Shown here in pieces: positions 1-64,000 of a DNA stretch of 64,000 nt. The stretch is taken from NCBI GenBank assembly GCA_020832495.1, contig JAFIEP010000039.1:1-64000 (forward strand), given 5' to 3'. Within the stretch, counting starts at the first letter, position 1. Each line of letters begins with the position of its first letter. The stretch comes from Acidimicrobiia bacterium (GTDB lineage Bacteria > Actinomycetota > Acidimicrobiia > Acidimicrobiales > Acidimicrobilacustridaceae). The notes beneath the pieces are model-generated. The model searched no databases and had not been told where the DNA came from. It saw only the letters and a list, made by a program, of their open reading frames with translations. Position numbers and translations under genes: made by a program.

Positions 1-77
1 CCCCACCACCACCCCGGCGGGGGGGGGGCCCCGCGGTGGCGCGGCGTCACCGCCGCGACGGCCGAACACCGCCGGGC

Positions 78-812
78 TCAGCTCTCGTCGGCGCCGTCGC
101 CACCACCATCGCCGCCCGAGCTGGCGCCGCTGGCGGAGGCACCGTCGGCCACCTGCTCGGCGGTGAGCTCGCCGGCCTCGATGGCCAGGTCTTCCTCGGT
201 GGCCTCGCCCGCAGCGATACGGGCCTGGCGAGCGGCCTCCTGCTGCATGATGACCGTGGAGCGCGTGGGGCTGCCCTGCGCCACCGGCTCCTCACCGTCC
301 ACATCGGCGGTGACCCCGTCGGGCAGCGGGATCTCGCTGACCCGCAGGGCGGTGCCGATCTCGAGGTGGCTCACGTCGGCCTCCACCTGGGTGGGGATGG
401 CGTCGGGGCGGGCCTTGATGGGCAGCGTGTACATGAGTTGGTCGATCATGCCCTTCTGGGCATCGACCTTGGGGGCTTCGCCCTCGAGGATGATGGGCAC
501 CTCGACGCTGAGCGGCTGATCGGGGTCGATGAGCAGGAAGTCGACGTGCTCGACGGTGCGCCGCACCGGGTGGCGGTTGAGGTCCTTCACCATCGACAGG
601 TGGGTGTTGCCGTCGACGGTGAGCGAGATGAGGGCGTTCTGCCCGGCGTCGGTGGAGAGCGCACGGCGCAGCTCCGGCCAGGCCACGCTCACCGAGCGTG
701 CCTCGGTGGACAGCCCGTACACCACGCCCGGCACTCGGCCCTCCTCGCGGAGGCGCCGAGCGGCGGCGGTGCCGGTGGGCCGGCCGGTCTCCACGGTCAA
801 GGTGACATCCAT
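78..812 (-). CDS. rplY: 50S ribosomal protein bL25 (CTC/TL5 form)
   Basis: This 244-residue protein belongs to the long CTC/TL5 form of bL25, which binds 5S rRNA in the large ribosomal subunit. The N-terminal 5S-binding domain (about residues 1-95) shows the family pattern, with an RREGRVPGVVYG-like segment and the 'VKDLNRHPVRR.VEHVDF' stretch. The second beta-rich domain, about 100-185, includes the 'PIILEGEAPKV' segment. The C-terminal tail of about 55 residues is Gly/Ser/Asp/Glu-rich and probably disordered. The ATG is preceded by a good AGGAGA site. The gene lies downstream of prs on the same strand, an arrangement common in many bacteria. Confidence 0.95.
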   Translation of the reverse strand: MDVTLTVETGRPTGTAAARRLREEGRVPGVVYGLSTEARSVSVAWPELRRALSTDAGQNALISLTVDGNTHLSMVKDLNRHPVRRTVEHVDFLLIDPDQPLSVEVPIILEGEAPKVDAQKGMIDQLMYTLPIKARPDAIPTQVEADVSHLEIGTALRVSEIPLPDGVTADVDGEEPVAQGSPTRSTVIMQQEAARQARIAAGEATEEDLAIEAGELTAEQVADGASASGASSGGDGGGDGADES

Positions 813-964
813 GGCTGTTCTCCTGGCGGGACCGCCCAGGTGGCGGCCGAATCGGGGGCGATGACGGGAATCGAGATCGAATCGAGATCGAACGGCGCTC
901 GGCGGACGAGCGGGGGCCGGATCGACGCCCGCGGTGCGCGGGAGTCGACGTAGACCAGCGTCGG

Positions 965-970
965 ATCTTA
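965..970 (-). promoter_or_regulatory. possible -10 element upstream of rplY
   Basis: Read on the minus strand this is TAAGAT, about 150 bases upstream of the rplY start in the prs-rplY gap. No convincing -35 is visible. The leader also contains a tandem duplication of the 11-mer GAATCGAGATC at 868-889. This is a weak call. Confidence 0.25.
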
Positions 971-1027
971 CCGGGACGAGGGCGGCAGGGGCGAACCAGC
1001 CGACGCGCCACCGGTCTCGGCTCTGGC

Positions 1028-2008
1028 TCAGCTCTGGTTGGCGCCGCCGAAGATCTCACTGACCGAGGTGTCCTCGAACACGGCGTCGATGGCATCGGCG
1101 ATGACACCGGCCACCGACAGCACCTCGATCTTGTCGATCTGCTTCTCGGGTGGCAGCGGCAGCGTGTTGGTCACCACCACCTTGCCGATCACCGAGTTCT
1201 TGAGCCGGTCGATGGCCGGGCCGGACAGGATGGCGTGGGTGCAGGCGGCGTGCACCTCCGAGGCGCCCCGTTCCACCAGCTGTTCGGCGGCGGCCACGAT
1301 GGTGCCGGCGGTGTCGATCATGTCGTCGATCAGCACACAGGTGCGACCGTCCACCTCGCCGACCACGTCGCGGGCCTCGACGGTGTTGCGGGCGCCCTTC
1401 ACCCGGCGCTTGTGCACGATGGCCAGATCCGCGTGGAGCATGTTGGCGTAGCGCTCGGCCACCTTCACCCGACCGGCGTCGGGTGACACCACCACCAGGT
1501 CGTCGCCGAGGCGCGACAGCCGTTCGACCAGCACCGGCATGGCGGTGAGGTGGTCCACGGGGCCGTCGAAGAAGCCCTGGATCTGCCCGGAGTGCAGGTC
1601 GACCGAGATGATGCGGTCGGCACCGGCCACCTGGAACATGTTGGCCACCAGCTTGGCGGTGATGGGTTCGCGTCCTTCGGACTTGCGGTCCTGGCGGGCG
1701 TAGCCGAACGAGGGGCACACCACGGTGATCCGCTTGGCCGAGGCCCGCTGGGCGGCGTCCACCATGATGAGGTGTTCCATGACGGCGTCGTTGACGGTCA
1801 TGGCATCGGTGCGAGCATGGCTCTGCACGATGAAGACGTCACTGCCGCGCACCGACTGGTCGTAGCGGCAGTGCAGCTCGCCGTTGGCGAACTCTGCGGT
1901 GTTGGCGTCGCCGAGGGACTGTCCCAGCCGTTCGGCGATCTCCTCGGCCAGCGGCAGGTTCGCCCGGCCCGAGACCAGGTGCAGCTTCTTGGTCGTGACG
2001 AGTTCCAT
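1028..2008 (-). CDS. prs: ribose-phosphate pyrophosphokinase
   Basis: Prs makes 5-phosphoribosyl-1-pyrophosphate from ribose 5-phosphate and ATP, feeding purine, pyrimidine, histidine and NAD synthesis in the cytoplasm. The 326-residue product has the family landmarks: 'FANGELHCRYDQSVRG' near the N-terminus, the ATP loop 'YARQDRKSEGREPITAK', 'SPDAGRVKVAERYA', and the PRPP-binding motif 'CVLIDDMIDTAGT'. I chose the ATG at 2008 because GGGAAGGGG lies just upstream and the length fits the family. A GTG at the glmU stop (GTGA overlap) is in frame and would add about 41 low-complexity residues, which I consider unlikely. It follows glmU on the same strand, the classic glmU-prs pairing. Confidence 0.96.
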   Translation of the reverse strand: MELVTTKKLHLVSGRANLPLAEEIAERLGQSLGDANTAEFANGELHCRYDQSVRGSDVFIVQSHARTDAMTVNDAVMEHLIMVDAAQRASAKRITVVCPSFGYARQDRKSEGREPITAKLVANMFQVAGADRIISVDLHSGQIQGFFDGPVDHLTAMPVLVERLSRLGDDLVVVSPDAGRVKVAERYANMLHADLAIVHKRRVKGARNTVEARDVVGEVDGRTCVLIDDMIDTAGTIVAAAEQLVERGASEVHAACTHAILSGPAIDRLKNSVIGKVVVTNTLPLPPEKQIDKIEVLSVAGVIADAIDAVFEDTSVSEIFGGANQS

Positions 2009-2133
2009 GGGCCCCTTCCCAGGCTCCGGTCGGCCGCCCATCGGCGTCCCCACGGCTTCGCCCAGCGGTGCACCCACCAACGCATCGGCCGACGCATCGG
2101 TCGGTGCGCCGGGTCGTTCACTCACGGGTTCGC

Positions 2134-3252
2134 TCACGGGTTCCCTTCGGACGCAGCCACGTCGATGCCCGCAGTGTAGAACGGGCCGGTCACGGTGTCG
2201 TCCGGGATGTCCGCCCCAGGGCCCAGGGCAGCGTAGGGGCCCACCTCGCAGCGGTCCCCAATGCTGGCCTCCCGACCGGTGGTGGCCGCCACGACGCACT
2301 CCTCGCCGACCGTGCAGTCGACGAGGCGCACGCCGGGTCCGATCTCGGTGCCCCGCCCCACCGTGGTGCGACCCGACAGGATGGCGCCGGGGAACAACGT
2401 CACGTCGGGCGCCAACTCGACGGTGGCGTCCACGTAGGTGCACCCCGGGTCCACCATGGCCACCCCTCGCCGCAGCCAGGCCTCGTTGGTGCGCCGCCGC
2501 AGTTCGGCCTCCGCGGCGGCGAGCTGCGCCCGGTCGTTCACCCCTTCGGTCTCCGACGCGTCGGCGGCCACCATGGCCGACACCGCGTAGCCGGCGTCGA
2601 CGAGCACCGAGACCACGTCGGTCAGGTAGTACTCGCCCTGGGCGTTGTCGGGGTCGATGCGACGCAGGGCCGGGGCCAGCACCGCCGAACGGAAGCAGTA
2701 GATGGAGGTGTTGATCTCCGTGATGGCCAACTGCTCGGGGGTGGCATCCGCCTGCTCGACGATGCCGACCACCCGGTCGTTGGCATCACGCAGCACCCGG
2801 CCGTAGCCGGTGGGGTCGTCGAGGCGCGCCGTGAGGATGGTGCACGCAGCGTCGGTGGCCCGGTGCTGCTCGACGAGCGCCGAGATGGTGGCCGGCCGCA
2901 GCAGGGGGTGGTCCCCCGGGAGCACCAGCACGTCGCCCTCGTCGTCGAGCTCGGACTCCTCGAACCCGGTGAGGGCCACCGAGACGGCGTCGCCGGTGCC
3001 CCGCTGCTGGGCCTGCTCCACGAACTCGAGGGGCACCGGGGTGTCCTGCTCACCGAGCTTCTTGGTGACCCGATCGGCGCCGTGGCCCACCACCACCACC
3101 GCCTTGCGAGCCTCGGTCTCCCGCAGGGAGTCGAGCACATAGAGGAGCATGGCCCGGCCGCACAACAAGTGCAGCGGCTTGGGCCGGGTGGAGCGCATCC
3201 GGGTGCCCTCACCGGCGGCGAGGACGATGGCGGCAAGGTCGCGAGCTGGCAT
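2134..3252 (-). CDS. glmU: GlmU-type UTP:GlcNAc-1-P uridylyltransferase lacking the acetyltransferase half
   Basis: The N-terminal 230 residues are a normal GlmU pyrophosphorylase domain that makes UDP-GlcNAc for peptidoglycan. Visible motifs are 'LAAGEGTRMRSTRPKPLH', 'QQRGTGDAV', 'LPGDHPLL', 'YGRVLRD', 'GEYYLTDVV' and 'EGVNDRAQLA'. Full GlmU is about 450-480 residues with a left-handed beta-helix acetyltransferase domain. This protein stops at 372, after only a few hexapeptide turns. The turn that carries the acetyl-CoA-site arginine in E. coli (FARLRPG) reads PYAALGPG here, and the region with the catalytic His363 is absent. Only 125 bases separate the stop from prs, so a single frameshift cannot restore it. 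Glucosamine-1-phosphate acetylation must come from elsewhere (inference). Confidence 0.9.
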   Translation of the reverse strand: MPARDLAAIVLAAGEGTRMRSTRPKPLHLLCGRAMLLYVLDSLRETEARKAVVVVGHGADRVTKKLGEQDTPVPLEFVEQAQQRGTGDAVSVALTGFEESELDDEGDVLVLPGDHPLLRPATISALVEQHRATDAACTILTARLDDPTGYGRVLRDANDRVVGIVEQADATPEQLAITEINTSIYCFRSAVLAPALRRIDPDNAQGEYYLTDVVSVLVDAGYAVSAMVAADASETEGVNDRAQLAAAEAELRRRTNEAWLRRGVAMVDPGCTYVDATVELAPDVTLFPGAILSGRTTVGRGTEIGPGVRLVDCTVGEECVVAATTGREASIGDRCEVGPYAALGPGADIPDDTVTGPFYTAGIDVAASEGNP

Positions 3253-3321
3253 GGGCTTGTTCTAGCGCGTTCGGACCCACCCGATAGGCTCACGGGGCAC
3301 CCGCCCCGGCGGGATCACCTT

Positions 3322-3393
3322 TCGGGGGTGATGTAATCGGCAGCATGCGAGGTTTTGGTCCTCGACGTAGGGGTTCGAGTCCTCTCCCCCGAG
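3322..3393 (+). tRNA. tRNA-Gln (anticodon TTG)
   Basis: The sequence folds as a standard cloverleaf. The acceptor TCGGGGG pairs with CCCCCGA, the anticodon stem CGAGG pairs with CCTCG around the 7-base loop TTTTGGT (anticodon TTG), and the T-arm AGGGG/CCTCT encloses TTCGAGT. The discriminator is G and no CCA is encoded. A TAGGCT at 3285-3290 may be its -10 element. Confidence 0.95.
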
Positions 3394-3439
3394 CTCGTTT
3401 CGCTTCGGTGCGAACCACGCCGCTAGGGTGCTCCCCGTC

Positions 3440-3541
3440 ATGGGCTCCCTCATCAAGAAGCGCCGCAAGCGCATGCGCAAGAAGAAGCATCGCAAGATGC
3501 TCCGCCGTACCCGGTTCCAACGGCGGGCACAGGGCAAGTAA
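3440..3541 (+). CDS. 30S ribosomal protein bS22 (33 residues)
   Basis: A 33-residue, extremely basic protein beginning [18 protein letters not shown] and ending [12 protein letters not shown]. It matches the tiny actinobacterial small-subunit protein bS22 (AURKAIP1/COX24-domain family) almost residue for residue in pattern. It binds 16S rRNA near the decoding region in mycobacterial ribosome structures. The gene lies just after tRNA-Gln and is so short that automated callers often miss it. The ATG start is fixed by the family's conserved MGS(L/V)IKKRRKR opening. Confidence 0.93.
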
Positions 3542-3598
3542 CGCCCTGGTGACTGCCGGCCGTCGAGCGGACGGTGGTGGCGTTCCCTTTCTCCGGAC

Positions 3599-4402
3599 CT
3601 ACGCAGGTCCGACGGTGCGCACCACGATCCGACCAGGCCCCGGGTGGTCGCCCTCCACGAACCAGGTGCTGCCGCTCCCGGCCAGCGACGGTTCGCGCCC
3701 GGTGACCTCGGCCAGTTCGTCGCGCCAGCGCGCCAACCGCGGCTCCACCACCAGCGCGGCGGGTTCCAGGTCGTTCGTGCCGTCGGCCGTGGGGCCGCCC
3801 AGGTCGTCCCAGGCGCGGTAGACCGACGCGGTGTCGCACGACAGCGGCGGCGTCAGCAGCGTGAAGGTCTGCGGGCGGTGGGGCAACGGCTCGAGGATCT
3901 CCCCCACCCCGCGCACCAGCGCCCGTCCGCCGCGCACACAGAAGGGCACGTCGGCGCCGAGCGTGGCCGCCGCGTCGGGGTCGTCGCCGCCCGCCCACCG
4001 CAGGATTGCCGCTGCGGCGGCGGAGCCGCCCCCCAGGCCGGCCCCGGCGGGGATGCGCTTGTGCAGGTGCACCCGAGCGGTGCGACCGACCAGTGCCAGC
4101 GCCCGCAGCACCAGGTTCGAGCCGTCGAGCGGCACCACCTCGCTGGCGGCGGGACCCTCGACGGTGATGCCCGAGCGGCCGGGCACGATGTTCACGGTGT
4201 CGGCCAGGTCAACGGTCACCATCTCCGCTTCGAGCAGGTGGTAGCCGTCGTCGCGCCGCCCCACCACGCGCAGCGAGGTGGTCAGCTTGGCCGGAGCCTC
4301 GAGCATCACCTGTTCGGGTGGCGCCGCCTGAGGTGCGTCGGCAGATGCCTGCGGGCCGGTAGCGGCGGGTTCCGGCGACGGGTCAGTACTGGCGTCTGGC
4401 AC
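3599..4402 (-). CDS. ispE: 4-diphosphocytidyl-2-C-methyl-D-erythritol kinase
   Basis: IspE phosphorylates CDP-methylerythritol in the MEP isoprenoid pathway. It is a GHMP kinase: 'APAKLTTSLRV' carries the catalytic lysine, 'PAGAGLGGGSAAAAA' is the ATP glycine loop, and 'GADVPFCVRGG' carries the catalytic aspartate. 'SLAGSGSTWFV' is the C-terminal glycine motif. The first 32 residues are Pro/Ala-rich; an internal ATG at 4306 just before the conserved core is an alternative start. In most actinobacteria ispE directly follows rsmA. Here a 7-kb insertion separates them. Confidence 0.93.
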   Translation of the reverse strand: MPDASTDPSPEPAATGPQASADAPQAAPPEQVMLEAPAKLTTSLRVVGRRDDGYHLLEAEMVTVDLADTVNIVPGRSGITVEGPAASEVVPLDGSNLVLRALALVGRTARVHLHKRIPAGAGLGGGSAAAAAILRWAGGDDPDAAATLGADVPFCVRGGRALVRGVGEILEPLPHRPQTFTLLTPPLSCDTASVYRAWDDLGGPTADGTNDLEPAALVVEPRLARWRDELAEVTGREPSLAGSGSTWFVEGDHPGPGRIVVRTVGPA

Positions 4403-4568
4403 CTGAGCAGCCTACTGATCGAGCCCGGCCACCCTCCGCCGGCCAAACCAGCCCGGCGATACCGCCGTGGGCCGCGGCACCACCCGGAACTTGCAGACGT
4501 TCGCGGGATCTCAGCCGAGGTGATCGCCAGACGGGCGAAGCGACCCCAGGGTGGGACCGACGACACCC

Positions 4569-5567
4569 TCAGCAGCCACGGACCCCCAGCCCCCACCACT
4601 CGACCTCGCCGTCCACGACATCGACCCGCACCGACAGCGGCTCGTCGATCGGCATCGGCCGCAACGACAGCAACGTCAGCGCATCGGCCGGCACCCGGGG
4701 TTCCACCCACACGTCGCCCGTCTCCCAGCCACCGTCGACGGTCTCGACGTCCAGCGCAACCTCCACGCGGCCATCGGACCCCGCACGGCCCGCCTGCACG
4801 TACACGATGGGACAGATCGTCGAGGTCTGCACGGTGGCCGGCGTCGGCCCAACCTCGACGACGTCGCGCGATGCCCGACGTTCACCGACGGCTGGAGCGA
4901 TCACCACCGGCTCGCCAACCGGCACCTCCGCAACCGGAGCACCGTCGACCTCCACGTCGCCGACGCCCCGCTGCGGCGCGACGTGCCGGTGCACATCGTC
5001 GGCTTCCTCCTGCGCATCCGGCGCCAGCCGAGCACCGCCGACGGTCACCCAACCGTCCCGGACCACCGCAGTCGCCCAGCCGTCCGCGCTGCCCACACAC
5101 AACCCCGGGGCGAAGGCGGCGATAACCGAGCGGTCGCCCGCGAACAGTGCCGCCCACCGGTCCGTGCAGTTCTCCTGCTCGCCGTCGACCGCCAGAGGCA
5201 GGTACCGCTGCCTCGATGTCGGGTCGACCCACCCCGCCCATCCCCAGGGGCGAGGACCAGGTTGACCCTCCCTGCGTTGCACCAGCCTGCCCAGGTCCGC
5301 TTGTCCGCCGAGCAGCCACTCGACGTCGTGGGCCACCGCGACGGTGACGTCCTCACCGACGATGTGCACCGCTGGCGGTCGCAGGTCGACGAGCAGGGGG
5401 GCATCCATCCCATCGTGTGCTCTCGGGGTGACGCCCTGGTCGGCTGCACAGCCGATCGACGCAAGCACCGAGGCGACGGCGGCGACCGCACAGGCTGTCC
5501 AGCGGGGTGCCGGGCCTGTCACCGGGACACCGTTCCGCGCCTTGCCAGCGACCTGACTCGTCCACAC
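4569..5567 (-). CDS. predicted lipoprotein, tandem paralogue B
   Basis: I do not recognise a family. The 332-residue product has a hydrophobic N-terminal stretch ending in a lipobox-like ASIGC near residue 40, so it is probably a secreted lipoprotein. Cysteines recur in 'ENCTDRW', 'APGLCVG' and 'TICPIVYV', suggesting disulfides outside the cell. Its last 55 residues ('ETVDGGWETGDVWVEPR...') are almost identical to those of the upstream neighbour. The middle is more diverged but shares 'TDRW', 'APGLCV' and 'VGEPVVIAP' positions. The GTG start at 5567 lies just after the neighbour's stop, so both are probably co-translated. Role unknown. Confidence 0.75.
   Translation of the reverse strand: MWTSQVAGKARNGVPVTGPAPRWTACAVAAVASVLASIGCAADQGVTPRAHDGMDAPLLVDLRPPAVHIVGEDVTVAVAHDVEWLLGGQADLGRLVQRREGQPGPRPWGWAGWVDPTSRQRYLPLAVDGEQENCTDRWAALFAGDRSVIAAFAPGLCVGSADGWATAVVRDGWVTVGGARLAPDAQEEADDVHRHVAPQRGVGDVEVDGAPVAEVPVGEPVVIAPAVGERRASRDVVEVGPTPATVQTSTICPIVYVQAGRAGSDGRVEVALDVETVDGGWETGDVWVEPRVPADALTLLSLRPMPIDEPLSVRVDVVDGEVEWWGLGVRGC
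4588..4748. repeat. 161-bp direct repeat, copy 1
   Basis: This encodes the C-terminal end of lipoprotein B. It matches 5590-5750 with about two visible mismatches, at a constant offset of 1002 bases, while flanking sequence is clearly diverged. Gene conversion or strong selection on this segment would explain it. Confidence 0.9.
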
Positions 5568-5570
5568 CGC

Positions 5571-6566
5571 TCAACAGCCACGGATGTTCAGCCCCCACCA
5601 CTCGACCTCGCCGTCCACGGCATCGACCCGCACCGACAGCGGCTCGTCGATGGGCATCGGCCGCAACGACAGCAACGTCAGCGCATCGGCCGGCACCCGG
5701 GGTTCCACCCACACGTCGCCCGTCTCCCAGCCACCGTCGACGGTCTCGACCTCGACTGCCACCTCGACCATGCCGTCAGCGCCCGGAGCCCCAGCACGGA
5801 CCGAGACAGCGCCGCAGATCGTATCGGTGGGCCCGTACCCCGGGTCTGGATCCGCACTCTCGTAGAAGCGTGATGCACGACGCTCACCAACCTCCGGTGC
5901 AACGACCACTGGCTCACCTACGGGAACCATCGTCGCCCGAACGCGATCCGGTACGGCGACGTGGGGTTCGTCCTCGAACCCGGCCAGATACTGCTCCACC
6001 TCGAAATCGGACAGCCCCGCTCGGTCGATTGGTCCGCCACCTTCAGGCCGAGCGCTCCCGACCTCGATCCACTCCTGTCCGACCTCGGCCACCGTCCACC
6101 CGTTCAGCATGCGGACACAGAGCCCAGGCGCCACCCACGCAAGCGCCGACCCGGCTGCGTCGACGAGCACCATCCAACGATCCGTGCAGGTCGCAAAGAG
6201 CCCAGTCTTGGCCAACGGCAAGGACTGCTCCCCCCAACCACCGGCCACCCCGGCCCACAAGGTGTCATGAGGACCAGCCTGCGGTTCGCTCGGTTCGCCC
6301 TCGGCCCACCGCACCAAGTCTGCCACCGCTGCGGCATCCTCCACATGAGCCATCACGTCATCGCGCTCCCCCAGCACGACCGCAACATCCTCGCCGTGAA
6401 GGAGAAGAGCGGGCGTTCCCAACCGCGGCAGCACGCCATCATCCATCCCGTCGTGCTCGAGCCGGAGCGCCTCCTCGCCTGACGGCCCCACGCTCCGACA
6501 CCCGACCACGATCAGCGCCACGGCCACCACGCACACCGCCAGGCGACATGCGACATCACCTCTCAC
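5571..6566 (-). CDS. predicted lipoprotein, tandem paralogue A
   Basis: No family recognised. I chose the GTG at 6566 because it overlaps the stop of the upstream secreted protein as GTGA, the coupling style used across this window. The reading frame also stays open to an ATG at 6602. A hydrophobic segment ends in a lipobox-like IVVGC, so the product is probably an exported lipoprotein of about 331 residues. Shared landmarks with paralogue B are 'CTDRW', 'APGLCV', 'VPVGEPVVVAPEVGERRAS' and the near-identical C-terminus. It sits in an operon with the HExxH protein, which suggests a joint extracellular role (inference). Confidence 0.75.
   Translation of the reverse strand: MRGDVACRLAVCVVAVALIVVGCRSVGPSGEEALRLEHDGMDDGVLPRLGTPALLLHGEDVAVVLGERDDVMAHVEDAAAVADLVRWAEGEPSEPQAGPHDTLWAGVAGGWGEQSLPLAKTGLFATCTDRWMVLVDAAGSALAWVAPGLCVRMLNGWTVAEVGQEWIEVGSARPEGGGPIDRAGLSDFEVEQYLAGFEDEPHVAVPDRVRATMVPVGEPVVVAPEVGERRASRFYESADPDPGYGPTDTICGAVSVRAGAPGADGMVEVAVEVETVDGGWETGDVWVEPRVPADALTLLSLRPMPIDEPLSVRVDAVDGEVEWWGLNIRGC
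5590..5750. repeat. 161-bp direct repeat, copy 2
   Basis: Second copy of the segment at 4588-4748, encoding the C-terminus of paralogue A in the same frame. Confidence 0.9.
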
Positions 6567-9500
6567 GACGACGCCACCTCGAGCACGGCACTCGCTTCCC
6601 ACGAGGTCACTTCGCCATCGAGCACCTCGAGTCGCGCGGTTGCGGGCAGAACCCGGCTGTAGTTGTTGTGCAACGAACCGAGGTCGTCGATCTCAACCGT
6701 GGACCACGCCGGCAGCGTGTACTCCCCCACCACTGTCGTACTGTTCGGTCGATGCCCGTAGAACGTGATTCGAACGGTGACCGTCGCACCAGGTATCGCG
6801 CTCGGAGATCCGGTCGTGATGATCGGTCGTAGCGTGGCGTAGCCGCCGGAGAAGTAGTTGTCCCAGGTCTGGTTCTGGCCGCCGTAGACGTGGAGCCATG
6901 TGCTGCTCGGGAGTGACCCACTCGACGCTCCATCGGCGAACAGCCACACGAGGTCACTGCCCTCCCAGAGGTGGTTGATGCGGGCGGAGAAGGAGATCGG
7001 TTGGCCCGACGCGTGGGGATCGGGGTGGACAACGACGAGGCTGGCTGCACTACATCCGTCAACGACCGAAATGGTCAGCACCCCGGCTCCGGTGCGACGG
7101 TCGACAACCTCGCCAGACGCTGATGAGCAGATGTACGGGTGGCCTCCGATGCCGTAGCCCACCAGCGTTGCGCGCAGGGTGTCATCGCTGCTGAACAGGC
7201 TCACGGTCAGGTCACCGTCAACCCCGTCCGCTGGGTCGACGTCGACGACCCAGGCGCCTCCGGGTTCGATCTCCCCGCTTGCGCCGCCCTGAACGCCACT
7301 CTGCAACTCGAGGATCTCGCGCTCGTAGCCTGGATCTACTGGCTGGCGCGGACGAGACGACAGGTCACTCGGCGCCATCAAGCGCTGCATACCAAAGAGT
7401 CCAGACGGTCTCAGGGCAGGCGGCGCCAGCCTGGAATGCCATGCGTTCGGATCACTACTCGGAAGCGTCCACGAGTACCGAGCCGAGCCAGAGTTGCTGT
7501 GGTGCATCGTGTGCATCGCAACCCAGAGGTCGGCAACCAGCGACTCGAGGCCAGGGCCCTGGTCGGCAACGAGCGGCCGCAGGATGTCATCGAAGTAGTC
7601 GACCGACCCTGAGTGGTCGGCCACCGCCTGCCAGAACTCGTAGACGACGTCGATGTCATTGTCGTCGTTCAGCCGTTCGGCGAGGTACTGCCAGAAGATC
7701 CCTCCGGCGTACCAGCGTCCGGCACCCCACGGCCGATCCTGGTGAGGTCGGGATTCCGGTCCCCGTGCCGTGAGGGCACGGGCCGGATGTTGCCACAACG
7801 CCGCACCGATCCGCAGAGACTCCGGTGGCTTCGCCCACACCCCTTCATGCACGTGGGTCGGCGGCTCCGCCGCCGGCACGACGTGACTCATCACCTCGTT
7901 GAGGGGCGTACCGTCGATGGAGGCGTAGTAGGCCTCTGCGTACCGAGTGGTGGACTCGAGAAACCACTTGTACGTGTCGCCATCGGAGTCTTTGTTCGTT
8001 CCCATCAACTCGAACTGGAACAGATGAAACATCTCGTGGATGACCGTCGGACCCTCAGCACTTGGATGAAGCTTGATCCACGCTGGACCGCCCCTGGTCA
8101 AGGGGCCAAGGCGGTAGTAGGAGCAACAGGCTAGGCCTCTCGTGGCGATCGGCTCGATCCTCACCGGCAGCGGGGATGGAAGGTCAGACGGATCGCCGTA
8201 CCCCGCGTCCCTGAACGTCAGCATCGACGCCTCGATGACCATCAAGTACTCGTAGATCTGCTGGGGGTAGGTCGGGAACGCCACCGACGGCTTCGGGTCG
8301 ACACCCGTGAGGTCGTTCTCATCGAGGTCGAGCAACGGCGGGTCACCAGGCTCCGGGTCGTACTCGTAGAGTTCCTCGTCACCCAGGCTGAACGTGATGC
8401 TCACCGCGGGCAAACCGGGATCATCGAACTCGTGAACGATCTCGCATCGCCGGAAGGTGCTGTTCTGGGAGCGCACTTGCAGCGGGTCAAGGCACTCCGG
8501 ATCAGGCGTCCCGCTCGTTCCATCGGGTGGTTCGCCCCCACCACCGCCCGGCGCCTCATGACCATCCAGCGCGTAGTTCGGCTCCTCGATGAGATCCTCG
8601 ATTGCTATTTGTGTTGCCGGCTGCAGGTCGTCGAAGTCGTACGAGAACATCGCTGAGACCAGCGGCGTCGCACTGCTGGCGAAGTACGAATCGGTGCTGT
8701 CGCTCGCCCCTGCGGAACTCGGAACGTAACGAGCGTCGAGCTCCACCACGCCGAACGCAGCTTGGAGAAGCAGCAGCGCGTAGTCGTCCACCAACAACCG
8801 ACCCCGCTCACGGTCGAGCACGACGCGGTCAATTGGCGGCATGGCGTTGTCCACCACGACCTGGATTGTCGGACCGGCGACCACCTCGTTCTCGGCGTCT
8901 GTCACCACGAGCCCGAGCGCTATCGGGCCATCGTCGAGGCCCGTCGTGTCGAGCACAACCGCATGGGGCAATGCGGTGGTGGTTGCGTAGGGGTCGCCGT
9001 CGACGGTAACCGTCACCGATGTCGGCACGCTGCCATCGTGCACACCGACCACGAGTTCCTCCTCGCCGAAGAGGAGGTCTCCGTCGTCGATTCCATCGAT
9101 GGAGTACGGTGAGGTGGAGAACGACGTCGTCGTCGGCAACGAGGCGTTCGTGCTCTCGTCGAAGAGGTCGGCGAACAGTGGCTCCCAGCCCGGCTCATCG
9201 TCCGTTCGGGTGACCGCGTAGCTTCGGACCACGTACTCACGGTTCCACTCGAGCACGCCCGGGCCCACCGCTGCTTCAGCCCGGAGACCAGGCCACACCG
9301 GCGGAGTGGCATGAACACCAACCAGGGTTCCCGCCGTGTCCTCGATGACGAACAGGATTGCGCCGCGGCGAACCTCCATGGCGTCGGTCTCGTAGACAGC
9401 GGACAGGGTTGGCTGCAAGCTTCCGACAACCGTGCTCGGCGCAACCTCCGCTGGCGGCAGCGGTGCATCGACGGCGGCGCCGTCGGACCACCAGACCACC

Positions 9501-11011
9501 AACGCGCCTGCGAAGTCGTAGCCCTGTGTAGCGCGAAGCTCAGTGAGCGTCCCACTCGATTCATCTTCAGCGCCGATCATCAAGCCACTGCCCAGCATCC
9601 ACGGTGAAGCCAGCGACGACCCGAGCCACCATGCCACCACCTCGCTGCCCTCGTCCGCAGGATTCGAGTGACAGTCACCAAGGTCGAGCACCGTCGACAG
9701 CGCCGGTGCCACGACGTCGTCGATCGACCCCACTGCGCTTCCGGTGAAGGGCTGGTTCGCCCACGTCAACCCTTGGGCATCCCACGAACCGAACGTCGGA
9801 TGAAGGCTCAGATCCGCCGGAGGACCAGCCGGACAGCCAGCCAACCGGTGCGCATACCATCCACCGAGGACGTTCTTCCCTGCGAGAAAGCTCGCCCAGT
9901 CGTCGGCGACCTGCTCGTCACCTCCGACGTCCCACAACCCAGGCGCCAGCTTCACGTAGGCTCGGCTCGCCTTGCCGGTCGCATCGTCGTGTCCGACCCA
10001 CAGCGACGGTTCAGCCGAGTGGTCGGCACTGTCACCGTCCGTGACGTAGGTGTCGGCCACATCGAGGGTCAGCGCCAAGGCAGGATCGACCATCACGGGG
10101 TACACCCGCTCGGGGTCGGCCAACCACTCCTCGTCAGCGCTCACCACCAGCACCGTCTCGCCTGAACGCTCGGCGATGCGGTAGCTGACACCGTCTGAGT
10201 ACGCGGGGCGCCCTGTTGTCGGGTGGACCGAGCTGTCGACCATCCAACCGTGCGGGATCCACAGTGAGCCTCCGTCGGGCGAACCCTCGGTGTCGACGAA
10301 GCGCACGTGGCCGCTGTCGTCCACGACCGGTGTCCCCCCTGCAGCGTCGATCACTACCTCGAACTCGTGCGGCGCAAGCTCGCTACGTAGCCAAGCATTG
10401 ATCTTCGCTCCATCCTGTCTCACCGCAACCTCAAGATCTGTCTCGGGGAGCGCATCGGGGTACACGACCGTCGCACCCTCCAGGCGCCCCGACACCGACC
10501 GAGCGGCCGGAAACCGGAGACCAACCTCAGACTCGCTGCCCAAGGCCCTCACCCGAACTGGCCCGCCCGTTGGGTCGTCAACGACGACAACCTCCACCGC
10601 CGACGTCACAGCTCGGTACTGCCCGTCGCCCGCGCGCTCCAAGGCAAAGCTCTCCGCCGGCTCGTCACGAAGCTCGCCAGCGGTCTCGCCGACGACCGTG
10701 ACGTACGACCCGGTATCACCGACGCGCAACGTGAGGCGCTCATCCCCCGAGTACTCCGGCACCTCGACCAACTCAGCAGATGCGTCGACGTGCTCGACGA
10801 AATCGGCTGCGTCGGCGACCATGGCACGCTCGCCGGAAGGATCTACCTCGCCGATTGGGGGGGGTGTCGGCCCGATCTGACTGCTCGCTGGGGGAATCCC
10901 CGCTGCGAGCACCGCTGCCACCACAGCGAGATGCCACCGCACTCTGCGACCCACCGGCCTTCTCCGGATCGCGCCCGTCGGCCCATCGTGAGACTCCGAC
11001 ACCGTGACCAT
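6563..11011 (-). CDS. large secreted protein with DNRLRE-like region and HExxH metalloprotease-like motif
   Basis: From the ATG at 11011 the product is 1482 residues; the frame stays open to 11194. A basic n-region and hydrophobic stretch near residues 26-45 form a signal peptide. Residues about 60-310 resemble the N-terminal region of large actinobacterial DNRLRE/RHS-type wall proteins, ending in 'WLADPERVYPVMVDP'. Next comes a DNRLRE-like segment ('ADTYVTDG') and Ig-like beta repeats. 'VIHEMFHLFQ' at about 989-998 is an HExxH zinc motif. A glutamate 27 residues after the first His ('FLESTTRYAE') fits a gluzincin-type third ligand. The beta-rich C-terminus could serve surface binding. No sortase signal is visible. 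Probably an extracellular metallopeptidase or adhesin; substrate unknown. Confidence 0.75.
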   Translation of the reverse strand: MVTVSESHDGPTGAIRRRPVGRRVRWHLAVVAAVLAAGIPPASSQIGPTPPPIGEVDPSGERAMVADAADFVEHVDASAELVEVPEYSGDERLTLRVGDTGSYVTVVGETAGELRDEPAESFALERAGDGQYRAVTSAVEVVVVDDPTGGPVRVRALGSESEVGLRFPAARSVSGRLEGATVVYPDALPETDLEVAVRQDGAKINAWLRSELAPHEFEVVIDAAGGTPVVDDSGHVRFVDTEGSPDGGSLWIPHGWMVDSSVHPTTGRPAYSDGVSYRIAERSGETVLVVSADEEWLADPERVYPVMVDPALALTLDVADTYVTDGDSADHSAEPSLWVGHDDATGKASRAYVKLAPGLWDVGGDEQVADDWASFLAGKNVLGGWYAHRLAGCPAGPPADLSLHPTFGSWDAQGLTWANQPFTGSAVGSIDDVVAPALSTVLDLGDCHSNPADEGSEVVAWWLGSSLASPWMLGSGLMIGAEDESSGTLTELRATQGYDFAGALVVWWSDGAAVDAPLPPAEVAPSTVVGSLQPTLSAVYETDAMEVRRGAILFVIEDTAGTLVGVHATPPVWPGLRAEAAVGPGVLEWNREYVVRSYAVTRTDDEPGWEPLFADLFDESTNASLPTTTSFSTSPYSIDGIDDGDLLFGEEELVVGVHDGSVPTSVTVTVDGDPYATTTALPHAVVLDTTGLDDGPIALGLVVTDAENEVVAGPTIQVVVDNAMPPIDRVVLDRERGRLLVDDYALLLLQAAFGVVELDARYVPSSAGASDSTDSYFASSATPLVSAMFSYDFDDLQPATQIAIEDLIEEPNYALDGHEAPGGGGGEPPDGTSGTPDPECLDPLQVRSQNSTFRRCEIVHEFDDPGLPAVSITFSLGDEELYEYDPEPGDPPLLDLDENDLTGVDPKPSVAFPTYPQQIYEYLMVIEASMLTFRDAGYGDPSDLPSPLPVRIEPIATRGLACCSYYRLGPLTRGGPAWIKLHPSAEGPTVIHEMFHLFQFELMGTNKDSDGDTYKWFLESTTRYAEAYYASIDGTPLNEVMSHVVPAAEPPTHVHEGVWAKPPESLRIGAALWQHPARALTARGPESRPHQDRPWGAGRWYAGGIFWQYLAERLNDDNDIDVVYEFWQAVADHSGSVDYFDDILRPLVADQGPGLESLVADLWVAMHTMHHSNSGSARYSWTLPSSDPNAWHSRLAPPALRPSGLFGMQRLMAPSDLSSRPRQPVDPGYEREILELQSGVQGGASGEIEPGGAWVVDVDPADGVDGDLTVSLFSSDDTLRATLVGYGIGGHPYICSSASGEVVDRRTGAGVLTISVVDGCSAASLVVVHPDPHASGQPISFSARINHLWEGSDLVWLFADGASSGSLPSSTWLHVYGGQNQTWDNYFSGGYATLRPIITTGSPSAIPGATVTVRITFYGHRPNSTTVVGEYTLPAWSTVEIDDLGSLHNNYSRVLPATARLEVLDGEVTSWEASAVLEVASS

Positions 11012-11218
11012 CTCCCCGTCCGACGACACCCGCGAGATTGTTGCACACAACGATGGATCGTTGTCGGAGAACCTCCACCTTGCCTGCCGCAACCCTTGCT
11101 CAGGTCCCGCAGCGCCACCCAGTGCTACCGCCCCCGCCCCGCCCTCTCGTTTCCTCATGACATCTCGCGGGGAATCCCAGCACGCGAGACGCACGCACGA
11201 ACGGCGTGGGCACAGCGA

Positions 11219-11449
11219 TCAGCCGCTCACCGACCGGACGGTGACGTCGCAGCGGTGGGCTGCAGTTCGCAGCGGCTCGTTGTCGTCCCCGTCGGCGAGG
11301 CAGAACTCGGCGGAGAGGTGACGTGCAGTGGCGAGCGCCTCGAGCGACAGCAGGTTGAGTCGCGTCCCGGCATGGACGAGCTCGGCCATCAGCCAACCGA
11401 GCGACCTGAGGGATGCCAGTTCCACGGTCTCCACCACGACGATGCTCAA
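11219..11449 (-). CDS. shortened PIN-domain (VapC-like) protein, probably degenerate
   Basis: A 76-residue frame starting at TTG, overlapping the antitoxin stop as TTGA. The start 'MSIVVVETVELASL' looks like a PIN N-terminus with Asp replaced by Glu. The end 'LSLEALATARHLSAEFCLADGDDNEPLR' looks like the PIN C-terminal half. About 50 internal residues of a normal 125-135 residue VapC seem to be missing, so nuclease activity is doubtful. The family assignment is from pattern only. Confidence 0.5.
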   Translation of the reverse strand: MSIVVVETVELASLRSLGWLMAELVHAGTRLNLLSLEALATARHLSAEFCLADGDDNEPLRTAAHRCDVTVRSVSG

Positions 11450-11688
11450 GCGAGATCCGAGTCCTCTTGGGCAGCTCGCTCGGCCAGCAGCGCATAGCCA
11501 CCGGCGTCGTCGATCGCCGCTCGCACCAGGCCGCGTAGGCCAGCTCGCCCGGCAGGCACGATGACGAGGGCGTCACCGAGATCGGCGACCTCGACGGCGC
11601 CGCCGTCGGTCAGGTTCCACCGGCGGCGCGCCTCGGCCGGCAGCGTCAGGTGCCCTCGGTCCGACACGCGATGGTTGGTGACGGTCAC
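11446..11688 (-). CDS. AbrB/MazE/SpoVT-type antitoxin (VapB-like)
   Basis: A small swapped-hairpin DNA-binding protein: 'NHRVSDRGHLTLPAEARRRWNL' followed by 'GGAVEVADLGDALVIVPAG' is typical of AbrB-like antitoxins. I chose the GTG at 11688, where the family usually begins; an ATG at 11715 is also in frame. No ribosome site is seen, but TACGTT lies six bases before the GTG with TTGTAG 18 bases further up, which would fit a leaderless transcript. It overlaps the PIN-like gene by four bases, a classic toxin-antitoxin layout. Confidence 0.75.
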   Translation of the reverse strand: MTVTNHRVSDRGHLTLPAEARRRWNLTDGGAVEVADLGDALVIVPAGRAGLRGLVRAAIDDAGGYALLAERAAQEDSDLA

Positions 11689-11807
11689 GAAGCCAACGTA
11701 CGAGGTGGAATGCAAGAGCTACAAGGGTGCCGTGCGGCTCCGGCGCAATCGGTTCAGCCCCCCGCACCACTATGCGTTTCCACCCCGACCCGAGCCGACC
11801 CCCATCG

Positions 11808-12641
11808 TCAGCTGCCGTCAGCCGCCACGGCTCGGGCCAGGCGTCCCCAGGCCTCGACGCCGATCTGCTCAGGGCGGTCGGTGGGATCGATGCCCGCGGC
11901 GGTGAGCACCTCGACGTCGACCCGACCGGCCAGGGAGCGGCGCAGCATCTTGCGTCGCTGCGAGAACGCGTGGCGGACGAGGCCGAACAGCACCTTGGGA
12001 TCGGCGTCGGTGACGGGGGCCGGGCGTCGGGTGATCTCGACGAGCACCGAGGCCACCGACGGTCGGGGCACGAACACCGACGCCGGCACCGACCCGACCA
12101 GGCGGGCGGTGGCGTGGTACGCCACCTTCACCGACGGGATGCCGTAGTCCTTCGACCCGGGCTCGGCCACCAGGCGCTCTCCCGCCTCGCGCTGCACCAT
12201 GACTACCATGCGCTCCACGCTCGGCGCGTGGTCGAGCACGTCGAGCACCACCGGGGTGGCCACGTTGTAGGGCAGGTTGGCCACCAGCACCCACCGAGGC
12301 GCGCCGGCGAGCAGCGCCGGCCAGTCGAGCTCCAGCGCGTCTGCTTCCACCACCTCGACCGTCGCGTCAGCCGGATCAGCCAGCAACTCGCGCAGCGCGC
12401 CGGCCAGCGCGGGGTCGACTTCGACCACCACCAGATGCGCGCCGGTCTCGATGAGCGCCAACGACAGCGAGCCGAGCCCCCCGCCGATCTCCACCACGTG
12501 GTCACCGGGCCCCACACGAGCCAGGCGGGCGATGCGCCGCACGGTGTTGGGATCGGCCACGAAGTTCTGGCCCAGCGCCTTGGTGGGGGCCACGCCGTGG
12601 CGAGCCAACATCGTGGTGATGGTGGGGCGGGAGTGGGTCAT
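11808..12641 (-). CDS. rsmA: 16S rRNA (adenine1518-N6/adenine1519-N6)-dimethyltransferase
   Basis: RsmA (KsgA) dimethylates two adjacent adenines in the 3' helix of 16S rRNA using S-adenosylmethionine. The 277-residue product shows 'KALGQNFVADPNTVRRI' at the start, the SAM loop 'VVEIGGGLGSLSLAL', the catalytic 'NLPYNVATPVV' motif and 'VFVPRPSVASVLV'. The ATG at 12641 gives the normal length; the frame stays open further upstream but without family similarity. It follows the Rpf-like gene as in other actinobacteria. Confidence 0.95.
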   Translation of the reverse strand: MTHSRPTITTMLARHGVAPTKALGQNFVADPNTVRRIARLARVGPGDHVVEIGGGLGSLSLALIETGAHLVVVEVDPALAGALRELLADPADATVEVVEADALELDWPALLAGAPRWVLVANLPYNVATPVVLDVLDHAPSVERMVVMVQREAGERLVAEPGSKDYGIPSVKVAYHATARLVGSVPASVFVPRPSVASVLVEITRRPAPVTDADPKVLFGLVRHAFSQRRKMLRRSLAGRVDVEVLTAAGIDPTDRPEQIGVEAWGRLARAVAADGS

Positions 12642-12699
12642 GAGGGCCAGGTCGTCAGGGCCGGATGAGCGGGGCGGTGAGGCGGGGTGGAGCGCCCAC

Positions 12700-13479
12700 T
12701 CAGCAGTAGCCGCCCCAGTGACCCTTGCCCTGCCAGCGCAACAGGACCAGCGCCATCTGGTCCTGGTCGGCGGGCGAGGCCTGGTTGGGCGGCACACCGA
12801 TCAGGTCGGGCCGCCCGGCGTGGGACGCCGTGGTGTTCCACGTGCCCTGGTGGAACTGGTACGCCCCGAAGTAGGTGCCGGAGGCGTCGACGATGCTGTA
12901 GTTGCCGTTACTCTCCCGCGCCTTGGTACACGCCATCCATGCGAGCTCCTCGGCCGTCGGCGTCAGACCGGGACCACTGCTGCTCGCCGCCACCGTGGGT
13001 GGCGTCGTGGGAGCAGGTGCGGCGGTGGTGGGAGGTGCCGTGGTCGGCGGCGCCGTCGTGGGTGGCGCCGTGGTGGGTGCCACGGTGGTGGTCGGCGCTG
13101 CGGTGGTGGTCGTGGGCGCCAGGGTGGTCGGCGCTGCAGTGGTGGTCGTCGGCGCCACGGTGGTGGTGGGCGCGTCGGTGGTGGTCGGCGCCGCCGTGGT
13201 GGTGGTGGGTGCCTCGGTGGTGGTCGGCGCCCCGGTGGTGGTGCTCAGCATCTCCACGAACGACGCCGACTCGGCGTGGTCGCTGTCCGACATCAGGTCC
13301 ACCACGAGCAACGGCACGGCCAGCACGGTCACCAGCACCGCGGCCAGCAGCCACCGGGACTGCACGGCCGCGGTCGCCGGTTCGAGGTCGACCTCGAGGA
13401 CCTCGTCCTCGGCGATCTCGCTCTCGGTGTGCGTGTCCGCGCTGCGCGTGCCTCCGATGGAAGGCTCCCTCTCCGACAT
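12700..13479 (-). CDS. membrane-anchored Rpf-like transglycosylase
   Basis: A 259-residue cell-wall hydrolase candidate related to resuscitation-promoting factors, which cleave peptidoglycan. Residues 1-42 are a cytoplasmic acidic segment, 43-62 a transmembrane helix, and 79-170 a Thr/Pro/Ala-rich spacer of TTTxAP repeats. The domain at 176-259 has 'WMACTKARESNGNYSIVDASG', 'YFGAYQFHQGTW' and a C-terminal 'RWQGKGHWGGYC'. Glu189 would be the catalytic acid. The domain is divergent from classic Rpf ('CESGGNW'). Position between tatD and rsmA matches rpfB in mycobacteria, which supports the assignment. Confidence 0.85.
   Translation of the reverse strand: MSEREPSIGGTRSADTHTESEIAEDEVLEVDLEPATAAVQSRWLLAAVLVTVLAVPLLVVDLMSDSDHAESASFVEMLSTTTGAPTTTEAPTTTTAAPTTTDAPTTTVAPTTTTAAPTTLAPTTTTAAPTTTVAPTTAPPTTAPPTTAPPTTAAPAPTTPPTVAASSSGPGLTPTAEELAWMACTKARESNGNYSIVDASGTYFGAYQFHQGTWNTTASHAGRPDLIGVPPNQASPADQDQMALVLLRWQGKGHWGGYC
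13000..13247. repeat. low-complexity Thr/Pro/Ala-coding repeat
   Basis: Degenerate short repeats of the type GTGGTGGTCGGCGCC encode the extracellular TTTxAP spacer of the Rpf-like protein. Such repeats change length easily between strains. Confidence 0.85.
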
Positions 13480-13630
13480 CAGCTCACGACCCTATGACGG
13501 TCGTAACACATCCGCAAACTGTTCGACGCCTCATCGAACAACGGCCCGGGCACTCGACCAGCGCCCACCGGGGCCAGCTGGCAGGCCGGGACACCGAGGC
13601 GCCCGACCAACCAGGCGAGGCGGTGCCCGG

Positions 13631-14450
13631 CTACGCCGGCGGCGCGTCGAGGCCGAAGAAGGCCGCCGTAGTGGCAGAGGTGGCCGCCGCCACCACCGAG
13701 AGCGGTTCGCCGCGGAGCTCGGCCAAGGTGGCCCCCACGTGGGTCACCCACGCCGGCTGGTTCCGCTTGCCCCGATGGGGCACGGGCGCCAGATAGGGGC
13801 TGTCGGTCTCCACCATGAGCCGGTCGAGGGGCGCCAGCACGGCCGCCTCCCGTACGTCGCCCGCCGAGGGGAAGGTGATGATGCCGCTGAACGACAACAC
13901 GCAGCCGATGTCGAGGCAGCGGCGGGCGTCCTCGGGACCGCCGCTGAAGCAGTGGATGACCGTGCGGGCCGGCACCCCTTCGGCGACAAGCACGTCGAGC
14001 GTGTCGTCCCACGCCTCGCGGGTGTGGATCACCAGCGGCAGCCCGTGGCGGTTGGCCAGGGCGATCTGCTCGGCGAACACGGCACGCTGCGTGTCGCGGG
14101 GCGAGTGGTCGTAGTGGTAGTCGAGCCCGCACTCCCCCACGGCCACGACGTCGCCACTCGCCACCAACTCGACGAGTCCGTCGGTGCCGTGGCGGGCCTC
14201 GTGGGGATGCACCCCGGCGGTGGCCGACACGGGCTCGTGGCGCGCCGCCAAGCCCACGGCCGCCTCGGACGAGGCCACGTCCACCCCGACGGTGACCATG
14301 CGGTCCACCCCGGCTGCATGCGCCTCGGCCAACGTGGCAGCCACGTCGCTGTGGGGGTCGAGGTGGCAGTGGGCGTCGATCCACCCCAGCGCGACGCCCC
14401 CGTCGCCAGTGATCGAGCCGTCAGGCACTTCTCCGTCGGGCACCACGTCG

Positions 14451-14458
<8 letters not shown>
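13631..14458 (-). CDS. tatD: TatD family metal-dependent hydrolase/DNase
   Basis: A 275-residue TIM-barrel hydrolase of the TatD family; members are Mg-dependent 3'-5' nucleases linked to DNA repair and other quality-control roles. Metal-site motifs are complete: 'IDAHCHLD', 'GVHPHEA', '[10 protein letters not shown]', 'PLVIHTREA', 'IHCFSGG' and '[18 protein letters not shown]'. The ATG overlaps the lepA stop by eight bases, so the two are translationally coupled. Its position upstream of the Rpf-like gene and rsmA is the usual actinobacterial order. Confidence 0.94.
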
Positions 14459-16247
<1,789 letters not shown>

Positions 16248-16369
16248 CCGGTGCGAGGTTCGGCCGCTGGCGTCGGGTCACAGGTTCCAACGGAACCGCC
16301 CGCTCGGGCAAGCCGGGCCGCACCGGGCGCGGTGACGCCATCGATCCCCGGCACACAGCAGCCGCCGAT

Positions 16370-16399
16370 GTGACCACTTCCGGCGAGACCCGCTATCAT
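16370..16399 (+). promoter_or_regulatory. probable rpsT promoter
   Basis: GTGACC (16370-16375) and TATCAT (16394-16399) are separated by 18 bases, and the rpsT ATG follows 35 bases after the -10. The -10 matches the consensus at five of six positions. Confidence 0.5.
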
Positions 16400-16434
16400 C
16401 GCCCCTCGCCCCGGGACGCTACGTCGAGGACACC

Positions 16435-16719
16435 ATGGCCAACATCAAGAGCCAGATCAAGCGCAACCGACAGAACGAGAAGCGCCGCCAGCGCAACCGC
16501 ACGGTGCGCTCTGAACTGCGCACCCGCACCAAGGCAGCCGAGGCCGCCATCGCCGAGGGCGCCGACGCCACCCACGACGCCGTGGTCGCGGCGGTGAAGC
16601 GCATCGACAAGGCTGCCTCCAAGGGCGTCATCCACAAGAACCAGGCCGCTCGCCGCAAGTCCCGCCTGCTGGCCCGCATCAGCGGTGCCGACTCGGCCGC
16701 GTCGACCACCTCCGCCTGA
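16435..16719 (+). CDS. rpsT: 30S ribosomal protein bS20
   Basis: A 94-residue basic protein that binds 16S rRNA early in small-subunit assembly. It opens 'MANIKSQIKRNRQNEKRRQRN' in essence and carries 'KGVIHKNQAARRKSRLLARI' near the end, both bS20 signatures. The last 12 residues (DSAASTTSA-type) are an Ala/Ser/Thr tail typical of high-GC actinobacteria. It is transcribed away from lepA. Confidence 0.97.
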   Translation: MANIKSQIKRNRQNEKRRQRNRTVRSELRTRTKAAEAAIAEGADATHDAVVAAVKRIDKAASKGVIHKNQAARRKSRLLARISGADSAASTTSA

Positions 16720-16747
16720 TCCAACCCTTCCCCGCCGCCAGCGCCGC

Positions 16748-16770
16748 CCGGCCCGCGCCACTCGGGCCGG
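16748..16770 (+). terminator. possible hairpin between rpsT and uppP
   Basis: CCGGCCCG and CGGGCCGG form a perfect 8-bp stem with a 7-base loop. No T-tract follows, so it may be a weak terminator or attenuator. Confidence 0.35.
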
Positions 16771-16796
16771 TCGACCCGCGCCCGGAACACTGAACG

Positions 16797-17666
16797 GTGC
16801 CGCTCCTCGTCGCCGTACTGCTCGCCGTCATCCAGGGCGTGTTCATGTTCGTGCCGGTGAGCTCCACCAGCCACCTGGCGCTGGCCCAGCACGTGCTCGA
16901 CGACCGTGGCGTCGACATCCCAGCCCCCGAGTCGGCCGAGATGATCCTGTTCGACCTGGTGCTCCACCTCGGCACCGTCGTGTCGATCGTGGTGGTCTTC
17001 CGTCGACGGCTCCTCGAGGGCGGCCGACGGCTGGTGGCCGAGCTGCGCCAGCGACTCGGGCGGGCAGCGCCGGGGACCGATGCCGGGCCGCCGGTGGCCA
17101 CCCGCACCCTGGTGCTCCTGGCGCTGGCCACCGGGGTGACCGGGGTGGTCGGGCTGGGCGTGCGCGAAGTGGCGCCCGAGGTCTTCGCCCGGCCGTGGGT
17201 CATCGCCCTCGCACTCATCGTCACCGGGGCCATCCTGTGGTGGACCGACCGGTCGCCCCCCGGCACGGTCACCGCCACCACCCTCGGCGCGGGGGCGGCC
17301 ATCGGCATCGGGCTGGCCCAGGCCCTGGCACTGTTCCCCGGGTTGAGCCGCAGCGGGCTCACCATCGCTGCGGCCCTGGCACTGGGCCTCACCCGTCGCA
17401 CGGCGGCGGAGTTCAGCTTCGTGTTGGCCATCCCCACGATCGTGGCGGCCACGGGCGTGCAAGCAGCGCTGGTGGTGCGCAGCGGCGACGCCCTCACCCT
17501 GGGCGCCGATGTCTACGTGGTGGGCTTCGTGGTGGCCGCCCTGGTGGGCACGGTGGCGCTGGTCCTCGTGCTGCGGCTGCTCCTCACCGCCCGATTCCGC
17601 TACTTCACGCCGTACGTCTGGCTGTTGGCCGCCGCCGTGCTGGTGGTTGGACCCGACGGCGGATAG
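16797..17666 (+). CDS. uppP: UppP/BacA-family undecaprenyl-diphosphatase, atypical active site
   Basis: A 289-residue polytopic membrane protein of the BacA/UppP family, which dephosphorylates undecaprenyl diphosphate to recycle the lipid carrier for wall synthesis. The second signature 'PGLSRSG' (181-187, Arg185) and 'AAEFSFVLAIPT' are intact, as is 'PVSSTSHL' with His26. However the canonical EGxTEFLP motif reads QGVFMFVP: the two glutamates equivalent to E. coli E17 and E21 are Gln13 and Met17. E21 is known to be needed for activity in E. coli, so catalysis may be altered or lost. GTG start. Confidence 0.85.
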   Translation: MPLLVAVLLAVIQGVFMFVPVSSTSHLALAQHVLDDRGVDIPAPESAEMILFDLVLHLGTVVSIVVVFRRRLLEGGRRLVAELRQRLGRAAPGTDAGPPVATRTLVLLALATGVTGVVGLGVREVAPEVFARPWVIALALIVTGAILWWTDRSPPGTVTATTLGAGAAIGIGLAQALALFPGLSRSGLTIAAALALGLTRRTAAEFSFVLAIPTIVAATGVQAALVVRSGDALTLGADVYVVGFVVAALVGTVALVLVLRLLLTARFRYFTPYVWLLAAAVLVVGPDGG

Positions 17667-17682
17667 CGACGGGTCCCCGAGC

Positions 17683-18729
17683 TCAGCCCCTGGCCGCCGC
17701 CCTACGGGGCGAGCGACTGGCCAGCCGGGCGACGAGCACCTCCATGACCAGCCGGTCGGGCCACGCTCGTGCCCCCCGCAGCTCGAGATCCGCAGTGGCC
17801 AGCAGGCCGATGCAGTCGGCCAGACGATCGTGGCCCATTCGGCGGGCACCCTCGAGGGCCTTGCGGGCCGGAAAGGTGGACCCCTTGAGCCCCAGGAGCT
17901 GGGCGGCGTCGCGTTCGTTGGCCACCGCCGCCCCTTCGAGGGCCATCATCCGGCTGTAGTGGCTGTGCAGCGTGGCCATGATCTGCAGCGGGTGACGCCC
18001 ACCGCCGTCGAGTAGCCGATCGAGCGTGGCCAACGCACCGGGCAGGTCGCCGCTGTCGATGGCGTCGGTCAGCTCCCACGGCGGCACGGCGCCGGCGCTG
18101 TGGAGGTACGGCCGCACGTCGGCCACTCCGAGGCGCGCCCCGGGACCGTGTGCCCCTTCAAGGGTGGCCAGCAGCCCCGCCAGGGCCGCAGCGTCGTCAC
18201 CGAGGTTCTCCACCACCAGGTCGGCCGCCGCCGCGTCGAGGTGCACCGAGGACTCGGCCAGGTGGCTGCGCACCCAGTCGGCCACCTTGCGACCCGGGGC
18301 GGCGTCGACGACCACGCCCCCGGCCGCCTCGACCGCCTTGGTCAGCGACGGCGGCACCCGGGCCGCCGCCGTCTGCCCGGCCGGGCGGTCCCAGACAAGC
18401 ACCAACCGGGTGGTGGGCAACGGGTCGCCCAGGTAGGCCACCAACCCGGCCACGTCGTCGGCCTTGGTGAAGCCACCCAGGCCACGGCCCACCACCACCC
18501 GCCGGTCGGTGAGGAAGGCTGGTGTCTGTGCGGCGTCCACCAACGGCGACAGATCCGGCGTGCCGGCGCCGTCGACCAGTCGCTCGGGGCCCAGTTCGTC
18601 GACGGCCATGGCGGCATCGGCGTCGGCCCGCACCGTCGTGATGACCTGGCGGGCAGCGTCGCCGGCCAGCACCGGATCGCCGGCCTTGACCAGCACCACC
18701 GGGGTGTCGGCCGTGACCTGACTGCTCAT
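17683..18729 (-). CDS. holA: DNA polymerase III delta subunit
   Basis: HolA is the clamp-loader subunit that opens the sliding clamp during replication. The 348-residue protein has the N-terminal 'VVLVKAGDPVLAGDAAR' opening and 'PAFLTDRRVVVGRG'. It also has the C-terminal collar region 'GALATLDRLLDGGGRHPLQIMATLHSHYSRM' in segments, and 'KGSTFPARKALEGAR'. The ATG overlaps the stop of the comEC-folP frame as ATGA. Linkage to comEA/comEC is standard across bacteria. Confidence 0.93.
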   Translation of the reverse strand: MSSQVTADTPVVLVKAGDPVLAGDAARQVITTVRADADAAMAVDELGPERLVDGAGTPDLSPLVDAAQTPAFLTDRRVVVGRGLGGFTKADDVAGLVAYLGDPLPTTRLVLVWDRPAGQTAAARVPPSLTKAVEAAGGVVVDAAPGRKVADWVRSHLAESSVHLDAAAADLVVENLGDDAAALAGLLATLEGAHGPGARLGVADVRPYLHSAGAVPPWELTDAIDSGDLPGALATLDRLLDGGGRHPLQIMATLHSHYSRMMALEGAAVANERDAAQLLGLKGSTFPARKALEGARRMGHDRLADCIGLLATADLELRGARAWPDRLVMEVLVARLASRSPRRAAARG

Positions 18730-21608
18730 CGGCGGGCCACCACAGCGGCCATCACGTCGGCCACCCGCCGGGCCGCCCGGCAGTCGTGGGCTCGCAGGAC
18801 CCGACACCCCAGGGCGATGCCCAGTGCATGGGCGGCCGACGTGCCGGCGGTGGCGGAATCGACGTCCACGTCGAGCAGGTGCCACAGGAATCGTTTGTTG
18901 GACGCCGACAGGAACACCGGGTACCCGAGCGACGCCAACTGATCGGACGCTCGCAGGAGTTCGAGGGACTGCGCCTCGGTCTTGCCGAGATCCAAACCGG
19001 CATCGACCATGATGCGCTCCGGCTCGATACCCGCTGCCCGGGCCCGGGCCGCTCGGTCGGCCAGCTGGTCACGCACGTCACGCACCACGTCGTCGTAGCG
19101 CGGGTCGGGGTCGGGCACCCGGGGGGCGAGGCGGATGTGGGTGGCCACCACCGAGGCTCCCGCCGCCGCACAGACTCCGAGGTACGCCGGGTCGGCGAAG
19201 CCACTGATGTCGTTGCCCACCACGGCGCCGGCCTCGAAGCACGCAGCCGCCACCGACGCTCGCCAGGTGTCGACCGACAGCGGGAGGTCGAAGCGGGCAC
19301 GCAGGGCCTCCACGGCGGGCACCACCCGCTCGAGTTCCTCGGCCTCGGTGACCTCCTCGCCGGGGCCGGCCTTCACCCCGCCGACGTCGAGGAAGTCGGC
19401 GCCGTCGGCCACCAGTTGGTCGGCCTTGGCCAGGAACGCGTCGAAGTCCCAGTAGGCCCCCCGGTCGTAGAACGAGTCGGGGGTGCGGTTCAAGATGCCC
19501 ATGACCACCGCACGGTGTGTGACGTCGAAGCGGTGATCGCCCAGAGCCAGCTCCATCGACGGTGACGCTACACGGGCGCTCTCCCCGATCCCCATCCCGG
19601 CCGGCTCCGTGAGCGGCGGAGGGCGGATCTCCACCTCCAGCCGCTCGGGCGCCGCGCTGACCACCACCTCGGTGGCCCCCACCCACAGGTGCAGCGGCGA
19701 CGCCAGCGCGGTGGGTGCGGTGCCGGGCCGGTGGTCGCCGTCCACCTCGACCACGAGGCGCCCGCCGCCCACCGAACCGCCGAACGGCGAGCCGTCGGGT
19801 GCGGCCGCAGTCACCGAGGTGTCGGGTCGCACGACCACCAGCTCCGGGAATCGGCTGCGCAACGCAGCCACCGCCGCGGTCACCCGCGACCCCCACGAGC
19901 GGGCGACCACCACCGGCGCCGCACGCACACCGAGGTCGCGCAAGGCATCGAGGGGAGCGTCGGGTGCCACACGCCCGTCGAGCACCAGCACCGTCACCTC
20001 GGTCGGTTCCTCGGGCACCAGCACCACCACACCCCGCGCCGGTTCGTGCTGGCCTGGCATCAATGGCGGCAGGGTGACGCCTGCATGGACGACCACCCCC
20101 GCTGCCAGCGCCCCGGCCACCGCCCCGGCGACCAGATTCCTCACCCGCGCCCGAGGACCGCCTCGACGACGGACCAACGCCCGGACGGCAGCCAACCCGC
20201 CGCCGAGGAGCGCCAGCGCTGCCACCTCGGGCGGGCCCAGGCTCCCGATCGGCGCTCGTGCCCCCCACGCCCCCACTGCTGCGATGGCCGACGACAGCAC
20301 GGTGGTGGGCACCTGCACCACGTCGACCACCGTCGTGAGCCCGACCACGTCGCCCAATCCCCCGAGTACGGCCCCGGCCAGCACCCCAGCCGTGAGCCCC
20401 CAGATCATCAGCCAGCCCGCCATCTGGCTGACGGCCACGTTGGCCGGGATGGCCACCAGCGGCATCTCGTCGAACAAGGTCACGAGCACCGGCGCCACAC
20501 CGGCCTGGGCGGTCACGGTCAGGGCGACCGGCTGGCGCAGCACGTCGGGGCCGGGCAGCCGCTCGGCCAGGGGCCGTGCCCACAGGGCGATGCCGGTGGT
20601 CGCTGCCACCGACAGCTGGAACGGGTAGGTCCACACCAGGAACGGGTCGACGAGCACCAAGATGGTGACCGCCGCGGCCAGCCGCCCGATGGTGGTGAAG
20701 CGGCGCCCTCCTCCCGAGGTGTCGACGGCCAGGGCGGCCATCACCGTGGCCCGCAGCACCGACGGTTCGAAGCGGGTAAGGAGGGCGAACCAGGCCAGCA
20801 CCGCAAGGGTGGCCACGGCCCGTGGCCGGAGGCGGAGCCGACGCAGAAGCGGGGCGAACACGGTCAACACGAAAGCGACGTTCTGCCCGGACACAGCCGT
20901 CAAGTGGCTGAGCCCGGCCACGCGCATCTGATGGTCGACGTCGGGTGGCAGGCTGCGGGTGTCGCCCACCACCAGCCCGGCCAGCAGCCCGCGCGCCGTG
21001 GGATCGAGGCGGGCGGAACCGTGGGCCAACGCCCGGTGGATGGCGTTGGCCACCCGCACCGGCGGCACCCCCGCCTCGTCGGTGCGGCGCACCTCTGCCA
21101 CCGACACGGTGCCCACCACGTGGCGGGATGCCTGCCAACGGTCGCCGTGACGGCGGGGCGTGGTGCGTCCGGTCAACTCGACCACCTCGCCGACCAGCAT
21201 GGGGCGCAGCACCCCTGCCGCCGAGCCCGAGGCCAACGCGTCCCACCGGCGCCCATCCATGCGCACCTCCACGCGCACCCCGCCCGCCACCGGCCGGGGG
21301 TCGCCCGACAGCACCGCCCGGCCTTCCACAGTTCCGGGCAGCTCGTCGTCGAGGCCGGCCCACGCCGCCTGCCCGGACCCCGCCGCGAACAAGAAGGCAG
21401 CGCCGGCCAGCGTCGACACGACCACAAGTTGGTGGACAGGCGCCGGCTGGCCGAGCGGTCCCCCACCTCGCCCCCGGGCGGCGGCCCGCCACGACCGGGC
21501 CCATCCGACGCGCACCACCACGAGGCCCCCCAGCGGCAGGCACCACGCCCACCGCCCGACGGCGAGCGACGATGCCGCCCCGGCCCAGGTGGCGGCGGCC
21601 AGCACCAT
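18726..21608 (-). CDS. comEC: ComEC/Rec2 channel fused in frame to a FolP2-type dihydropteroate synthase domain
   Basis: One uninterrupted frame encodes both parts. The N-terminal 680 residues are ComEC, the inner-membrane DNA-uptake channel, with an OB-like region, 'GLLAGLVVGDTRSLP', 'GLSHLTAVSGQNVAFVL' and many helices. The usual C-terminal metallo-beta-lactamase domain is not recognisable. From residue about 685 (internal ATG at 19556) comes a 276-residue pterin-binding barrel: 'GILNRTPDSFYDRG', 'DFLDVGGVKAGPG', 'LSVDTWRA', 'NDISGF' and 'ASNKRFLW'. These variants match mycobacterial FolP2 rather than classical DHPS ('NVTPDSFSDGG', 'GGESTRPGA'). FolP2 has been reported to lack DHPS activity. 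ATG 21608 fits a membrane N-terminus; GTG 21701 is an alternative start. Confidence 0.85.
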   Translation of the reverse strand: MVLAAATWAGAASSLAVGRWAWCLPLGGLVVVRVGWARSWRAAARGRGGGPLGQPAPVHQLVVVSTLAGAAFLFAAGSGQAAWAGLDDELPGTVEGRAVLSGDPRPVAGGVRVEVRMDGRRWDALASGSAAGVLRPMLVGEVVELTGRTTPRRHGDRWQASRHVVGTVSVAEVRRTDEAGVPPVRVANAIHRALAHGSARLDPTARGLLAGLVVGDTRSLPPDVDHQMRVAGLSHLTAVSGQNVAFVLTVFAPLLRRLRLRPRAVATLAVLAWFALLTRFEPSVLRATVMAALAVDTSGGGRRFTTIGRLAAAVTILVLVDPFLVWTYPFQLSVAATTGIALWARPLAERLPGPDVLRQPVALTVTAQAGVAPVLVTLFDEMPLVAIPANVAVSQMAGWLMIWGLTAGVLAGAVLGGLGDVVGLTTVVDVVQVPTTVLSSAIAAVGAWGARAPIGSLGPPEVAALALLGGGLAAVRALVRRRGGPRARVRNLVAGAVAGALAAGVVVHAGVTLPPLMPGQHEPARGVVVLVPEEPTEVTVLVLDGRVAPDAPLDALRDLGVRAAPVVVARSWGSRVTAAVAALRSRFPELVVVRPDTSVTAAAPDGSPFGGSVGGGRLVVEVDGDHRPGTAPTALASPLHLWVGATEVVVSAAPERLEVEIRPPPLTEPAGMGIGESARVASPSMELALGDHRFDVTHRAVVMGILNRTPDSFYDRGAYWDFDAFLAKADQLVADGADFLDVGGVKAGPGEEVTEAEELERVVPAVEALRARFDLPLSVDTWRASVAAACFEAGAVVGNDISGFADPAYLGVCAAAGASVVATHIRLAPRVPDPDPRYDDVVRDVRDQLADRAARARAAGIEPERIMVDAGLDLGKTEAQSLELLRASDQLASLGYPVFLSASNKRFLWHLLDVDVDSATAGTSAAHALGIALGCRVLRAHDCRAARRVADVMAAVVARR

Positions 21609-21714
21609 CGGTCCGACCGAACGCCAGGGCGTGACCGACGCCGAGCTGGACCCCGACGTCGCCGCCGACCCCGACGTCGACCTCAGTGGCGGATCCGACA
21701 CGTCGAGGTCCGCG

Positions 21715-22659
21715 TCAGAGCACGACGTGATCGCGTAGGGCGGCCAGCTTGGCGTCGCCGATGCCACGCACGGCGAGCAGATCCTCAACGGTGGCGAACG
21801 GGCCGTGCGCGCTCCGGTGGTCGACGATGGCCTGAGCGGTGGCCGGCCCCACCCCCGGGAGCCGTTCCAACTCGGCGACATCGGCCACGTTGACCGCCAC
21901 CGGCGCTCCAGTCCCCCCGCCGCCGGCTCCTCCTGAGCTGGTCCCCGCAGGACCTGACCCCGAACTGCCACCGTGGGGTGAGAGCGAGGGCGCAACCTCG
22001 GCGGGGAGCTCGACCTGTCCCAGGGTCGGGACGTAGAGCCGGGCACCGTCGGGGACCGGGGCGGCCAGGTTGATGCGATCCAGGTCGGCGTCGGGGGTTG
22101 CCCCTCCGGCGGCCTCCACCAGTTCGGCCACGCGAGCACCTGGGTCCAACACGTGCAGGCCGGGGCGATGCACGGCCCCGGCCACGTGGGCCACGACAGG
22201 GTCATCGGCGGGGCCGCCAGTCAGGTCGTCGGGCGAACCCGTCGCCCCGCCCGTCGACGAGGTCAAGTGACGTGACGACGGCCCATCGCCGGGTGTCTCC
22301 CCGGTGCCGGCGGCCTGCTCGCCGGCACCACCGACCATCGGGGTGCTCGCCCCAGCCATCGGCAGCGTCGGATCAGGGGGCGGCGGGGGTGCACCGCGTA
22401 GCAGCAGGACTCCGACGACCACCAGCGCAACCGAGATGCCGACCCCGACGAGGCTGACGCCGGGCCGAGCGAAGGCACCGCCGACCCAGGGCTCGAGGAC
22501 GGCGATCAGGCCACGGGGCGGATCGGAGAACGCCGCCTGCAGCCGACGGTCCTCGGCGTCGGGGTCGGGGTCGGGGTCGGTACCGAGATCGGGCTCGGGT
22601 CCGAAGTCCGTGTCGAGGTCGACATCAGGGTCCGCACCGACTGGCGATCGAACAGCCAT
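21715..22659 (-). CDS. comEA: ComEA-like DNA-binding competence protein
   Basis: ComEA binds incoming DNA at the membrane surface and passes it to ComEC. The product (about 314 residues) has an acidic Asp/Pro-rich cytoplasmic start, a transmembrane helix near 67-88 and a Gly/Pro/Ser linker. A SLBB domain near 154-211 ('VAHVAGAVHRPGLHVL') follows, then a C-terminal double helix-hairpin-helix near 254-314 ('LERLPGVGPATAQAIVDHR', 'LLAVRGIGDAKLAAL'). The ATG at 22659 is favoured over 22671 because AGGAG lies four bases upstream. The comEC part follows directly. Confidence 0.92.
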   Translation of the reverse strand: MAVRSPVGADPDVDLDTDFGPEPDLGTDPDPDPDAEDRRLQAAFSDPPRGLIAVLEPWVGGAFARPGVSLVGVGISVALVVVGVLLLRGAPPPPPDPTLPMAGASTPMVGGAGEQAAGTGETPGDGPSSRHLTSSTGGATGSPDDLTGGPADDPVVAHVAGAVHRPGLHVLDPGARVAELVEAAGGATPDADLDRINLAAPVPDGARLYVPTLGQVELPAEVAPSLSPHGGSSGSGPAGTSSGGAGGGGTGAPVAVNVADVAELERLPGVGPATAQAIVDHRSAHGPFATVEDLLAVRGIGDAKLAALRDHVVL

Positions 22660-22893
22660 CTCGCTCCTCATGGGTGCACCACGAACAGAGGAGCCGACAC
22701 GGTCGACGAAGGGCGACCCGCCCGACGACCGCGGTGGCGGCCACGGGACCGGCGCCCGTCACTCGGAGGCTCGAGGCGACCCTGCGTGAGGCGTGGCCGC
22801 GCCCACACCGTAGGCAGGCACCGCCGTCCACCGGGCGGGCGCTCTCGTCGCTGCGGCCTCACCGAGGGGTCGGTCAACCACCCGGCGCGAGGT

Positions 22894-23628
22894 TCAGTAG
22901 AGCTCTGCGGTCAGTCGGCGACGCCACGCGCCGGTGCGGGGATCCTCCGGACCCAACAACTCGAGCAGGTCCACGAACTCTGCCCGTGCATCGTCATCGT
23001 CCTTCACCCGCTCGAGCAGCCGTTCGAGCCGGTGCTCGACGTCACCGTCGGCCGCCATCGCGCCCTGGCGGGCCCGGGCGGTGAGCTGACGGACCTCGGG
23101 GGTGTCGGGAATCCGGGCCAACAACTCGAGCGCCTCGTCACCCTCGTCGGCCTCCACCAACAACCGGGCCAACGCCACCACCACCGCAGGGTCGGCCGGT
23201 GCCAACTCCAGCGCCCGACGCAGCGATGCTTCGTCGCCTGCAGCGAGGAGGGTCTGCACCTCCAGCTCTTCGGGGCTGGGTACGAGGGCGTTGACGAAGG
23301 CCTCCACCTCACGCTGGCCCTTGGCCCCGATGAAGGAGTCCACCACTGCCCCGTTCACCATGGCGTGCACGGCCGGGATGCTCTGCACCGAGAACGCCCG
23401 GGCGATCTGGGGGTTCTGGTCGGTGTCCACCTTGGCCAGGGCCACCGCACCGTCGGTGGCATCCACCGCAGCCTCGATGATCGGACCCAAGGTGCGACAC
23501 GGACCACACCACGGCGCCCACAGGTCCACCACCACCGGCTGGCGGCGGGATCGCTCCACCACCTCGGCATCGAACGTTGCGTCGGTCACGTCGGTGTACA
23601 CGGCCGCCACGGTAGCGTCCGCCCCCAC
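22894..23628 (-). CDS. thioredoxin-TPR protein (CnoX/YbbN-like)
   Basis: A 244-residue cytoplasmic protein. Residues 1-115 are a thioredoxin fold with 'LWAPWCGPCRTLGPI' (Cys41, Cys44) and the cis-proline segment 'QSIPAV'. Residues 120-244 are alpha-helical TPR-like repeats ('ALELAPADPAVVVALARLL'). This domain order matches CnoX/YbbN, a chaperone-linked holdase that protects proteins from oxidation. Here the CxxC is the full redox-active CGPC, so it could also act as a disulfide reductase. It is upstream of comEA on the same strand, separated by a 234-base gap in which I see no supported gene. Confidence 0.88.
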   Translation of the reverse strand: MGADATVAAVYTDVTDATFDAEVVERSRRQPVVVDLWAPWCGPCRTLGPIIEAAVDATDGAVALAKVDTDQNPQIARAFSVQSIPAVHAMVNGAVVDSFIGAKGQREVEAFVNALVPSPEELEVQTLLAAGDEASLRRALELAPADPAVVVALARLLVEADEGDEALELLARIPDTPEVRQLTARARQGAMAADGDVEHRLERLLERVKDDDDARAEFVDLLELLGPEDPRTGAWRRRLTAELY

Positions 23629-23826
23629 CCCGCTCGCCAGCCCTGCCGACTCGGCCCTCCACCCGGGACCGCACTCCGACCGCCGCCCGCTGGGGCACTA
23701 GGTTGTGGACAGCCAACGGTGCGCCAACCCGCACGGCCGCGGCCGAGCGCTGCGTCAGCGACACAGCCGCCACCGACGACCGACCAGCGGGGCGGTCGCA
23801 CCCAATCGCAGTCAACGGAGAACACG

Positions 23827-24882
23827 ATGGACGACGCCACCGCGAACGATGGGACCACCGAGGCGCCGGAAGGGATCGCCGCCGGACCGGTCACCGCCTG
23901 GCTGGCGGAGCGCACCGACGTGGCCGGTCCGCTGCACTTCGAGCTCATCACCGGCGGCCATTCCAACCTCACCTACCTGGTGGTCGACGCGGACGGTCGG
24001 CGGTGGGTCCTGCGGCGACCACCGCTCGGGCAGGTGCTGGCCACGGCGCACGACATGGCCCGTGAAGCCCGCATCATCGGAGCGTTGGGACCGACCGACG
24101 TGCCCGTGCCCCCGGTGGTGGGGGTCTGTACCGACGAGGCGGTGAACGGCGCCCCCTTCTACGTCATGGACTACGTGGACGGCACCGTGGTGCGAGACCT
24201 GGCCGCCGCGGAGCGGTTCTCCGTCGAGGCCCGTCGCACCGCCGGCACGGCGTTGGTCGAGGTGCTGGCCCGCATCCACGCCGTGGACGTCGACAGCGTC
24301 GGTCTCGGCGACCTGAGCCGACGTGAGGGCTACATCGAACGGCAGCTGAAGCGATGGCACGGCCAGTTCCAGAAGTCGGCCGGCCGGGACCTGCCGGTGG
24401 TCGACGAGGTGCACGCGCGCCTCGCAGCGAGCATCCCAGAACAGGGGCCGGCCACCATCGTCCACGGCGACTACCGGCTCGACAACTGCATGCTCGGCCC
24501 CGACGGCGACGTGGTGGCCGTCCTCGACTGGGAGATCTGCACGCTCGGCGACCCCCTCGCCGACCTCGGCCTGCTGATGGTCTACTGGGCGGATCCGGAC
24601 GACTCGGGCCCGGGTGGGATGCTCGGGGCCACCGTCGCCGAGGGGTTTCCCCGGCGGCCGCAACTGCTCGAGCACTACGCCGCCGTGTCGGGCCGCGACC
24701 TGTCGGCCATCGACTTCTACACCGCGTTCGGGTACTGGAAGCTGGCCTGCATCCTCGAAGGGGTCTACGCGCGCTACACCGGTGGCTCCATGGGGTCGCG
24801 CGACCCCTCGGCGTTCGACGCCTTCGGTGAACAGGTGGTGGCCCTCGCCGAGCAGGCCCGTTCGATCACGGATCGCCTGTGA
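23827..24882 (+). CDS. phosphotransferase family protein (APH-like, ACAD10/11-type kinase)
   Basis: A 351-residue protein kinase-like fold enzyme. It has a glycine-rich 'ITGGHSNLTYLV', the catalytic 'VHGDYRLDNCM' loop and 'VLDWEICTLGDPLADLG' as the metal-binding Asp segment. The pattern matches the APH-like kinases related to the N-terminal domain of ACAD10/ACAD11, thought to phosphorylate hydroxy-acyl substrates before oxidation, rather than antibiotic kinases. ATG at 23827 has GGAGA six bases upstream. The stop overlaps the next gene as GTGA. Confidence 0.9.
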   Translation: MDDATANDGTTEAPEGIAAGPVTAWLAERTDVAGPLHFELITGGHSNLTYLVVDADGRRWVLRRPPLGQVLATAHDMAREARIIGALGPTDVPVPPVVGVCTDEAVNGAPFYVMDYVDGTVVRDLAAAERFSVEARRTAGTALVEVLARIHAVDVDSVGLGDLSRREGYIERQLKRWHGQFQKSAGRDLPVVDEVHARLAASIPEQGPATIVHGDYRLDNCMLGPDGDVVAVLDWEICTLGDPLADLGLLMVYWADPDDSGPGGMLGATVAEGFPRRPQLLEHYAAVSGRDLSAIDFYTAFGYWKLACILEGVYARYTGGSMGSRDPSAFDAFGEQVVALAEQARSITDRL

Positions 24883-25733
24883 CCCGCTACGCCGAGATCC
24901 ACGAACAGCCCGGCCTCGAGAATCCCGTGGTGGTCCTGGCCCTCGAAGGATGGATCGACGCCGGTCTGGGCGCGGCCCGGGCGCTCGAGCAGATCCTCGA
25001 GGGGACCGACGCGGTGACGGTGGCCACCTTCGACACCGACGTGCTGCTCGACCACCGCGCCCGTCGACCCACCATGCGGCTCGAGGACGGGCTGGTGACC
25101 GAGCTGCGCTGGCCGTCGATCACCATCGACGCGGTCAGCGACCCCGCTGGCGCCGACGTTCTGCTGGTCCGCGGGGCCGAACCCGACCACATGTGGGGTG
25201 CCTTCGCCGGGGACGTGGTCGACGTTGCACTCACCTTCGGCGCTCGCATGGTCTGCGGCCTGGGCGCTTATCCCGCGCCGGTGCCGCACACGCGGGGCAC
25301 CGGCGTGGTGGCCACCGCCACCAGCCGCGAGCTGGCCAGCGAGGTCGGGTTCGTCCCCGGCCGCATCGACGTGCCCAGCGGCGTCCACGCAGCCATCGAG
25401 CAACGAGCCGCCCAGCACGGCGTCCCGGCAGTCGGCTTGTGGGCACAGGTGCCCCACTACGCAGCGGCTATGCCCTACCCCGCCGCCGCGCTGGCGCTGC
25501 TCGACACTCTCGAACGCGTCGGCGGCGTGGCCTTCGACCGAGGCCCCCTGGCCGAGGAGGCGGCCGCCACGCGCGAACGCATCGACGGGCTGGTAGCCGG
25601 CAATCCCGAGCACGAGGCCATGGTGGCCCAGTTGGAAGCCGCCCAAGCGGCCGTGCAGGAACCGGGCTTTCTCATCTCGGGCGACGAGCTGGCTGCGGAG
25701 CTCGAACAGTTCCTCCGCGACGAGGACAGCTGA
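24879..25733 (+). CDS. PAC2 family protein
   Basis: A 284-residue member of the PAC2 (proteasome assembly chaperone 2) family, widespread in actinobacteria, function unproven. Landmarks are 'PVVVLALEGWIDAGLGAARA', 'FDTDVLLDHRARRP', 'VLLVRGAEPDHMWGAFA' and 'AQVPHYAAAMPYPAAALALL'. The C-terminal 70 residues are helical and acidic. GTG start overlapping the kinase stop by four bases indicates coupled translation. No proteasome or Pup genes are in the window. Confidence 0.9.
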   Translation: MTRYAEIHEQPGLENPVVVLALEGWIDAGLGAARALEQILEGTDAVTVATFDTDVLLDHRARRPTMRLEDGLVTELRWPSITIDAVSDPAGADVLLVRGAEPDHMWGAFAGDVVDVALTFGARMVCGLGAYPAPVPHTRGTGVVATATSRELASEVGFVPGRIDVPSGVHAAIEQRAAQHGVPAVGLWAQVPHYAAAMPYPAAALALLDTLERVGGVAFDRGPLAEEAAATRERIDGLVAGNPEHEAMVAQLEAAQAAVQEPGFLISGDELAAELEQFLRDEDS

Positions 25734-25820
25734 GCAGGCGAACTCGTTCAGGCGAACCCTGGCAGGGGGTCGGACCGGGGCCGAATCGACCGGCCCCGGT
25801 GCACGACCGGGTGGATGTCG

Positions 25821-27539
25821 CTACGCGCAGGGCGACGGATAGTCCACGAAGCGCTCATCTTCGGGCACTTCGTCGTAGATGTAGACGGCGCCGTCCTCGT
25901 CGAACGCCGCCGGCGGGCCCTCGGGCCACTCCCCCGGCAGGTAGCGCCGACCACCGTCGACGTAGGCGTACAGACCCGGCCCCACGGAGGCGGCGGCCGT
26001 GTCGTCGGGCCCAACCTCGGTGGGGTTCCACCACAGCTCGGTCATGTCGTCGACGCCGTGGTAGTCCACCTCGTCCCATCGGCCCTTCTCCGGCGTCCCC
26101 CACGCCAACGTCGGGTTGCTGAGAGCCCGGCGGGTGGCGTTGGCCTGGAAGAGCGTCTGGCGGAAGGTCTCGTGGGTGAGGTTGGGTCCGGCCCCCTGCA
26201 GGGTTGCGAAGAACACCGCCGGCAGCGGGTAGACCAGCGGCGTGGTGTCGGGTGCGGGTGGCGGCGCGCACGTGTACCACTCGAGCAGTCGGCGGGCGTT
26301 CTCGAGTTCGGGGGTGACCCGCACCGTGCCCGAGGTGATGCCGAAGGCGTTGGCCCACTGCTGTTGGTCGTAGGTGCGGGCGTACACGGCGGTGTCCATC
26401 AGTGCCGAGTTACCGACGAACCACTCGGGGAAGTAGTCCTGGTCGGTGGCCGCCCGGGTGAACCCGGCGGGCGACAGCGGGTCACCGGACTGCAGCACCG
26501 TGGTCACCCCGGCGTCCTTCAGGCGTGCGATCACCCCGGGTGCCTCCGACGAGACGTCGAGGGGGTTCTGGAACGAGGCGGTGACGGCCAACTCGACCCC
26601 GTAGGGTTCCAGCGCGTCCTCGAGGCCCTGCACCACCGCACCGGAACCGGGGCCACTGTCGAGGTAGATGAGGCCGAAGACCCGCTCCTGGTCGTGCATC
26701 GCCTCGTCACCGGCATGGATGGCCGGCTCGCCCGCCAGGCGCTTGCCGATGTACTCCGCCGTGTGTTCCCGAGCCTGCCAAGCGGCCATGCCGATGGTGA
26801 GTAGATACGGGTCGGCAGCCTCGTAGTACGACGGTGGCTCCGACGGACCGAGCAGCCCGAGGTTCAGGATGTCGCGGGCGGCCAGTTCGTCGGCGAAGGC
26901 CCCACCGATGATCGGTCCACCCCACACGGCGAACGGCTCGAGCGTCTCGGCGATCTGCACGGCGTCGGCGCGTGCGGCCACGTCGTCGAGGGCGCCACCG
27001 GTGCCTTCGTAGACGATCAGCTCCACCTCCCGGCCGTAGGTCTCGTAGTACTCCTGGAACAGCGGCAGGTAGGCCTGGTGGGTGGCGGTCACCTCCTCGG
27101 GCGTGTCGTCGGTGGCCGCACCGGAGATGGCGTCGAGGATCGGATCCTCGGTGGCCTGGTAGAGCACCACACGGATGGTGTCCTCGGTGACCCCGGGCGC
27201 GGTGGCCCCCCCGTTGTCACCGTCGAAGGGGGCGAAGCACTCCTGAGCGAAGAACGACGGGACTGCCATCAGCCCGGTGTCGGTGTCACAGGTCTCGGGC
27301 CAGTCGATGTCGAGGCCCTCGCGCTCGGCCACCGAGAACGGGATCACCCCTTCGGGGAGCACCACCTCGCCGCCCCAGTCGGCGTCGTAGCGATACCCGC
27401 CGTTGGTCGTCTCGCCGCCGACCACCTCGTCGGGACCGTCGTCGTCGTCACCCCCGGTGAGGGTCACCACCGCCACCAACGCCAGGACGGCGACGATGGC
27501 CACCAACGGGCCGTAGCGCTTCACCATGGTCGAATCCAT
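25821..27539 (-). CDS. ABC transporter substrate-binding protein (Leu/Ile/Val-binding family)
   Basis: A 572-residue periplasmic-binding-fold type I protein, the ligand receptor of the adjacent importer. A short N-terminus 'MVKRYGPLVAIVAVLALVAVV' precedes an acidic spacer. No lipobox cysteine is seen, so it is probably held by an N-terminal anchor or released. The core contains 'DTIRVVLYQATEDPILDAISG', 'AVWGGPIIGG', 'VFGLIYLDSGPGSGAVVQGLEDAL' and 'TTVLQSGDPLSPAGF'. It is longer than the usual 380-400 residues, with an extended C-terminal part. The start lies four bases after the MFS-LivFG stop. Ligand unknown; family members bind branched-chain amino acids, amides or aromatic acids. Confidence 0.88.
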   Translation of the reverse strand: MDSTMVKRYGPLVAIVAVLALVAVVTLTGGDDDDGPDEVVGGETTNGGYRYDADWGGEVVLPEGVIPFSVAEREGLDIDWPETCDTDTGLMAVPSFFAQECFAPFDGDNGGATAPGVTEDTIRVVLYQATEDPILDAISGAATDDTPEEVTATHQAYLPLFQEYYETYGREVELIVYEGTGGALDDVAARADAVQIAETLEPFAVWGGPIIGGAFADELAARDILNLGLLGPSEPPSYYEAADPYLLTIGMAAWQAREHTAEYIGKRLAGEPAIHAGDEAMHDQERVFGLIYLDSGPGSGAVVQGLEDALEPYGVELAVTASFQNPLDVSSEAPGVIARLKDAGVTTVLQSGDPLSPAGFTRAATDQDYFPEWFVGNSALMDTAVYARTYDQQQWANAFGITSGTVRVTPELENARRLLEWYTCAPPPAPDTTPLVYPLPAVFFATLQGAGPNLTHETFRQTLFQANATRRALSNPTLAWGTPEKGRWDEVDYHGVDDMTELWWNPTEVGPDDTAAASVGPGLYAYVDGGRRYLPGEWPEGPPAAFDEDGAVYIYDEVPEDERFVDYPSPCA

Positions 27540-27543
27540 CTGG

Positions 27544-30500
27544 TCATTCCCCCTCGTTCGGCCGGGCGACGCCCAGCAACTCGTCAGCCGATCTCGTGCC
27601 GCTGCGAGCGATGACGTCGTCGGTGACCCCCAGGTAGGAGGCCACCACACGCTCGTGGTGTAGCACGTGGTCGGCAGAACCTTCGGTCACCACTGCACCC
27701 TGGTCCAACGCCACCAGCCGATCGGAGATGGACGTGACCAGTGGCATGTCGTGTTCGATGACGAGCACGCTCGCCTCGAGCTCGTCGCGGAGGCGCTCGA
27801 TGACGGGGCCGAGCGCCTCGGTCTCCCGCTGGGCGATGCCGCTCGAGGGCTCGTCGAGCAGCACCACGTTCGGGCGGTGGGCCACGATGCAGGCCAGGTC
27901 CACGATGCGCCGGGACCCGGTGGACAGCTCGCGGACGAACTTGGTGCGGAAGGCCTCGAGGCCGAGCAGGGCAATGAGCTCGTCGGTGCGTTCCTGCACG
28001 GCCGCCTCCGAGTCGTACACCGCCGGCAGATGCAGGGCGGCCAGCAACGGATCCCGCACGGCGGTCCAGCGGTCGAGCGCCACCTTGATGGTCTCCTCCA
28101 CGGTCAGTGTCGGGAAGAGACGAGCGTCCTGGAAGGAGCGTCCGAGCCCCGCGGCGGCCCGCGCCGTCGCCGAACGGTCGGTGACATCCACCCCGCCGAG
28201 GAGCAGCCGTCCGCCGTCGAGGGGCTGGAACCCGCTGATGAGATCGAACAGTGTTGTCTTGCCGGCACCGTTGGGACCGATGATGCCGACGATCTCGCCC
28301 GGCGCCACCCGTAGGTGGACGTCGTCGACGGCCACGATGCCACCGAACCGCCGGCTGAGCCCCACCAACTCCAGCGCCGGGGTCACCCCACCGTCGGCGG
28401 CCGAGGCGCCCTCGACCTCCGCCGACGCCGGAGCACCACGGGCAGGCGATCGGCCCGCACCGCCACCTGCGCCGTTCCCTGCGTCGCCTCCTGCGTCGCC
28501 TCCTGCGCCGTTGCCGGTCGTCGCCGCCCGGGCGGCCATGCCCGACTCCGCACCCTCGAGGAACACCGACCGCAACACGTCGGGCCGTTCCAGCAGTTCG
28601 GCGGTGGGCCCGTGGAACCGGATCTCGCCCTTTTCGAGGAAGTAGGCCTCCTCGGCCACGGTGAGCGCCACGTTCACCGACTGCTCCACCAAGATGATGG
28701 TTGTGCCCGCCTCGCTCATGGCTCGCACGATGGGCAGCAACTGCTCGACCACCACCGGGGCCAGCCCCAGCGACAGCTCGTCGATCATCAACAGCCGTGG
28801 CTTCTGCATGAAGGCCATGCCCAATGCCAACATCTGCTGTTGACCACCGGAGAGGTTGGCCGCCGGTTCGTCGCGCCGCTCGTCGAGCACGGGGAACTTC
28901 TCGTAGACCGACGCCGCGCCCTCGGCCAGCGCCTCGCGATCGCCTCGGGACAGCCACCCGGCGATGCGCAGGTTCTCGGCCACGGTGAGCGACGGGAAGA
29001 CCCCCTGCCCTCCGGGCACCTGCAGTACCCCACGGGCGGCGATCTCGTTGGGCGGGGCGTGGGTCATGTCGCGCCCGTCGAAGATGACCGCACCCTTGTC
29101 GGCCTCCACTGCGCCACTGATGGCCCGCAGCAGCGTCGACTTGCCGGCCCCGTTGGTGCCGAGCAGGGCCACGATCTCGCCCTCGCCCACCTCGAAGTCC
29201 ACCCCGAACAGCACCTGGACGTCGCCGTAGGCCACGTCCAGTTCGCGCACCAACAGCAGCTTCGAGCGACCCTGACGTCGTTCGGCGGCCGCCTCGGAGA
29301 GCGCGGCAGAGGTGGTCCACACGTTCGTGATGTCGCGCTGGATGAACTGCCCGGCCGAAGCAATGGCCAGCCCGCCGAAGAGGAACATCGGCACCATGGC
29401 CAGCATGCCCACCCGTAGGCCGTAGGCCTCGCCGATGAGACCGATGACGGGGATCAGCGCCAGGCCGGGCAACACGAACACCGAGCCCATGGAGAACCCC
29501 ATGGAGCGGGCGCGGGCGGGGATGGCCAGGCTCAGCGCAGCGAAAATGCCCGGGAGCAGGAAGGCCAAGCTTCCGCTGATCACGACGTTGGCCACCAGCG
29601 CCACGGCCAGGTTGGGAGCGAAAGCGAAAACGATGGAGCCTGCACTGACCACGAAGATGACGTACGACAAGAACTTGAACAGCGACGCCGGGTCCTTGGC
29701 GAACATCCGCATGCCCAACTTGGCCCCGACGATGAGGCCCACGATCTGGAAGGGTTCGGTGGCCGACCCCACGAAGCCACGCTGGGCGGCGTCGAGGCCG
29801 AACACCTCCTCGTAGTAGAAGCTGGCGAACAGCAGGAAGCCGGCAACTGCCGGCGCCAGGAAGGGCAACGTGCGGTAGATGCGACGCAGGCTGTCGATCT
29901 TCCAGCACATCCGCCAGGCCTCGGCGAACGACGGGGCGTCCTCCTCGGTGGCGATGGCCTCCTCGCTGGCCCCCATGGCCCGCCGTTCGCGAGCGCCCCG
30001 CACCGGCTCCCGAAGCCGCAGGCCGAGGAGCACCAACAGCACGGTGGGGATGGCGAAGACGAGGAACGGCACCCGCCACGAGAACCAGGTGGCCAGCAAC
30101 CCGGCGGTGATGGGGCCGATGAACTGGCCCACCGAGTTGGCCGCCCGGTGGAACGAGTAGATCCGGGGCCGCAGCTCCATTGGGTAGTAGTCGGCGATGA
30201 GCGAGTTGTGGGTGGGGTCGGTGAACGCCTTGCCGATCTGCGAGCCGGCCAGCGCGATGCCCAGGATCCACGCCGTGGCCGCCGTGCCGATGCCGACGGA
30301 GAAGAAAGCCAGCACCATCCCGCCGAGCAACGCCAGGCGCACCCGGTTCGTGCGGTCCGCCCACGTGGCGATGGGGACGGTGAGCCCCAGCGCAGCGGCG
30401 AAGGCCAGGAACACGACGATGGTGATACCGCTCAGGCCGATGCCGAAGTAGTCGGCGATGTCGGGGGCCAGGATGCCGAAGGCGGAACGATTGAGCTCGT

Positions 30501-30645
30501 CGACGACGTTCAGGCCGAACAAGATGAGCAGCGCGTAGAGCGGGCCGTCGCCGGTGAGGCCGTCCATCCACCGCACCGGGTGGCGGACGGCATACCGGAA
30601 GCGTTCGTGCCACGATCCGGGCTGGGCGGCCACGCCGGGGATCAC
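27544..30645 (-). CDS. MFS transporter fused to LivF-type and LivG-type ABC ATPases
   Basis: A single 1033-residue polypeptide. Residues 35-440 are a 12-helix MFS transporter with the loop motif 'ATWADRTNRVRLALLGG' and 'GKAFTDPTHNSLIADYYP'. Residues 462-695 are a LivF-like ATPase (Walker A GTNGAGKST at 496, LSGGQQQ at 598, 'LLMIDELSLGLAP'). A Gly/Ala linker runs 700-750. Residues 757-1030 are a LivG-like ATPase (Walker A GPNGAGKTT at 790, 'LSTGSRR' signature, 'VVLLDEPSSGIA'). GTG start overlaps the permease stop as GTGA. No cut site or internal stop is seen. The MFS part may assist substrate entry or export; its role is inferred only from fusion. Confidence 0.9.
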   Translation of the reverse strand: MIPGVAAQPGSWHERFRYAVRHPVRWMDGLTGDGPLYALLILFGLNVVDELNRSAFGILAPDIADYFGIGLSGITIVVFLAFAAALGLTVPIATWADRTNRVRLALLGGMVLAFFSVGIGTAATAWILGIALAGSQIGKAFTDPTHNSLIADYYPMELRPRIYSFHRAANSVGQFIGPITAGLLATWFSWRVPFLVFAIPTVLLVLLGLRLREPVRGARERRAMGASEEAIATEEDAPSFAEAWRMCWKIDSLRRIYRTLPFLAPAVAGFLLFASFYYEEVFGLDAAQRGFVGSATEPFQIVGLIVGAKLGMRMFAKDPASLFKFLSYVIFVVSAGSIVFAFAPNLAVALVANVVISGSLAFLLPGIFAALSLAIPARARSMGFSMGSVFVLPGLALIPVIGLIGEAYGLRVGMLAMVPMFLFGGLAIASAGQFIQRDITNVWTTSAALSEAAAERRQGRSKLLLVRELDVAYGDVQVLFGVDFEVGEGEIVALLGTNGAGKSTLLRAISGAVEADKGAVIFDGRDMTHAPPNEIAARGVLQVPGGQGVFPSLTVAENLRIAGWLSRGDREALAEGAASVYEKFPVLDERRDEPAANLSGGQQQMLALGMAFMQKPRLLMIDELSLGLAPVVVEQLLPIVRAMSEAGTTIILVEQSVNVALTVAEEAYFLEKGEIRFHGPTAELLERPDVLRSVFLEGAESGMAARAATTGNGAGGDAGGDAGNGAGGGAGRSPARGAPASAEVEGASAADGGVTPALELVGLSRRFGGIVAVDDVHLRVAPGEIVGIIGPNGAGKTTLFDLISGFQPLDGGRLLLGGVDVTDRSATARAAAGLGRSFQDARLFPTLTVEETIKVALDRWTAVRDPLLAALHLPAVYDSEAAVQERTDELIALLGLEAFRTKFVRELSTGSRRIVDLACIVAHRPNVVLLDEPSSGIAQRETEALGPVIERLRDELEASVLVIEHDMPLVTSISDRLVALDQGAVVTEGSADHVLHHERVVASYLGVTDDVIARSGTRSADELLGVARPNEGE

Positions 30646-32876
30646 GAGCCACCCACCTCAGCCGGTTCCTCCGGGCCGCCCGGCGAGTCGATGCTGGCCG
30701 TGCCCTCGTCGAGCGCGGCCGCCGCCGCTTCGAACTCGCCTTCGACCATGGCCTCGAGTTCGCGCTGGTCGGCCAGCAGGCTCGGGGAGACGATGCGGTG
30801 TCGCCGGGCCACCGAGCGCAACCACAGGTCGCGCCCGCGATACACGGCGCCGCCGAGGCCGCCCGGCACCAGCAGCAACACGATGAGCACACCGACGGAG
30901 GTGGCCAGCAGTTGGAACTCGGTGGGGAAGAACCAACCGCCGCCTTGGAGGTAGAGCGCGCCGAGCGTGGCACCGAGGATCGAACCAAGCCCTCCGACCA
31001 CCGCAGCGGTGAAGACCAACAGGTTCTGCTCGGCGGCCACCAGGTTCAGGGTGAAGAACTGCTGGTGGTGGACCAGCAGGCCGCCGGCGAAGGCGGCCAC
31101 GAAGCCCGACACGGCAAAGGCGGTCAGCTTGGCTCGCACCACGCTCACGCCGTAGGACTGCGCCCCCCGCTCGTTCTCCCGCATAGCGATCAGGACCCGA
31201 CCGGTGCGCGACCGGCGAATGCCCTGCACCACGAAGGCCATGAGGGCGAACCCGCCCAGGCACACGTAGTAGATCCGCGTCGGCGAGTCGAGGCTCCACT
31301 GACCGAGCAACGGTGGCCGAGCGATACGCTCGTTCACCCTGGGCACCCAGCCAAAGAACTGGGCGTTGAGGAAGTACGACGACGTCGCCAACCCGAAGGC
31401 CAGCGTCACCACCCCCAGGTAGAGGCCACGCAGGCGCAGCGCCGGGAGCCCGACGAGCAGGGCGACCAGGGCGCCGGCAACACCGGCCACCAGCAACGCC
31501 AGGGTGAGATCCAGTCCCCACTGTGACGTCGCCACCGCCGCCACTGCTGCCCCGATGCCCACGAAGCCCATCTGTCCCAGCGACACCTGGCCCGCCCACC
31601 CGGTGAGCACCACCAGCGACATGGCGATGATGGCGTAGATGATCACCGCCGAGGCCTTCAGCGAGTCGGCCGCTCCGAGCACGTGGGGCAGCACGAGCAG
31701 CCCCACGGTCACCAACCCGACGAGGGCGACCCGCACGATCTGCACCTCGGGCACGGAACGCACCTCGGGGGGCACCGGGCGCACGTCGTCGGTGGTCTGC
31801 CACGACGACGAGGCATCGGTCTCCGCACGCGTGGTTCCGCTGCGTTGCACGAGCAGCGCCACCAGGATGACCAAGCCGATGATCGGTGTCACCAGCACCG
31901 CCCGCTCGGAGGGGATGGTGGCGAAACCCAGGTTGATCTGGTCGTTCCAGATGACCCCCTGTTCCAGTAGGCCCAGCGCCACCGCCGAGGTGGCGATGGC
32001 CGGCAGGTCGGTGAGCTTCCCCAGGGTCAGCGCGGCGAGGGCCAGCAACAGCACGTTCAGGCTGAACACCGGGCCGAAGGGCAACCCCACGATGCCGGCC
32101 CGCAGCGCCAAGCCAACGAAGGACAACACGGCGGCCAGGGCCCACACGTAGGTGTTGATGCGCTTCACCGGGATGCCGAGCAGGCTGGCCCGCTGGGCAC
32201 GTTCGGCACTGGCCCGGATGGCGATACCCACCGTGGTGACCCGCAGGAACACCGCAACGCCGACGAGCACCGCCGGGGACACGATCCAGGCGACCACGTG
32301 GTCCGCCCGGAAGATGAGCGGATCGATGGTGAAGCTCAGGTCCCACGGGAACGAGATGCGATCACCCCGCACCTCCACCGAGCGGACGTCGCGACCGGTG
32401 AGCCAGGCCAGCCAGTCGGGAAGGTACAGGGTGATCACCACGAGCAGCTGGGCCAGCCCGATGGTGGCCACCGTCAGGATGAGGCGCGGCGCGGCGAAGA
32501 ACCGGCGGATGATGGCCAGCTCGACCAGTGCGCCCAACACCAGCGCCGCCGCCAGGCCCAACACCAAGCCGGCAACGTAGTGCCAGGCGAAGCTCTGGAT
32601 GAGGATCACCGACAGCATGGCCGGGGCCACCCCCAGGTCACCCTGGGCGAAGTTGAGGATCCGGTTCGCCCGGTAGACGAGCGCCATGCCCAAAGCCACC
32701 AGCGCGCCGAGCAGACCCACGGTGAGCCCCTGGATCCACATGCCGAGCGGCAGGGGGAAGAGCAGCAGTTGGACGACGACCACCACCGCTGCCGGTGCGC
32801 AGATGGTGCCGAGACGCTGGACGCGAGGCGGCAGCGTGCTCGCCCGGCCTGCCAGCCCCCCATCGGTGGTGCTCAC
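30642..32876 (-). CDS. fused LivH-LivM branched-chain amino-acid type ABC permease
   Basis: A 744-residue membrane protein joining two permeases normally encoded separately. Residues about 30-360 are LivH-like ('GALVALGMALVYRANRILNFAQGDLG', in segments, and 'IRASAERAQRASLLGIPVKRIN'). Residues about 395-690 are LivM-like ('LTGWAGQVSLGQMGFVGIGA', 'LRLRGLYLGVVTLAFG', 'IAMRENERGAQSYGV'). A charged C-terminal tail follows. It is the first gene of a three-gene operon with the MFS-LivFG protein and the binding protein. Together these provide a complete importer in three chains. Confidence 0.93.
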   Translation of the reverse strand: MSTTDGGLAGRASTLPPRVQRLGTICAPAAVVVVVQLLLFPLPLGMWIQGLTVGLLGALVALGMALVYRANRILNFAQGDLGVAPAMLSVILIQSFAWHYVAGLVLGLAAALVLGALVELAIIRRFFAAPRLILTVATIGLAQLLVVITLYLPDWLAWLTGRDVRSVEVRGDRISFPWDLSFTIDPLIFRADHVVAWIVSPAVLVGVAVFLRVTTVGIAIRASAERAQRASLLGIPVKRINTYVWALAAVLSFVGLALRAGIVGLPFGPVFSLNVLLLALAALTLGKLTDLPAIATSAVALGLLEQGVIWNDQINLGFATIPSERAVLVTPIIGLVILVALLVQRSGTTRAETDASSSWQTTDDVRPVPPEVRSVPEVQIVRVALVGLVTVGLLVLPHVLGAADSLKASAVIIYAIIAMSLVVLTGWAGQVSLGQMGFVGIGAAVAAVATSQWGLDLTLALLVAGVAGALVALLVGLPALRLRGLYLGVVTLAFGLATSSYFLNAQFFGWVPRVNERIARPPLLGQWSLDSPTRIYYVCLGGFALMAFVVQGIRRSRTGRVLIAMRENERGAQSYGVSVVRAKLTAFAVSGFVAAFAGGLLVHHQQFFTLNLVAAEQNLLVFTAAVVGGLGSILGATLGALYLQGGGWFFPTEFQLLATSVGVLIVLLLVPGGLGGAVYRGRDLWLRSVARRHRIVSPSLLADQRELEAMVEGEFEAAAAALDEGTASIDSPGGPEEPAEVGGS

Positions 32877-33081
32877 GTATCTCCCTCGTCAGGTCCGTGC
32901 CACGGCAGGCCGTGTCATGCCCTGCGATACCGTCCCCCACGGGGAGCGGATCGTCCTCACGGTGTTCCCCATTCCCCACCCCGGCCCGGTGTGGGCCTCG
33001 GCGGGCACTCGATTGCACTCAGCGTGCAAGGACGCTAGCCGAGCCTCCGACAGTGTCGCGCGTCACAACACTGAACGGCGG

Positions 33082-33110
33082 TTCACGACCCTGCGCAGGC
33101 GCACTACGGT
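33082..33110 (+). promoter_or_regulatory. possible promoter for the LLM oxidoreductase gene
   Basis: TTCACG and TACGGT are spaced by 17 bases, 26 bases before the ATG. The matches to consensus are only moderate. The surrounding 259-base gap (32877-33135) is a divergent promoter region with no other feature I can support. Confidence 0.3.
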
Positions 33111-33135
33111 GCTCGGCAACCACTGGGGGTGACAC

Positions 33136-34161
33136 ATGCTGGTCGACGGAACACTGGGCGGATCGCTGCGAGGGGTGGCGGCGCACGCACGAACCACCGA
33201 GGACGCAGGCTACGACGGGGTCTGGACCGCAGAGACGAGCCACGACCCGTTCTTCCCGTTGCTGCTCGCCGCCGAGCACACCGAGCGACTGCAACTCGGC
33301 ACGGGGATCGCCGTCGCCTTCGCCCGCAACCCCATGACGGTGGCGCAGATCGGCTGGGATCTCCAGGAGTACTCCGGCGGTCGCTTCCTCTTGGGGCTCG
33401 GCAGTCAGATCAAGCCCCACATCACCCGTCGCTTCTCCATGCCCTGGTCGTCGCCGGCGGCACGGATGCGTGAGTTCGTAGAGGCGTTGCACGCCATCTG
33501 GGACTGCTGGAACGACGGCACCCGGCTGGCCTTCGAGGGCGAGTTCTACAGCCACACCCTCATGACGCCCTTCTTCAACCCGGGGCCGAACCCGCACGGC
33601 AAGCCGAAGGTCTTCCTGGCCGCCGTCGGCGAGAAGATGACCGAGACGGTGGGTGCGGTGTGCGACGGCATGCTGGTGCACGGCTTCACCACCGAGCGCT
33701 ACCTGCGCGAGGTCACCCTGCCGGCACTGGTGCGCGGCGCCGACAGCACCGGGCGCGCCGCGGCGGAGGTGGAACTGTCGCTGCCCGCGTTCGTGGTCAC
33801 CGGTGTCGACGACGACGCCATGGCCAAGGCCGGCGACGCCGTGCGCAGCCAGATCGCTTTCTACGGCTCGACCCCTGCCTACCGGGGTGTGCTCGACCTC
33901 CACGGCTGGGGCGACCTGCAACCGGAGTTGAACCGACTGTCGAAGCAAGGGGCCTGGCAGGAGATGGCCGGGCTCATCGACGACGACATCCTGGCCACCT
34001 TCGCCGTGGTGGCCGAACCAGCGCGAGTCGCCGACGGCCTCCTGAAACGCTTCGGCGACGTGGTGCACCGCCTCACGTTCTACGCCCCCTACGACGTGCC
34101 CTCCGGCACCTGGGAACAGGTGGTGGCCGACCTTCACCGCCACAGTCCACCGACCGCCTGA
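33136..34161 (+). CDS. LLM-class F420-dependent oxidoreductase
   Basis: A 341-residue luciferase-like TIM-barrel protein. The family pattern is clear: 'ARTTEDAGYDGVWTAET', 'TERLQLGTGIAVAFARNPM', 'YSGGRFLLGLGSQIKPHITRRF' and 'GKPKVFLAAVGEKM'. Such actinobacterial proteins mostly use coenzyme F420 and act on lipids, aldehydes or xenobiotics; the substrate here is unknown. The ATG has GGGGTG upstream. It precedes the P450 gene on the same strand with a 55-base gap, suggesting a shared oxidative pathway. Confidence 0.88.
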   Translation: MLVDGTLGGSLRGVAAHARTTEDAGYDGVWTAETSHDPFFPLLLAAEHTERLQLGTGIAVAFARNPMTVAQIGWDLQEYSGGRFLLGLGSQIKPHITRRFSMPWSSPAARMREFVEALHAIWDCWNDGTRLAFEGEFYSHTLMTPFFNPGPNPHGKPKVFLAAVGEKMTETVGAVCDGMLVHGFTTERYLREVTLPALVRGADSTGRAAAEVELSLPAFVVTGVDDDAMAKAGDAVRSQIAFYGSTPAYRGVLDLHGWGDLQPELNRLSKQGAWQEMAGLIDDDILATFAVVAEPARVADGLLKRFGDVVHRLTFYAPYDVPSGTWEQVVADLHRHSPPTA

Positions 34162-34216
34162 GCGCAACGCTGAGAACGCCGTCGGCCCGCATTCGCCTCC
34201 GACCGCAGGAGTCCCC

Positions 34217-35641
34217 ATGACCACCCCACCGGCGTTGCACATCGAACGAGACCCCGAGACCGGTCTCGCCCTGCGCGGCAGCCTCGGCGACCTGGCCTGG
34301 GAAGTGGCGGCCGACGGCACGGCCTGCCATCCCGACGGACGCCCCCTCACCCGTGAAGAACTCGTGATCCTCGGCGACAGCATCGACCCGGTCGCCGGCC
34401 GCCCGGCGTCGGAGATCGCCGCCGGCGAGATCGACCTCGGAGTGGGCGCCACCTGGATGCGTCCCGACCGCGAGGAACTGTTGGCCACCCTGCGACGCGA
34501 CCTGCCGGTCAGTCGTCACCACGGCATTCCCTTCCTCACGGGCGCACCGCCCACCGACTGGTGGGCAGTCACCCGCCTGGACGACATCCGCCACGTCAGC
34601 CGGCACCCCGAACTGTTCGCCTCGGGTCGCGGCGGCACCAACATCCCCGACCTCATCCCGGCAGTGGCCGAGTTCCTGGGGTCCATCATCAACATGGACG
34701 AGCCGCGGCACACCAAGCTGCGACGTCTCATCTCGGCGGGGTTCACCCCCCGCCAGGTGGCCCGACTCGAGGATGCCGTGCGCGCCCGCGCGGCGGCCAT
34801 CGTCGACCGGCTGGCCGAGGGCACCAGTTGCGACGTGGTGGCCGACATCGCCGCTCCCCTGCCGTTGCAGGTCATCTGCGACATGATGGGCATCCCCGAG
34901 ACGGACGAACAGCAGATGTTCGAGTGGTCGAACGTCATCTTGGGGTTCGGCGACCCCGAGTACGTCACCTCCATGAACGACCTCATCGCCGCCGGCTACG
35001 GGCTCTACCAGTACGGCCTGGAACTGGCCCACGAACGAGCCCGCTCACCTCGCGACGACATCGCCACCGCACTGGTCGACGCCGAGGTCGACGGCGAACG
35101 GCTCACCCCCGAGGAGCTGGGGTCTTTCTTCGTGCTGCTGGTGGTGGCCGGCAACGAGACCACCCGCACCGCCATCAGCCACGGTCTGTTGGCGCTCAGC
35201 AACCACCCCGACCAGCGTGATGCCTGGCGGGCCGACCCCGAGGGTCTGGGGGCGTCGGCCACCGAGGAGATCGTGCGGTGGGCCACACCGGTGCTGCACT
35301 TCCGACGCACGGCCACCGCGGACACCGAACTCGGCGGGCAGGCCATCGCCGAGGGTGACAAGGTGGTCATGCTCTACCTGGCGGCCAACCGGGACGAGGC
35401 CCACTTCGACGATCCCGACCGCTTCGACATCACCCGCTCACCCAACGACCACGTGGCCTTCGGCGCCGGCGGCCCGCACTTCTGCCTCGGCGCCAACCTG
35501 GCCCGGCGCGAGATCAGGGTGCTGTTCGAGGAACTGCTGCCGCGGCTGCCTGACATCACCGTCACCGGCGACCCGGAGCGGTTGCGCTCGGCGTTCGTGA
35601 ACGGCATCAAACGGATGCCGGCGAGCTACACCCCCGCCTGA
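34217..35641 (+). CDS. cytochrome P450
   Basis: A 474-residue bacterial P450 monooxygenase. The I-helix oxygen-activation motif is 'VVAGNETTRTAISH', the ExxR is in 'ATEEIVRWATP', and the heme loop 'FGAGGPHFCLGANLARRE' has the axial Cys423. The loop wording and 'MDEPRHTKLRRLISAGFTPRQV' resemble the CYP123/124/125/142 group of actinobacteria, which hydroxylate sterol side chains, methyl-branched lipids or terpenes. The N-terminal extension of about 90 residues is longer than usual. No ferredoxin gene is adjacent. Confidence 0.93.
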   Translation: MTTPPALHIERDPETGLALRGSLGDLAWEVAADGTACHPDGRPLTREELVILGDSIDPVAGRPASEIAAGEIDLGVGATWMRPDREELLATLRRDLPVSRHHGIPFLTGAPPTDWWAVTRLDDIRHVSRHPELFASGRGGTNIPDLIPAVAEFLGSIINMDEPRHTKLRRLISAGFTPRQVARLEDAVRARAAAIVDRLAEGTSCDVVADIAAPLPLQVICDMMGIPETDEQQMFEWSNVILGFGDPEYVTSMNDLIAAGYGLYQYGLELAHERARSPRDDIATALVDAEVDGERLTPEELGSFFVLLVVAGNETTRTAISHGLLALSNHPDQRDAWRADPEGLGASATEEIVRWATPVLHFRRTATADTELGGQAIAEGDKVVMLYLAANRDEAHFDDPDRFDITRSPNDHVAFGAGGPHFCLGANLARREIRVLFEELLPRLPDITVTGDPERLRSAFVNGIKRMPASYTPA

Positions 35642-35656
35642 GGCGCGAGCGCACCC

Positions 35657-37321
35657 TCAGCCGGCGTTGACCGGCTCGAGGGTGCCGTCGAGGTAGCGCT
35701 GGCGGCACAGGCTGCGCTGCAGCTTGCCCGACGAGGTCTTGGGGAGCGTGCCCGCCGGAACGAGCACCACGTCGTGCGGCGGGTGACCGCAGGCGTCGCG
35801 CACCCGGTCGTGCACCTCGCGCTGCAGCACGTCGTTCGACTCGCCCTTGATCTCGGCCACCACGGCGAACGCCTCGGCACCTCGCCGGCCTTCGACGCCG
35901 AAGGCGATGACGTTGCCCGGCCGGACGCCTTCCACCGCAGCGGCAGCGCGCTCGACGTCCTCGGGGAAGATGTTGCGACCACCCACGATGATCACATCCT
36001 TGATGCGGCCACACAGCACCAGCTCGGCGCCCAGCGTGTAGGCCAGGTCGCCGGTGCGGAGCCAGCCGTCGCGGAACATCGCCTCGGTGGCCTCGGCGTT
36101 GCGGTAGTACCCGGGGGTCACCGACGTGCCCCTCAGCTCCAACTCGCCCACCTCGCGGTCGGCCAGTTCGTGGCCGGTGGCCGGGTCGACCACCCGCATC
36201 TCGAGGCCGGCCATGGGCCGCCCCAGCAGGGCGAACTCGCGGGTGCGCTCCCCGCCGACGGGGGCAGGAGCGGCGTAGCGCTCGTTCTCGAGCACGCCGC
36301 GATCGACCGGATCGGTGCGCAGTCCGGCCATGGGATCGGGGAAGGTGCCGGCGATGGCCACCTCGGCCATGCCGAACGCCGGGAAGATGGCCCCCGGGCG
36401 CAGGCCGTGGCGGGCGCCGGCGTCGATGAGCTCCCGCACGCTGGTCGGATCGATGGGCTCGGCGCCGTTCAGGGCGACCCGCAGGTGCGACAGGTCCAGC
36501 GTCTCCTTGCTGCGACGCAGGGAGCGGGCGGCCAGGGCCCAGGCGAAGTTCGGACCAGCGGTGACGGTGCCGGCGTGCTCGGAGATCCACTCCATCCACC
36601 GCGAGGGTCGACCGGTGAAGTCCTGCGGCGCCCCCAGCACCATGCGGGTGCCCGAGATCATGGGCAGCCCCAGCAGACCGACGAGGCCCATGTCGTGGTA
36701 CAGCGGCAACCAGGACACGAAGCAGTCGTTGTCGAGGTCGAGCTTGCCGCGCTCGGCGATGGCGTCGAGGTTGGCCAGGATCGTGTGGTGCGGGAGCATG
36801 ACCCCCTTCGGCTCGCTGGTGGAGCCGGAGGTGAACTGCAGGATGGCCAGCGAGTTCGGGTCCTGGGCCGGCATGGACCAGGCGGCGCCACCGAGGCGGG
36901 CGCCTTCGGTGGCCAGGGCATCCAGTTCGATGCGGGCCGGATCGCCCTCTTCTGGCTCGACGAAGGCCGAGAGCTGCGGATCGATGACCAGCAGGCGCAC
37001 ATCGGCGCGGGCGATGCGCTCGCGGGTCTGGGCCACGAACTCCTCGATGGAGGCCAAGCGCATGGGCAGCGGCAGGGCCACCACGGTGGCGCCGGCCAGC
37101 CAGATGGCCTGGATGGTGGTCACCAGTTCGCGGGTGGTCGGGCCCAGCAGGGCCACGTGGTCGCCGGGGCGGACGCCTTCGGCTGCCAGCGCAGCGGCCA
37201 CGCCGCGGGCTTCGTCGTGCAACTGGGCCCAGGGCAAGGTCACCTGGGCGTCACCGCTGACGAACGTGATGGAGCTGGCGTGCTCGGCGGCGGCTTGGAT
37301 GCGTTCGGTGAGAGTGTCCAT
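35657..37321 (-). CDS. acyl-activating enzyme (fatty acyl-AMP ligase/acyl-CoA synthetase type)
   Basis: A 554-residue member of the ANL superfamily, which adenylates carboxylic acids. Motifs: P-loop 'LQFTSGSTSEPKGVML', 'PLYHDMGLVG', 'FGMAEVAIAG', 'GWLRTGDLAY', hinge 'GRIKDVIIVGGRNIFPEDVE' and the C-terminal 'LPKTSSGKLQR' lysine. 'SWLPLYHDMGLVG' and 'GRNIFPEDVE' are typical of fatty acyl-AMP ligases (FadD21/FadD32-like). Whether it carries the FAAL insertion that blocks CoA use cannot be decided here. ATG at 37321 matches the alignment; an upstream in-frame start at 37342 exists. Convergent with the P450 gene. Confidence 0.9.
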   Translation of the reverse strand: MDTLTERIQAAAEHASSITFVSGDAQVTLPWAQLHDEARGVAAALAAEGVRPGDHVALLGPTTRELVTTIQAIWLAGATVVALPLPMRLASIEEFVAQTRERIARADVRLLVIDPQLSAFVEPEEGDPARIELDALATEGARLGGAAWSMPAQDPNSLAILQFTSGSTSEPKGVMLPHHTILANLDAIAERGKLDLDNDCFVSWLPLYHDMGLVGLLGLPMISGTRMVLGAPQDFTGRPSRWMEWISEHAGTVTAGPNFAWALAARSLRRSKETLDLSHLRVALNGAEPIDPTSVRELIDAGARHGLRPGAIFPAFGMAEVAIAGTFPDPMAGLRTDPVDRGVLENERYAAPAPVGGERTREFALLGRPMAGLEMRVVDPATGHELADREVGELELRGTSVTPGYYRNAEATEAMFRDGWLRTGDLAYTLGAELVLCGRIKDVIIVGGRNIFPEDVERAAAAVEGVRPGNVIAFGVEGRRGAEAFAVVAEIKGESNDVLQREVHDRVRDACGHPPHDVVLVPAGTLPKTSSGKLQRSLCRQRYLDGTLEPVNAG

Positions 37322-37450
37322 TGCACACTCTGACCTACCCACTCAGCGTGAGGTTACGTCTGTTGTTCGACCTCATGGCCCCCCATCACGGGACAGACCC
37401 TGATCGTGCCAGCGCTCGATGGCACCGTGGGGCTCGGGCGCCGACGGTCG

Positions 37451-39919
37451 TCAGACAACCAGGTTCACCAGCGCCGGGGGTCGGGCGATCACCTTGCGGG
37501 GGGTGGCACCGCCCAGATGGCCCTGCACCTTCTCCGAGGCCAACGCCAGCGCCTCGGCGGCGGCGGCGTCGGTGTCGGCGGGCACCTCGAGGCGGTCGCG
37601 GACCTTGCCGTTGACCTGCACCACCATGGTCACCGTGTCCTCGACGAGCAGGGCTGGATCGGCCGTGGGCCACGGCTGGGCGTGCACGTGGTCGCCGTGG
37701 CGTCGCTGCCACAGCTCAGCGGTGATGTGGGGCACCATCGGCGCGGCGACCAGCACCAACAGGTCGAGTGCCTCGTCGAGCGTCTGCCGGCGGGGCGGCT
37801 CGTCGGCTTGGACGTAGCGGTAGAGCTCGTTGAGGAACTCCATGCAGGCCGCCACTGCGGTGTTGTACGACCAGCGGTCGTAGTCCTCGCCCACCCGGGC
37901 CACCAACTGGTGCGCTGATCGGCGCACGGCCAGATCGGCGTCGGTGGGTTCGCGTTCGACGGGGGTGGCACCCACGTCGTCGTGGGCCAGGCGCCACAGC
38001 CGCTGCAGGAAACGGGCGCACCCGTCGATGCCCACGCCTTCCCAATCGACGTCGTCGGCGGGTGGACCCACGAAGAGGTGGGCCAGGCGCAGGGCGTCGG
38101 CGCCCTGATCGTCGAGGATGTCCTCGGGGGCCACCAGGTTGCCCTTCGACTTCGACATGCGGGTGCCGCCGAGACGGACCATCCCCTGGGTGAACAGCCG
38201 GGCGAAGGGTTCGCGGATGTCCGCCGGCACCACGCCGAGGTCGGCCAGCGCCTTGGTGAAGAAGCGGGCGTAGAGCAGGTGCAGGATGGCGTGCTCGACG
38301 CCGCCGATGTACTCCCCCACCGGCATCCACGCCGCCGCCGCCTCGGGAGAGAACGGGGCGTCGTCACTCCAGGGGTCGCAGAAGCGCAGGAAGTACCACG
38401 ACGAGTCCACGAACGTGTCCATGGTGTCGGTCTCGCGCCGCGCCGGGCCGTCGCAGGCCGGACAGCTGGTGTGGAGGAACTCGTCGTTGAACAGCAGCGG
38501 CGACTGCCCGGTGGGCAGGAACTCGACGTCGTCGGGCGCCAGCACCGGCAGGTCGGCCTCGGGGACGGGCTGGGGTCCACAGTTGTCGCAGTAGACGATG
38601 GGGATCGGACAGCCCCAGAACCGCTGACGGCTGACCAGCCAGTCCCGCAGGCGGTAGTTGACCTGCCGCTCCCCGTGGCCCTCGCGCTCCAGCCACTCGA
38701 TGGCCGCAGCGATGGCCTCGTCACGCTGCAGCCCGTCGAGGAAGCCGCTGTTGATGTGGGGCCCGTCGCCGGTGTATGCCTCCCCCTCCCATCCCTCGGG
38801 TGGCTGCACGGTGCGGATGACCTCGAGCCCGTGCGCCTGGGCGAAGTCCCAGTCCCGTTGGTCCTCCGCCGGCACGGCCATGACCGCGCCGGTGCCGTAG
38901 GTGCCGAGCACGTAGTCGGCCAGGTACAGGGGCACGGCGCCACCGGTGAAAGGGTTGCGCACATAACTGCCGGTGAAGACGCCACGCTTGTCGAGCGAGC
39001 CCTCGGCGCCGAGGCGATCGACCTCGCTGGTGGCCCGAACCCGGGTCACGAAGGCCTCCACCTCGTCGCGTCGGTCGTCGGTGGTCAACGCCGGTACCAA
39101 CGGGTGCTCTGGTGCCACCACGGCGTAGGTCATGCCGAAGGAGGTGTCCGGCCTGGTGGTGAACACCCGAACGGTCGAGCCACCCTCGACCGGGGTGCCG
39201 TCGGCTGCGCACTGGGCCAGGTCGAAGCTCGCCCCCTCGGAGCGGCCGATCCAGTTGCGCTGCATGACCTTGACCTTCTCGGGCCACTGCAGGCCGTCGA
39301 GGTCAGCCAGCAGTTCATCGGCGTAGTCGGTGATGCGGAAGAACCACTGTTCGAGATCGCGCTTCTCCACGAGGGCACCGGAGCGCTCGGCGGTACCGTC
39401 GGGCAGCACCTGCTCGTTGGCCAGGACGGTCTGGTCGACCGGATCCCAGTTGACGGTGGCCGACCGGCGGTAGGCCAGCCCTGCCTCGTGCAGCTTCAGG
39501 AAGATCCACTGCGTCCAGCGGATGTAGTCGGGGTCGTGGCTGGTGACCTGGCGGCGCCAGTCGTAGACCCCGCCGATGCGCAGGATGGAGCGTCGCAGCT
39601 CCTCGATGCGCTCGTCGGTGAACTGACGCGGGTGTACCCCGGTGCGAATCGCCGCGTTCTCCGCCGGCAGGCCGAACGAGTCGAACCCCATGGGGCTGAG
39701 CACCGCCGAACCCCGCATGGTGCGGTAGCGGGTGATGATGTCGCCGAAGGTGTAGTTGCGCACGTGACCCATGTGGGCCCGACCCGAGGGGTAGGGGTAC
39801 ATGCACAGCACGTAGAGGTGCGGTCGGGGATCGTCGTTGTCGACGTCGTAGGAGCCGTGGTCCAGCCAGTACTGCTGCCAGGTGGCTTCGATCGTCTGTG
39901 GGTCGTACCCGTCAGCCAT
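37451..39919 (-). CDS. leuS: leucyl-tRNA synthetase
   Basis: A class I aminoacyl-tRNA synthetase of 822 residues charging tRNA-Leu. The HIGH motif appears as HMGH (49-52) in '[17 protein letters not shown]'. The editing CP1 domain has '[20 protein letters not shown]', the zinc/knob region has '[24 protein letters not shown]', and KMSKS is 'RMSKSKGN'. Length matches bacterial LeuRS (about 810-860). It is divergent from tRNA-Ala, with a 169-base gap. Confidence 0.97.
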
Positions 39920-40070
39920 GGACGGGCACTGTACCGACGCAGGCCTCCCGGCTCGAAGCCCGATCGGTTCGAGGCGACCCGAGGTGGGGTCCCGGTGCGG
40001 GCCCGCGGTGAGTGAAGTGCCGGTCCGCGAGGGGCCCCGTCGGCGATTTCCAGGCCCGGGCGGGCACTGC

Positions 40071-40076
40071 TAGGAT
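40071..40076 (+). promoter_or_regulatory. likely -10 element of tRNA-Ala
   Basis: TAGGAT lies 12 bases before the mature tRNA 5' end, with only a weak TTTCCA about 18 bases upstream as -35. Position is right for a tRNA promoter. Confidence 0.45.
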
Positions 40077-40088
40077 CGTCGCTCTGCT

Positions 40089-40161
40089 GGGGCTATAGCT
40101 CAGTTGGTAGAGCGCTTCCATGGCATGGAAGAGGTCAGGGGTTCGATTCCCCTTAGCTCCA
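40089..40161 (+). tRNA. tRNA-Ala (anticodon GGC)
   Basis: A clean cloverleaf: acceptor GGGGCTA with TAGCTCC, anticodon stem CTTCC/GGAAG around ATGGCAT (anticodon GGC), T-loop TTCGATT, and discriminator A. CCA is not encoded. A strong terminator follows directly. Confidence 0.97.
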
Positions 40162-40166
40162 CTCCC

Positions 40167-40191
40167 AAAACCCCCGCTCAGCGGGGGTTTT
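40167..40191 (+). terminator. intrinsic terminator of tRNA-Ala
   Basis: CCCCCGC and GCGGGGG form a 7-bp GC stem with loop TCA, flanked by AAAA on the left and TTTT on the right. It begins six bases after the tRNA and is the clearest rho-independent terminator in the window. Confidence 0.9.
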
Positions 40192-40289
40192 GTGCGTTCT
40201 ACGTGCGGGGTGCCCGCCAGGGACGGGCCGTGCGGGGGGCGCATCGGGGGGTCACTGCTGCTCGGTACGCACGCCGGGCGAGTCGATGC

Positions 40290-40697
40290 TCAGCTCGCCT
40301 CGGGCGGTTCCCACGTCACCCGAGGCGCATCACGCCACAGCCGCTCGAGCGAGTAGAAGGCTCGCATCTCCTCGTCGAACACGTGCACCACGATGCCGCC
40401 GAAGTTGAGCAGCACCCACGATCGACCGTCGGCGCCCTCGACGCTCAGCGCGGAGACGCCCTCGTCACAGAGCCGGGACTCGACCTCGTCGACGACGGCA
40501 CCCACCTGGCGGTCGGACCGACCCGAGGCGATCACGAAGAAGTCGGCCACCGCCGTCACGTCGGCCACGTCGAGGACGACGATCTCGGATGCACCCAGCG
40601 CGTCGGCGGCACGAGCCGCAGTGATGGCGAGGTGACGCTGGTACTCGTGTGGGTCGGCACCGGGGTCCTGCGAGGCGGGCTCCTGTGGGTCAGCCAC
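40290..40697 (-). CDS. rsfS: ribosomal silencing factor RsfS
   Basis: RsfS binds uL14 on the 50S subunit and blocks subunit joining during starvation. The product (135 residues from the GTG) has the family signatures 'VLDVADVTAVADFFVIASGRSDRQVGAVVDEV', seen in parts, and 'WVLLNFGGIVVHVFDEEMRAFYSLERLW'. I chose GTG 40697, which has GGGGA upstream; ATG 40712 is an alternative. The start lies inside the end of the LytR_C gene, so the genes are coupled. The order nadD - LytR-type - rsfS is conserved in actinobacteria. Confidence 0.94.
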   Translation of the reverse strand: MADPQEPASQDPGADPHEYQRHLAITAARAADALGASEIVVLDVADVTAVADFFVIASGRSDRQVGAVVDEVESRLCDEGVSALSVEGADGRSWVLLNFGGIVVHVFDEEMRAFYSLERLWRDAPRVTWEPPEAS

Positions 40698-42987
40698 CCG
40701 AGCCGTCCCCATCGTCGGCGTCAGGGTCTGCCGGGGTCACCGCGTTCACCCGCTGGCCGGCCCGTGCCGTGCCGGTGCCCAGTCGATCGATGGCGTCGGT
40801 CCCCAGGATGATCGTGACCGCAACCGCACTGTCGTCGTCGGTCGACACGACCTCACCGAAGCCGAGAGCGCCGCGCAGCGCCGTCGCCTCGGCCTGCTGA
40901 TCGGGTCCGGCGATGATCGAGGTCGTCGTGTGGTCGAAGGCCGCCGCGTTGCCGAGCACACTGATCTCGGCGCCGGCCACGACCAGTGCTTGCACCGCGG
41001 GGAGACCGTTGTCCAACTGCCCGGTGCCGTCGAGGACCCGAACCGAGACTCGCGCCCCGGCGGGGGAACCGACTGGGAAGGGCACCAGCCGGGCCACAGT
41101 GGCCGCCACAAGGTCCTCGTCGGGCACCACGATGTGAGCATCCAGCCCGGGCAGTTCGACGCTGGCCGCCGGCAACGTCGTGACCTCCACCTGCGCCGCC
41201 GCCAACGAGCGCACGAATCGACCCAACCCCGCATCGGTCTCGCCGGGGACGACCCCCTCGTCGTCGAGGTCGGCGGCAACGGCCATCAACCAGGCCGCCC
41301 AGAAACGCTCCACCCGGACCATGCGGTTGAGGTCGTTCTCGCCGGGGTTGCGAACGAGCTGATAGACCGCGCCGTCCTCGGGTGCGAGGTCGACCCGGCC
41401 GCGCCGGAACCGCACCTCGACCGCTCCCACCGGGCTGGTCGATTCCTCGACGACATCGGCGTCGTCGCCCGCAAAGGCATCGTCGGGGTCAGCGACGTCG
41501 TCAGGCTCGACAGCAGCCGGCCGTTCCGTCGGGATCACCACCGCGTCGGGGTTGTCCACCGACAGCGAACCCACCGGGTCGAGCACCTGCGCCCAGCCGT
41601 CGGGATCGAGCGTGCGGGTCTCCTCGATGCGGGCGTTGAGCAACCCGCCCACGGCGGTGGCGAGCGCCGCCTCGCCACCTCCGAACGCGGCCCCGAGCGA
41701 CACCGGGTTGCCGTCGTCACCGACCACCACAGTGTCCGGGGACAGCACCATCACCCCGCCGGCGCGTTCACCGGTGAGCGACAGCACCGCGGCTGCTCCG
41801 AGGCTGCCGTCCTGGTCGACGGTGGCCACCAACATCGTCGGCGTCGGCACGGCCAGGGCCTCGTAACCGGGCGCCGACGGATCGTCGACGGACTGCATGA
41901 GCGTGCCTTCGGTGGAGGAGAACACCACGTCGGAGCCCAGCCACACCAGCACCGGGACGGCGACGACCAGCAACGCCAGCACCACCGGGTAGCCCATGCG
42001 CCACCAGCGGCTGCGATCGGCACCCTCCTCGACGGTCACCCGCACCGGATCTGGTCGGGTGCCACCCGCCGCGGCACTCGATGCCCCGTGCCCTGCGCCG
42101 ACCACTGCGTCCTCGCGCCCGGCGCTGTCGTCGTCGACACCCTCACTGTCGCCGTCGTCGACAGACCACACCGGCAGCGGGGTCGGTGCCTCGTCGGCTG
42201 GGGCGGGCTCGTCGGCTGGGGCGGGGTCGTCGGCTGGGGCGGGGTCGTCGGCTGGGGCGGGGTCGTCGGCTGCGGCGGGGTCGACCACCACCGGCGACAC
42301 CGGCATGGAGGCCTCGACCACTCGATCGGTGTGGTCGCCGGCCTTCTCATCCGAGGCACCACCTGAGGGAGGCTCCGCCGGTGTGGCAGCCTCGACCGGC
42401 CGGTCGCTGTCGTCGCCCGCAGGGTCGACGGTGTGCTCGAACGGCTGCTCGGCGCCCTCGCGGAGATCGATGGGGACGGTCGGGTCCGACTCGACCTCCC
42501 CGACATCGCCGTCGCCGTCGCCGTCAAAGATCTTTTCGATCACCGGCGAGCGCGTGGGGAGCGACGGCGGTCCGTCGGGAAGCCGGAAGATGGCCGCCTC
42601 GTCGAGGGCGGTCGACCCATCGAGTGTCGTGGCGGCGTCGTCATGCTCCTCGGGTGGGGCCTCGGAACGCTCCCCACCGGCGGGGGGCGCGCTCTGCTCG
42701 GCCACCGCCGCCGGACGAAGGGCGCCGTCCTCGGCGAAGAGGCGAGCCAACTCGGCCACGCTGTCGTCGTCGGTCACCGACGGGGTCGGGGGTGACTCCG
42801 GGGGGAACAGTGACGCCAGGAGGTCAGCGGTGTCCTCCGCCGGCGGGCGGCGAGCGGCGGCCACCGCGTCGGCGGCGGCCACCTCGGAGGGGTCTTCCCC
42901 GAGCGGCGCCCGATCGGCATCGTGCTCATCAGGCAGCGCGCGGTGCGGCGCCTCACGACGAGATGGTGCGTTGTCATCCTCGGCCAT
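40690..42987 (-). CDS. membrane protein with LytR_C domain and degenerate LCP-like region
   Basis: A 765-residue protein with a long acidic Pro/Ala-rich cytoplasmic part (1-330), one transmembrane helix (333-351) and an extracellular region. Residues 385-480 loosely follow the LytR-CpsA-Psr layout ('GGVMVLSPDTVVVG', 'LGAAFGGGEAALATAVGGLL') but the catalytic Arg/Asp pattern of true LCP ligases (SIPRDT) is missing. Residues 645-732 are a LytR_C domain ('VRVLDGTGQLDNGLPAVQALVVAGAEISVLG'-type, seen in parts). It sits where an LCP cell-wall ligase normally lies between nadD and rsfS. It is probably envelope-associated, but ligase activity is doubtful. Confidence 0.8.
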   Translation of the reverse strand: MAEDDNAPSRREAPHRALPDEHDADRAPLGEDPSEVAAADAVAAARRPPAEDTADLLASLFPPESPPTPSVTDDDSVAELARLFAEDGALRPAAVAEQSAPPAGGERSEAPPEEHDDAATTLDGSTALDEAAIFRLPDGPPSLPTRSPVIEKIFDGDGDGDVGEVESDPTVPIDLREGAEQPFEHTVDPAGDDSDRPVEAATPAEPPSGGASDEKAGDHTDRVVEASMPVSPVVVDPAAADDPAPADDPAPADDPAPADEPAPADEAPTPLPVWSVDDGDSEGVDDDSAGREDAVVGAGHGASSAAAGGTRPDPVRVTVEEGADRSRWWRMGYPVVLALLVVAVPVLVWLGSDVVFSSTEGTLMQSVDDPSAPGYEALAVPTPTMLVATVDQDGSLGAAAVLSLTGERAGGVMVLSPDTVVVGDDGNPVSLGAAFGGGEAALATAVGGLLNARIEETRTLDPDGWAQVLDPVGSLSVDNPDAVVIPTERPAAVEPDDVADPDDAFAGDDADVVEESTSPVGAVEVRFRRGRVDLAPEDGAVYQLVRNPGENDLNRMVRVERFWAAWLMAVAADLDDEGVVPGETDAGLGRFVRSLAAAQVEVTTLPAASVELPGLDAHIVVPDEDLVAATVARLVPFPVGSPAGARVSVRVLDGTGQLDNGLPAVQALVVAGAEISVLGNAAAFDHTTTSIIAGPDQQAEATALRGALGFGEVVSTDDDSAVAVTIILGTDAIDRLGTGTARAGQRVNAVTPADPDADDGDGSGG
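42191..42282. repeat. 18-bp tandem repeat in the LytR_C gene
   Basis: About five copies of TCGTCGGCTGGGGCGGGG-like units encode (D/E)PAPAD hexapeptides in the cytoplasmic segment. In-frame period, so copy changes would only alter length. Confidence 0.9.
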
Positions 42988-43046
42988 GTCGCCTGTCCCT
43001 CAGCACCACCACGCAGCCGCTGACACGGCCCACGATTCCCAACCCA

Positions 43047-43634
43047 TCACGTCGCCTCACTGTAGAGTCCCCGGTCACCGACGCACGAAATCACCCCGGG
43101 TGGCATGAGACCCTCGACGGGCAGGCCGCTGCGCAGTCGGCGACGTAGGTCGGTCGAGGAGATGTCGAGCCGCGGGACGTCCACCCGCTCCCACGCCCAC
43201 CCGCCCGGCAACGGGGGGGCCTCGATGCCGGGGCGGTCGACGAGGACCGGCACCGCCAGTTCACGGACCTCGTCAACGCGCTCCCACGTCGGCAGGGCAG
43301 CCGCTGCGTCGAAGCCGAGTACCAAGAAGAGGACCCGGTCCGGGGCACGCAGCGACGCGAGCGTGTCAGCGGTGAACGACGGCCCGGGCCGACGCACCTC
43401 GATGTCGGAGGGTTCGACTCCCTCGACGCCGTCGAGCAACGCCGACACCATTTCCAGACGATCGAGCGCCGGGGTGACCGGGCCGGTGGCCACCTTCTGC
43501 CAGGGCTCGCCAGCCACCACCACGAGCACTCGATCCAGCGCCAGCGCCTGTCGGACGCCGGCCGCCACCACCAGGTGCCCGTTGTGCGGAGGGTCGAACG
43601 TGCCACCGAACACCCCGACTCGTTCCACCGTCAC
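43047..43634 (-). CDS. nadD: nicotinate-nucleotide adenylyltransferase
   Basis: NadD adenylylates nicotinate mononucleotide in NAD biosynthesis. The 195-residue protein has 'VGVFGGTFDPPHNGHL' (nucleotidyltransferase HxGH site), 'GEPWQKVA' as substrate loop and the C-terminal 'LDISSTDLRRRLRSG'. Two GTG starts, 43634 and 43628, fit; neither has a strong ribosome site. It heads the conserved nadD - LytR-type - rsfS cluster. Confidence 0.94.
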   Translation of the reverse strand: MTVERVGVFGGTFDPPHNGHLVVAAGVRQALALDRVLVVVAGEPWQKVATGPVTPALDRLEMVSALLDGVEGVEPSDIEVRRPGPSFTADTLASLRAPDRVLFLVLGFDAAAALPTWERVDEVRELAVPVLVDRPGIEAPPLPGGWAWERVDVPRLDISSTDLRRRLRSGLPVEGLMPPGVISCVGDRGLYSEAT

Positions 43635-43939
43635 CGAACCGACCGGCAACGACAGCGAGCCACGGCGAATCTGCCCAAGGCCATGTCCGCATCGTACCGA
43701 CCCCCCCAACCTGACAGTGTGATCAGCCCCGAGCGGGTTCACAACCCCGCAGCACCACCGAGTGACACAGGTCACGACTGTTCTGCCGCGACTTCGGGAA
43801 CATACATCCCTAGTTGAACGCTTACTCCTATGGATGCTCACCGCAGCGTGAAGTGCCCCCAGCGCTCGCACTGCGCCACCAGAGTCCCAATTACCCCCCC
43901 ACCACCTGGCGCCACAGGCGTCAGATCGAAGGAAGCGAC
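43635..43939. promoter_or_regulatory. divergent nadD/sigma-factor intergenic region with a Crp/GlxR-like site
   Basis: This 305-base gap holds no gene. At 43762-43775 the sequence is GTGACACAGGTCAC, i.e. GTGA-N6-TCAC, the core of Crp/GlxR operators (TGTGA-N6-TCACA). It is 165 bases upstream of the sigma-factor ATG and 127 bases from nadD. The sigma frame stays open upstream to a TTG at 43814, but GAAGGAAG just before 43940 sets the start. Confidence 0.4.
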
Positions 43940-44770
43940 ATGAGCGATTCGGTCGGCATGTACCTCAACGAAATCGGTCTGGTCCCCCTCCTCACCGCCG
44001 AGGAAGAGCGCGAATTGGCCCAGATCATCGAAGCGGGTCGCGACGCGGCTGCCGCCATCGAGGCCGGCGACGCCTCCGCAGCCAACAAGCGGCGTGTCCG
44101 TGCGGCAGCCAACGCCAAGGATCGTTTCATCCGGTCCAACCTTCGTCTGGTGGTCAGCGTCGCCCGCCGCTACCCCCTGCCTCCCGGCATGGAACTGTTG
44201 GACCTCATCCAGGAGGGCAACATCGGCCTCGAACACGCCGTCGACAAGTTCGACTGGCGCAAGGGCTTCAAGTTCTCGACCTACGCCACCTTCTGGATCC
44301 GCCAGGCCATCGGCCGAGCGCTCGACCAGAAGGCCAGCCTGGTCCGCCTGCCGGGCGACCGCAGCGCCAGCCTGCGTGCTGCCCTGCGGCAGTCGTCGGG
44401 TGACGGCGACGAACTCGACGACGAGCACGCCCGGCTGCACCGCCTGACGACGCCCACCTCGCTCGACCGGACCATCGGCGACGACGACTCCAACGAACTC
44501 ATCGACCTGCTGGCCGACGCCAACCCGACCCCCGAGGCGGAGGTGTTGGGTCGGCTCGAGGAAGAGATGGTCACCGACCTCCTCTCGGTGCTCGACCAGC
44601 GTGCCCGCTTCGCCGTGGAGCAGCGCTTCGGCCTCAACGACGGGCGCAAACGCTCCTACCGCGAGGTCGGCGAGGAGCTGGGCGTCACCGCCGAAGCCGC
44701 CCGACGGCTGGTCAAGCGTGCCGTGAACACCGTGCGCGAAGAGGCCTCCGAACGGGTGACTGCTGCGTGA
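43940..44770 (+). CDS. sigma-70 family RNA polymerase sigma factor (group 2/3)
   Basis: A 276-residue sigma factor. Region 1.2 is 'DSVGMYLNEIGLVPLLTAEEE' (3-23). Region 2 (60-130) contains 'NLRLVVSVARRY', 'DLIQEGNIGLEHAVDKFDW' and 'KFSTYATFWIRQAIGRAL', so -10 recognition is standard. Region 4 (210-268) has 'REVGEELGVTAEAARRLVKRAV' for the -35. Region 3 between them is poorly conserved. It is too short for the housekeeping SigA and fits an alternative SigB-like factor. A good ribosome site GAAGGAAG precedes the ATG. No anti-sigma gene is adjacent. Confidence 0.9.
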   Translation: MSDSVGMYLNEIGLVPLLTAEEERELAQIIEAGRDAAAAIEAGDASAANKRRVRAAANAKDRFIRSNLRLVVSVARRYPLPPGMELLDLIQEGNIGLEHAVDKFDWRKGFKFSTYATFWIRQAIGRALDQKASLVRLPGDRSASLRAALRQSSGDGDELDDEHARLHRLTTPTSLDRTIGDDDSNELIDLLADANPTPEAEVLGRLEEEMVTDLLSVLDQRARFAVEQRFGLNDGRKRSYREVGEELGVTAEAARRLVKRAVNTVREEASERVTAA

Positions 44771-44776
44771 GTCGTC

Positions 44777-44797
44777 GTCAATGCGCTTGCGTTGACA
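44777..44797 (+). promoter_or_regulatory. -35 element inside an imperfect palindrome, upstream of DAHP synthase
   Basis: A consensus TTGACA (44792-44797) forms the right arm of GTCAATGCGC/TTGCGTTGAC (seven Watson-Crick pairs plus two G-T). The -10 region before the GTG start is poor (CTTTTG), so a full promoter is uncertain. Confidence 0.35.
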
Positions 44798-44822
44798 CTG
44801 CGCCGCCGACCACGCTTTTGCC

Positions 44823-46163
44823 GTGACCACCACCTGGGCCCCCTCATCCTGGCACCGCTTCGAGGCGCAGCAACAGCCCGACTGGCCGGATCCCGCCCAC
44901 CTCGAGGCGGTCCTCAAGACCATCTCCACCCTGCCACCGTTGGTGTTCGCTGGCGAGGCACGTCGCCTCACCGAGGATCTCGCCATGGTGGCCAACGGTG
45001 ACGCCTTCCTCCTCCAGGCCGGCGACTGCGCCGAGTCCTACGACGACTTCACCGCCGACAAGGTGCGCGACAAGCTGAAGGTCATCCTGCAGATGGCTGC
45101 GGTGCTCCAGTACTCCTCGGGCGTCCCGGTGGTGAAGGTGGGCCGAATCGCCGGGCAGTTCGCCAAGCCGCGATCGTCACCCACCGAGGAGGTCGACGGC
45201 GTCCACCTCCCGTCGTTCCGCGGCCACATGGTGAACGACGTGGCCTTCTCGAGTGCCGCTCGCTCGGCCGATCCGGAACGCCTCCTCGCCGCCTACCACC
45301 AGTCGGCGTCGACGCTCAATCTGCTGCGGGCCTTCACCAAGGGCGGCTTTGCCGACCTGCACCGAGTGCACGCCTGGAACCAGGAGTTCGTGGCCACCAG
45401 CACCGAGGGCCAGCGCTACGAGCGGTTGGCCCACGAGATCGACCGGGCACTGCGATTCATGGGTAGCTGCGGGCTGCGCACCGAGCGCGAGCCAGCCCTG
45501 CACCAGGTCGACTTCTACACCAGCCACGAAGCGCTGCTGCTGGGCTACGAGGAAGCGCTCACCCGGCGCGACTCACTGTCGGGCGACTGGTACGACTGCT
45601 CGGCCCACATGTTGTGGATCGGCGAGCGCACCCGCCAGCTCGGTGGCGCCCACGTCGAGTTCCTGTCGGGCGTGCAGAACCCCCTCGGGTGCAAGATCGG
45701 GCCCAAGGCCACCGCCGAGGAGGTCGTCGCCCTCTGCGAGCGCCTCGACCCCGACCGTCGTCCCGGTCGCCTCACGCTCATCACCCGCATGGGCGCTGAC
45801 ACCATCGCCACGGCACTGCCGCCGCTGCTGCGGGCCGTCCGCGACGCCGGCCATCCGGTGGTGTGGGCCTGCGACCCCATGCACGCCAACACGTTCACCT
45901 CCTCGAGCGGTCACAAGACCCGCCAACTCGAGCACATACTGGCCGAAGTGGCGGGCTTCTTCACCGCGCACGCCGAGGTGGGCACCTGGCCGGGTGGCAT
46001 CCACATCGAGCTCACCGGCGACGACGTCACCGAATGCCTCGGTGGTTCCACCGCCGTGGGGGAGAACGATCTCGACATGCGCTACGAGACCATGTGCGAC
46101 CCGCGCCTGAACGGCCGGCAGTCACTCGACCTGGCCTTCCAGGTGTCCGAACTCCTTCGCTGA
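44823..46163 (+). CDS. class II 3-deoxy-7-phosphoheptulonate synthase
   Basis: DAHP synthase joins phosphoenolpyruvate and erythrose 4-phosphate, the first step of aromatic amino-acid synthesis. The 446-residue product is the plant-like class II type usual in actinobacteria: 'LLQAGDCAESYDDF', 'VPVVKVGRIAGQFAKPRS', 'DFYTSHEALLLGYEEALTR', 'HMLWIGERTRQL' and 'NPLGCKIGP' are all present. 'WACDPMHANT' and 'GGIHIELTGDDVTEC' complete the metal site. GTG start, 52 bases after the sigma-factor stop. Confidence 0.96.
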   Translation: MTTTWAPSSWHRFEAQQQPDWPDPAHLEAVLKTISTLPPLVFAGEARRLTEDLAMVANGDAFLLQAGDCAESYDDFTADKVRDKLKVILQMAAVLQYSSGVPVVKVGRIAGQFAKPRSSPTEEVDGVHLPSFRGHMVNDVAFSSAARSADPERLLAAYHQSASTLNLLRAFTKGGFADLHRVHAWNQEFVATSTEGQRYERLAHEIDRALRFMGSCGLRTEREPALHQVDFYTSHEALLLGYEEALTRRDSLSGDWYDCSAHMLWIGERTRQLGGAHVEFLSGVQNPLGCKIGPKATAEEVVALCERLDPDRRPGRLTLITRMGADTIATALPPLLRAVRDAGHPVVWACDPMHANTFTSSSGHKTRQLEHILAEVAGFFTAHAEVGTWPGGIHIELTGDDVTECLGGSTAVGENDLDMRYETMCDPRLNGRQSLDLAFQVSELLR

Positions 46164-46311
46164 GCCCTGTCGCCGTCCGCAGGCCGCCGCCCGAAGGTCC
46201 CGCGGAGGTCCCCGGAACGTCCGCGCCGCCGAACCTGCCGGGAAACTGGCGGTGGACGGGAGCTTTCGCGGAAATAACCGGGGGCGCGCGCACAGATCAG
46301 CATCGGCTCCG

Positions 46312-46317
46312 TATACT
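46312..46317 (+). promoter_or_regulatory. likely -10 element of the fasciclin gene
   Basis: TATACT, five of six consensus matches, 38 bases before the ATG. No clear -35 at 17 bases. Confidence 0.45.
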
Positions 46318-46354
46318 TCGCATGTCCCTTAGCAGTAAATGAAGGAGCCCCACC

Positions 46355-46993
46355 ATGAACCGTTCCATCCGCAACAAGGCCATCGCCGTACTCTCGGCCG
46401 CCGCCCTCACCACGGCCGCTGCCGCCTGTTCCGACGACGACGCCGACGACGAGCCGGTCGACGACACCACCACCACCGAACCCGTCACCGACGACACCAT
46501 CGACGAGATGGACGACGACGACGAGGACGAAGACGACGGTGACGACGAGGAAGCCGCCGACGACACCATCGTCGACGTGGCCGTCGGCGCCGGCAGCTTC
46601 ACCATCCTGGTGGACCTCGTGACCGAGGCCGGCCTGGCCGACACCCTCGCCACCGAGGAGCTGACCGTGTTCGCCCCGACCGACGAGGCGTTCGAGGCCC
46701 TGCCCCCCGAGGTGCTCGAGGCCGTCGGCAACGACGTCGATCTCCTGACGTCGATCCTCACCTACCACGTGGTGGCCGGCACCGTGCTGTCCGGCGACGT
46801 CGTCGAGCTCGACGGCCAGACCGTCGAGACGCTCTCGGGCGCCAGCTTCACCATCGAGGTGGACGGCGAGACCGTGACCATCATCGACGGCGCCGGCGTC
46901 TCCCACGAGGTGGTGGACGTCGACGTGATGGCCTCCAACGGCGTCATCCACGTCCTCAACAGCGTCCTGCTGCCCGAGGCACTGGACCTCTGA
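46355..46993 (+). CDS. fasciclin (FAS1) domain lipoprotein
   Basis: A 212-residue exported lipoprotein. The signal peptide ends with the lipobox AAAC (Cys25). Residues 26-70 are a Thr- and Asp/Glu-rich spacer of extreme acidity. Residues 71-212 are one FAS1 adhesion domain: 'FTILVDLVTEAGLADTL', 'LTVFAPTDEAFEALP', 'YHVVAGTVLS' and 'ASNGVIHVLNSVLLP' are classical. FAS1 proteins act in cell-surface adhesion. A strong AAGGAG precedes the ATG, and a hairpin terminator follows, so it is probably monocistronic and well expressed. Confidence 0.95.
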   Translation: MNRSIRNKAIAVLSAAALTTAAAACSDDDADDEPVDDTTTTEPVTDDTIDEMDDDDEDEDDGDDEEAADDTIVDVAVGAGSFTILVDLVTEAGLADTLATEELTVFAPTDEAFEALPPEVLEAVGNDVDLLTSILTYHVVAGTVLSGDVVELDGQTVETLSGASFTIEVDGETVTIIDGAGVSHEVVDVDVMASNGVIHVLNSVLLPEALDL

Positions 46994-47052
46994 GTCCGAA
47001 CCCCGCCGCTGCGGGAACCAACGCCCGACCGGACCACCACCGGCCGTGCGAT

Positions 47053-47088
47053 CGGGAGAGGGGAGGCCACTCGGCCTCCCCTCTCCCG
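47053..47088 (+). terminator. strong hairpin after the fasciclin gene
   Basis: CGGGAGAGGGGAGGCC and its exact complement form a perfect 16-bp stem with loop ACTC. There is no T-tract; long GC hairpins without T-runs are common actinobacterial terminators. Confidence 0.7.
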
Positions 47089-47127
47089 CGTTCGGCGCCA
47101 ACATCTCGGAGCGTCCGAGATCGCGAC

Positions 47128-47141
47128 GTGACCGATGTCAC
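47128..47141 (+). promoter_or_regulatory. Crp/GlxR-like site upstream of sulfite reductase
   Basis: GTGACCGATGTCAC followed by A fits GTGA-N6-TCACA. It lies 35 bases upstream of the predicted -35 of the sulfite reductase promoter, a position suitable for an activator. Confidence 0.4.
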
Positions 47142-47157
47142 AGCCGATACGGGCCCC

Positions 47158-47192
47158 GATTGTTGACCACAGTGGTCAACAATCGCTAGAAA
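47158..47192 (+). promoter_or_regulatory. promoter overlapped by a perfect 27-bp palindromic operator
   Basis: GATTGTTGACCAC and GTGGTCAACAATC are exact complements around a central A (47158-47184). TTGACC (47163-47168) within the left arm is a good -35 and TAGAAA (47187-47192) a fair -10 at 18 bases. A repressor on the palindrome would block polymerase. A second AT-rich stretch, ATTCC...GGTTAT at 47200-47224, may be another regulator site. Confidence 0.6.
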
Positions 47193-47277
47193 AGGGGGAA
47201 TTCCTGATCGGATTAGTCGGTTATTGCCTATCGTGGGTCGCCGAGCCCACCACCGTGCCACCCGGGGGACGACACCC

Positions 47278-49047
47278 ATGTTGCAACGAGAGATCGACCC
47301 GGCCCTCGCCGCCGACATCGCCAAGTTCGAGGAGATGCTCGAGCGCTACCTGGCCGGTGACCTGGCCGAGGACGTGTTCCGGGTCTTCCGCCTGAACAAC
47401 GGCATCTACGGCCAGCGCCAAGGCGGGCACAACCAAATGGTACGGGTGAAGCTGCCGTGGGGTGGCGTCTCCCCCGAACAGCTCGACATGTGCGCCCACG
47501 TGGCCGACACCTACTCCCGCGGCTGGGGCCACATCACCACCCGCCAGAACATCCAGTTCCACTTCGTGCAGCTCGAGCGGGTCCCCGACCTGCTGCGGGA
47601 CCTGGCCTCGGTGGGCCTCACCTCCCGCGAGGCGTGCGGCGACACGGTGCGCAACGTCATGGGCTGCCACCTGGCTGGCGCATGCCCCCACGAGGTGCTC
47701 GACATCACCCACTGGGCCGACGCCGCGTTCCACCACTTCCTGCGCAACCCACTCGGCCAGCGCCTGCCCCGCAAGTTCAAGATCAACTTCTCCGGTTGCG
47801 CCACGGACTGCGGCCAGGCCATGTTCAACGACGTCGGCGTCATCGCCACCTCGCGCACCCTCGACGACGGCACCACCGAGGCCGGGTTCCGCGTCTACGT
47901 GGCCGGCGGGTTGGGGGCCAACCCCCACCCGGCGCTGGCCCTCGAGGACTTCACCCCACGCGAGGAACTGCTCCCCACCATCGAGGCCTGCCTGCGGGTG
48001 TTCGAGCAGGCCGGCAACCGCGACAACAAGCTCCGAGCCCGCATGAAGTGGCTGGTCGACACCCTCGGGTTCGAGGAGGTGCAGCGCCGGGTGCTGACCC
48101 AGCGCAAGTTCCTGCTGGCCTCGGCCACCTGGCCGGGTGGCATCCCCGAAGAGGTGCGCAAGCACGGTGACGCCCCCGCAGGCGTGGCGTCCGACGTGGC
48201 GCCCACCGCGGTCGGTCAAGGCGTGTCGGTGGCGCTGCGGGGCACCAAGCCCTACGAGCGATGGGAGCAGGCCAACGTGGTCCGCGGCGTGGCCAACGGC
48301 ACCGTCTCGGCCATGGCCTACGCCCGCTTGGGCGACATCACCAGCGCCCAGTTCCGGGCGCTCGCTGCCATCCAGCGCGAGATGGGCCTCGAGGTGCGCA
48401 CCACGCCCCGCCAGAACCTGGCCTTCCGCGGGCTCTCCGAGAGCCAACTCCCCACCCTGTTCGCACGCCTCGACGCCATCGGCATGGCCGAACCCGGCGC
48501 CGAGCTGTCCCGCGACGTTGTCGCCTGCCCGGGCGCCGACACCTGCAACCTGGCCGTGACGCAGTCTCGTGGCCTGGCCAGCGCCATCGGTGCGGCTCTC
48601 GAGGAAGAGGGGCTGGCCGAGGTGGGCGGTGTGCGCACCAACATCAGCGGCTGCACCAATTCGTGCGGCCAACACCACGCGTCGGACATCGGCTTCTTCG
48701 GAGCCGAACGGCGAGCCCACGGCACCTCCGCCCCCGGCTACCAGATGCTGCTCGGCGGCTACGTCGGCCAGGAGCAGATCTACTTCGGCCAGAAGGCCTT
48801 GCGTCTCCCGGCCAAGAACGCTCCCGAGGCCACCGTGCGGGTGGTTCGCCGCTACAACGACGAGCGGAACGCCGGCGAGATGTTCCACGAGTGGCTGGAG
48901 CGGGTGGGTGGCGCCAAGGCCGTGGCCGAGGACCTGCGTGACCTCGACCACTTCCCCACGCCCGAGGAGAACCCGGACTACTTCATCGACTACGGCGAGA
49001 CCGGCCCGTACGTGGCCGAGGTCGGCGAATCCGAGTGCGCCACCTGA
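47278..49047 (+). CDS. ferredoxin-type sulfite (or nitrite) reductase, siroheme/4Fe-4S
   Basis: A 589-residue two-repeat siroheme reductase. Each half has the NIR/SIR ferredoxin-like and catalytic repeat ('GWGHITTRQNIQFHFV', 'LEVRTTPRQNLAFRG'). The cluster/siroheme cysteines are Cys417, Cys423, Cys459 and Cys463 in 'CPGADTC' and 'SGCTNSCG'. Pairing with cysH makes assimilatory sulfite reduction to sulfide more likely than nitrite reduction. Electrons would come from ferredoxin, since no NADPH flavoprotein is adjacent. ATG 47278 follows GGGGGA. Expression is probably controlled by the palindromic operator upstream. Confidence 0.92.
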   Translation: MLQREIDPALAADIAKFEEMLERYLAGDLAEDVFRVFRLNNGIYGQRQGGHNQMVRVKLPWGGVSPEQLDMCAHVADTYSRGWGHITTRQNIQFHFVQLERVPDLLRDLASVGLTSREACGDTVRNVMGCHLAGACPHEVLDITHWADAAFHHFLRNPLGQRLPRKFKINFSGCATDCGQAMFNDVGVIATSRTLDDGTTEAGFRVYVAGGLGANPHPALALEDFTPREELLPTIEACLRVFEQAGNRDNKLRARMKWLVDTLGFEEVQRRVLTQRKFLLASATWPGGIPEEVRKHGDAPAGVASDVAPTAVGQGVSVALRGTKPYERWEQANVVRGVANGTVSAMAYARLGDITSAQFRALAAIQREMGLEVRTTPRQNLAFRGLSESQLPTLFARLDAIGMAEPGAELSRDVVACPGADTCNLAVTQSRGLASAIGAALEEEGLAEVGGVRTNISGCTNSCGQHHASDIGFFGAERRAHGTSAPGYQMLLGGYVGQEQIYFGQKALRLPAKNAPEATVRVVRRYNDERNAGEMFHEWLERVGGAKAVAEDLRDLDHFPTPEENPDYFIDYGETGPYVAEVGESECAT

Positions 49048-49108
49048 GCGAGGCCACCGCCTCGCCCCGAGCGCCCGACGACCTGCCCACCCGAGGGGAA
49101 CCCCTGAC

Positions 49109-49810
49109 ATGAGCGACACCACGCTCCGTCCACCGGAAGCCGACAACCCGACGCAGTTCACCGACGAGGAGTTGGCGGAACTGTCGGTCGAGTTCGAACG
49201 GCTGCCCGCCACCAAGATCATCCAGTGGGCGGTCGACAACTTCGCGCCGCACCTGGCTCTCACCGCCTCGATGACCGACGCGGTGCTCATCGACCTTGCC
49301 GTGAAGGTCGACCCGGCCATCGAGGTGGTGTTCATCGACACCGGCTACCACTTCCCCGAGACGCTCGAGACCGTCGAGCGGGTGCGTCGCCACTACGGCC
49401 TCAACCTGCGCATCATGACCGTGGCCGCCCACAACGAGGAGCTGTGGCGCCTCGACCCCGAGAACTGCTGCTCAGCGGTGAAGGTCGGCCAGCTGGACCG
49501 GGCCCTGGCCGGCAAGGCGGCCTGGATGAGCGGGCTGCGCCGAGCCGAGGCCGACAGCCGCATCAAGGCGCCGCTGGTGGCCCACGACCTGCGAGGGCTC
49601 GTCAAGGTCAACCCGATCGCCATGTGGTCCGACGAGGACGTGGCCGGCTACGTGGCCGACCACGACATCATCGTGAACCCGCTGCTCTCACAGGGCTACC
49701 TCTCGATCGGCTGCCAGCCCTGCACCGTGCCCGCCACCGATCCCGACGATCCGCGGTCGGGTCGTTGGGCGGGACGGGACCGCACCGAGTGTGGTCTGCA
49801 CGAGATCTGA
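49109..49810 (+). CDS. cysH: adenylyl-sulfate (APS) reductase, 4Fe-4S type
   Basis: A 233-residue enzyme that reduces APS to sulfite with thioredoxin as donor. 'SMTDAVLIDLAVKV' and 'FIDTGYHFPETLETVERV' form the nucleotide-binding part. Cys120-Cys121 ('ENCCSAVKV') and Cys202/Cys205 ('GCQPC') are the four cluster ligands that distinguish APS from PAPS reductases. Cys228 in 'TECGLH' is the catalytic cysteine. It lies 61 bases after the sulfite reductase stop, almost certainly in the same operon. ATP sulfurylase is not in the window. Confidence 0.94.
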   Translation: MSDTTLRPPEADNPTQFTDEELAELSVEFERLPATKIIQWAVDNFAPHLALTASMTDAVLIDLAVKVDPAIEVVFIDTGYHFPETLETVERVRRHYGLNLRIMTVAAHNEELWRLDPENCCSAVKVGQLDRALAGKAAWMSGLRRAEADSRIKAPLVAHDLRGLVKVNPIAMWSDEDVAGYVADHDIIVNPLLSQGYLSIGCQPCTVPATDPDDPRSGRWAGRDRTECGLHEI

Positions 49811-49860
49811 CCCCCACCGGCGGCGGCACCGCTTGACCCCGAGGGCGCCGGTCGTGAACG

Positions 49861-50775
49861 ATGACGGTCGTGGCCGATTCGACCAGTGGTACCGCCACGC
49901 TCGTGCCGGAAGGTCGCGACGTGCCCACCAGGGTGCTGGTGCTGGGGATGGCCCACCACGACGGCACGATCCTCGCCTCGGAGGTCTACCCGGTGGCCGA
50001 AGCCTGCGGGCAGAGCTCGGACCAGGTGCGTTCGTGTCTGCGTCGCCTGGTCAGCGAAGGACTGTTCGAGCGGCACGGCGAGGGCCGCGACGCCCGCTTC
50101 GTGGCCACCGACGCCGGCCACCGGGCGCTCGGCGGCTTCGTGGAACGGACCCGCCTGGCCTACGCCCAGGACACCGCCGGCAAGGGGTGGGACCGCCACT
50201 GGCGCCTGGTCACCTTCGCAGTGCCCGAATCGCGCCGCGGTGCACGCGACGCCTTCCGTGACCGCCTGTTGGGCCTCGGTGGGGCCCCCATCCAACACGG
50301 GGTGTACGTCTCACCACACCGTTGGGATGCCGACGTCACCGCCGAGGCCGACCGACTCGGATTGCGCGAGCACGTGATGTGTGCGAGCACCGACGACCTC
50401 GACCTCGGCGGTACCACCGACCCGGTGGCCATCGCCCGCCGACTGTGGCCCCTCGACGAGGTGGCTGCCCGCTACGAGCGCTTCATCGCCACCTACGACG
50501 GCGTACCCGAGCAGCTCGAGACCATGCGACGCGCCGGACGCCGCCTCAGCGACGCCGAGTTCCTGCCCGGCGCCCTCGTGATCGGCATCAAGTTCCAGGA
50601 GTGCTTCAACACCGACCCGCTCCTGCCCCCCGAGCTCCTCCCCCGCCCGTGGCCCGGACGGCGTGCCCGCGACCTGCTGGCCCGCAGTCGTCGCCTCGGC
50701 ATCCTGCTACGACGCCAACACGACCGGCCCCAACTGTTCGCCCCCTTCGACGAGGTATTGAACACCACCTGGTGA
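49861..50775 (+). CDS. PaaX family transcriptional regulator
   Basis: A 304-residue regulator with an N-terminal winged-helix ('EVYPVAEACGQSSDQVRSCLRRLVSEGLFERHGEGRDARF') followed by the PaaX core 'GGAPIQHGVYVSPHRWDADV', 'WPLDEVAARYERFIA' and the C-terminal 'DPLLPPELLPRPWPG'. PaaX of E. coli represses phenylacetate degradation through phenylacetyl-CoA. No paa genes are here, so the target is unknown. It starts 50 bases after cysH and may be read from the same promoter. Confidence 0.92.
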   Translation: MTVVADSTSGTATLVPEGRDVPTRVLVLGMAHHDGTILASEVYPVAEACGQSSDQVRSCLRRLVSEGLFERHGEGRDARFVATDAGHRALGGFVERTRLAYAQDTAGKGWDRHWRLVTFAVPESRRGARDAFRDRLLGLGGAPIQHGVYVSPHRWDADVTAEADRLGLREHVMCASTDDLDLGGTTDPVAIARRLWPLDEVAARYERFIATYDGVPEQLETMRRAGRRLSDAEFLPGALVIGIKFQECFNTDPLLPPELLPRPWPGRRARDLLARSRRLGILLRRQHDRPQLFAPFDEVLNTTW

Positions 50776-50839
50776 TGCCTGGCCGGCCACCGCACCGTCG
50801 ACCGCCTCGGGAGACGCCGAGCCCGCACCCTGCAGCCGG

Positions 50840-50868
50840 AGGACCTTTGGTCGTGGGACCTTCGTCCC
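50840..50868 (+). promoter_or_regulatory. two tandem DosR/DevR-like boxes upstream of the copper/thiol operon
   Basis: Box 2, GGGACCTTCGTCCC at 50855-50868, matches the DosR core GGGACTWWAGTCCC at all ten outer positions. Box 1, AGGACCTTTGGTCG at 50840-50853, is a weaker copy 15 bases upstream. CATACT at 50898-50903 is a plausible -10, six bases before the GTG, implying a leaderless transcript. That places the boxes near -48 and -63, typical for this activator family. Confidence 0.5.
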
Positions 50869-50909
50869 GACATCCACGAGGCGTCGGCGACCGACGGCAT
50901 ACTGACCGC

Positions 50910-51437
50910 GTGAACGCCCACCGCTCGCCTGCTCCAGGACGTACGTTGTGGCGGGCCCTTCGCCGGTTGACCATGCTCGGTGTCGTGCCCATCGCCATGC
51001 TTGCCTCGTGCACCGTGGCGACGGACGACCCTGCGGCCATTCCTGTGAGGCCCCTCGCCGGGGGCGAGACCATACCGCTGGGATCACTCGTCGACGGGCC
51101 CACCGTGGTGAACGTGTGGGCGTCGTGGTGTGCCCCGTGCCGCACCGAGATGCCGGCGCTCGAGGAAGTGCACGTGGCCATGGGCGATCGGGTGACGATC
51201 ATCGGAATCACCGACGACCCCGACCCCGAAGCTGCCGAAGCACTCGCTCGCGAACTGGGCGTGACCTACCCGCTCTACATGGTCGACAACCCCGGCGACC
51301 TCCGTCAGCTCGGCGTCCTCGGGCTGCCCGCCACCGTCTTCGTCGACGAGTCGGTCACCATCATCACAACGCACGCCGGGGTGCTCGATGCCGCCGGCAT
51401 CACCGACGAGATCAGGAGCGCCCATGGGATCGACTGA
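50910..51437 (+). CDS. TlpA/ResA-like thioredoxin-fold lipoprotein
   Basis: A 175-residue exported protein. The signal ends in the lipobox LASC (Cys34), then a thioredoxin fold with 'VNVWASWCAPCRTEMPALEE' (Cys74, Cys77) and cis-proline 'LGLPATVFVD'. TlpA-type proteins reduce disulfides outside the membrane, including in Sco and cytochrome oxidase Cu-A sites. The downstream sco1 gene overlaps its stop by 14 bases, supporting that role. GTG 50910 is favoured by the N-terminal charge; ATG 50973 would begin inside the signal. Confidence 0.88.
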   Translation: MNAHRSPAPGRTLWRALRRLTMLGVVPIAMLASCTVATDDPAAIPVRPLAGGETIPLGSLVDGPTVVNVWASWCAPCRTEMPALEEVHVAMGDRVTIIGITDDPDPEAAEALARELGVTYPLYMVDNPGDLRQLGVLGLPATVFVDESVTIITTHAGVLDAAGITDEIRSAHGID

Positions 51438-52065
51438 CGTCCTGCGTTCGCCGAAGCGACTGCGGTGGTGGGCTGCGGTGCTCGGGGTGGCGCTCGGGCT
51501 CGCCGTGGTCGGCTGTGCCAGCGATGCGCCCGAGCTCGGCGGGATCGTCCGGCCGCAGCCACTCGCGGTCGGTGACATCTCGTTGCCGGTGGCCGCCCCC
51601 GAAGCCGCCGACTCCTTCGAGTTCTCGGCCGACGAGGGCCGCCTCCTCGTGGTCTACTTCGGCTACCTGAGCTGCCCCGACGTGTGTCCGACCACCATGG
51701 TCGACCTCCGTGGCGCCCTCGCCGAACTCGGTGAGGCTGCAGACACCGTCGACGTTGCCTTCGTCACCGTCGACCCCGAGCGGGACACCCCCGAACAGCT
51801 CGACAACTATCTCGACCACTTCTTCGATCGCTACGTCGCACTGCGGCCCTCGACCGTCGACGAGCTCCGAGCAGCCGAGGAGGCGTTCACTGCGTCCTCT
51901 GAGATCACCGTGAACGGCGCTGGCGTGGTCGAGGTGGCGCACAGCGCCACCACCTATGTGGTCGGCCCGGACGGCACCGTGCTCGTCGAGTGGGCGTTCG
52001 GAACAACTCCGGAACTGATGGCCGACGACCTACGACTACTGCTCGGGGACCTCGCGGACTCGTAG
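51424..52065 (+). CDS. SCO1/SenC family copper chaperone
   Basis: A 213-residue lipoprotein (lipobox VVGC, Cys31). Copper ligands are complete: Cys84 and Cys88 in 'YLSCPDVCPTTMVDL' and His173 in 'VAHSATTYVVGPDG'. Sco proteins deliver copper and/or reduce the Cu-A cysteines of cytochrome c oxidase subunit II. Flanking TlpA-like and PCuAC genes complete a Cu-A assembly set. The oxidase genes themselves are not in the window. Confidence 0.94.
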   Translation: MGSTDVLRSPKRLRWWAAVLGVALGLAVVGCASDAPELGGIVRPQPLAVGDISLPVAAPEAADSFEFSADEGRLLVVYFGYLSCPDVCPTTMVDLRGALAELGEAADTVDVAFVTVDPERDTPEQLDNYLDHFFDRYVALRPSTVDELRAAEEAFTASSEITVNGAGVVEVAHSATTYVVGPDGTVLVEWAFGTTPELMADDLRLLLGDLADS

Positions 52066-52137
52066 TCCCACCCCATCGCCACGACCCGCACACCGTTGGT
52101 GTCGAGCAGGTTGGCGAGACCACACCAAGGAGACCAG

Positions 52138-52728
52138 ATGCCCACCTTCAGCCCACCACGCCGAGCAGTCGCAGGCCTTGCCGCCGCAGTGCTGCTCCTG
52201 GCGAGCTGCGCCAGCGACGACAACGGTGACGACGAGGTCGACGTCACCGACGGCGACGCAGCCTTCGTGGTCGACGACGCCTGGGCCCGCAGCACCCCGG
52301 CAGGACGTGGCGCGGTCTACTTCCAGATCACCAGCTCGGACGACGACGCCATCGTGGGCGCATCGGTGGACTCGTCCATCGCTGCGGTCGTCGAACTGCA
52401 CGAGACGGTGGCCGCCGACGACGGCGACGTCGACCCGTCGATGGACGGCGACATGGACGGCGACATGGACGGCGACACGAACGGCGACACGAACGGCGAC
52501 ATGGCGTCAGGTGATGACGAGGGCCACGGCGGCGGCATGATGGAGATGCGCGAGGTCGCGTCGATCCCCCTACCCGCTGGTGAGACCGTGGTGCTCGAGC
52601 CGGGCGGCCTCCATGTGATGCTGCTCGACATGCCCGAGATGCTCGAGATCGGCAGTGTGTTCGACCTCACGCTCGAGTTGGAGACGGCCGAGCCGCTCAC
52701 GATCACGGTGAGCGTCCGTGACGCCTGA
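52138..52728 (+). CDS. PCuAC-domain copper chaperone with an acidic insertion
   Basis: A 196-residue lipoprotein (lipobox LASC, Cys24) that carries Cu(I) to Sco or oxidase. 'AWARSTPAGRGAVYFQI' opens the PCuAC domain. The canonical site is H(M)X10MX21HXM. Here His88, Met137, His159 and Met161 keep the X21 and HXM spacing, but 48 residues rather than 10 separate His88 from Met137. The extra 38 residues include MDGD/TNGD repeats and 'HGGGMMEM', possibly an additional metal-binding loop. A strong AAGGAG precedes the ATG. Confidence 0.9.
   Translation: MPTFSPPRRAVAGLAAAVLLLASCASDDNGDDEVDVTDGDAAFVVDDAWARSTPAGRGAVYFQITSSDDDAIVGASVDSSIAAVVELHETVAADDGDVDPSMDGDMDGDMDGDTNGDTNGDMASGDDEGHGGGMMEMREVASIPLPAGETVVLEPGGLHVMLLDMPEMLEIGSVFDLTLELETAEPLTITVSVRDA
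52441..52500. repeat. 12-bp tandem repeat in the PCuAC gene
   Basis: Five units of (ATG/ACG)(GAC/AAC)GGCGAC encode MDGD and TNGD tetrapeptides within the copper-site insertion. Confidence 0.9.
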
Positions 52729-53128
52729 GCAACCGTCGGCCGGGGTGGGGCGTGAGGAAACCTCGCGCCCCACCCCGGGCTTCGGTGCAGCACTCGGTCT
52801 GGCCGCAGGCGTGGTCGTGGTGGTCGTGGTGGCCGTGGTTGCCCTGACCATGGCGTCGAGCGGGGCCACCGAGCACCGCTTCGTCGTGGCCCCCGGCACC
52901 GGCGACCGCCTCGATGCCGGCGAGTGGGTGGAAACGATGCCGGCGGAGCTCGACGTCAAGGTTGGTGACAGCCTGGTGATCGTGAACGACGATGACCGAG
53001 TCCACCTCATCGGGCCATTCGGGGTCCGCGCTGGCGAGACGCTGCACTACCGGTTCAGTGAACCAGGTGAGATCCGCGACGCCTGCACCCTGCAACCCGA
53101 CGGCGAGATCGTCATCACCATCAGCTGA
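52718..53128 (+). CDS. membrane-anchored cupredoxin-like protein
   Basis: A 136-residue protein with a transmembrane helix at about 25-45 and a small beta domain. 'LDVKVGDSLVIVNDDDRVHLIGPFGVRAGE' type sequence (read in parts) fits a cupredoxin. His96 and Cys123 sit where type 1 copper ligands occur, but the usual CxxHxxxxM continues as CTLQPDGE, so the second His and the Met are absent. It may bind copper differently or not at all. GTG start overlaps the PCuAC stop by 11 bases, so it is the last gene of the copper operon. Confidence 0.78.
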   Translation: MTPEQPSAGVGREETSRPTPGFGAALGLAAGVVVVVVVAVVALTMASSGATEHRFVVAPGTGDRLDAGEWVETMPAELDVKVGDSLVIVNDDDRVHLIGPFGVRAGETLHYRFSEPGEIRDACTLQPDGEIVITIS

Positions 53129-53141
53129 CAGCCACTCTGCA

Positions 53142-54761
53142 TCAGGCCAGCTTGTCGACGAACCGTTCGAGCTGCCGCAGGTTGCGGCACTCCTGCACGT
53201 CGTCGCAGTGCACCCCGTACTCGCCCACGATCGAATCGCCCGTGTTCCAGTAGGACTGCGGCTCGGGGTTCAGCCAGTAGACGTGACGGGCCCGGTGGCG
53301 CAGCTCGCGGATCACCCACGACTGGCTGGCGTGGTAGTTGTTGCGGGCATCACCCAGGATGAGCACCGTCGTCTTCGGGCCGACCTCTTTGCCCCAGCGG
53401 TTGTAGAACTCCTCGAGTGCGTGGCCGTAGTCGGAATGCCCGTCGACCCACACCACGTCGGCTTCGGTGTTGACCCGGTGCACGGCCTCGCCGATGTCCT
53501 CCACCCCTTCGAAGAATCGGGTCACCTCGTCGATGCCGTCGATGAACACGAACGAGCGCACTTTCGAGAACTGCCCGGAGATGGCGTGCACCAGCTGCAG
53601 GGTGAAGCGCGCAAAGGCAGCCACCGAACCGGAGATGTCGGCAATGACGAAGATCTCGGGCTTGGCCGGACGCGGGTAGCGGAACTTGGGTTCGGCCGGC
53701 ACGCCGCCGTAGCTGAGCGAGTTGCGGACGGTGGCGCGAAAGTCGAGCGGGCCCTTGCGGCCGTGACGTCGCTTGCGGGCCAGACGCACCGCCAGTTTGC
53801 GGGTGAGCGGATGGAGGGCCTTGCGCAGCGCCACCATCTCCTCGCGGTTGGCGTGCATGAAGTCGACGTCTTCGGGGAGCGGCTTGCGCAGGGTGCGGGC
53901 CATGGCCTCGACGCCCCGGTCGGCCACCAGCCGACGGCGGATCTCGGCCTCCACCTCCTTCTTGAGCTGATCGAGACGGGTCTCGAACTCGTCGCGTTCC
54001 AGCCGCTCCTCGAGCGGGGTCAGGGGGGCCGGTGACTCCTCGCGGGTCTCGGCCATGAGCCGCTCGAGCATGTCGTCGAGATCGAGGTTCCGCAGCGTGC
54101 GGTACAGGTAGTAGGTACCGCCCACTGGTCGGCCCGGTTCCATGCCGGCGTAGCGCTTCACCGCCTGGCGAGCCAGGGCTCGCAGCAGGCCCTCGTCGCC
54201 CTCGAGCAGCGCCCGGTACAACAGCTCGGCCAGTTCCTCGGGTGACAGGGCGTCACCGCCGGCGCCGCCCAGTCCGCGGATGCCCTCCATACCCTCGGGG
54301 CCGGGCTGGCCCTCGCTGTCGTCGAGATCCTCGTCGGCCGCATCGGCCCCATCGTCGTCAGCCAGGTCGTACTGCTTGCCCCGCAGCGAGAAGTACACCT
54401 CGAACACGGTCTCGAAGGCCCGCCAGTGGGCGTTGTTCTTCACCAGCGTGGCCGCCAGGGCGTACTTGAACGCCTCGCGGTCCTCGAGTGGGATGTGCTT
54501 CACCGCTTCCATGGCGTCGAGGTTCTCGGTGAGGCTCACCGGCAGGCCCGCAGCCCGCAGCTCGACGATGAAGCCGGCCAACAGGTCGACGATTGGGTCG
54601 GCCACCGCCGAGGCCGACTGGGCCGGTGCAGCGCCGCCCGACGAGGTCGACGGGCCGTCGGTGGTCACCGGGGTGTCCCACGGTCGACGACCGCCGGTAG
54701 CCACCCAGGGTTGCAGCCCCGACGGGAGCTTCGACCAGTCACGGGGCTGCGCCGGGGACAC
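53142..54761 (-). CDS. VWA domain protein, CoxE-like
   Basis: A 539-residue protein whose C-terminal 200 residues are a von Willebrand A domain with MIDAS 'IADISGSVAAF' and 'DGHSDYGHALEEF'. The N-terminal part ('GFIVELRAAGLPVSLTENLDAMEAV', in parts, and 'FETVFEVYFSLRG') matches CoxE-family proteins. These act with MoxR/CoxD ATPases to mature metalloenzymes such as CO dehydrogenase. The MoxR partner is 40 bases upstream on the same strand. No CO dehydrogenase genes are in the window. Confidence 0.9.
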   Translation of the reverse strand: MSPAQPRDWSKLPSGLQPWVATGGRRPWDTPVTTDGPSTSSGGAAPAQSASAVADPIVDLLAGFIVELRAAGLPVSLTENLDAMEAVKHIPLEDREAFKYALAATLVKNNAHWRAFETVFEVYFSLRGKQYDLADDDGADAADEDLDDSEGQPGPEGMEGIRGLGGAGGDALSPEELAELLYRALLEGDEGLLRALARQAVKRYAGMEPGRPVGGTYYLYRTLRNLDLDDMLERLMAETREESPAPLTPLEERLERDEFETRLDQLKKEVEAEIRRRLVADRGVEAMARTLRKPLPEDVDFMHANREEMVALRKALHPLTRKLAVRLARKRRHGRKGPLDFRATVRNSLSYGGVPAEPKFRYPRPAKPEIFVIADISGSVAAFARFTLQLVHAISGQFSKVRSFVFIDGIDEVTRFFEGVEDIGEAVHRVNTEADVVWVDGHSDYGHALEEFYNRWGKEVGPKTTVLILGDARNNYHASQSWVIRELRHRARHVYWLNPEPQSYWNTGDSIVGEYGVHCDDVQECRNLRQLERFVDKLA

Positions 54762-54801
54762 AGCCCCTCCTCGGCGCCGGGTGCGCGGTCACGACGCCAC
54801 C

Positions 54802-55710
54802 TCACCCCCGCGCCGGCCGACCGGGCTTGGGCGGACCGCCCTCGGCCTGCGCAGCCAACTCCTTGACGGCCCGGTTGATGTCGCTCTGGTACTTGAGGAG
54901 GATGTTGACGGTCTCGATGGCCGTCTCCTCGGTGATCTGCTCCACCCCGAGCAGCACCAGCGTGCGTGCCCAGTCGAGGGTCTCGGACACCGAGGGGGCC
55001 TTCTTCAGCTCGAGCTGGCGCAGCGAGCGGACGATGCGGGCCACCTGGTCGGCCAGGGCCTCGCTGACGTCGGGCACCTTGGCCAGCACGATCTCCTTCT
55101 CGCGGTCGAGATCGGGGTAGTCGATGTGCAGGAACAGGCAGCGCCGCTTCAGGGCCTCGGACAGCTCGCGGGTGTTGTTCGAGGTGAGGAACACCATCGG
55201 CACCTGCCGGGCGGTGATGGTGCCCAGCTCGGGGATCGACACCTGGTAGTCGGACAGCACCTCGAGCAGCAACGCCTCGGTCTCGAGCTCCACCCGGTCG
55301 ACCTCGTCGATGAGCAGCACCACCGGGTCCTCGGCCCGGATGGCCTCGAGGAGCGGTCGCGTCAGCAGAAACTCGTCGGAGAAGATGTCGGTGGAGATGT
55401 CGTCCCACGAGGACTCGGCGTTGCGCTCGGCCTGGATACGCAGGAGCTGCTTCTTGTAGTTCCACTCGTAGAGGGCCTTCGACTCGTCGAGCCCCTCGTA
55501 GCACTGCAGGCGGATGAGCCGCGACCCGGTGATCTCGGCCACCGACTTGGCCAGCTGCGTCTTGCCGGTGCCGGCCGGGCCCTCCACCAAGATGGGCTTT
55601 CCCAGGCGATCGGCGAGGTAGACCACGCCGGCGATCGCCTCGCTCGAGAGGTAGTCGACCTTGGCCAGCTCGTCACGGACGACACCGACGGACTCGAAGC
55701 GTTCTGCCAT
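54802..55710 (-). CDS. MoxR/CoxD-type AAA+ ATPase
   Basis: A 302-residue AAA+ chaperone ATPase: Walker A 'LVEGPAGTGKTQLAK', Walker B 'VVLLIDEVDRVE', sensor 1 'VFLTSNNTREL' and 'ALKRRCLFLHIDYP' with the arginine finger. It is of the MoxR branch that partners VWA proteins to insert metals or assemble enzymes. The partner gene follows immediately. The pair is probably a two-gene operon; its client is unknown. Confidence 0.93.
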   Translation of the reverse strand: MAERFESVGVVRDELAKVDYLSSEAIAGVVYLADRLGKPILVEGPAGTGKTQLAKSVAEITGSRLIRLQCYEGLDESKALYEWNYKKQLLRIQAERNAESSWDDISTDIFSDEFLLTRPLLEAIRAEDPVVLLIDEVDRVELETEALLLEVLSDYQVSIPELGTITARQVPMVFLTSNNTRELSEALKRRCLFLHIDYPDLDREKEIVLAKVPDVSEALADQVARIVRSLRQLELKKAPSVSETLDWARTLVLLGVEQITEETAIETVNILLKYQSDINRAVKELAAQAEGGPPKPGRPARG

Positions 55711-55767
55711 CCTGGCAGCCTATCGGCCCGCTTGACCGGGCGGTCAAGACGATTGGCTGCCGTCTGT

Positions 55768-57039
55768 TCAGCCGCGCACCTGGCCCGCGCCACGCACCAC
55801 GTACTTGGCGGTGGTCAGCTCCCGCAACGCCATGGGGCCGCGAGCGTGCAGCTTCTGCGTCGAGATGCCGATCTCGGCGCCGAAACCGAACTCTTCGCCG
55901 TCCACGAAGCGAGTCGAGGCGTTCAGGAGCACCGCAGCGGCATCCACCTCGGCCAGGAAGCGCTCGGCAGCGAGCACGTCGCCGGTGATGATCGCTTCGC
56001 TGTGCCCCGAGGAGAATCGGTTCACGTGGTCGATGGCGGCGTCGAGGTCGTCGACCACGGCCACCGCCATGCGGAGGTCGAGGAACTCCGTCGACCAGGC
56101 CTCGTCGTCGGCCGGCTGGGCGGACGGCACCAGATCGCACACGGTCGGGTCGCCCAGCAACGCCACGCCGTCGAGCGCCGCAGCCACCCGGGGCAGGAAC
56201 CGCTCGGCCACCGATCGATGCACGAGCAAGGTCTCCGCCGCGTTGCACACCGATGGACGCTGGGTCTTGGCGTTCACCACCACCGACTCGGCCATGTCGA
56301 GATCCGCTGCGGCGTCGACGTAGACGTGGCAGTTGCCGTCGCCGTCGATGACGTAGGGCACCGTGGCGTGCTCGAGGATGGAGGCGATGAGTGACGGACC
56401 ACCCCGCGGGACGAGGCAGTCGATCACCCCGCGCTGGCGCATGAACGCCACGGCGGCCTCTCGGGTGGTGTCGGCCACCAGCGTCACGGCGTCGGCCGGG
56501 AGGCCGGCTTTGGCCACGCCCTCTCGCAGGACCGAGGCGATGGCCACGTTGGAGCTGATCGCACCGGAGGACCCTCGTAGGAAGGCGGCGTTGCCCGCCT
56601 TGAGGCACAACGCCGCCGCGTCGGAGGTCACGTTCGGGCGGTTCTCGTAGATGACTCCCACCACCCCGAGCGGCACACGCACCCGGGAGATGCGCAACCC
56701 GTTGGGCCGCACCCAGCCGTCGAGGACCTCACCGACGGGATCGGCCAGGCTGGCCACCTGCCGCAGACCGGCCGCCATGGCGCCGACGCGGACCTCGTCC
56801 AGGCGAAGTCGATCGATCACGGTGGGCGACACCCCGTCGTGCTCCGCCCGGGCGACGTCGGTGGCGTTGGCTTCGAGGACGTCGTCAGCGCGGACCTCGA
56901 GCAAGTCCGCCGCCGCGTGCAGGGCGGTGTCCTTGGTGGCGCTGGAGGCCGCCGCCACCGACCGGGCGGCTGCCTTCACCCGACGGCCCAGCTCGGCCAC
57001 CGTTGCGTTGTCTGGTCGGGAGGTGCTGGTCGCGTCCAC
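55768..57039 (-). CDS. proA: glutamate-5-semialdehyde dehydrogenase
   Basis: ProA reduces glutamyl phosphate to the semialdehyde in proline synthesis. The 423-residue aldehyde-dehydrogenase-fold enzyme shows 'VPLGVVGVIYENRPNVTSDAAALCLKAGNA' (in parts), 'LVPRGGPSLI', 'PYVIDGDGNCHVYVD' and the catalytic cysteine in 'SVCNAAETLLVH'. 'FGFGAEIGISTQKLHARGPM' closes the family pattern. GTG start. proB is not adjacent in this window. Confidence 0.96.
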   Translation of the reverse strand: MDATSTSRPDNATVAELGRRVKAAARSVAAASSATKDTALHAAADLLEVRADDVLEANATDVARAEHDGVSPTVIDRLRLDEVRVGAMAAGLRQVASLADPVGEVLDGWVRPNGLRISRVRVPLGVVGVIYENRPNVTSDAAALCLKAGNAAFLRGSSGAISSNVAIASVLREGVAKAGLPADAVTLVADTTREAAVAFMRQRGVIDCLVPRGGPSLIASILEHATVPYVIDGDGNCHVYVDAAADLDMAESVVVNAKTQRPSVCNAAETLLVHRSVAERFLPRVAAALDGVALLGDPTVCDLVPSAQPADDEAWSTEFLDLRMAVAVVDDLDAAIDHVNRFSSGHSEAIITGDVLAAERFLAEVDAAAVLLNASTRFVDGEEFGFGAEIGISTQKLHARGPMALRELTTAKYVVRGAGQVRG

Positions 57040-57095
57040 GCCGACAGGCTACCGCGGACCCGAGGGACGACCCAGCGCCGGATAGGGTGCGAGCG

Positions 57096-58628
57096 ATGCG
57101 CGACGGATTGGGTCTCGAGGTGGCGGTCGACCGCTTCGTCGACGAGCTGACGCCGCTGTTGGCCGACATCTTGGCCTCGGTGGAGGGTCGCGACCCGTCC
57201 ACGGCGGAACTGGACGTGACCACCGAGGCCTTCGAGTTGGTCTGCGCCTGCATCGACGCCGACGAGCTGGCCACCGACCCCGAGCTGTGGGCGTTGCTGG
57301 CCATCTTCGGACCTCGCGTGGATCTCCCACTGCTGCGCAGCACCCCCACCGCCATTCGAGATGCCCGCTGGCTGCGCGGTCGCTCCGCCTGGCTGCACCG
57401 GCCGTCGACGATGTTCGAGATCTTCTGCGGCGTCGACGCCCGCGACGCCGGCGCGCGGGCCACCGTCTACTACCACCACGCCATGCGGGTGGCCTATCTG
57501 GTGGCAGCGGTCGACTCCCACCCCGGCCGTACCGAGCTGCTGGCCATCGAGCGCTACCGAGGGGTGCTGCTGCGCGCCATGACCGCCCACGGACTGAGCG
57601 GACCGCGCCATGGCGGGCCCATCACGACGCCGGCCGGCGTCGGCACCGGCCCACCCGGACCCGGTGGGGTCGATCGACGCGACGGGGCCGAGGGAGGTCG
57701 GCGTCGCCACGACGGGCACCGATCGGCTCCCGACACCGCCGACGACCGGGACGACGCCGCCGAGGGTGCCACCGGGGAGGTCGAGGAGCCCGAGGACCTG
57801 CCACCGGCGCGACCCCTCGAAGAGCTGTACGAGGAGCTCGACGCCCTCGTCGGGTTGCAGTCGGTGAAGGAGGAGATCCGCCTGGTGGCCGCGCTCACCC
57901 AGGTGCAGGTGTTGCGCGCCGAGCGGGGGCTTCCCAGCCTCGACACCAGCCGGCACCTCGTGTTCACCGGCAACCCTGGCACCGGGAAGACAACGGTGGC
58001 CCGCCTGTTGGCCGAGATCTACCGAACGCTCGGCGTGGTCGAGCGCGGCCAGCTCGTCGAAGTCGACCGTGCCGGCCTGGTTGCCGGCTTCGTCGGCCAG
58101 ACGGCCCAGAAGGTGACCGAGGTGTTCGACCGGGCCGACGGCGGCATCCTCCTCGTGGACGAGGCCTACGCGCTGCTGCGGGGCTCGGAGAGCGACTTCG
58201 GCCGGGAGGCGATCGACACCATCGTCAAGCTCACCGAGGATCGCAGGGATCGCGTGGTGGTCATCCTGGCCGGCTACCCCGAGGAGATGGCTGCGCTGGT
58301 GGCGGCCAACCCCGGGATGCGCTCCCGGTTCGGGCGCACCATCGAGTTCCCCGACTACACCACCGAGGAGCTGGTGGACGTCTTCAGCACCATCTGTGTC
58401 CGCCACCGCTACGAGCCCGGACCCGGGGTGCTCGAGGCTGTGCGCACCTGGATCGAGGCACAACCCCGAGGCCCGGGCTTCGGCAACGGCCGCTTGGTCC
58501 GCAACCTGTTCGAGGAGGCGGTGGCCCGCCATGCCCGCCGCGTGGTGGAGGTGGCCGAACCCACCGACGAACACCTCGTCACCCTTGATCTCGAGGATCT
58601 CCCGGAGGTCGACCCCACCCTCGGGTGA
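57096..58628 (+). CDS. AAA ATPase of the CbxX/CfxQ (EccA-like) type
   Basis: A 510-residue protein. Residues 1-170 are helical with no motif I recognise, 175-240 a charged disordered linker, and 245-500 a CbxX/CfxQ AAA domain. Walker A GNPGTGKTT starts at 292, Walker B 'GGILLVDEAYAL' has Asp355-Glu356, with 'RDRVVVILAGYPEEM' and 'NPGMRSRFGRTIEFPDY' after it. Relatives are Rubisco activase CbbX and type VII secretion ATPase EccA. Neither Rubisco nor ESX genes are here. The next genes are membrane and VWA proteins, so an envelope remodelling role is possible (inference). AGGG precedes the ATG. Confidence 0.88.
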   Translation: MRDGLGLEVAVDRFVDELTPLLADILASVEGRDPSTAELDVTTEAFELVCACIDADELATDPELWALLAIFGPRVDLPLLRSTPTAIRDARWLRGRSAWLHRPSTMFEIFCGVDARDAGARATVYYHHAMRVAYLVAAVDSHPGRTELLAIERYRGVLLRAMTAHGLSGPRHGGPITTPAGVGTGPPGPGGVDRRDGAEGGRRRHDGHRSAPDTADDRDDAAEGATGEVEEPEDLPPARPLEELYEELDALVGLQSVKEEIRLVAALTQVQVLRAERGLPSLDTSRHLVFTGNPGTGKTTVARLLAEIYRTLGVVERGQLVEVDRAGLVAGFVGQTAQKVTEVFDRADGGILLVDEAYALLRGSESDFGREAIDTIVKLTEDRRDRVVVILAGYPEEMAALVAANPGMRSRFGRTIEFPDYTTEELVDVFSTICVRHRYEPGPGVLEAVRTWIEAQPRGPGFGNGRLVRNLFEEAVARHARRVVEVAEPTDEHLVTLDLEDLPEVDPTLG

Positions 58629-58760
58629 CCCTGCCGGCGGCCGAGACGGACAACGGCCGCCCCGATCCCGCGTGGGAGGCGCCAGCCGGTACCGTGCGAG
58701 GTCGCAGAGGCGGATCGTCGGACACGCCGATCCGCCCGGTCCATGTCGACAGGAGGAGAC

Positions 58761-60704
58761 GTGCGGCGCACCACAGAGGGAGCCCGAGCCAGTGCCGCAC
58801 GCACGCGCCTCGGCCGGCCTCGGCGCCGATCGATGGCATGTGCAGTGGCGCTGGTGCTGGCCCTGCTCGCCGGCTGCACGGCCGAGGCACCCACCGCCGG
58901 TGACGACCTCTTCGCCGATCCGGGCAACTGCACGGTGGTGCCGGTCGCCACCTCGCCGGAGAAACGGCAGGTGGTCAACGACCTGGCGCTCACGTTCAAC
59001 GACCGACGCGTCGAGGTCGACGGCCGTTGTGTGTTCATCATCCCTCGTTCCCGCACGTCGGCGACCATGGTGGAGCAGTTGGCGAGCGGTTGGCCCACCA
59101 GCGAGGACGATCCGGCCCCGGCGTTGTGGGTACCCGCCTCGACGACATGGGGTGCGCTGCTCGACGAGCGGTTGCGCACCGACGGCCGGCCCCCACTGGC
59201 CGAGAGCGGGCCGGCCCTGCTGCGCAGTCCCGTCGTGGTGGCCGTACCCGAGCCGCTGGCCCGGGCCCTCGGATGGCCCCACGAACCGGTGGGCTGGGCG
59301 GACCTGGCGCTACTGGCGGCCGACGAACGGGGATGGGGAGCCCTCGGCCATGCCCAGTGGGGTCCGTTCCGCCTCGGCACCTCCAACCCGGCGGTGAGCA
59401 CCATCGGCGCGGCGGGCCTGCTCTCGCGCACCCTGGGGGCACGGGCTGTTGTGGATGTCGCTGCCGAGCCGCCGACCGACGAGGCGGCCGTCGAGGTCGA
59501 CGACCCGGAAGTCGACGACCCGGAAGTCGACGACCCCCTCACCGTGGCAGAGATCTACGACCCGACCACCAGTGCCTTCGTCGGTGACCTCGAGCAGAGC
59601 GTCATCCACTACGGGTCGGACCCGGTCACCTTCCTGACCAACTGGTACGCCGCCGACCAGCGTGGGGATCCTGCCGACTACCTCTCCGCAGCCGTGGTGG
59701 TCGAGCAGTCGGTGATCGCCTACAACCAGGGTCTGCTCGAAGAACTCGGTGATCCCGACGGCGCACCACGCCCACCACGCACGCCGCTCGTCGCCATCTA
59801 TCCCGAGGGAGCCACCGTCGTCCTCACGAGCCCGCTGTACGTCCTCGATGCTCCGTGGGTGAGCGAGCGGGAACGGCGTGGCGCCGAGGCGTTCGTCGAG
59901 TTCGCCACCGCAGCCGAGGGCCAGGACATCGTGCGCAGCCACGGCTTCCGCCCCGCTGACCCCGACGACGACCCCGGGGAGCTCATCACGCCCCGGAACG
60001 GCGCCGACGCGGACGGACCGAGCAACCCCGCCGCCCTCCCCCCGCCCGCTGTGGTGAGCGAGGCGGTGGACCACTGGCACGACCAACGCCGCCCGACTCG
60101 ACTGCTCGTGCTCCTCGACACCGGCGACCTCGACGAGCCCCTCGGCGACGACACCCACGGACGTACTCGCCGCGACCTGGTGACCGCCGCGCTGTTGCGC
60201 TCGCTCGATGCACTCGACGTCCACGCCGAGGTCGCCCTGTGGGTCCACGGCAACGGCGTGAACGGCGACAGCGCGAACGGCGACGAGACGTCGGTGATCG
60301 AGGTGGTGCCCTCAGGACCGCTCGAGGAACGCCGAGCACAGCTCCGCAGCGCCTTGCACCAACTCCCGCCCAGCGAGGGTCGGGCCACCGCCGAGGCGAC
60401 CACCAGGGCCTTCACGGCAATGGTGGGCGGCCACGACGCCACCCGGATCAACGCCGTACTCCTGGTCGGGCCCGGCCACGACCGCGAGGCACCCGACAGC
60501 ATCGATGCCCTGGTGGCCGCAGTCGAGCACCACCACGCCACCGCCGTCGCCCGGCCGGTTCGGCTGTTCACCGTCGGCTTCGGGCCCGATGCCGAGCTGA
60601 CCACGCTGCGCCGCCTGGCGGCGGCCAGCGGCGCCACGTCGTACAACGCCAGCGATCCACCTAGCATCGATGCCGTGATCGATGCCGCCATGGCCAACTT
60701 CTGA
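58761..60704 (+). CDS. lipoprotein with binding-protein-like and VWA-like domains
   Basis: A 647-residue exported lipoprotein (lipobox LAGC, Cys39). Residues about 55-410 resemble an extracellular solute-binding protein ('VVNDLALTFNDRRV', 'PVGWADLALLAADERGWG', 'GTSNPAVSTIGAAGLLS', 'VAIYPEGATVVLTSPLYVLD'). Residues about 440-640 look like a VWA domain ('RLLVLLDTGDLDEPL', 'INAVLLVGPGHDR', 'LFTVGFG'), but the MIDAS is degraded to DTGDL. I chose GTG 58761 because AGGAGGAG lies directly upstream; ATG 58743 is in frame. The pairing recalls actinobacterial substrate-binding/VWA proteins found near AAA ATPases. Ligand unknown. Confidence 0.82.
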   Translation: MRRTTEGARASAARTRLGRPRRRSMACAVALVLALLAGCTAEAPTAGDDLFADPGNCTVVPVATSPEKRQVVNDLALTFNDRRVEVDGRCVFIIPRSRTSATMVEQLASGWPTSEDDPAPALWVPASTTWGALLDERLRTDGRPPLAESGPALLRSPVVVAVPEPLARALGWPHEPVGWADLALLAADERGWGALGHAQWGPFRLGTSNPAVSTIGAAGLLSRTLGARAVVDVAAEPPTDEAAVEVDDPEVDDPEVDDPLTVAEIYDPTTSAFVGDLEQSVIHYGSDPVTFLTNWYAADQRGDPADYLSAAVVVEQSVIAYNQGLLEELGDPDGAPRPPRTPLVAIYPEGATVVLTSPLYVLDAPWVSERERRGAEAFVEFATAAEGQDIVRSHGFRPADPDDDPGELITPRNGADADGPSNPAALPPPAVVSEAVDHWHDQRRPTRLLVLLDTGDLDEPLGDDTHGRTRRDLVTAALLRSLDALDVHAEVALWVHGNGVNGDSANGDETSVIEVVPSGPLEERRAQLRSALHQLPPSEGRATAEATTRAFTAMVGGHDATRINAVLLVGPGHDREAPDSIDALVAAVEHHHATAVARPVRLFTVGFGPDAELTTLRRLAAASGATSYNASDPPSIDAVIDAAMANF

Positions 60705-60718
60705 GCATCCGGGATCCC

Positions 60719-61684
60719 GTGCCCTTCACACCGCAACGATCGTTACCGACCGGGCAGCGAGTGCGGCGCGCCATGGTCTCGCCCTCGGGCGTGGCCCTTG
60801 CCGGCGCAGGGGCGGGCGTGGCGCTGATCGCCGGACTCGGCCTCCCGGCGATCGTGGGCATGGCGGCGGTGGGCTGGGGAGCGCGGCTGGCAGCGGCGGC
60901 GATCCCCCGCCCGTCGGGACGAACCTCCATCGACCCGTTCGCCCTGCAAGATCCGTGGCGCACGTTCGTGTTCGAGGCCCGCCGCAGCGTGCGGCGTTTC
61001 GAGGAGGCGAAGCAGCGGCTGCCCGCCGGCCCGCTGCGGGAGCGACTCGCCGTGCTGGGCGTGCGGGTCGACGCCGCGCTGCAAGAGATCTGGCGCGTGG
61101 CGCAGAGCGGCCACGCGTTGGCCCGAGCACGCAGCGAGGTCGACACCGCCCGCCTCCGCAATGAGATCGCCGCCCTCGAGCAACCCGACGGCCCCTCCGT
61201 CGAGGATCACTCCGCCGCCGGACGGACGGTGGCCGCACTGCAGGCGCAGCTCAGCTCCGCCGAGCGGCTCGATACCGACATCGCCCGCACGCGCGAGGTG
61301 CTCACGTTGCTCGACGCCCGGCTGCGCGAGGCGGTGACCCGAGCCATCGAACTGTCCGCCCTGCCACCCGACGACGCCACCCTGGCCGCGGTCGACCACG
61401 ACGTCAGCGTCCTCACCCACGAACTCGCTGCCCTGCGCGAGGCGCTGGCCGACCCGGCGCTCGGCACACTCGGAGCGTCGACCGCCGAGGGCCTTCCACC
61501 CGGCGCAGCGACCGGACCCGACCTGCTGTCCGGTGACCTGCTGTCCGGTGACCTGCTGTCCGACGACCTGCCCGACGCCCCGGCAGCGAACAACGACGGG
61601 GCGAACGGCGACGAGGCGACCGACCCCGACGACCCGCCCGGAACGCCCGGGACGGGTGCGGCCGGTCCGAGCGGGGCGACGTGA
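60719..61684 (+). CDS. membrane protein with coiled-coil region, function unknown
   Basis: I do not recognise a family. The 321-residue protein has two adjacent hydrophobic helices (about 22-42 and 43-62), then long charged helices (75-235) with coiled-coil character ('LRNEIAALEQ', 'VAALQAQLSSAERLDTDIARTREVLTLLDARLRE' in parts). The Asp/Gly/Pro-rich tail contains LLSGD repeats. The layout suggests a membrane-tethered scaffold. It lies 14 bases after the VWA lipoprotein and six bases before murJ, so the genes form an operon. GTG start. Confidence 0.75.
   Translation: MPFTPQRSLPTGQRVRRAMVSPSGVALAGAGAGVALIAGLGLPAIVGMAAVGWGARLAAAAIPRPSGRTSIDPFALQDPWRTFVFEARRSVRRFEEAKQRLPAGPLRERLAVLGVRVDAALQEIWRVAQSGHALARARSEVDTARLRNEIAALEQPDGPSVEDHSAAGRTVAALQAQLSSAERLDTDIARTREVLTLLDARLREAVTRAIELSALPPDDATLAAVDHDVSVLTHELAALREALADPALGTLGASTAEGLPPGAATGPDLLSGDLLSGDLLSDDLPDAPAANNDGANGDEATDPDDPPGTPGTGAAGPSGAT
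61522..61566. repeat. 15-bp tandem repeat
   Basis: Three copies of CCTGCTGTCCGGTGA (last one altered) encode LLSGD/LLSDD in the acidic tail of the coiled-coil membrane protein. Confidence 0.85.
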
Positions 61685-61690
61685 CCGACG

Positions 61691-63370
61691 GTGGCTGACC
61701 ACTCGGCGCCACCCGACACGCCGGTCGCACCGACACGTCGTGCCGCCACGCTGCTCCGCTCGAGTCTGGCTGTCTCCGCCGGAACCGCGCTCAGCCGCAT
61801 CACCGGGCTGATCCGCACCCTGGTGCTCGCCGGGGTGTTGGGTGCCGCGCTGGTGGGCGCAACCGGCGTAGCCGATGCCTACAACCTGGCCAACACCGCG
61901 CCGAACGCCCTCTACGACCTCCTCATCGGTGGGGTGCTGGCCGCCACCCTCGTCCCGGTGCTCGTGGCCCGCACCGAGGAAGGCGACCGTCGAGGTGTCG
62001 AGGCGGTGGTGACCGTGCTCTTGGTCACCCTGGCCGCCCTGACGCTGCTCACCGTGGTGTTCGCTCCGTGGATCGTGCGGCTCTTCACCTTCCAGACCCC
62101 TCCGTTGGAGCAGGCCGAGGTGGAGTCGGTGGCGGTCCCCCTTCTGCGGCTGTTCCTTCCCCAGGTGTTCTTCTACGGCGCCACCGCCCTCGGCACGGCG
62201 CTGCTCAACGCCCATCGTCGGTTCGCCCTGGCTGCCTTCGCACCGGTGCTCAACAACGTCGTCGTGGTCTGTGTCCTGCTGGCCGTCCCTCGTGTGGCCC
62301 AAGGGACCCCGACGCTCGAGCAGGTGCGCGATGACCCGGTGCTGCTCGCCCTGTTGGGCCTCGGCACCACCGCAGGCATCGTGGCCATGGCCCTGGTCCT
62401 GGTGCCGGGCCTGGTGCGAGCGGGCGTCCCGCTCGGGTGGAACCTGGCCTGGCGCCACCCGGCAGTCACCCAGATCGTCCGACTGTCGGGCTGGACGTTC
62501 GGCTACGTGCTGGCCAACCAGATCGGCCTGGTGCTGCTGTTGGGCATGGCGCTGGGCCTGGGGGAAGGACCACTGTCGGCGTGGACCTACGCCTACCTCT
62601 TCTTCCAACTGCCCTTCGGACTGTTCGCCGTGGCGGTGATGACGACGTTCCTACCAGAGTTGTCGAGCGCCTTCAGTCGAGGCGACGCTCCCGCCTACCG
62701 AGACCGTTTCCTCATGGGCGGTCGCCTCATCCTGGTGGTGATCCTGCCCTGTGCGGCGGCCATGGCCGTGCTGGCCCGCCCGCTGGTTGCCTTCCTGTTC
62801 GAGGGTGCCGCTGGCCTGCTCGTAGCCGAGCAGGCCTTCACCGCCGCCTCCGGCGAGTTGACCGCGGAGGCCCTCGCCCTGTTCGCCGTCGGCCTCCCGG
62901 GTTTCTCGCTCTACCTGTACGTCATGCGGGGCTTCTACGCACGCCGCAACACCCGCATCCCGTTCTTCGTGAACCTGGCCAAGACGGTGCTGATGGTGGC
63001 CTTGGCCGTCCCCATGACCGCCGCCTGGTCCATGGCCGGGCTGGTGGGCGCCTTCTCGGTCGCCTACACCGTCGGGGGCGTGATGGCGCTGGTCGTCCTG
63101 GCCCGCACCGTCGATGGCCTCGGTGTGGGATCAGCCGTGTCGGCCGTGGCCCGTTCGCTGCTCGCTGCGCTGGCGACCGCCGCCGCTGCCTGGGCGGTGG
63201 CCGCGCAGGTGTCGGACCGCACCGATGCGACGTCGCTCGGGGGCAGCGCTGCGTCGTTGGCCCTGGGCGGCCTGGCTGCGGGTGTGGCCTACCTGGCCGT
63301 GCTGGTGGCCACCCGCTCCCCCGACCTGGCCCAACTCGTCGACCGGATCCGACGACGCAGCGGATCCTGA
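61691..63370 (+). CDS. murJ: lipid II flippase MurJ
   Basis: A 559-residue polytopic MOP-superfamily protein that flips lipid II across the membrane for peptidoglycan synthesis. MurJ marks are 'GTALSRITGLIRTLVLAGVLG', 'VADAYNLANTAPNALYDLLIGGVLAATLVPVL' (in parts), 'PQVFFYGATALGTALLNAHRRF', 'NQIGLVLLLGMALG' and 'TTFLPELSSAF'. About 14 helices can be counted. It lacks the long cytoplasmic kinase-like extension of mycobacterial MviN. GTG start, coupled to the preceding gene. Confidence 0.94.
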   Translation: MADHSAPPDTPVAPTRRAATLLRSSLAVSAGTALSRITGLIRTLVLAGVLGAALVGATGVADAYNLANTAPNALYDLLIGGVLAATLVPVLVARTEEGDRRGVEAVVTVLLVTLAALTLLTVVFAPWIVRLFTFQTPPLEQAEVESVAVPLLRLFLPQVFFYGATALGTALLNAHRRFALAAFAPVLNNVVVVCVLLAVPRVAQGTPTLEQVRDDPVLLALLGLGTTAGIVAMALVLVPGLVRAGVPLGWNLAWRHPAVTQIVRLSGWTFGYVLANQIGLVLLLGMALGLGEGPLSAWTYAYLFFQLPFGLFAVAVMTTFLPELSSAFSRGDAPAYRDRFLMGGRLILVVILPCAAAMAVLARPLVAFLFEGAAGLLVAEQAFTAASGELTAEALALFAVGLPGFSLYLYVMRGFYARRNTRIPFFVNLAKTVLMVALAVPMTAAWSMAGLVGAFSVAYTVGGVMALVVLARTVDGLGVGSAVSAVARSLLAALATAAAAWAVAAQVSDRTDATSLGGSAASLALGGLAAGVAYLAVLVATRSPDLAQLVDRIRRRSGS

Positions 63371-63434
63371 CGGCCCGGCGGCGGCCGTTGCGGACGCGGC
63401 GACGACACCGCCGCGTTGCGCCTAGGCTGTGGTC

Positions 63435-64000
63435 ATGTTCAAGGCCATGAAGAAATGGTGGCGGTACTGGGGCGCAAAGCTGAACCGGCGCTTCGAGGAG
63501 AAGGCCGATCCAGCGGTACAGCTCGAGCAGGCGATCGCCGAGGCACAGGATCAGCATCGCCAACTCCGCGAGCAGGCGGCCAACGTCATCGCCAACCAGA
63601 AACAGTTGGAGATGCGGCTCAACCGCTCGCTCGAGGAGTACGAGCGCACCTCGTCCAACGCCCGCCAGGCGTTGCTCATGGCCGAGGAAGCCCAGCGCAA
63701 CGGCGACGAGGCGAAGCTGGCCGACTACACCCACGCTGCGGAGACCTTCGCCACCCAGATGATCACCCTCGAGGGCAACATCGAGGAAACAAAGGCGCTC
63801 GTGCTGGCCGCCACCCAGGCCGCCGAACAGGCCAAGACCGCCGTGAGCCAGAACTCCTCCGCCCTGCAGAAAAAGCTGGCCGAGCGCCAGAAGCTGCTGA
63901 GCCAGCTCGACCAGGCCAAGATGCAGGAGCAGATGAACACCGCCATGGCGTCGCTCAGTGAGAGCGTCGACACCGAGACGCCCTCGTTCGACCAGGTGCG
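63435..64000 (+). CDS. PspA/IM30 family protein (cut by window end)
   Basis: The first 188 residues of a PspA-type ESCRT-III-like membrane-repair protein. It opens with an amphipathic helix ('MFKAMKKWWRYWGAKLN') and 'EEKADPAVQLEQAIAEAQ', then runs as a continuous coiled coil ('LAERQKLLSQLDQAKMQEQMN'). It would bind stressed inner membrane. No stop is reached at base 64000. ATG 63435 is the first start after murJ. Position after murJ ties it to the envelope gene group. Confidence 0.92.
   Translation, partial: MFKAMKKWWRYWGAKLNRRFEEKADPAVQLEQAIAEAQDQHRQLREQAANVIANQKQLEMRLNRSLEEYERTSSNARQALLMAEEAQRNGDEAKLADYTHAAETFATQMITLEGNIEETKALVLAATQAAEQAKTAVSQNSSALQKKLAERQKLLSQLDQAKMQEQMNTAMASLSESVDTETPSFDQV

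Follow-up and report, generated by a model that had tools for sequence, protein, structure and literature searches.

Transporters powered by ATP (primary) and those powered by gradients (secondary) are treated as separate machines. Importers of the Liv/HAAT type (LivFGHMJ; UrtABCDE) consist of a binding protein, two BPD_transp_2 permeases and two ATPases encoded in one cluster, a composition also found at the locus described here. The solved carriers nearest to the additional domain of this locus are HnSpns, DgoT and SPNS1/2. In Spns, the equivalents of its motif A and D152 serve alternating access (PMC9440201).

A description of an MFS-LivF fusion was not found in the literature library searched. 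The locus lies in a stretch of 64,000 nucleotides from an Acidimicrobiia bacterium (contig JAFIEP010000039.1), analysed as a whole and referred to below as the window. Comparison of the predicted proteins with those of relatives showed that the ATPase half of a Liv/HAAT-type importer bears a Spinster-like MFS domain at its LivF end, as a stable inherited fusion.

Results

A single frame on the minus strand (27544..30645, GTG start) encodes a protein of 1033 aa with zero internal stops; its domains were assigned from Pfam and NCBIfam profiles, and the same architecture occurs in relatives. The Spinster-like MFS domain covers about residues 36–445 (29311..30540, minus strand). MFS_1 matches residues 43–384 with an E value of 5e-31 over 332 of 347 profile positions, and motif A is present between TM2 and TM3, which places the domain in the MFS. 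A short linker (29260..29310, minus strand; about residues 446–462), modelled as the last MFS helix running on, leads to the LivF-type ATPase domain (28546..29259, minus strand; residues 463–700, NCBIfam UrtE/LivF-type match at 465–684). The LivG-type domain follows (27616..28377, minus strand; residues 757–1010, UrtD/LivG-type match at 757–1006). Pfam gives two ABC_tran stretches (E 1e-58), and the Walker A (GTNGAGKST and GPNGAGKTT) and Walker B (LLMIDE and VVLLDE) motifs can be read in the translation. The original prediction of one frame holding an MFS carrier and both ATPases with intact Walker motifs is borne out by these matches. Its further claim of a complete 12-helix MFS stands in part: the AF2 model is helical throughout, but the count of 12 is not firm, the N-terminal half being of low confidence. 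The LivF signature is canonical (LSGGQQQ), and that of LivG reads LSTGSRR, a clade-wide variant common to members with or without the MFS. No obvious internal start yielding an MFS-free LivFG was seen when the linker sequence was read.

Upstream, a fused LivH-LivM permease of 744 aa (30642..32876, minus strand, GTG start) contains the two expected BPD_transp_2 stretches (Pfam, E 3e-50). The two genes overlap by 4 bases (GTGA), which hold the TGA stop of the permease and the initiating GTG of the fusion. The substrate-binding protein, likewise anticipated, starts 4 bases past the fusion stop, just beyond the range 27544–32876 (25821..27539, minus strand; 572 aa; Peripla_BP_6, PF13458, E 1.5e-8, score 35.2 bits, cut-off 31.7). 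Its N-terminus is hydrophobic and a lipobox cysteine was not seen there. The structure model of this protein has a pLDDT of 36 and is therefore uninformative on the ligand. A homologue of the binding protein adjoins most fused loci within the window's clade.

Membership in the Liv/HAAT importers is indicated by the paired BPD_transp_2 domains of the LivH-LivM chain, by the LivF-type and LivG-type ATPase domains, each with its Walker A and B motifs, and by a Peripla_BP-type binding protein encoded alongside. The NCBIfam equivalog scores of LivF and LivG remain below their cut-offs (269 against 441 and 289 against 362 bits), so the protein does not qualify as LivFG proper of the branched-chain amino acid transporters. 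In the NCBIfam urea set, UrtE passes (306 against 286) and UrtD narrowly fails (301 against 304), and UrtC (57 against 296) and UrtB (50 against 250 bits) are far below. The urea transporter UrtABCDE was rejected, as the cut-offs for UrtB, UrtC, UrtD and UrtE were not jointly reached.

Related MFS domains were examined in their genomic context. An in-frame MFS-LivF fusion beside LivHM was found for 74 of the 83 domains, and the partner was always LivF and never LivG. The fused relatives come from independent genomes, among them the single-contig assemblies G026 and G030, and the same domain order recurs in many other genomes, where nearly full-length alignments show 45–73% identity. In the annotated fused loci the fusion lies next to LivHM, or to a LivM truncated at the contig end. 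The chains are arranged in three ways, namely LivHM with MFS-LivF-LivG, MFS-LivF with LivHM-LivG (also in Embleya, Streptomycetaceae), and LivHM with MFS-LivF and a separate LivG; all three retain the MFS-LivF joint. In near pairs, dN/dS of the MFS was low and close to that of the ATPases (0.04 and 0.05 in one case, 0.17 and 0.21–0.23 in the other). Pairwise distances of the MFS and LivFG run parallel (r = 0.75, without a null model).

With its 147 contigs, the window's genome is a draft assembly, which leaves room for an artefact in which two genes were joined by misassembly or by chance read-through. The presence of the same fusion in many independent genomes, in some cases on one contig, refutes this explanation, and the low dN/dS also speaks against it; its probability is negligible. 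Neither a stop or frameshift at the MFS-LivF junction nor relatives with unrelated separate MFS genes appeared among the loci compared. Judged from these comparisons, the MFS-LivF fusion is real, old and widespread among actinobacterial relatives. The conserved fusion thereby supports a physical coupling of a primary and a secondary transporter at a one-to-one ratio.

A separate MFS gene is present in a minority of relatives (L200, L203, L194, L234, L201 and L221), and the first four of these nest within the fused family in the tree. Three apparent standalone copies (L168, L183, L193) were left out of the counts because their frames stop at contig ends. Since MFS-free relatives, with LivF-LivG or with a one-chain LivHMFG, nest inside the fused clade, the MFS has probably been lost repeatedly and appears to be useful yet dispensable. 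LivFG was retained through several apparent losses, which suggests that the importer works without the MFS. Compression of the Liv genes, down to one HMFG chain, is common in the group and not special to MFS-bearing copies. Two other long frames were rejected as fusions. A 1099-residue MFS frame elsewhere in the window's genome (C125) is an unrelated carrier without ATPase, and the 1018-aa frame of L203 consists of a standalone carrier extended by non-coding sequence.

The best solved relative of the MFS domain is HnSpns (6e8j), found with an E value of 8e-10 when the single sequence was the query and of 4e-37 with a 35-sequence profile. By sequence, the domain is an MFS carrier closest to the Spinster lipid/organic-anion transporters. 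The motif A residues D97, R98 and R101 together with D152 are kept in 80–82 of 82 sequences; D97, R101 and D152 correspond to HnSpns D87, R91 and D142. The standalone copies also keep motif A and D152, except L201, which has T, K and R at positions 97, 98 and 101. This retention and the low dN/dS point to a working type of carrier. At the position of Glu129, the TM4 proton switch of HnSpns, the window copy has K139, and Lys or Arg is found in 48 of 82 aligned sequences and Glu in 4. For Asp41, Arg42 and Arg122 of HnSpns (TM1 Asp-Arg and TM4 Arg), the window copy has N52, R53 and L132. D52 and R132 are retained by the majority of the other fused relatives; the subclade of the window copy has lost the TM1 Asp and TM4 Arg in addition to the replacement of Glu129. 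A role as H+-antiporter is weakened for the window copy because of these changes. Of the primary-secondary coupling originally proposed, the physical part is upheld by the conserved fusion; none of the observations bears out the suggested hand-over of substrate from importer to antiporter or a sensor role. An acidic residue is present at TM1 position 49 in 66 of 80 sequences. Co-variation between TM1 Asp49 and TM4 Lys/Arg139 (48/18 against 0/14 rows) is not claimed, because it reflects only 2–3 independent changes in the tree.

The MFS-LivF linker has 12–27 residues in 73 of the 74 fused relatives, and the LivF-LivG linker varies between 17 and 91 residues. In the AF2 model a helix spans residues 417–457 and the first LivF strand starts at 462, with pLDDT of 72–78 for this block. 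The alignment behind this helical joint is thin, with 3 MFS sequences, and the N-terminal half of the MFS is poorly modelled. The LivF part of the model matches a solved NBD (1ji0) with 44% identity, and the 50 matches listed by Foldseek for the MFS-LivF model are ATPases. The modelled joint is probably helical, continuing the last MFS helix.

Near the MFS, homologues of an acyl ligase were found at 14 loci, of an LLM oxidoreductase at 11, of an APH kinase at 11 and of a P450 at 6. In the window, the ligase is a conserved neighbour, at most a candidate member of the system, with an AMP-binding domain (fatty-acyl-AMP/CoA ligase, 35657..37342, minus strand); its best subfamily is long-chain-fatty-acid--CoA ligase, yet the score is under the cut-off. 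A lipophilic or anionic substrate is weakly suggested by the kinship to Spns and by the neighbouring genes for an acyl ligase, a P450 and an F420 oxidoreductase. The suggestion is weak because the neighbours are on the other strand or in separate units and close relatives share synteny; leuS lies in the same block.

Discussion

The explanation tentatively preferred is a hybrid of one-to-one composition: the LivF subunit of the importer would bear a carrier whose substrate is the same lipophilic anion or a related one. The LivH-LivM chain and the MFS-bearing LivF-LivG chain would come together as an ordinary importer that receives substrate from the binding protein, with one MFS carrier in every importer complex as a result. 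The short, probably helical joint would keep the MFS at a fixed distance from LivF. The importer could use ATP to take up a carboxylate-like compound, lipophilic or anionic, and the MFS could handle the same compound, its product or a counter-anion, giving the complex a second path, of efflux or exchange. Uptake and release would thereby be produced and located together. In favour of this reading are the constant pairing of the MFS with LivF beside LivHM, the short linker next to a variable one, the parallel distances of MFS and LivFG and the signs of a working carrier; the apparent losses of the MFS and the few carriers that stand alone count against it.

A regulatory role is also conceivable, though rather doubtful; the MFS, without net transport, would sense an internal or external ligand and gate the LivF-LivG ATPase via a stiff joint. 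The shortness of the MFS-LivF joint, the loss of Spns switch residues, greatest in the window's subclade (N52, L132, K139), and the dispensability of the MFS for the clade agree with such a sensor. Against it, motif A and D152 are almost invariant, as expected for a moving carrier, including in the standalone copies other than L201, and the acidic residue at TM1 position 49 mostly stays. A similarly doubtful alternative is that the fusion only fixes how much of two same-pathway transporters is made and where, without functional contact between them. Compression of genes is widespread in these loci (HM, FG, HM-G and HMFG chains) and rare split copies persist (L200, L234), as such co-production would allow, but it predicts neither the strict choice of LivF as partner nor a tight MFS-LivF linker beside a loose LivF-LivG linker.

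Closer coupling of the two cycles is less probable. It is unlikely that the protein is a true hybrid in which the LivF-LivG ATPase cycle is mechanically linked to MFS alternating access via the TM12-LivF helix, with a single ATP-powered complex taking in one compound through LivHM and gating or driving the passage of another through the MFS. About as unlikely is an energy coupling by which the ATP that LivF-LivG hydrolyse would drive or bias the MFS, a primary-secondary hybrid by analogy with ArsA-ArsB. The joint is covalent and short, and with the Spns proton switch replaced the carrier may need another energy source. The NBDs, however, already serve LivHM, and to our knowledge no MFS protein contacts an ABC ATPase through a coupling helix, which counts against this reading.

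A long-kept one-chain family with a fixed LivF partner and a tight linker lets the coupling of the two cycles be asked directly. For annotation pipelines, it is a case in which a gene labelled as an MFS transporter or as an ABC ATPase is half of something else. Even if the parts are independent, the fusion remains a clear case of joined transporters from one pathway, and gives an indication of the substrate class of many Liv systems, so far uncharacterised, in uncultured Actinomycetota.

ArsA-ArsB resembles the present system in that a carrier is associated with a separate ATPase; it differs in its protein families, in not being fused in the same way and in an ATPase without a second membrane partner. 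In the LplT-Aas type an MFS lipid carrier is likewise joined to a cytoplasmic partner, which is an acyltransferase/ligase and not an ABC ATPase. Compared with Liv/HAAT importers, the window has LivH-LivM and LivF-LivG fused, the MFS carrier placed ahead of LivF, the order F-G in the fusion where ordinary clusters seen here have G and then F, and LSTGSRR in place of the usual LivG signature. With the Spinster carriers (HnSpns 6e8j, SPNS2) the fused MFS shares the charge relay positions of motif A and, in most relatives of the window copy, the TM1 Asp-Arg and TM4 Arg. It differs from them in the replacement of Glu129, mostly by Lys or Arg, in the additional acidic TM1 position (Asp49-Glu50), in the loss of the TM1 Asp (N52) and TM4 Arg (L132) from the window copy, and in being fused to ATPases.

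Organization of the operon

A minus-strand operon of three genes occupies window positions 25821-32876. Its products are a LivH-LivM permease of 744 residues, an MFS-LivF-LivG protein (27544-30645, minus strand) of 1033 residues and a binding protein of 572 residues. Pfam recognizes two BPD_transp_2 stretches in the permease, two ABC_tran stretches plus MFS_1 (residues 43-384) in the fusion, and Peripla_BP_6 in the binding protein. NCBIfam matches in the fusion are LivF/UrtE-like at residues 465-684 and LivG/UrtD-like at 757-1006. The permease and fusion genes overlap in GTGA and a gap of 4 bases lies between the fusion gene and the binding-protein gene. The original observation of a single frame for carrier and both ATPases, flanked by a LivH/LivM fusion and, four bases away, a binding protein, was borne out.

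Elsewhere in the window, one open frame (18726-22205, minus strand) combines a Competence domain of the ComEC type (411-653) with a complete Pterin_bind domain of dihydropteroate synthase (902-1140). A separate folP could also begin at an in-frame ATG right before Pterin_bind. Homologous frames are present in L147 and L150, two stretches from relatives.

Occurrence of the fusion among relatives

The domain order of the window recurs in one frame in 40 relatives, at 45-73% identity across almost the entire chain; the single-contig genomes G026 and G030 are among relatives with the one-frame fusion. The MFS domain was detected in 79 of 296 sampled genomes of the class (E <= 1e-30), where frames of at least 696 residues hold 91 of the 104 MFS matches among the matches listed, a long open frame by itself not being proof of fusion. 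In a phylum-wide sample it was found in 20 of 397 genomes (E <= 1e-25), of which seven belong to other classes. Embleya, a streptomycete relative, carries MFS-LivF and LivHM-LivG chains on a large plasmid.

Eighty surrounding stretches were retrieved, and their domains were assigned by searching with sequences from the window itself. A tree was built of 83 MFS domains: 74 occur in fusions with LivF, 6 are standalone and 3 are cut by a contig end; an MFS-LivG fusion was not seen among the 83. Fused loci in the annotated stretches adjoin LivHM, or LivM truncated at the contig end. Genome G037 (stretches L154, L157, L158, L159, L161, L166, L173, L175) shows a strong expansion, with at least nine MFS-LivF fusions and several MFS-free Liv systems. 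The open-licence literature searched yielded no description of an MFS carrier joined to LivF, and no priority is claimed; each part of the system is of an already known kind.

Linker lengths were taken as the distance from one domain match to the next: between MFS and LivF they are 12-27 residues in 73 of the 74 fused proteins (64 in L220), and between LivF and LivG 17-91. An AF2 model of residues 1-712, built on a thin alignment with three MFS-bearing sequences, has a mean pLDDT of 69, with good quality for LivF and the C-terminal half of the MFS and poor quality for its N-terminal half. Its single helix at 417-457, with the first LivF strand at 462, suggests a stiff joint.

Architectures and history

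LivHM with a separate MFS-LivF-LivG chain accounts for 60 rows of the ATPase tree (window included), MFS-LivF with LivHM-LivG for 7 and MFS-LivF with separate LivG for 4; MFS-free LivF-LivG and single-chain LivHMFG account for 10 and 11. The Liv gene compression pointed out originally is thus general in the group, with the MFS added on top. The one-chain LivH-LivM-LivF-LivG proteins without MFS (L225, L228, L230, L231, L232, L234-L238) have about 1240-1400 residues. Nearly all clade members, with MFS or without, bear the LivG signature LSTG[STL]RR (window 27616-28377, for example), and the LivF signature stays LSGG[EQ]QQ. By these signatures, the two ATP sites of the clade's LivF/LivG are unequal.

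In the LivF+LivG tree, fused-chain systems split from ordinary separate LivF and LivG genes (branch support 97), and MFS presence needs at least nine changes. One gain with repeated losses is the simplest reading. Gains and losses may also have been mixed, since the outgroup that roots the tree was picked by hand, most loci were retrieved via their MFS and support is weak at several inner branches. The MFS tree has its main groups in common with this tree, and pairwise distances correlate (r = 0.75, without a null model). The standalone carriers of L200 and L234 group together within the fused set, and those of L194 and L203 likewise. In L234 (genome G027), about 3 kb separate the standalone MFS (962-2374, minus strand) from a one-chain LivHMFG importer (5283-9095, plus strand). 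In L194 (12-3409, minus strand), a standalone MFS is followed downstream by a binding-protein-like frame reaching towards the contig end, a stretch that Pfam does not recognize; ABC genes are not in view in L194, and could lie beyond the contig end, which comes soon after.

Selection and proposed role of the carrier

dN/dS values, rough owing to high dS, were 0.04 for the MFS vs 0.05 for the ATPase part between L142 and L143, 0.17 vs 0.23 between the window and L142, and 0.17 vs 0.21 between the window and L153. They indicate purifying selection on the MFS.

The fusion, its conservation, LivF as partner, the short linker and purifying selection were all observed. A one-to-one complex, in which the importer is associated with a carrier that handles its own compound or a related one, is tentatively favoured over its rivals. 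LivHM would assemble with MFS-LivF-LivG, and importer and MFS may cooperate. That the MFS is a sensor regulating the importer is unlikely, and simple co-production of two transporters is to be doubted to the same degree; energy coupling between the ATPases and the MFS is quite improbable.

For the favoured complex of importer and carrier, the substrate class may be lipophilic carboxylates, a lead hinted at by Spns kinship and neighbour genes together. In 14 loci the MFS has a homologue of a fatty-acyl-AMP/CoA ligase nearby; two of these loci show no fused MFS (L168, where the contig ends, and L200, where the carrier is standalone). Other recurrent neighbours are PAC2 (12), APH kinase (11), F420 LLM oxidoreductase (11), leuS (8) and P450 (6); the recurrence is mainly within the window's clade and is partly inherited gene order.

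Comparison with Spns transporters

In sequence and profile searches, the nearest solved structure to the MFS domain was the Spinster transporter HnSpns (6e8j), followed by DgoT and SPNS1/2. Residues were compared through the HnSpns alignment on the basis of its published mechanism, in which Glu129 is the proton switch (PMC9440201). The window carrier has motif A (D97, R98, R101) and its partner D152, retained in 80-82 of 82 sequences. It differs from HnSpns at Glu129, which is K139 in the window and Lys or Arg in most relatives, and at Asp41 and Arg122, which are N52 and L132. Asp and Arg at positions 52 and 132 are retained in most fused relatives; in the window's closest relatives one or both are mostly gone. 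The carrier is therefore maintained, yet not as a textbook Spns proton antiporter.
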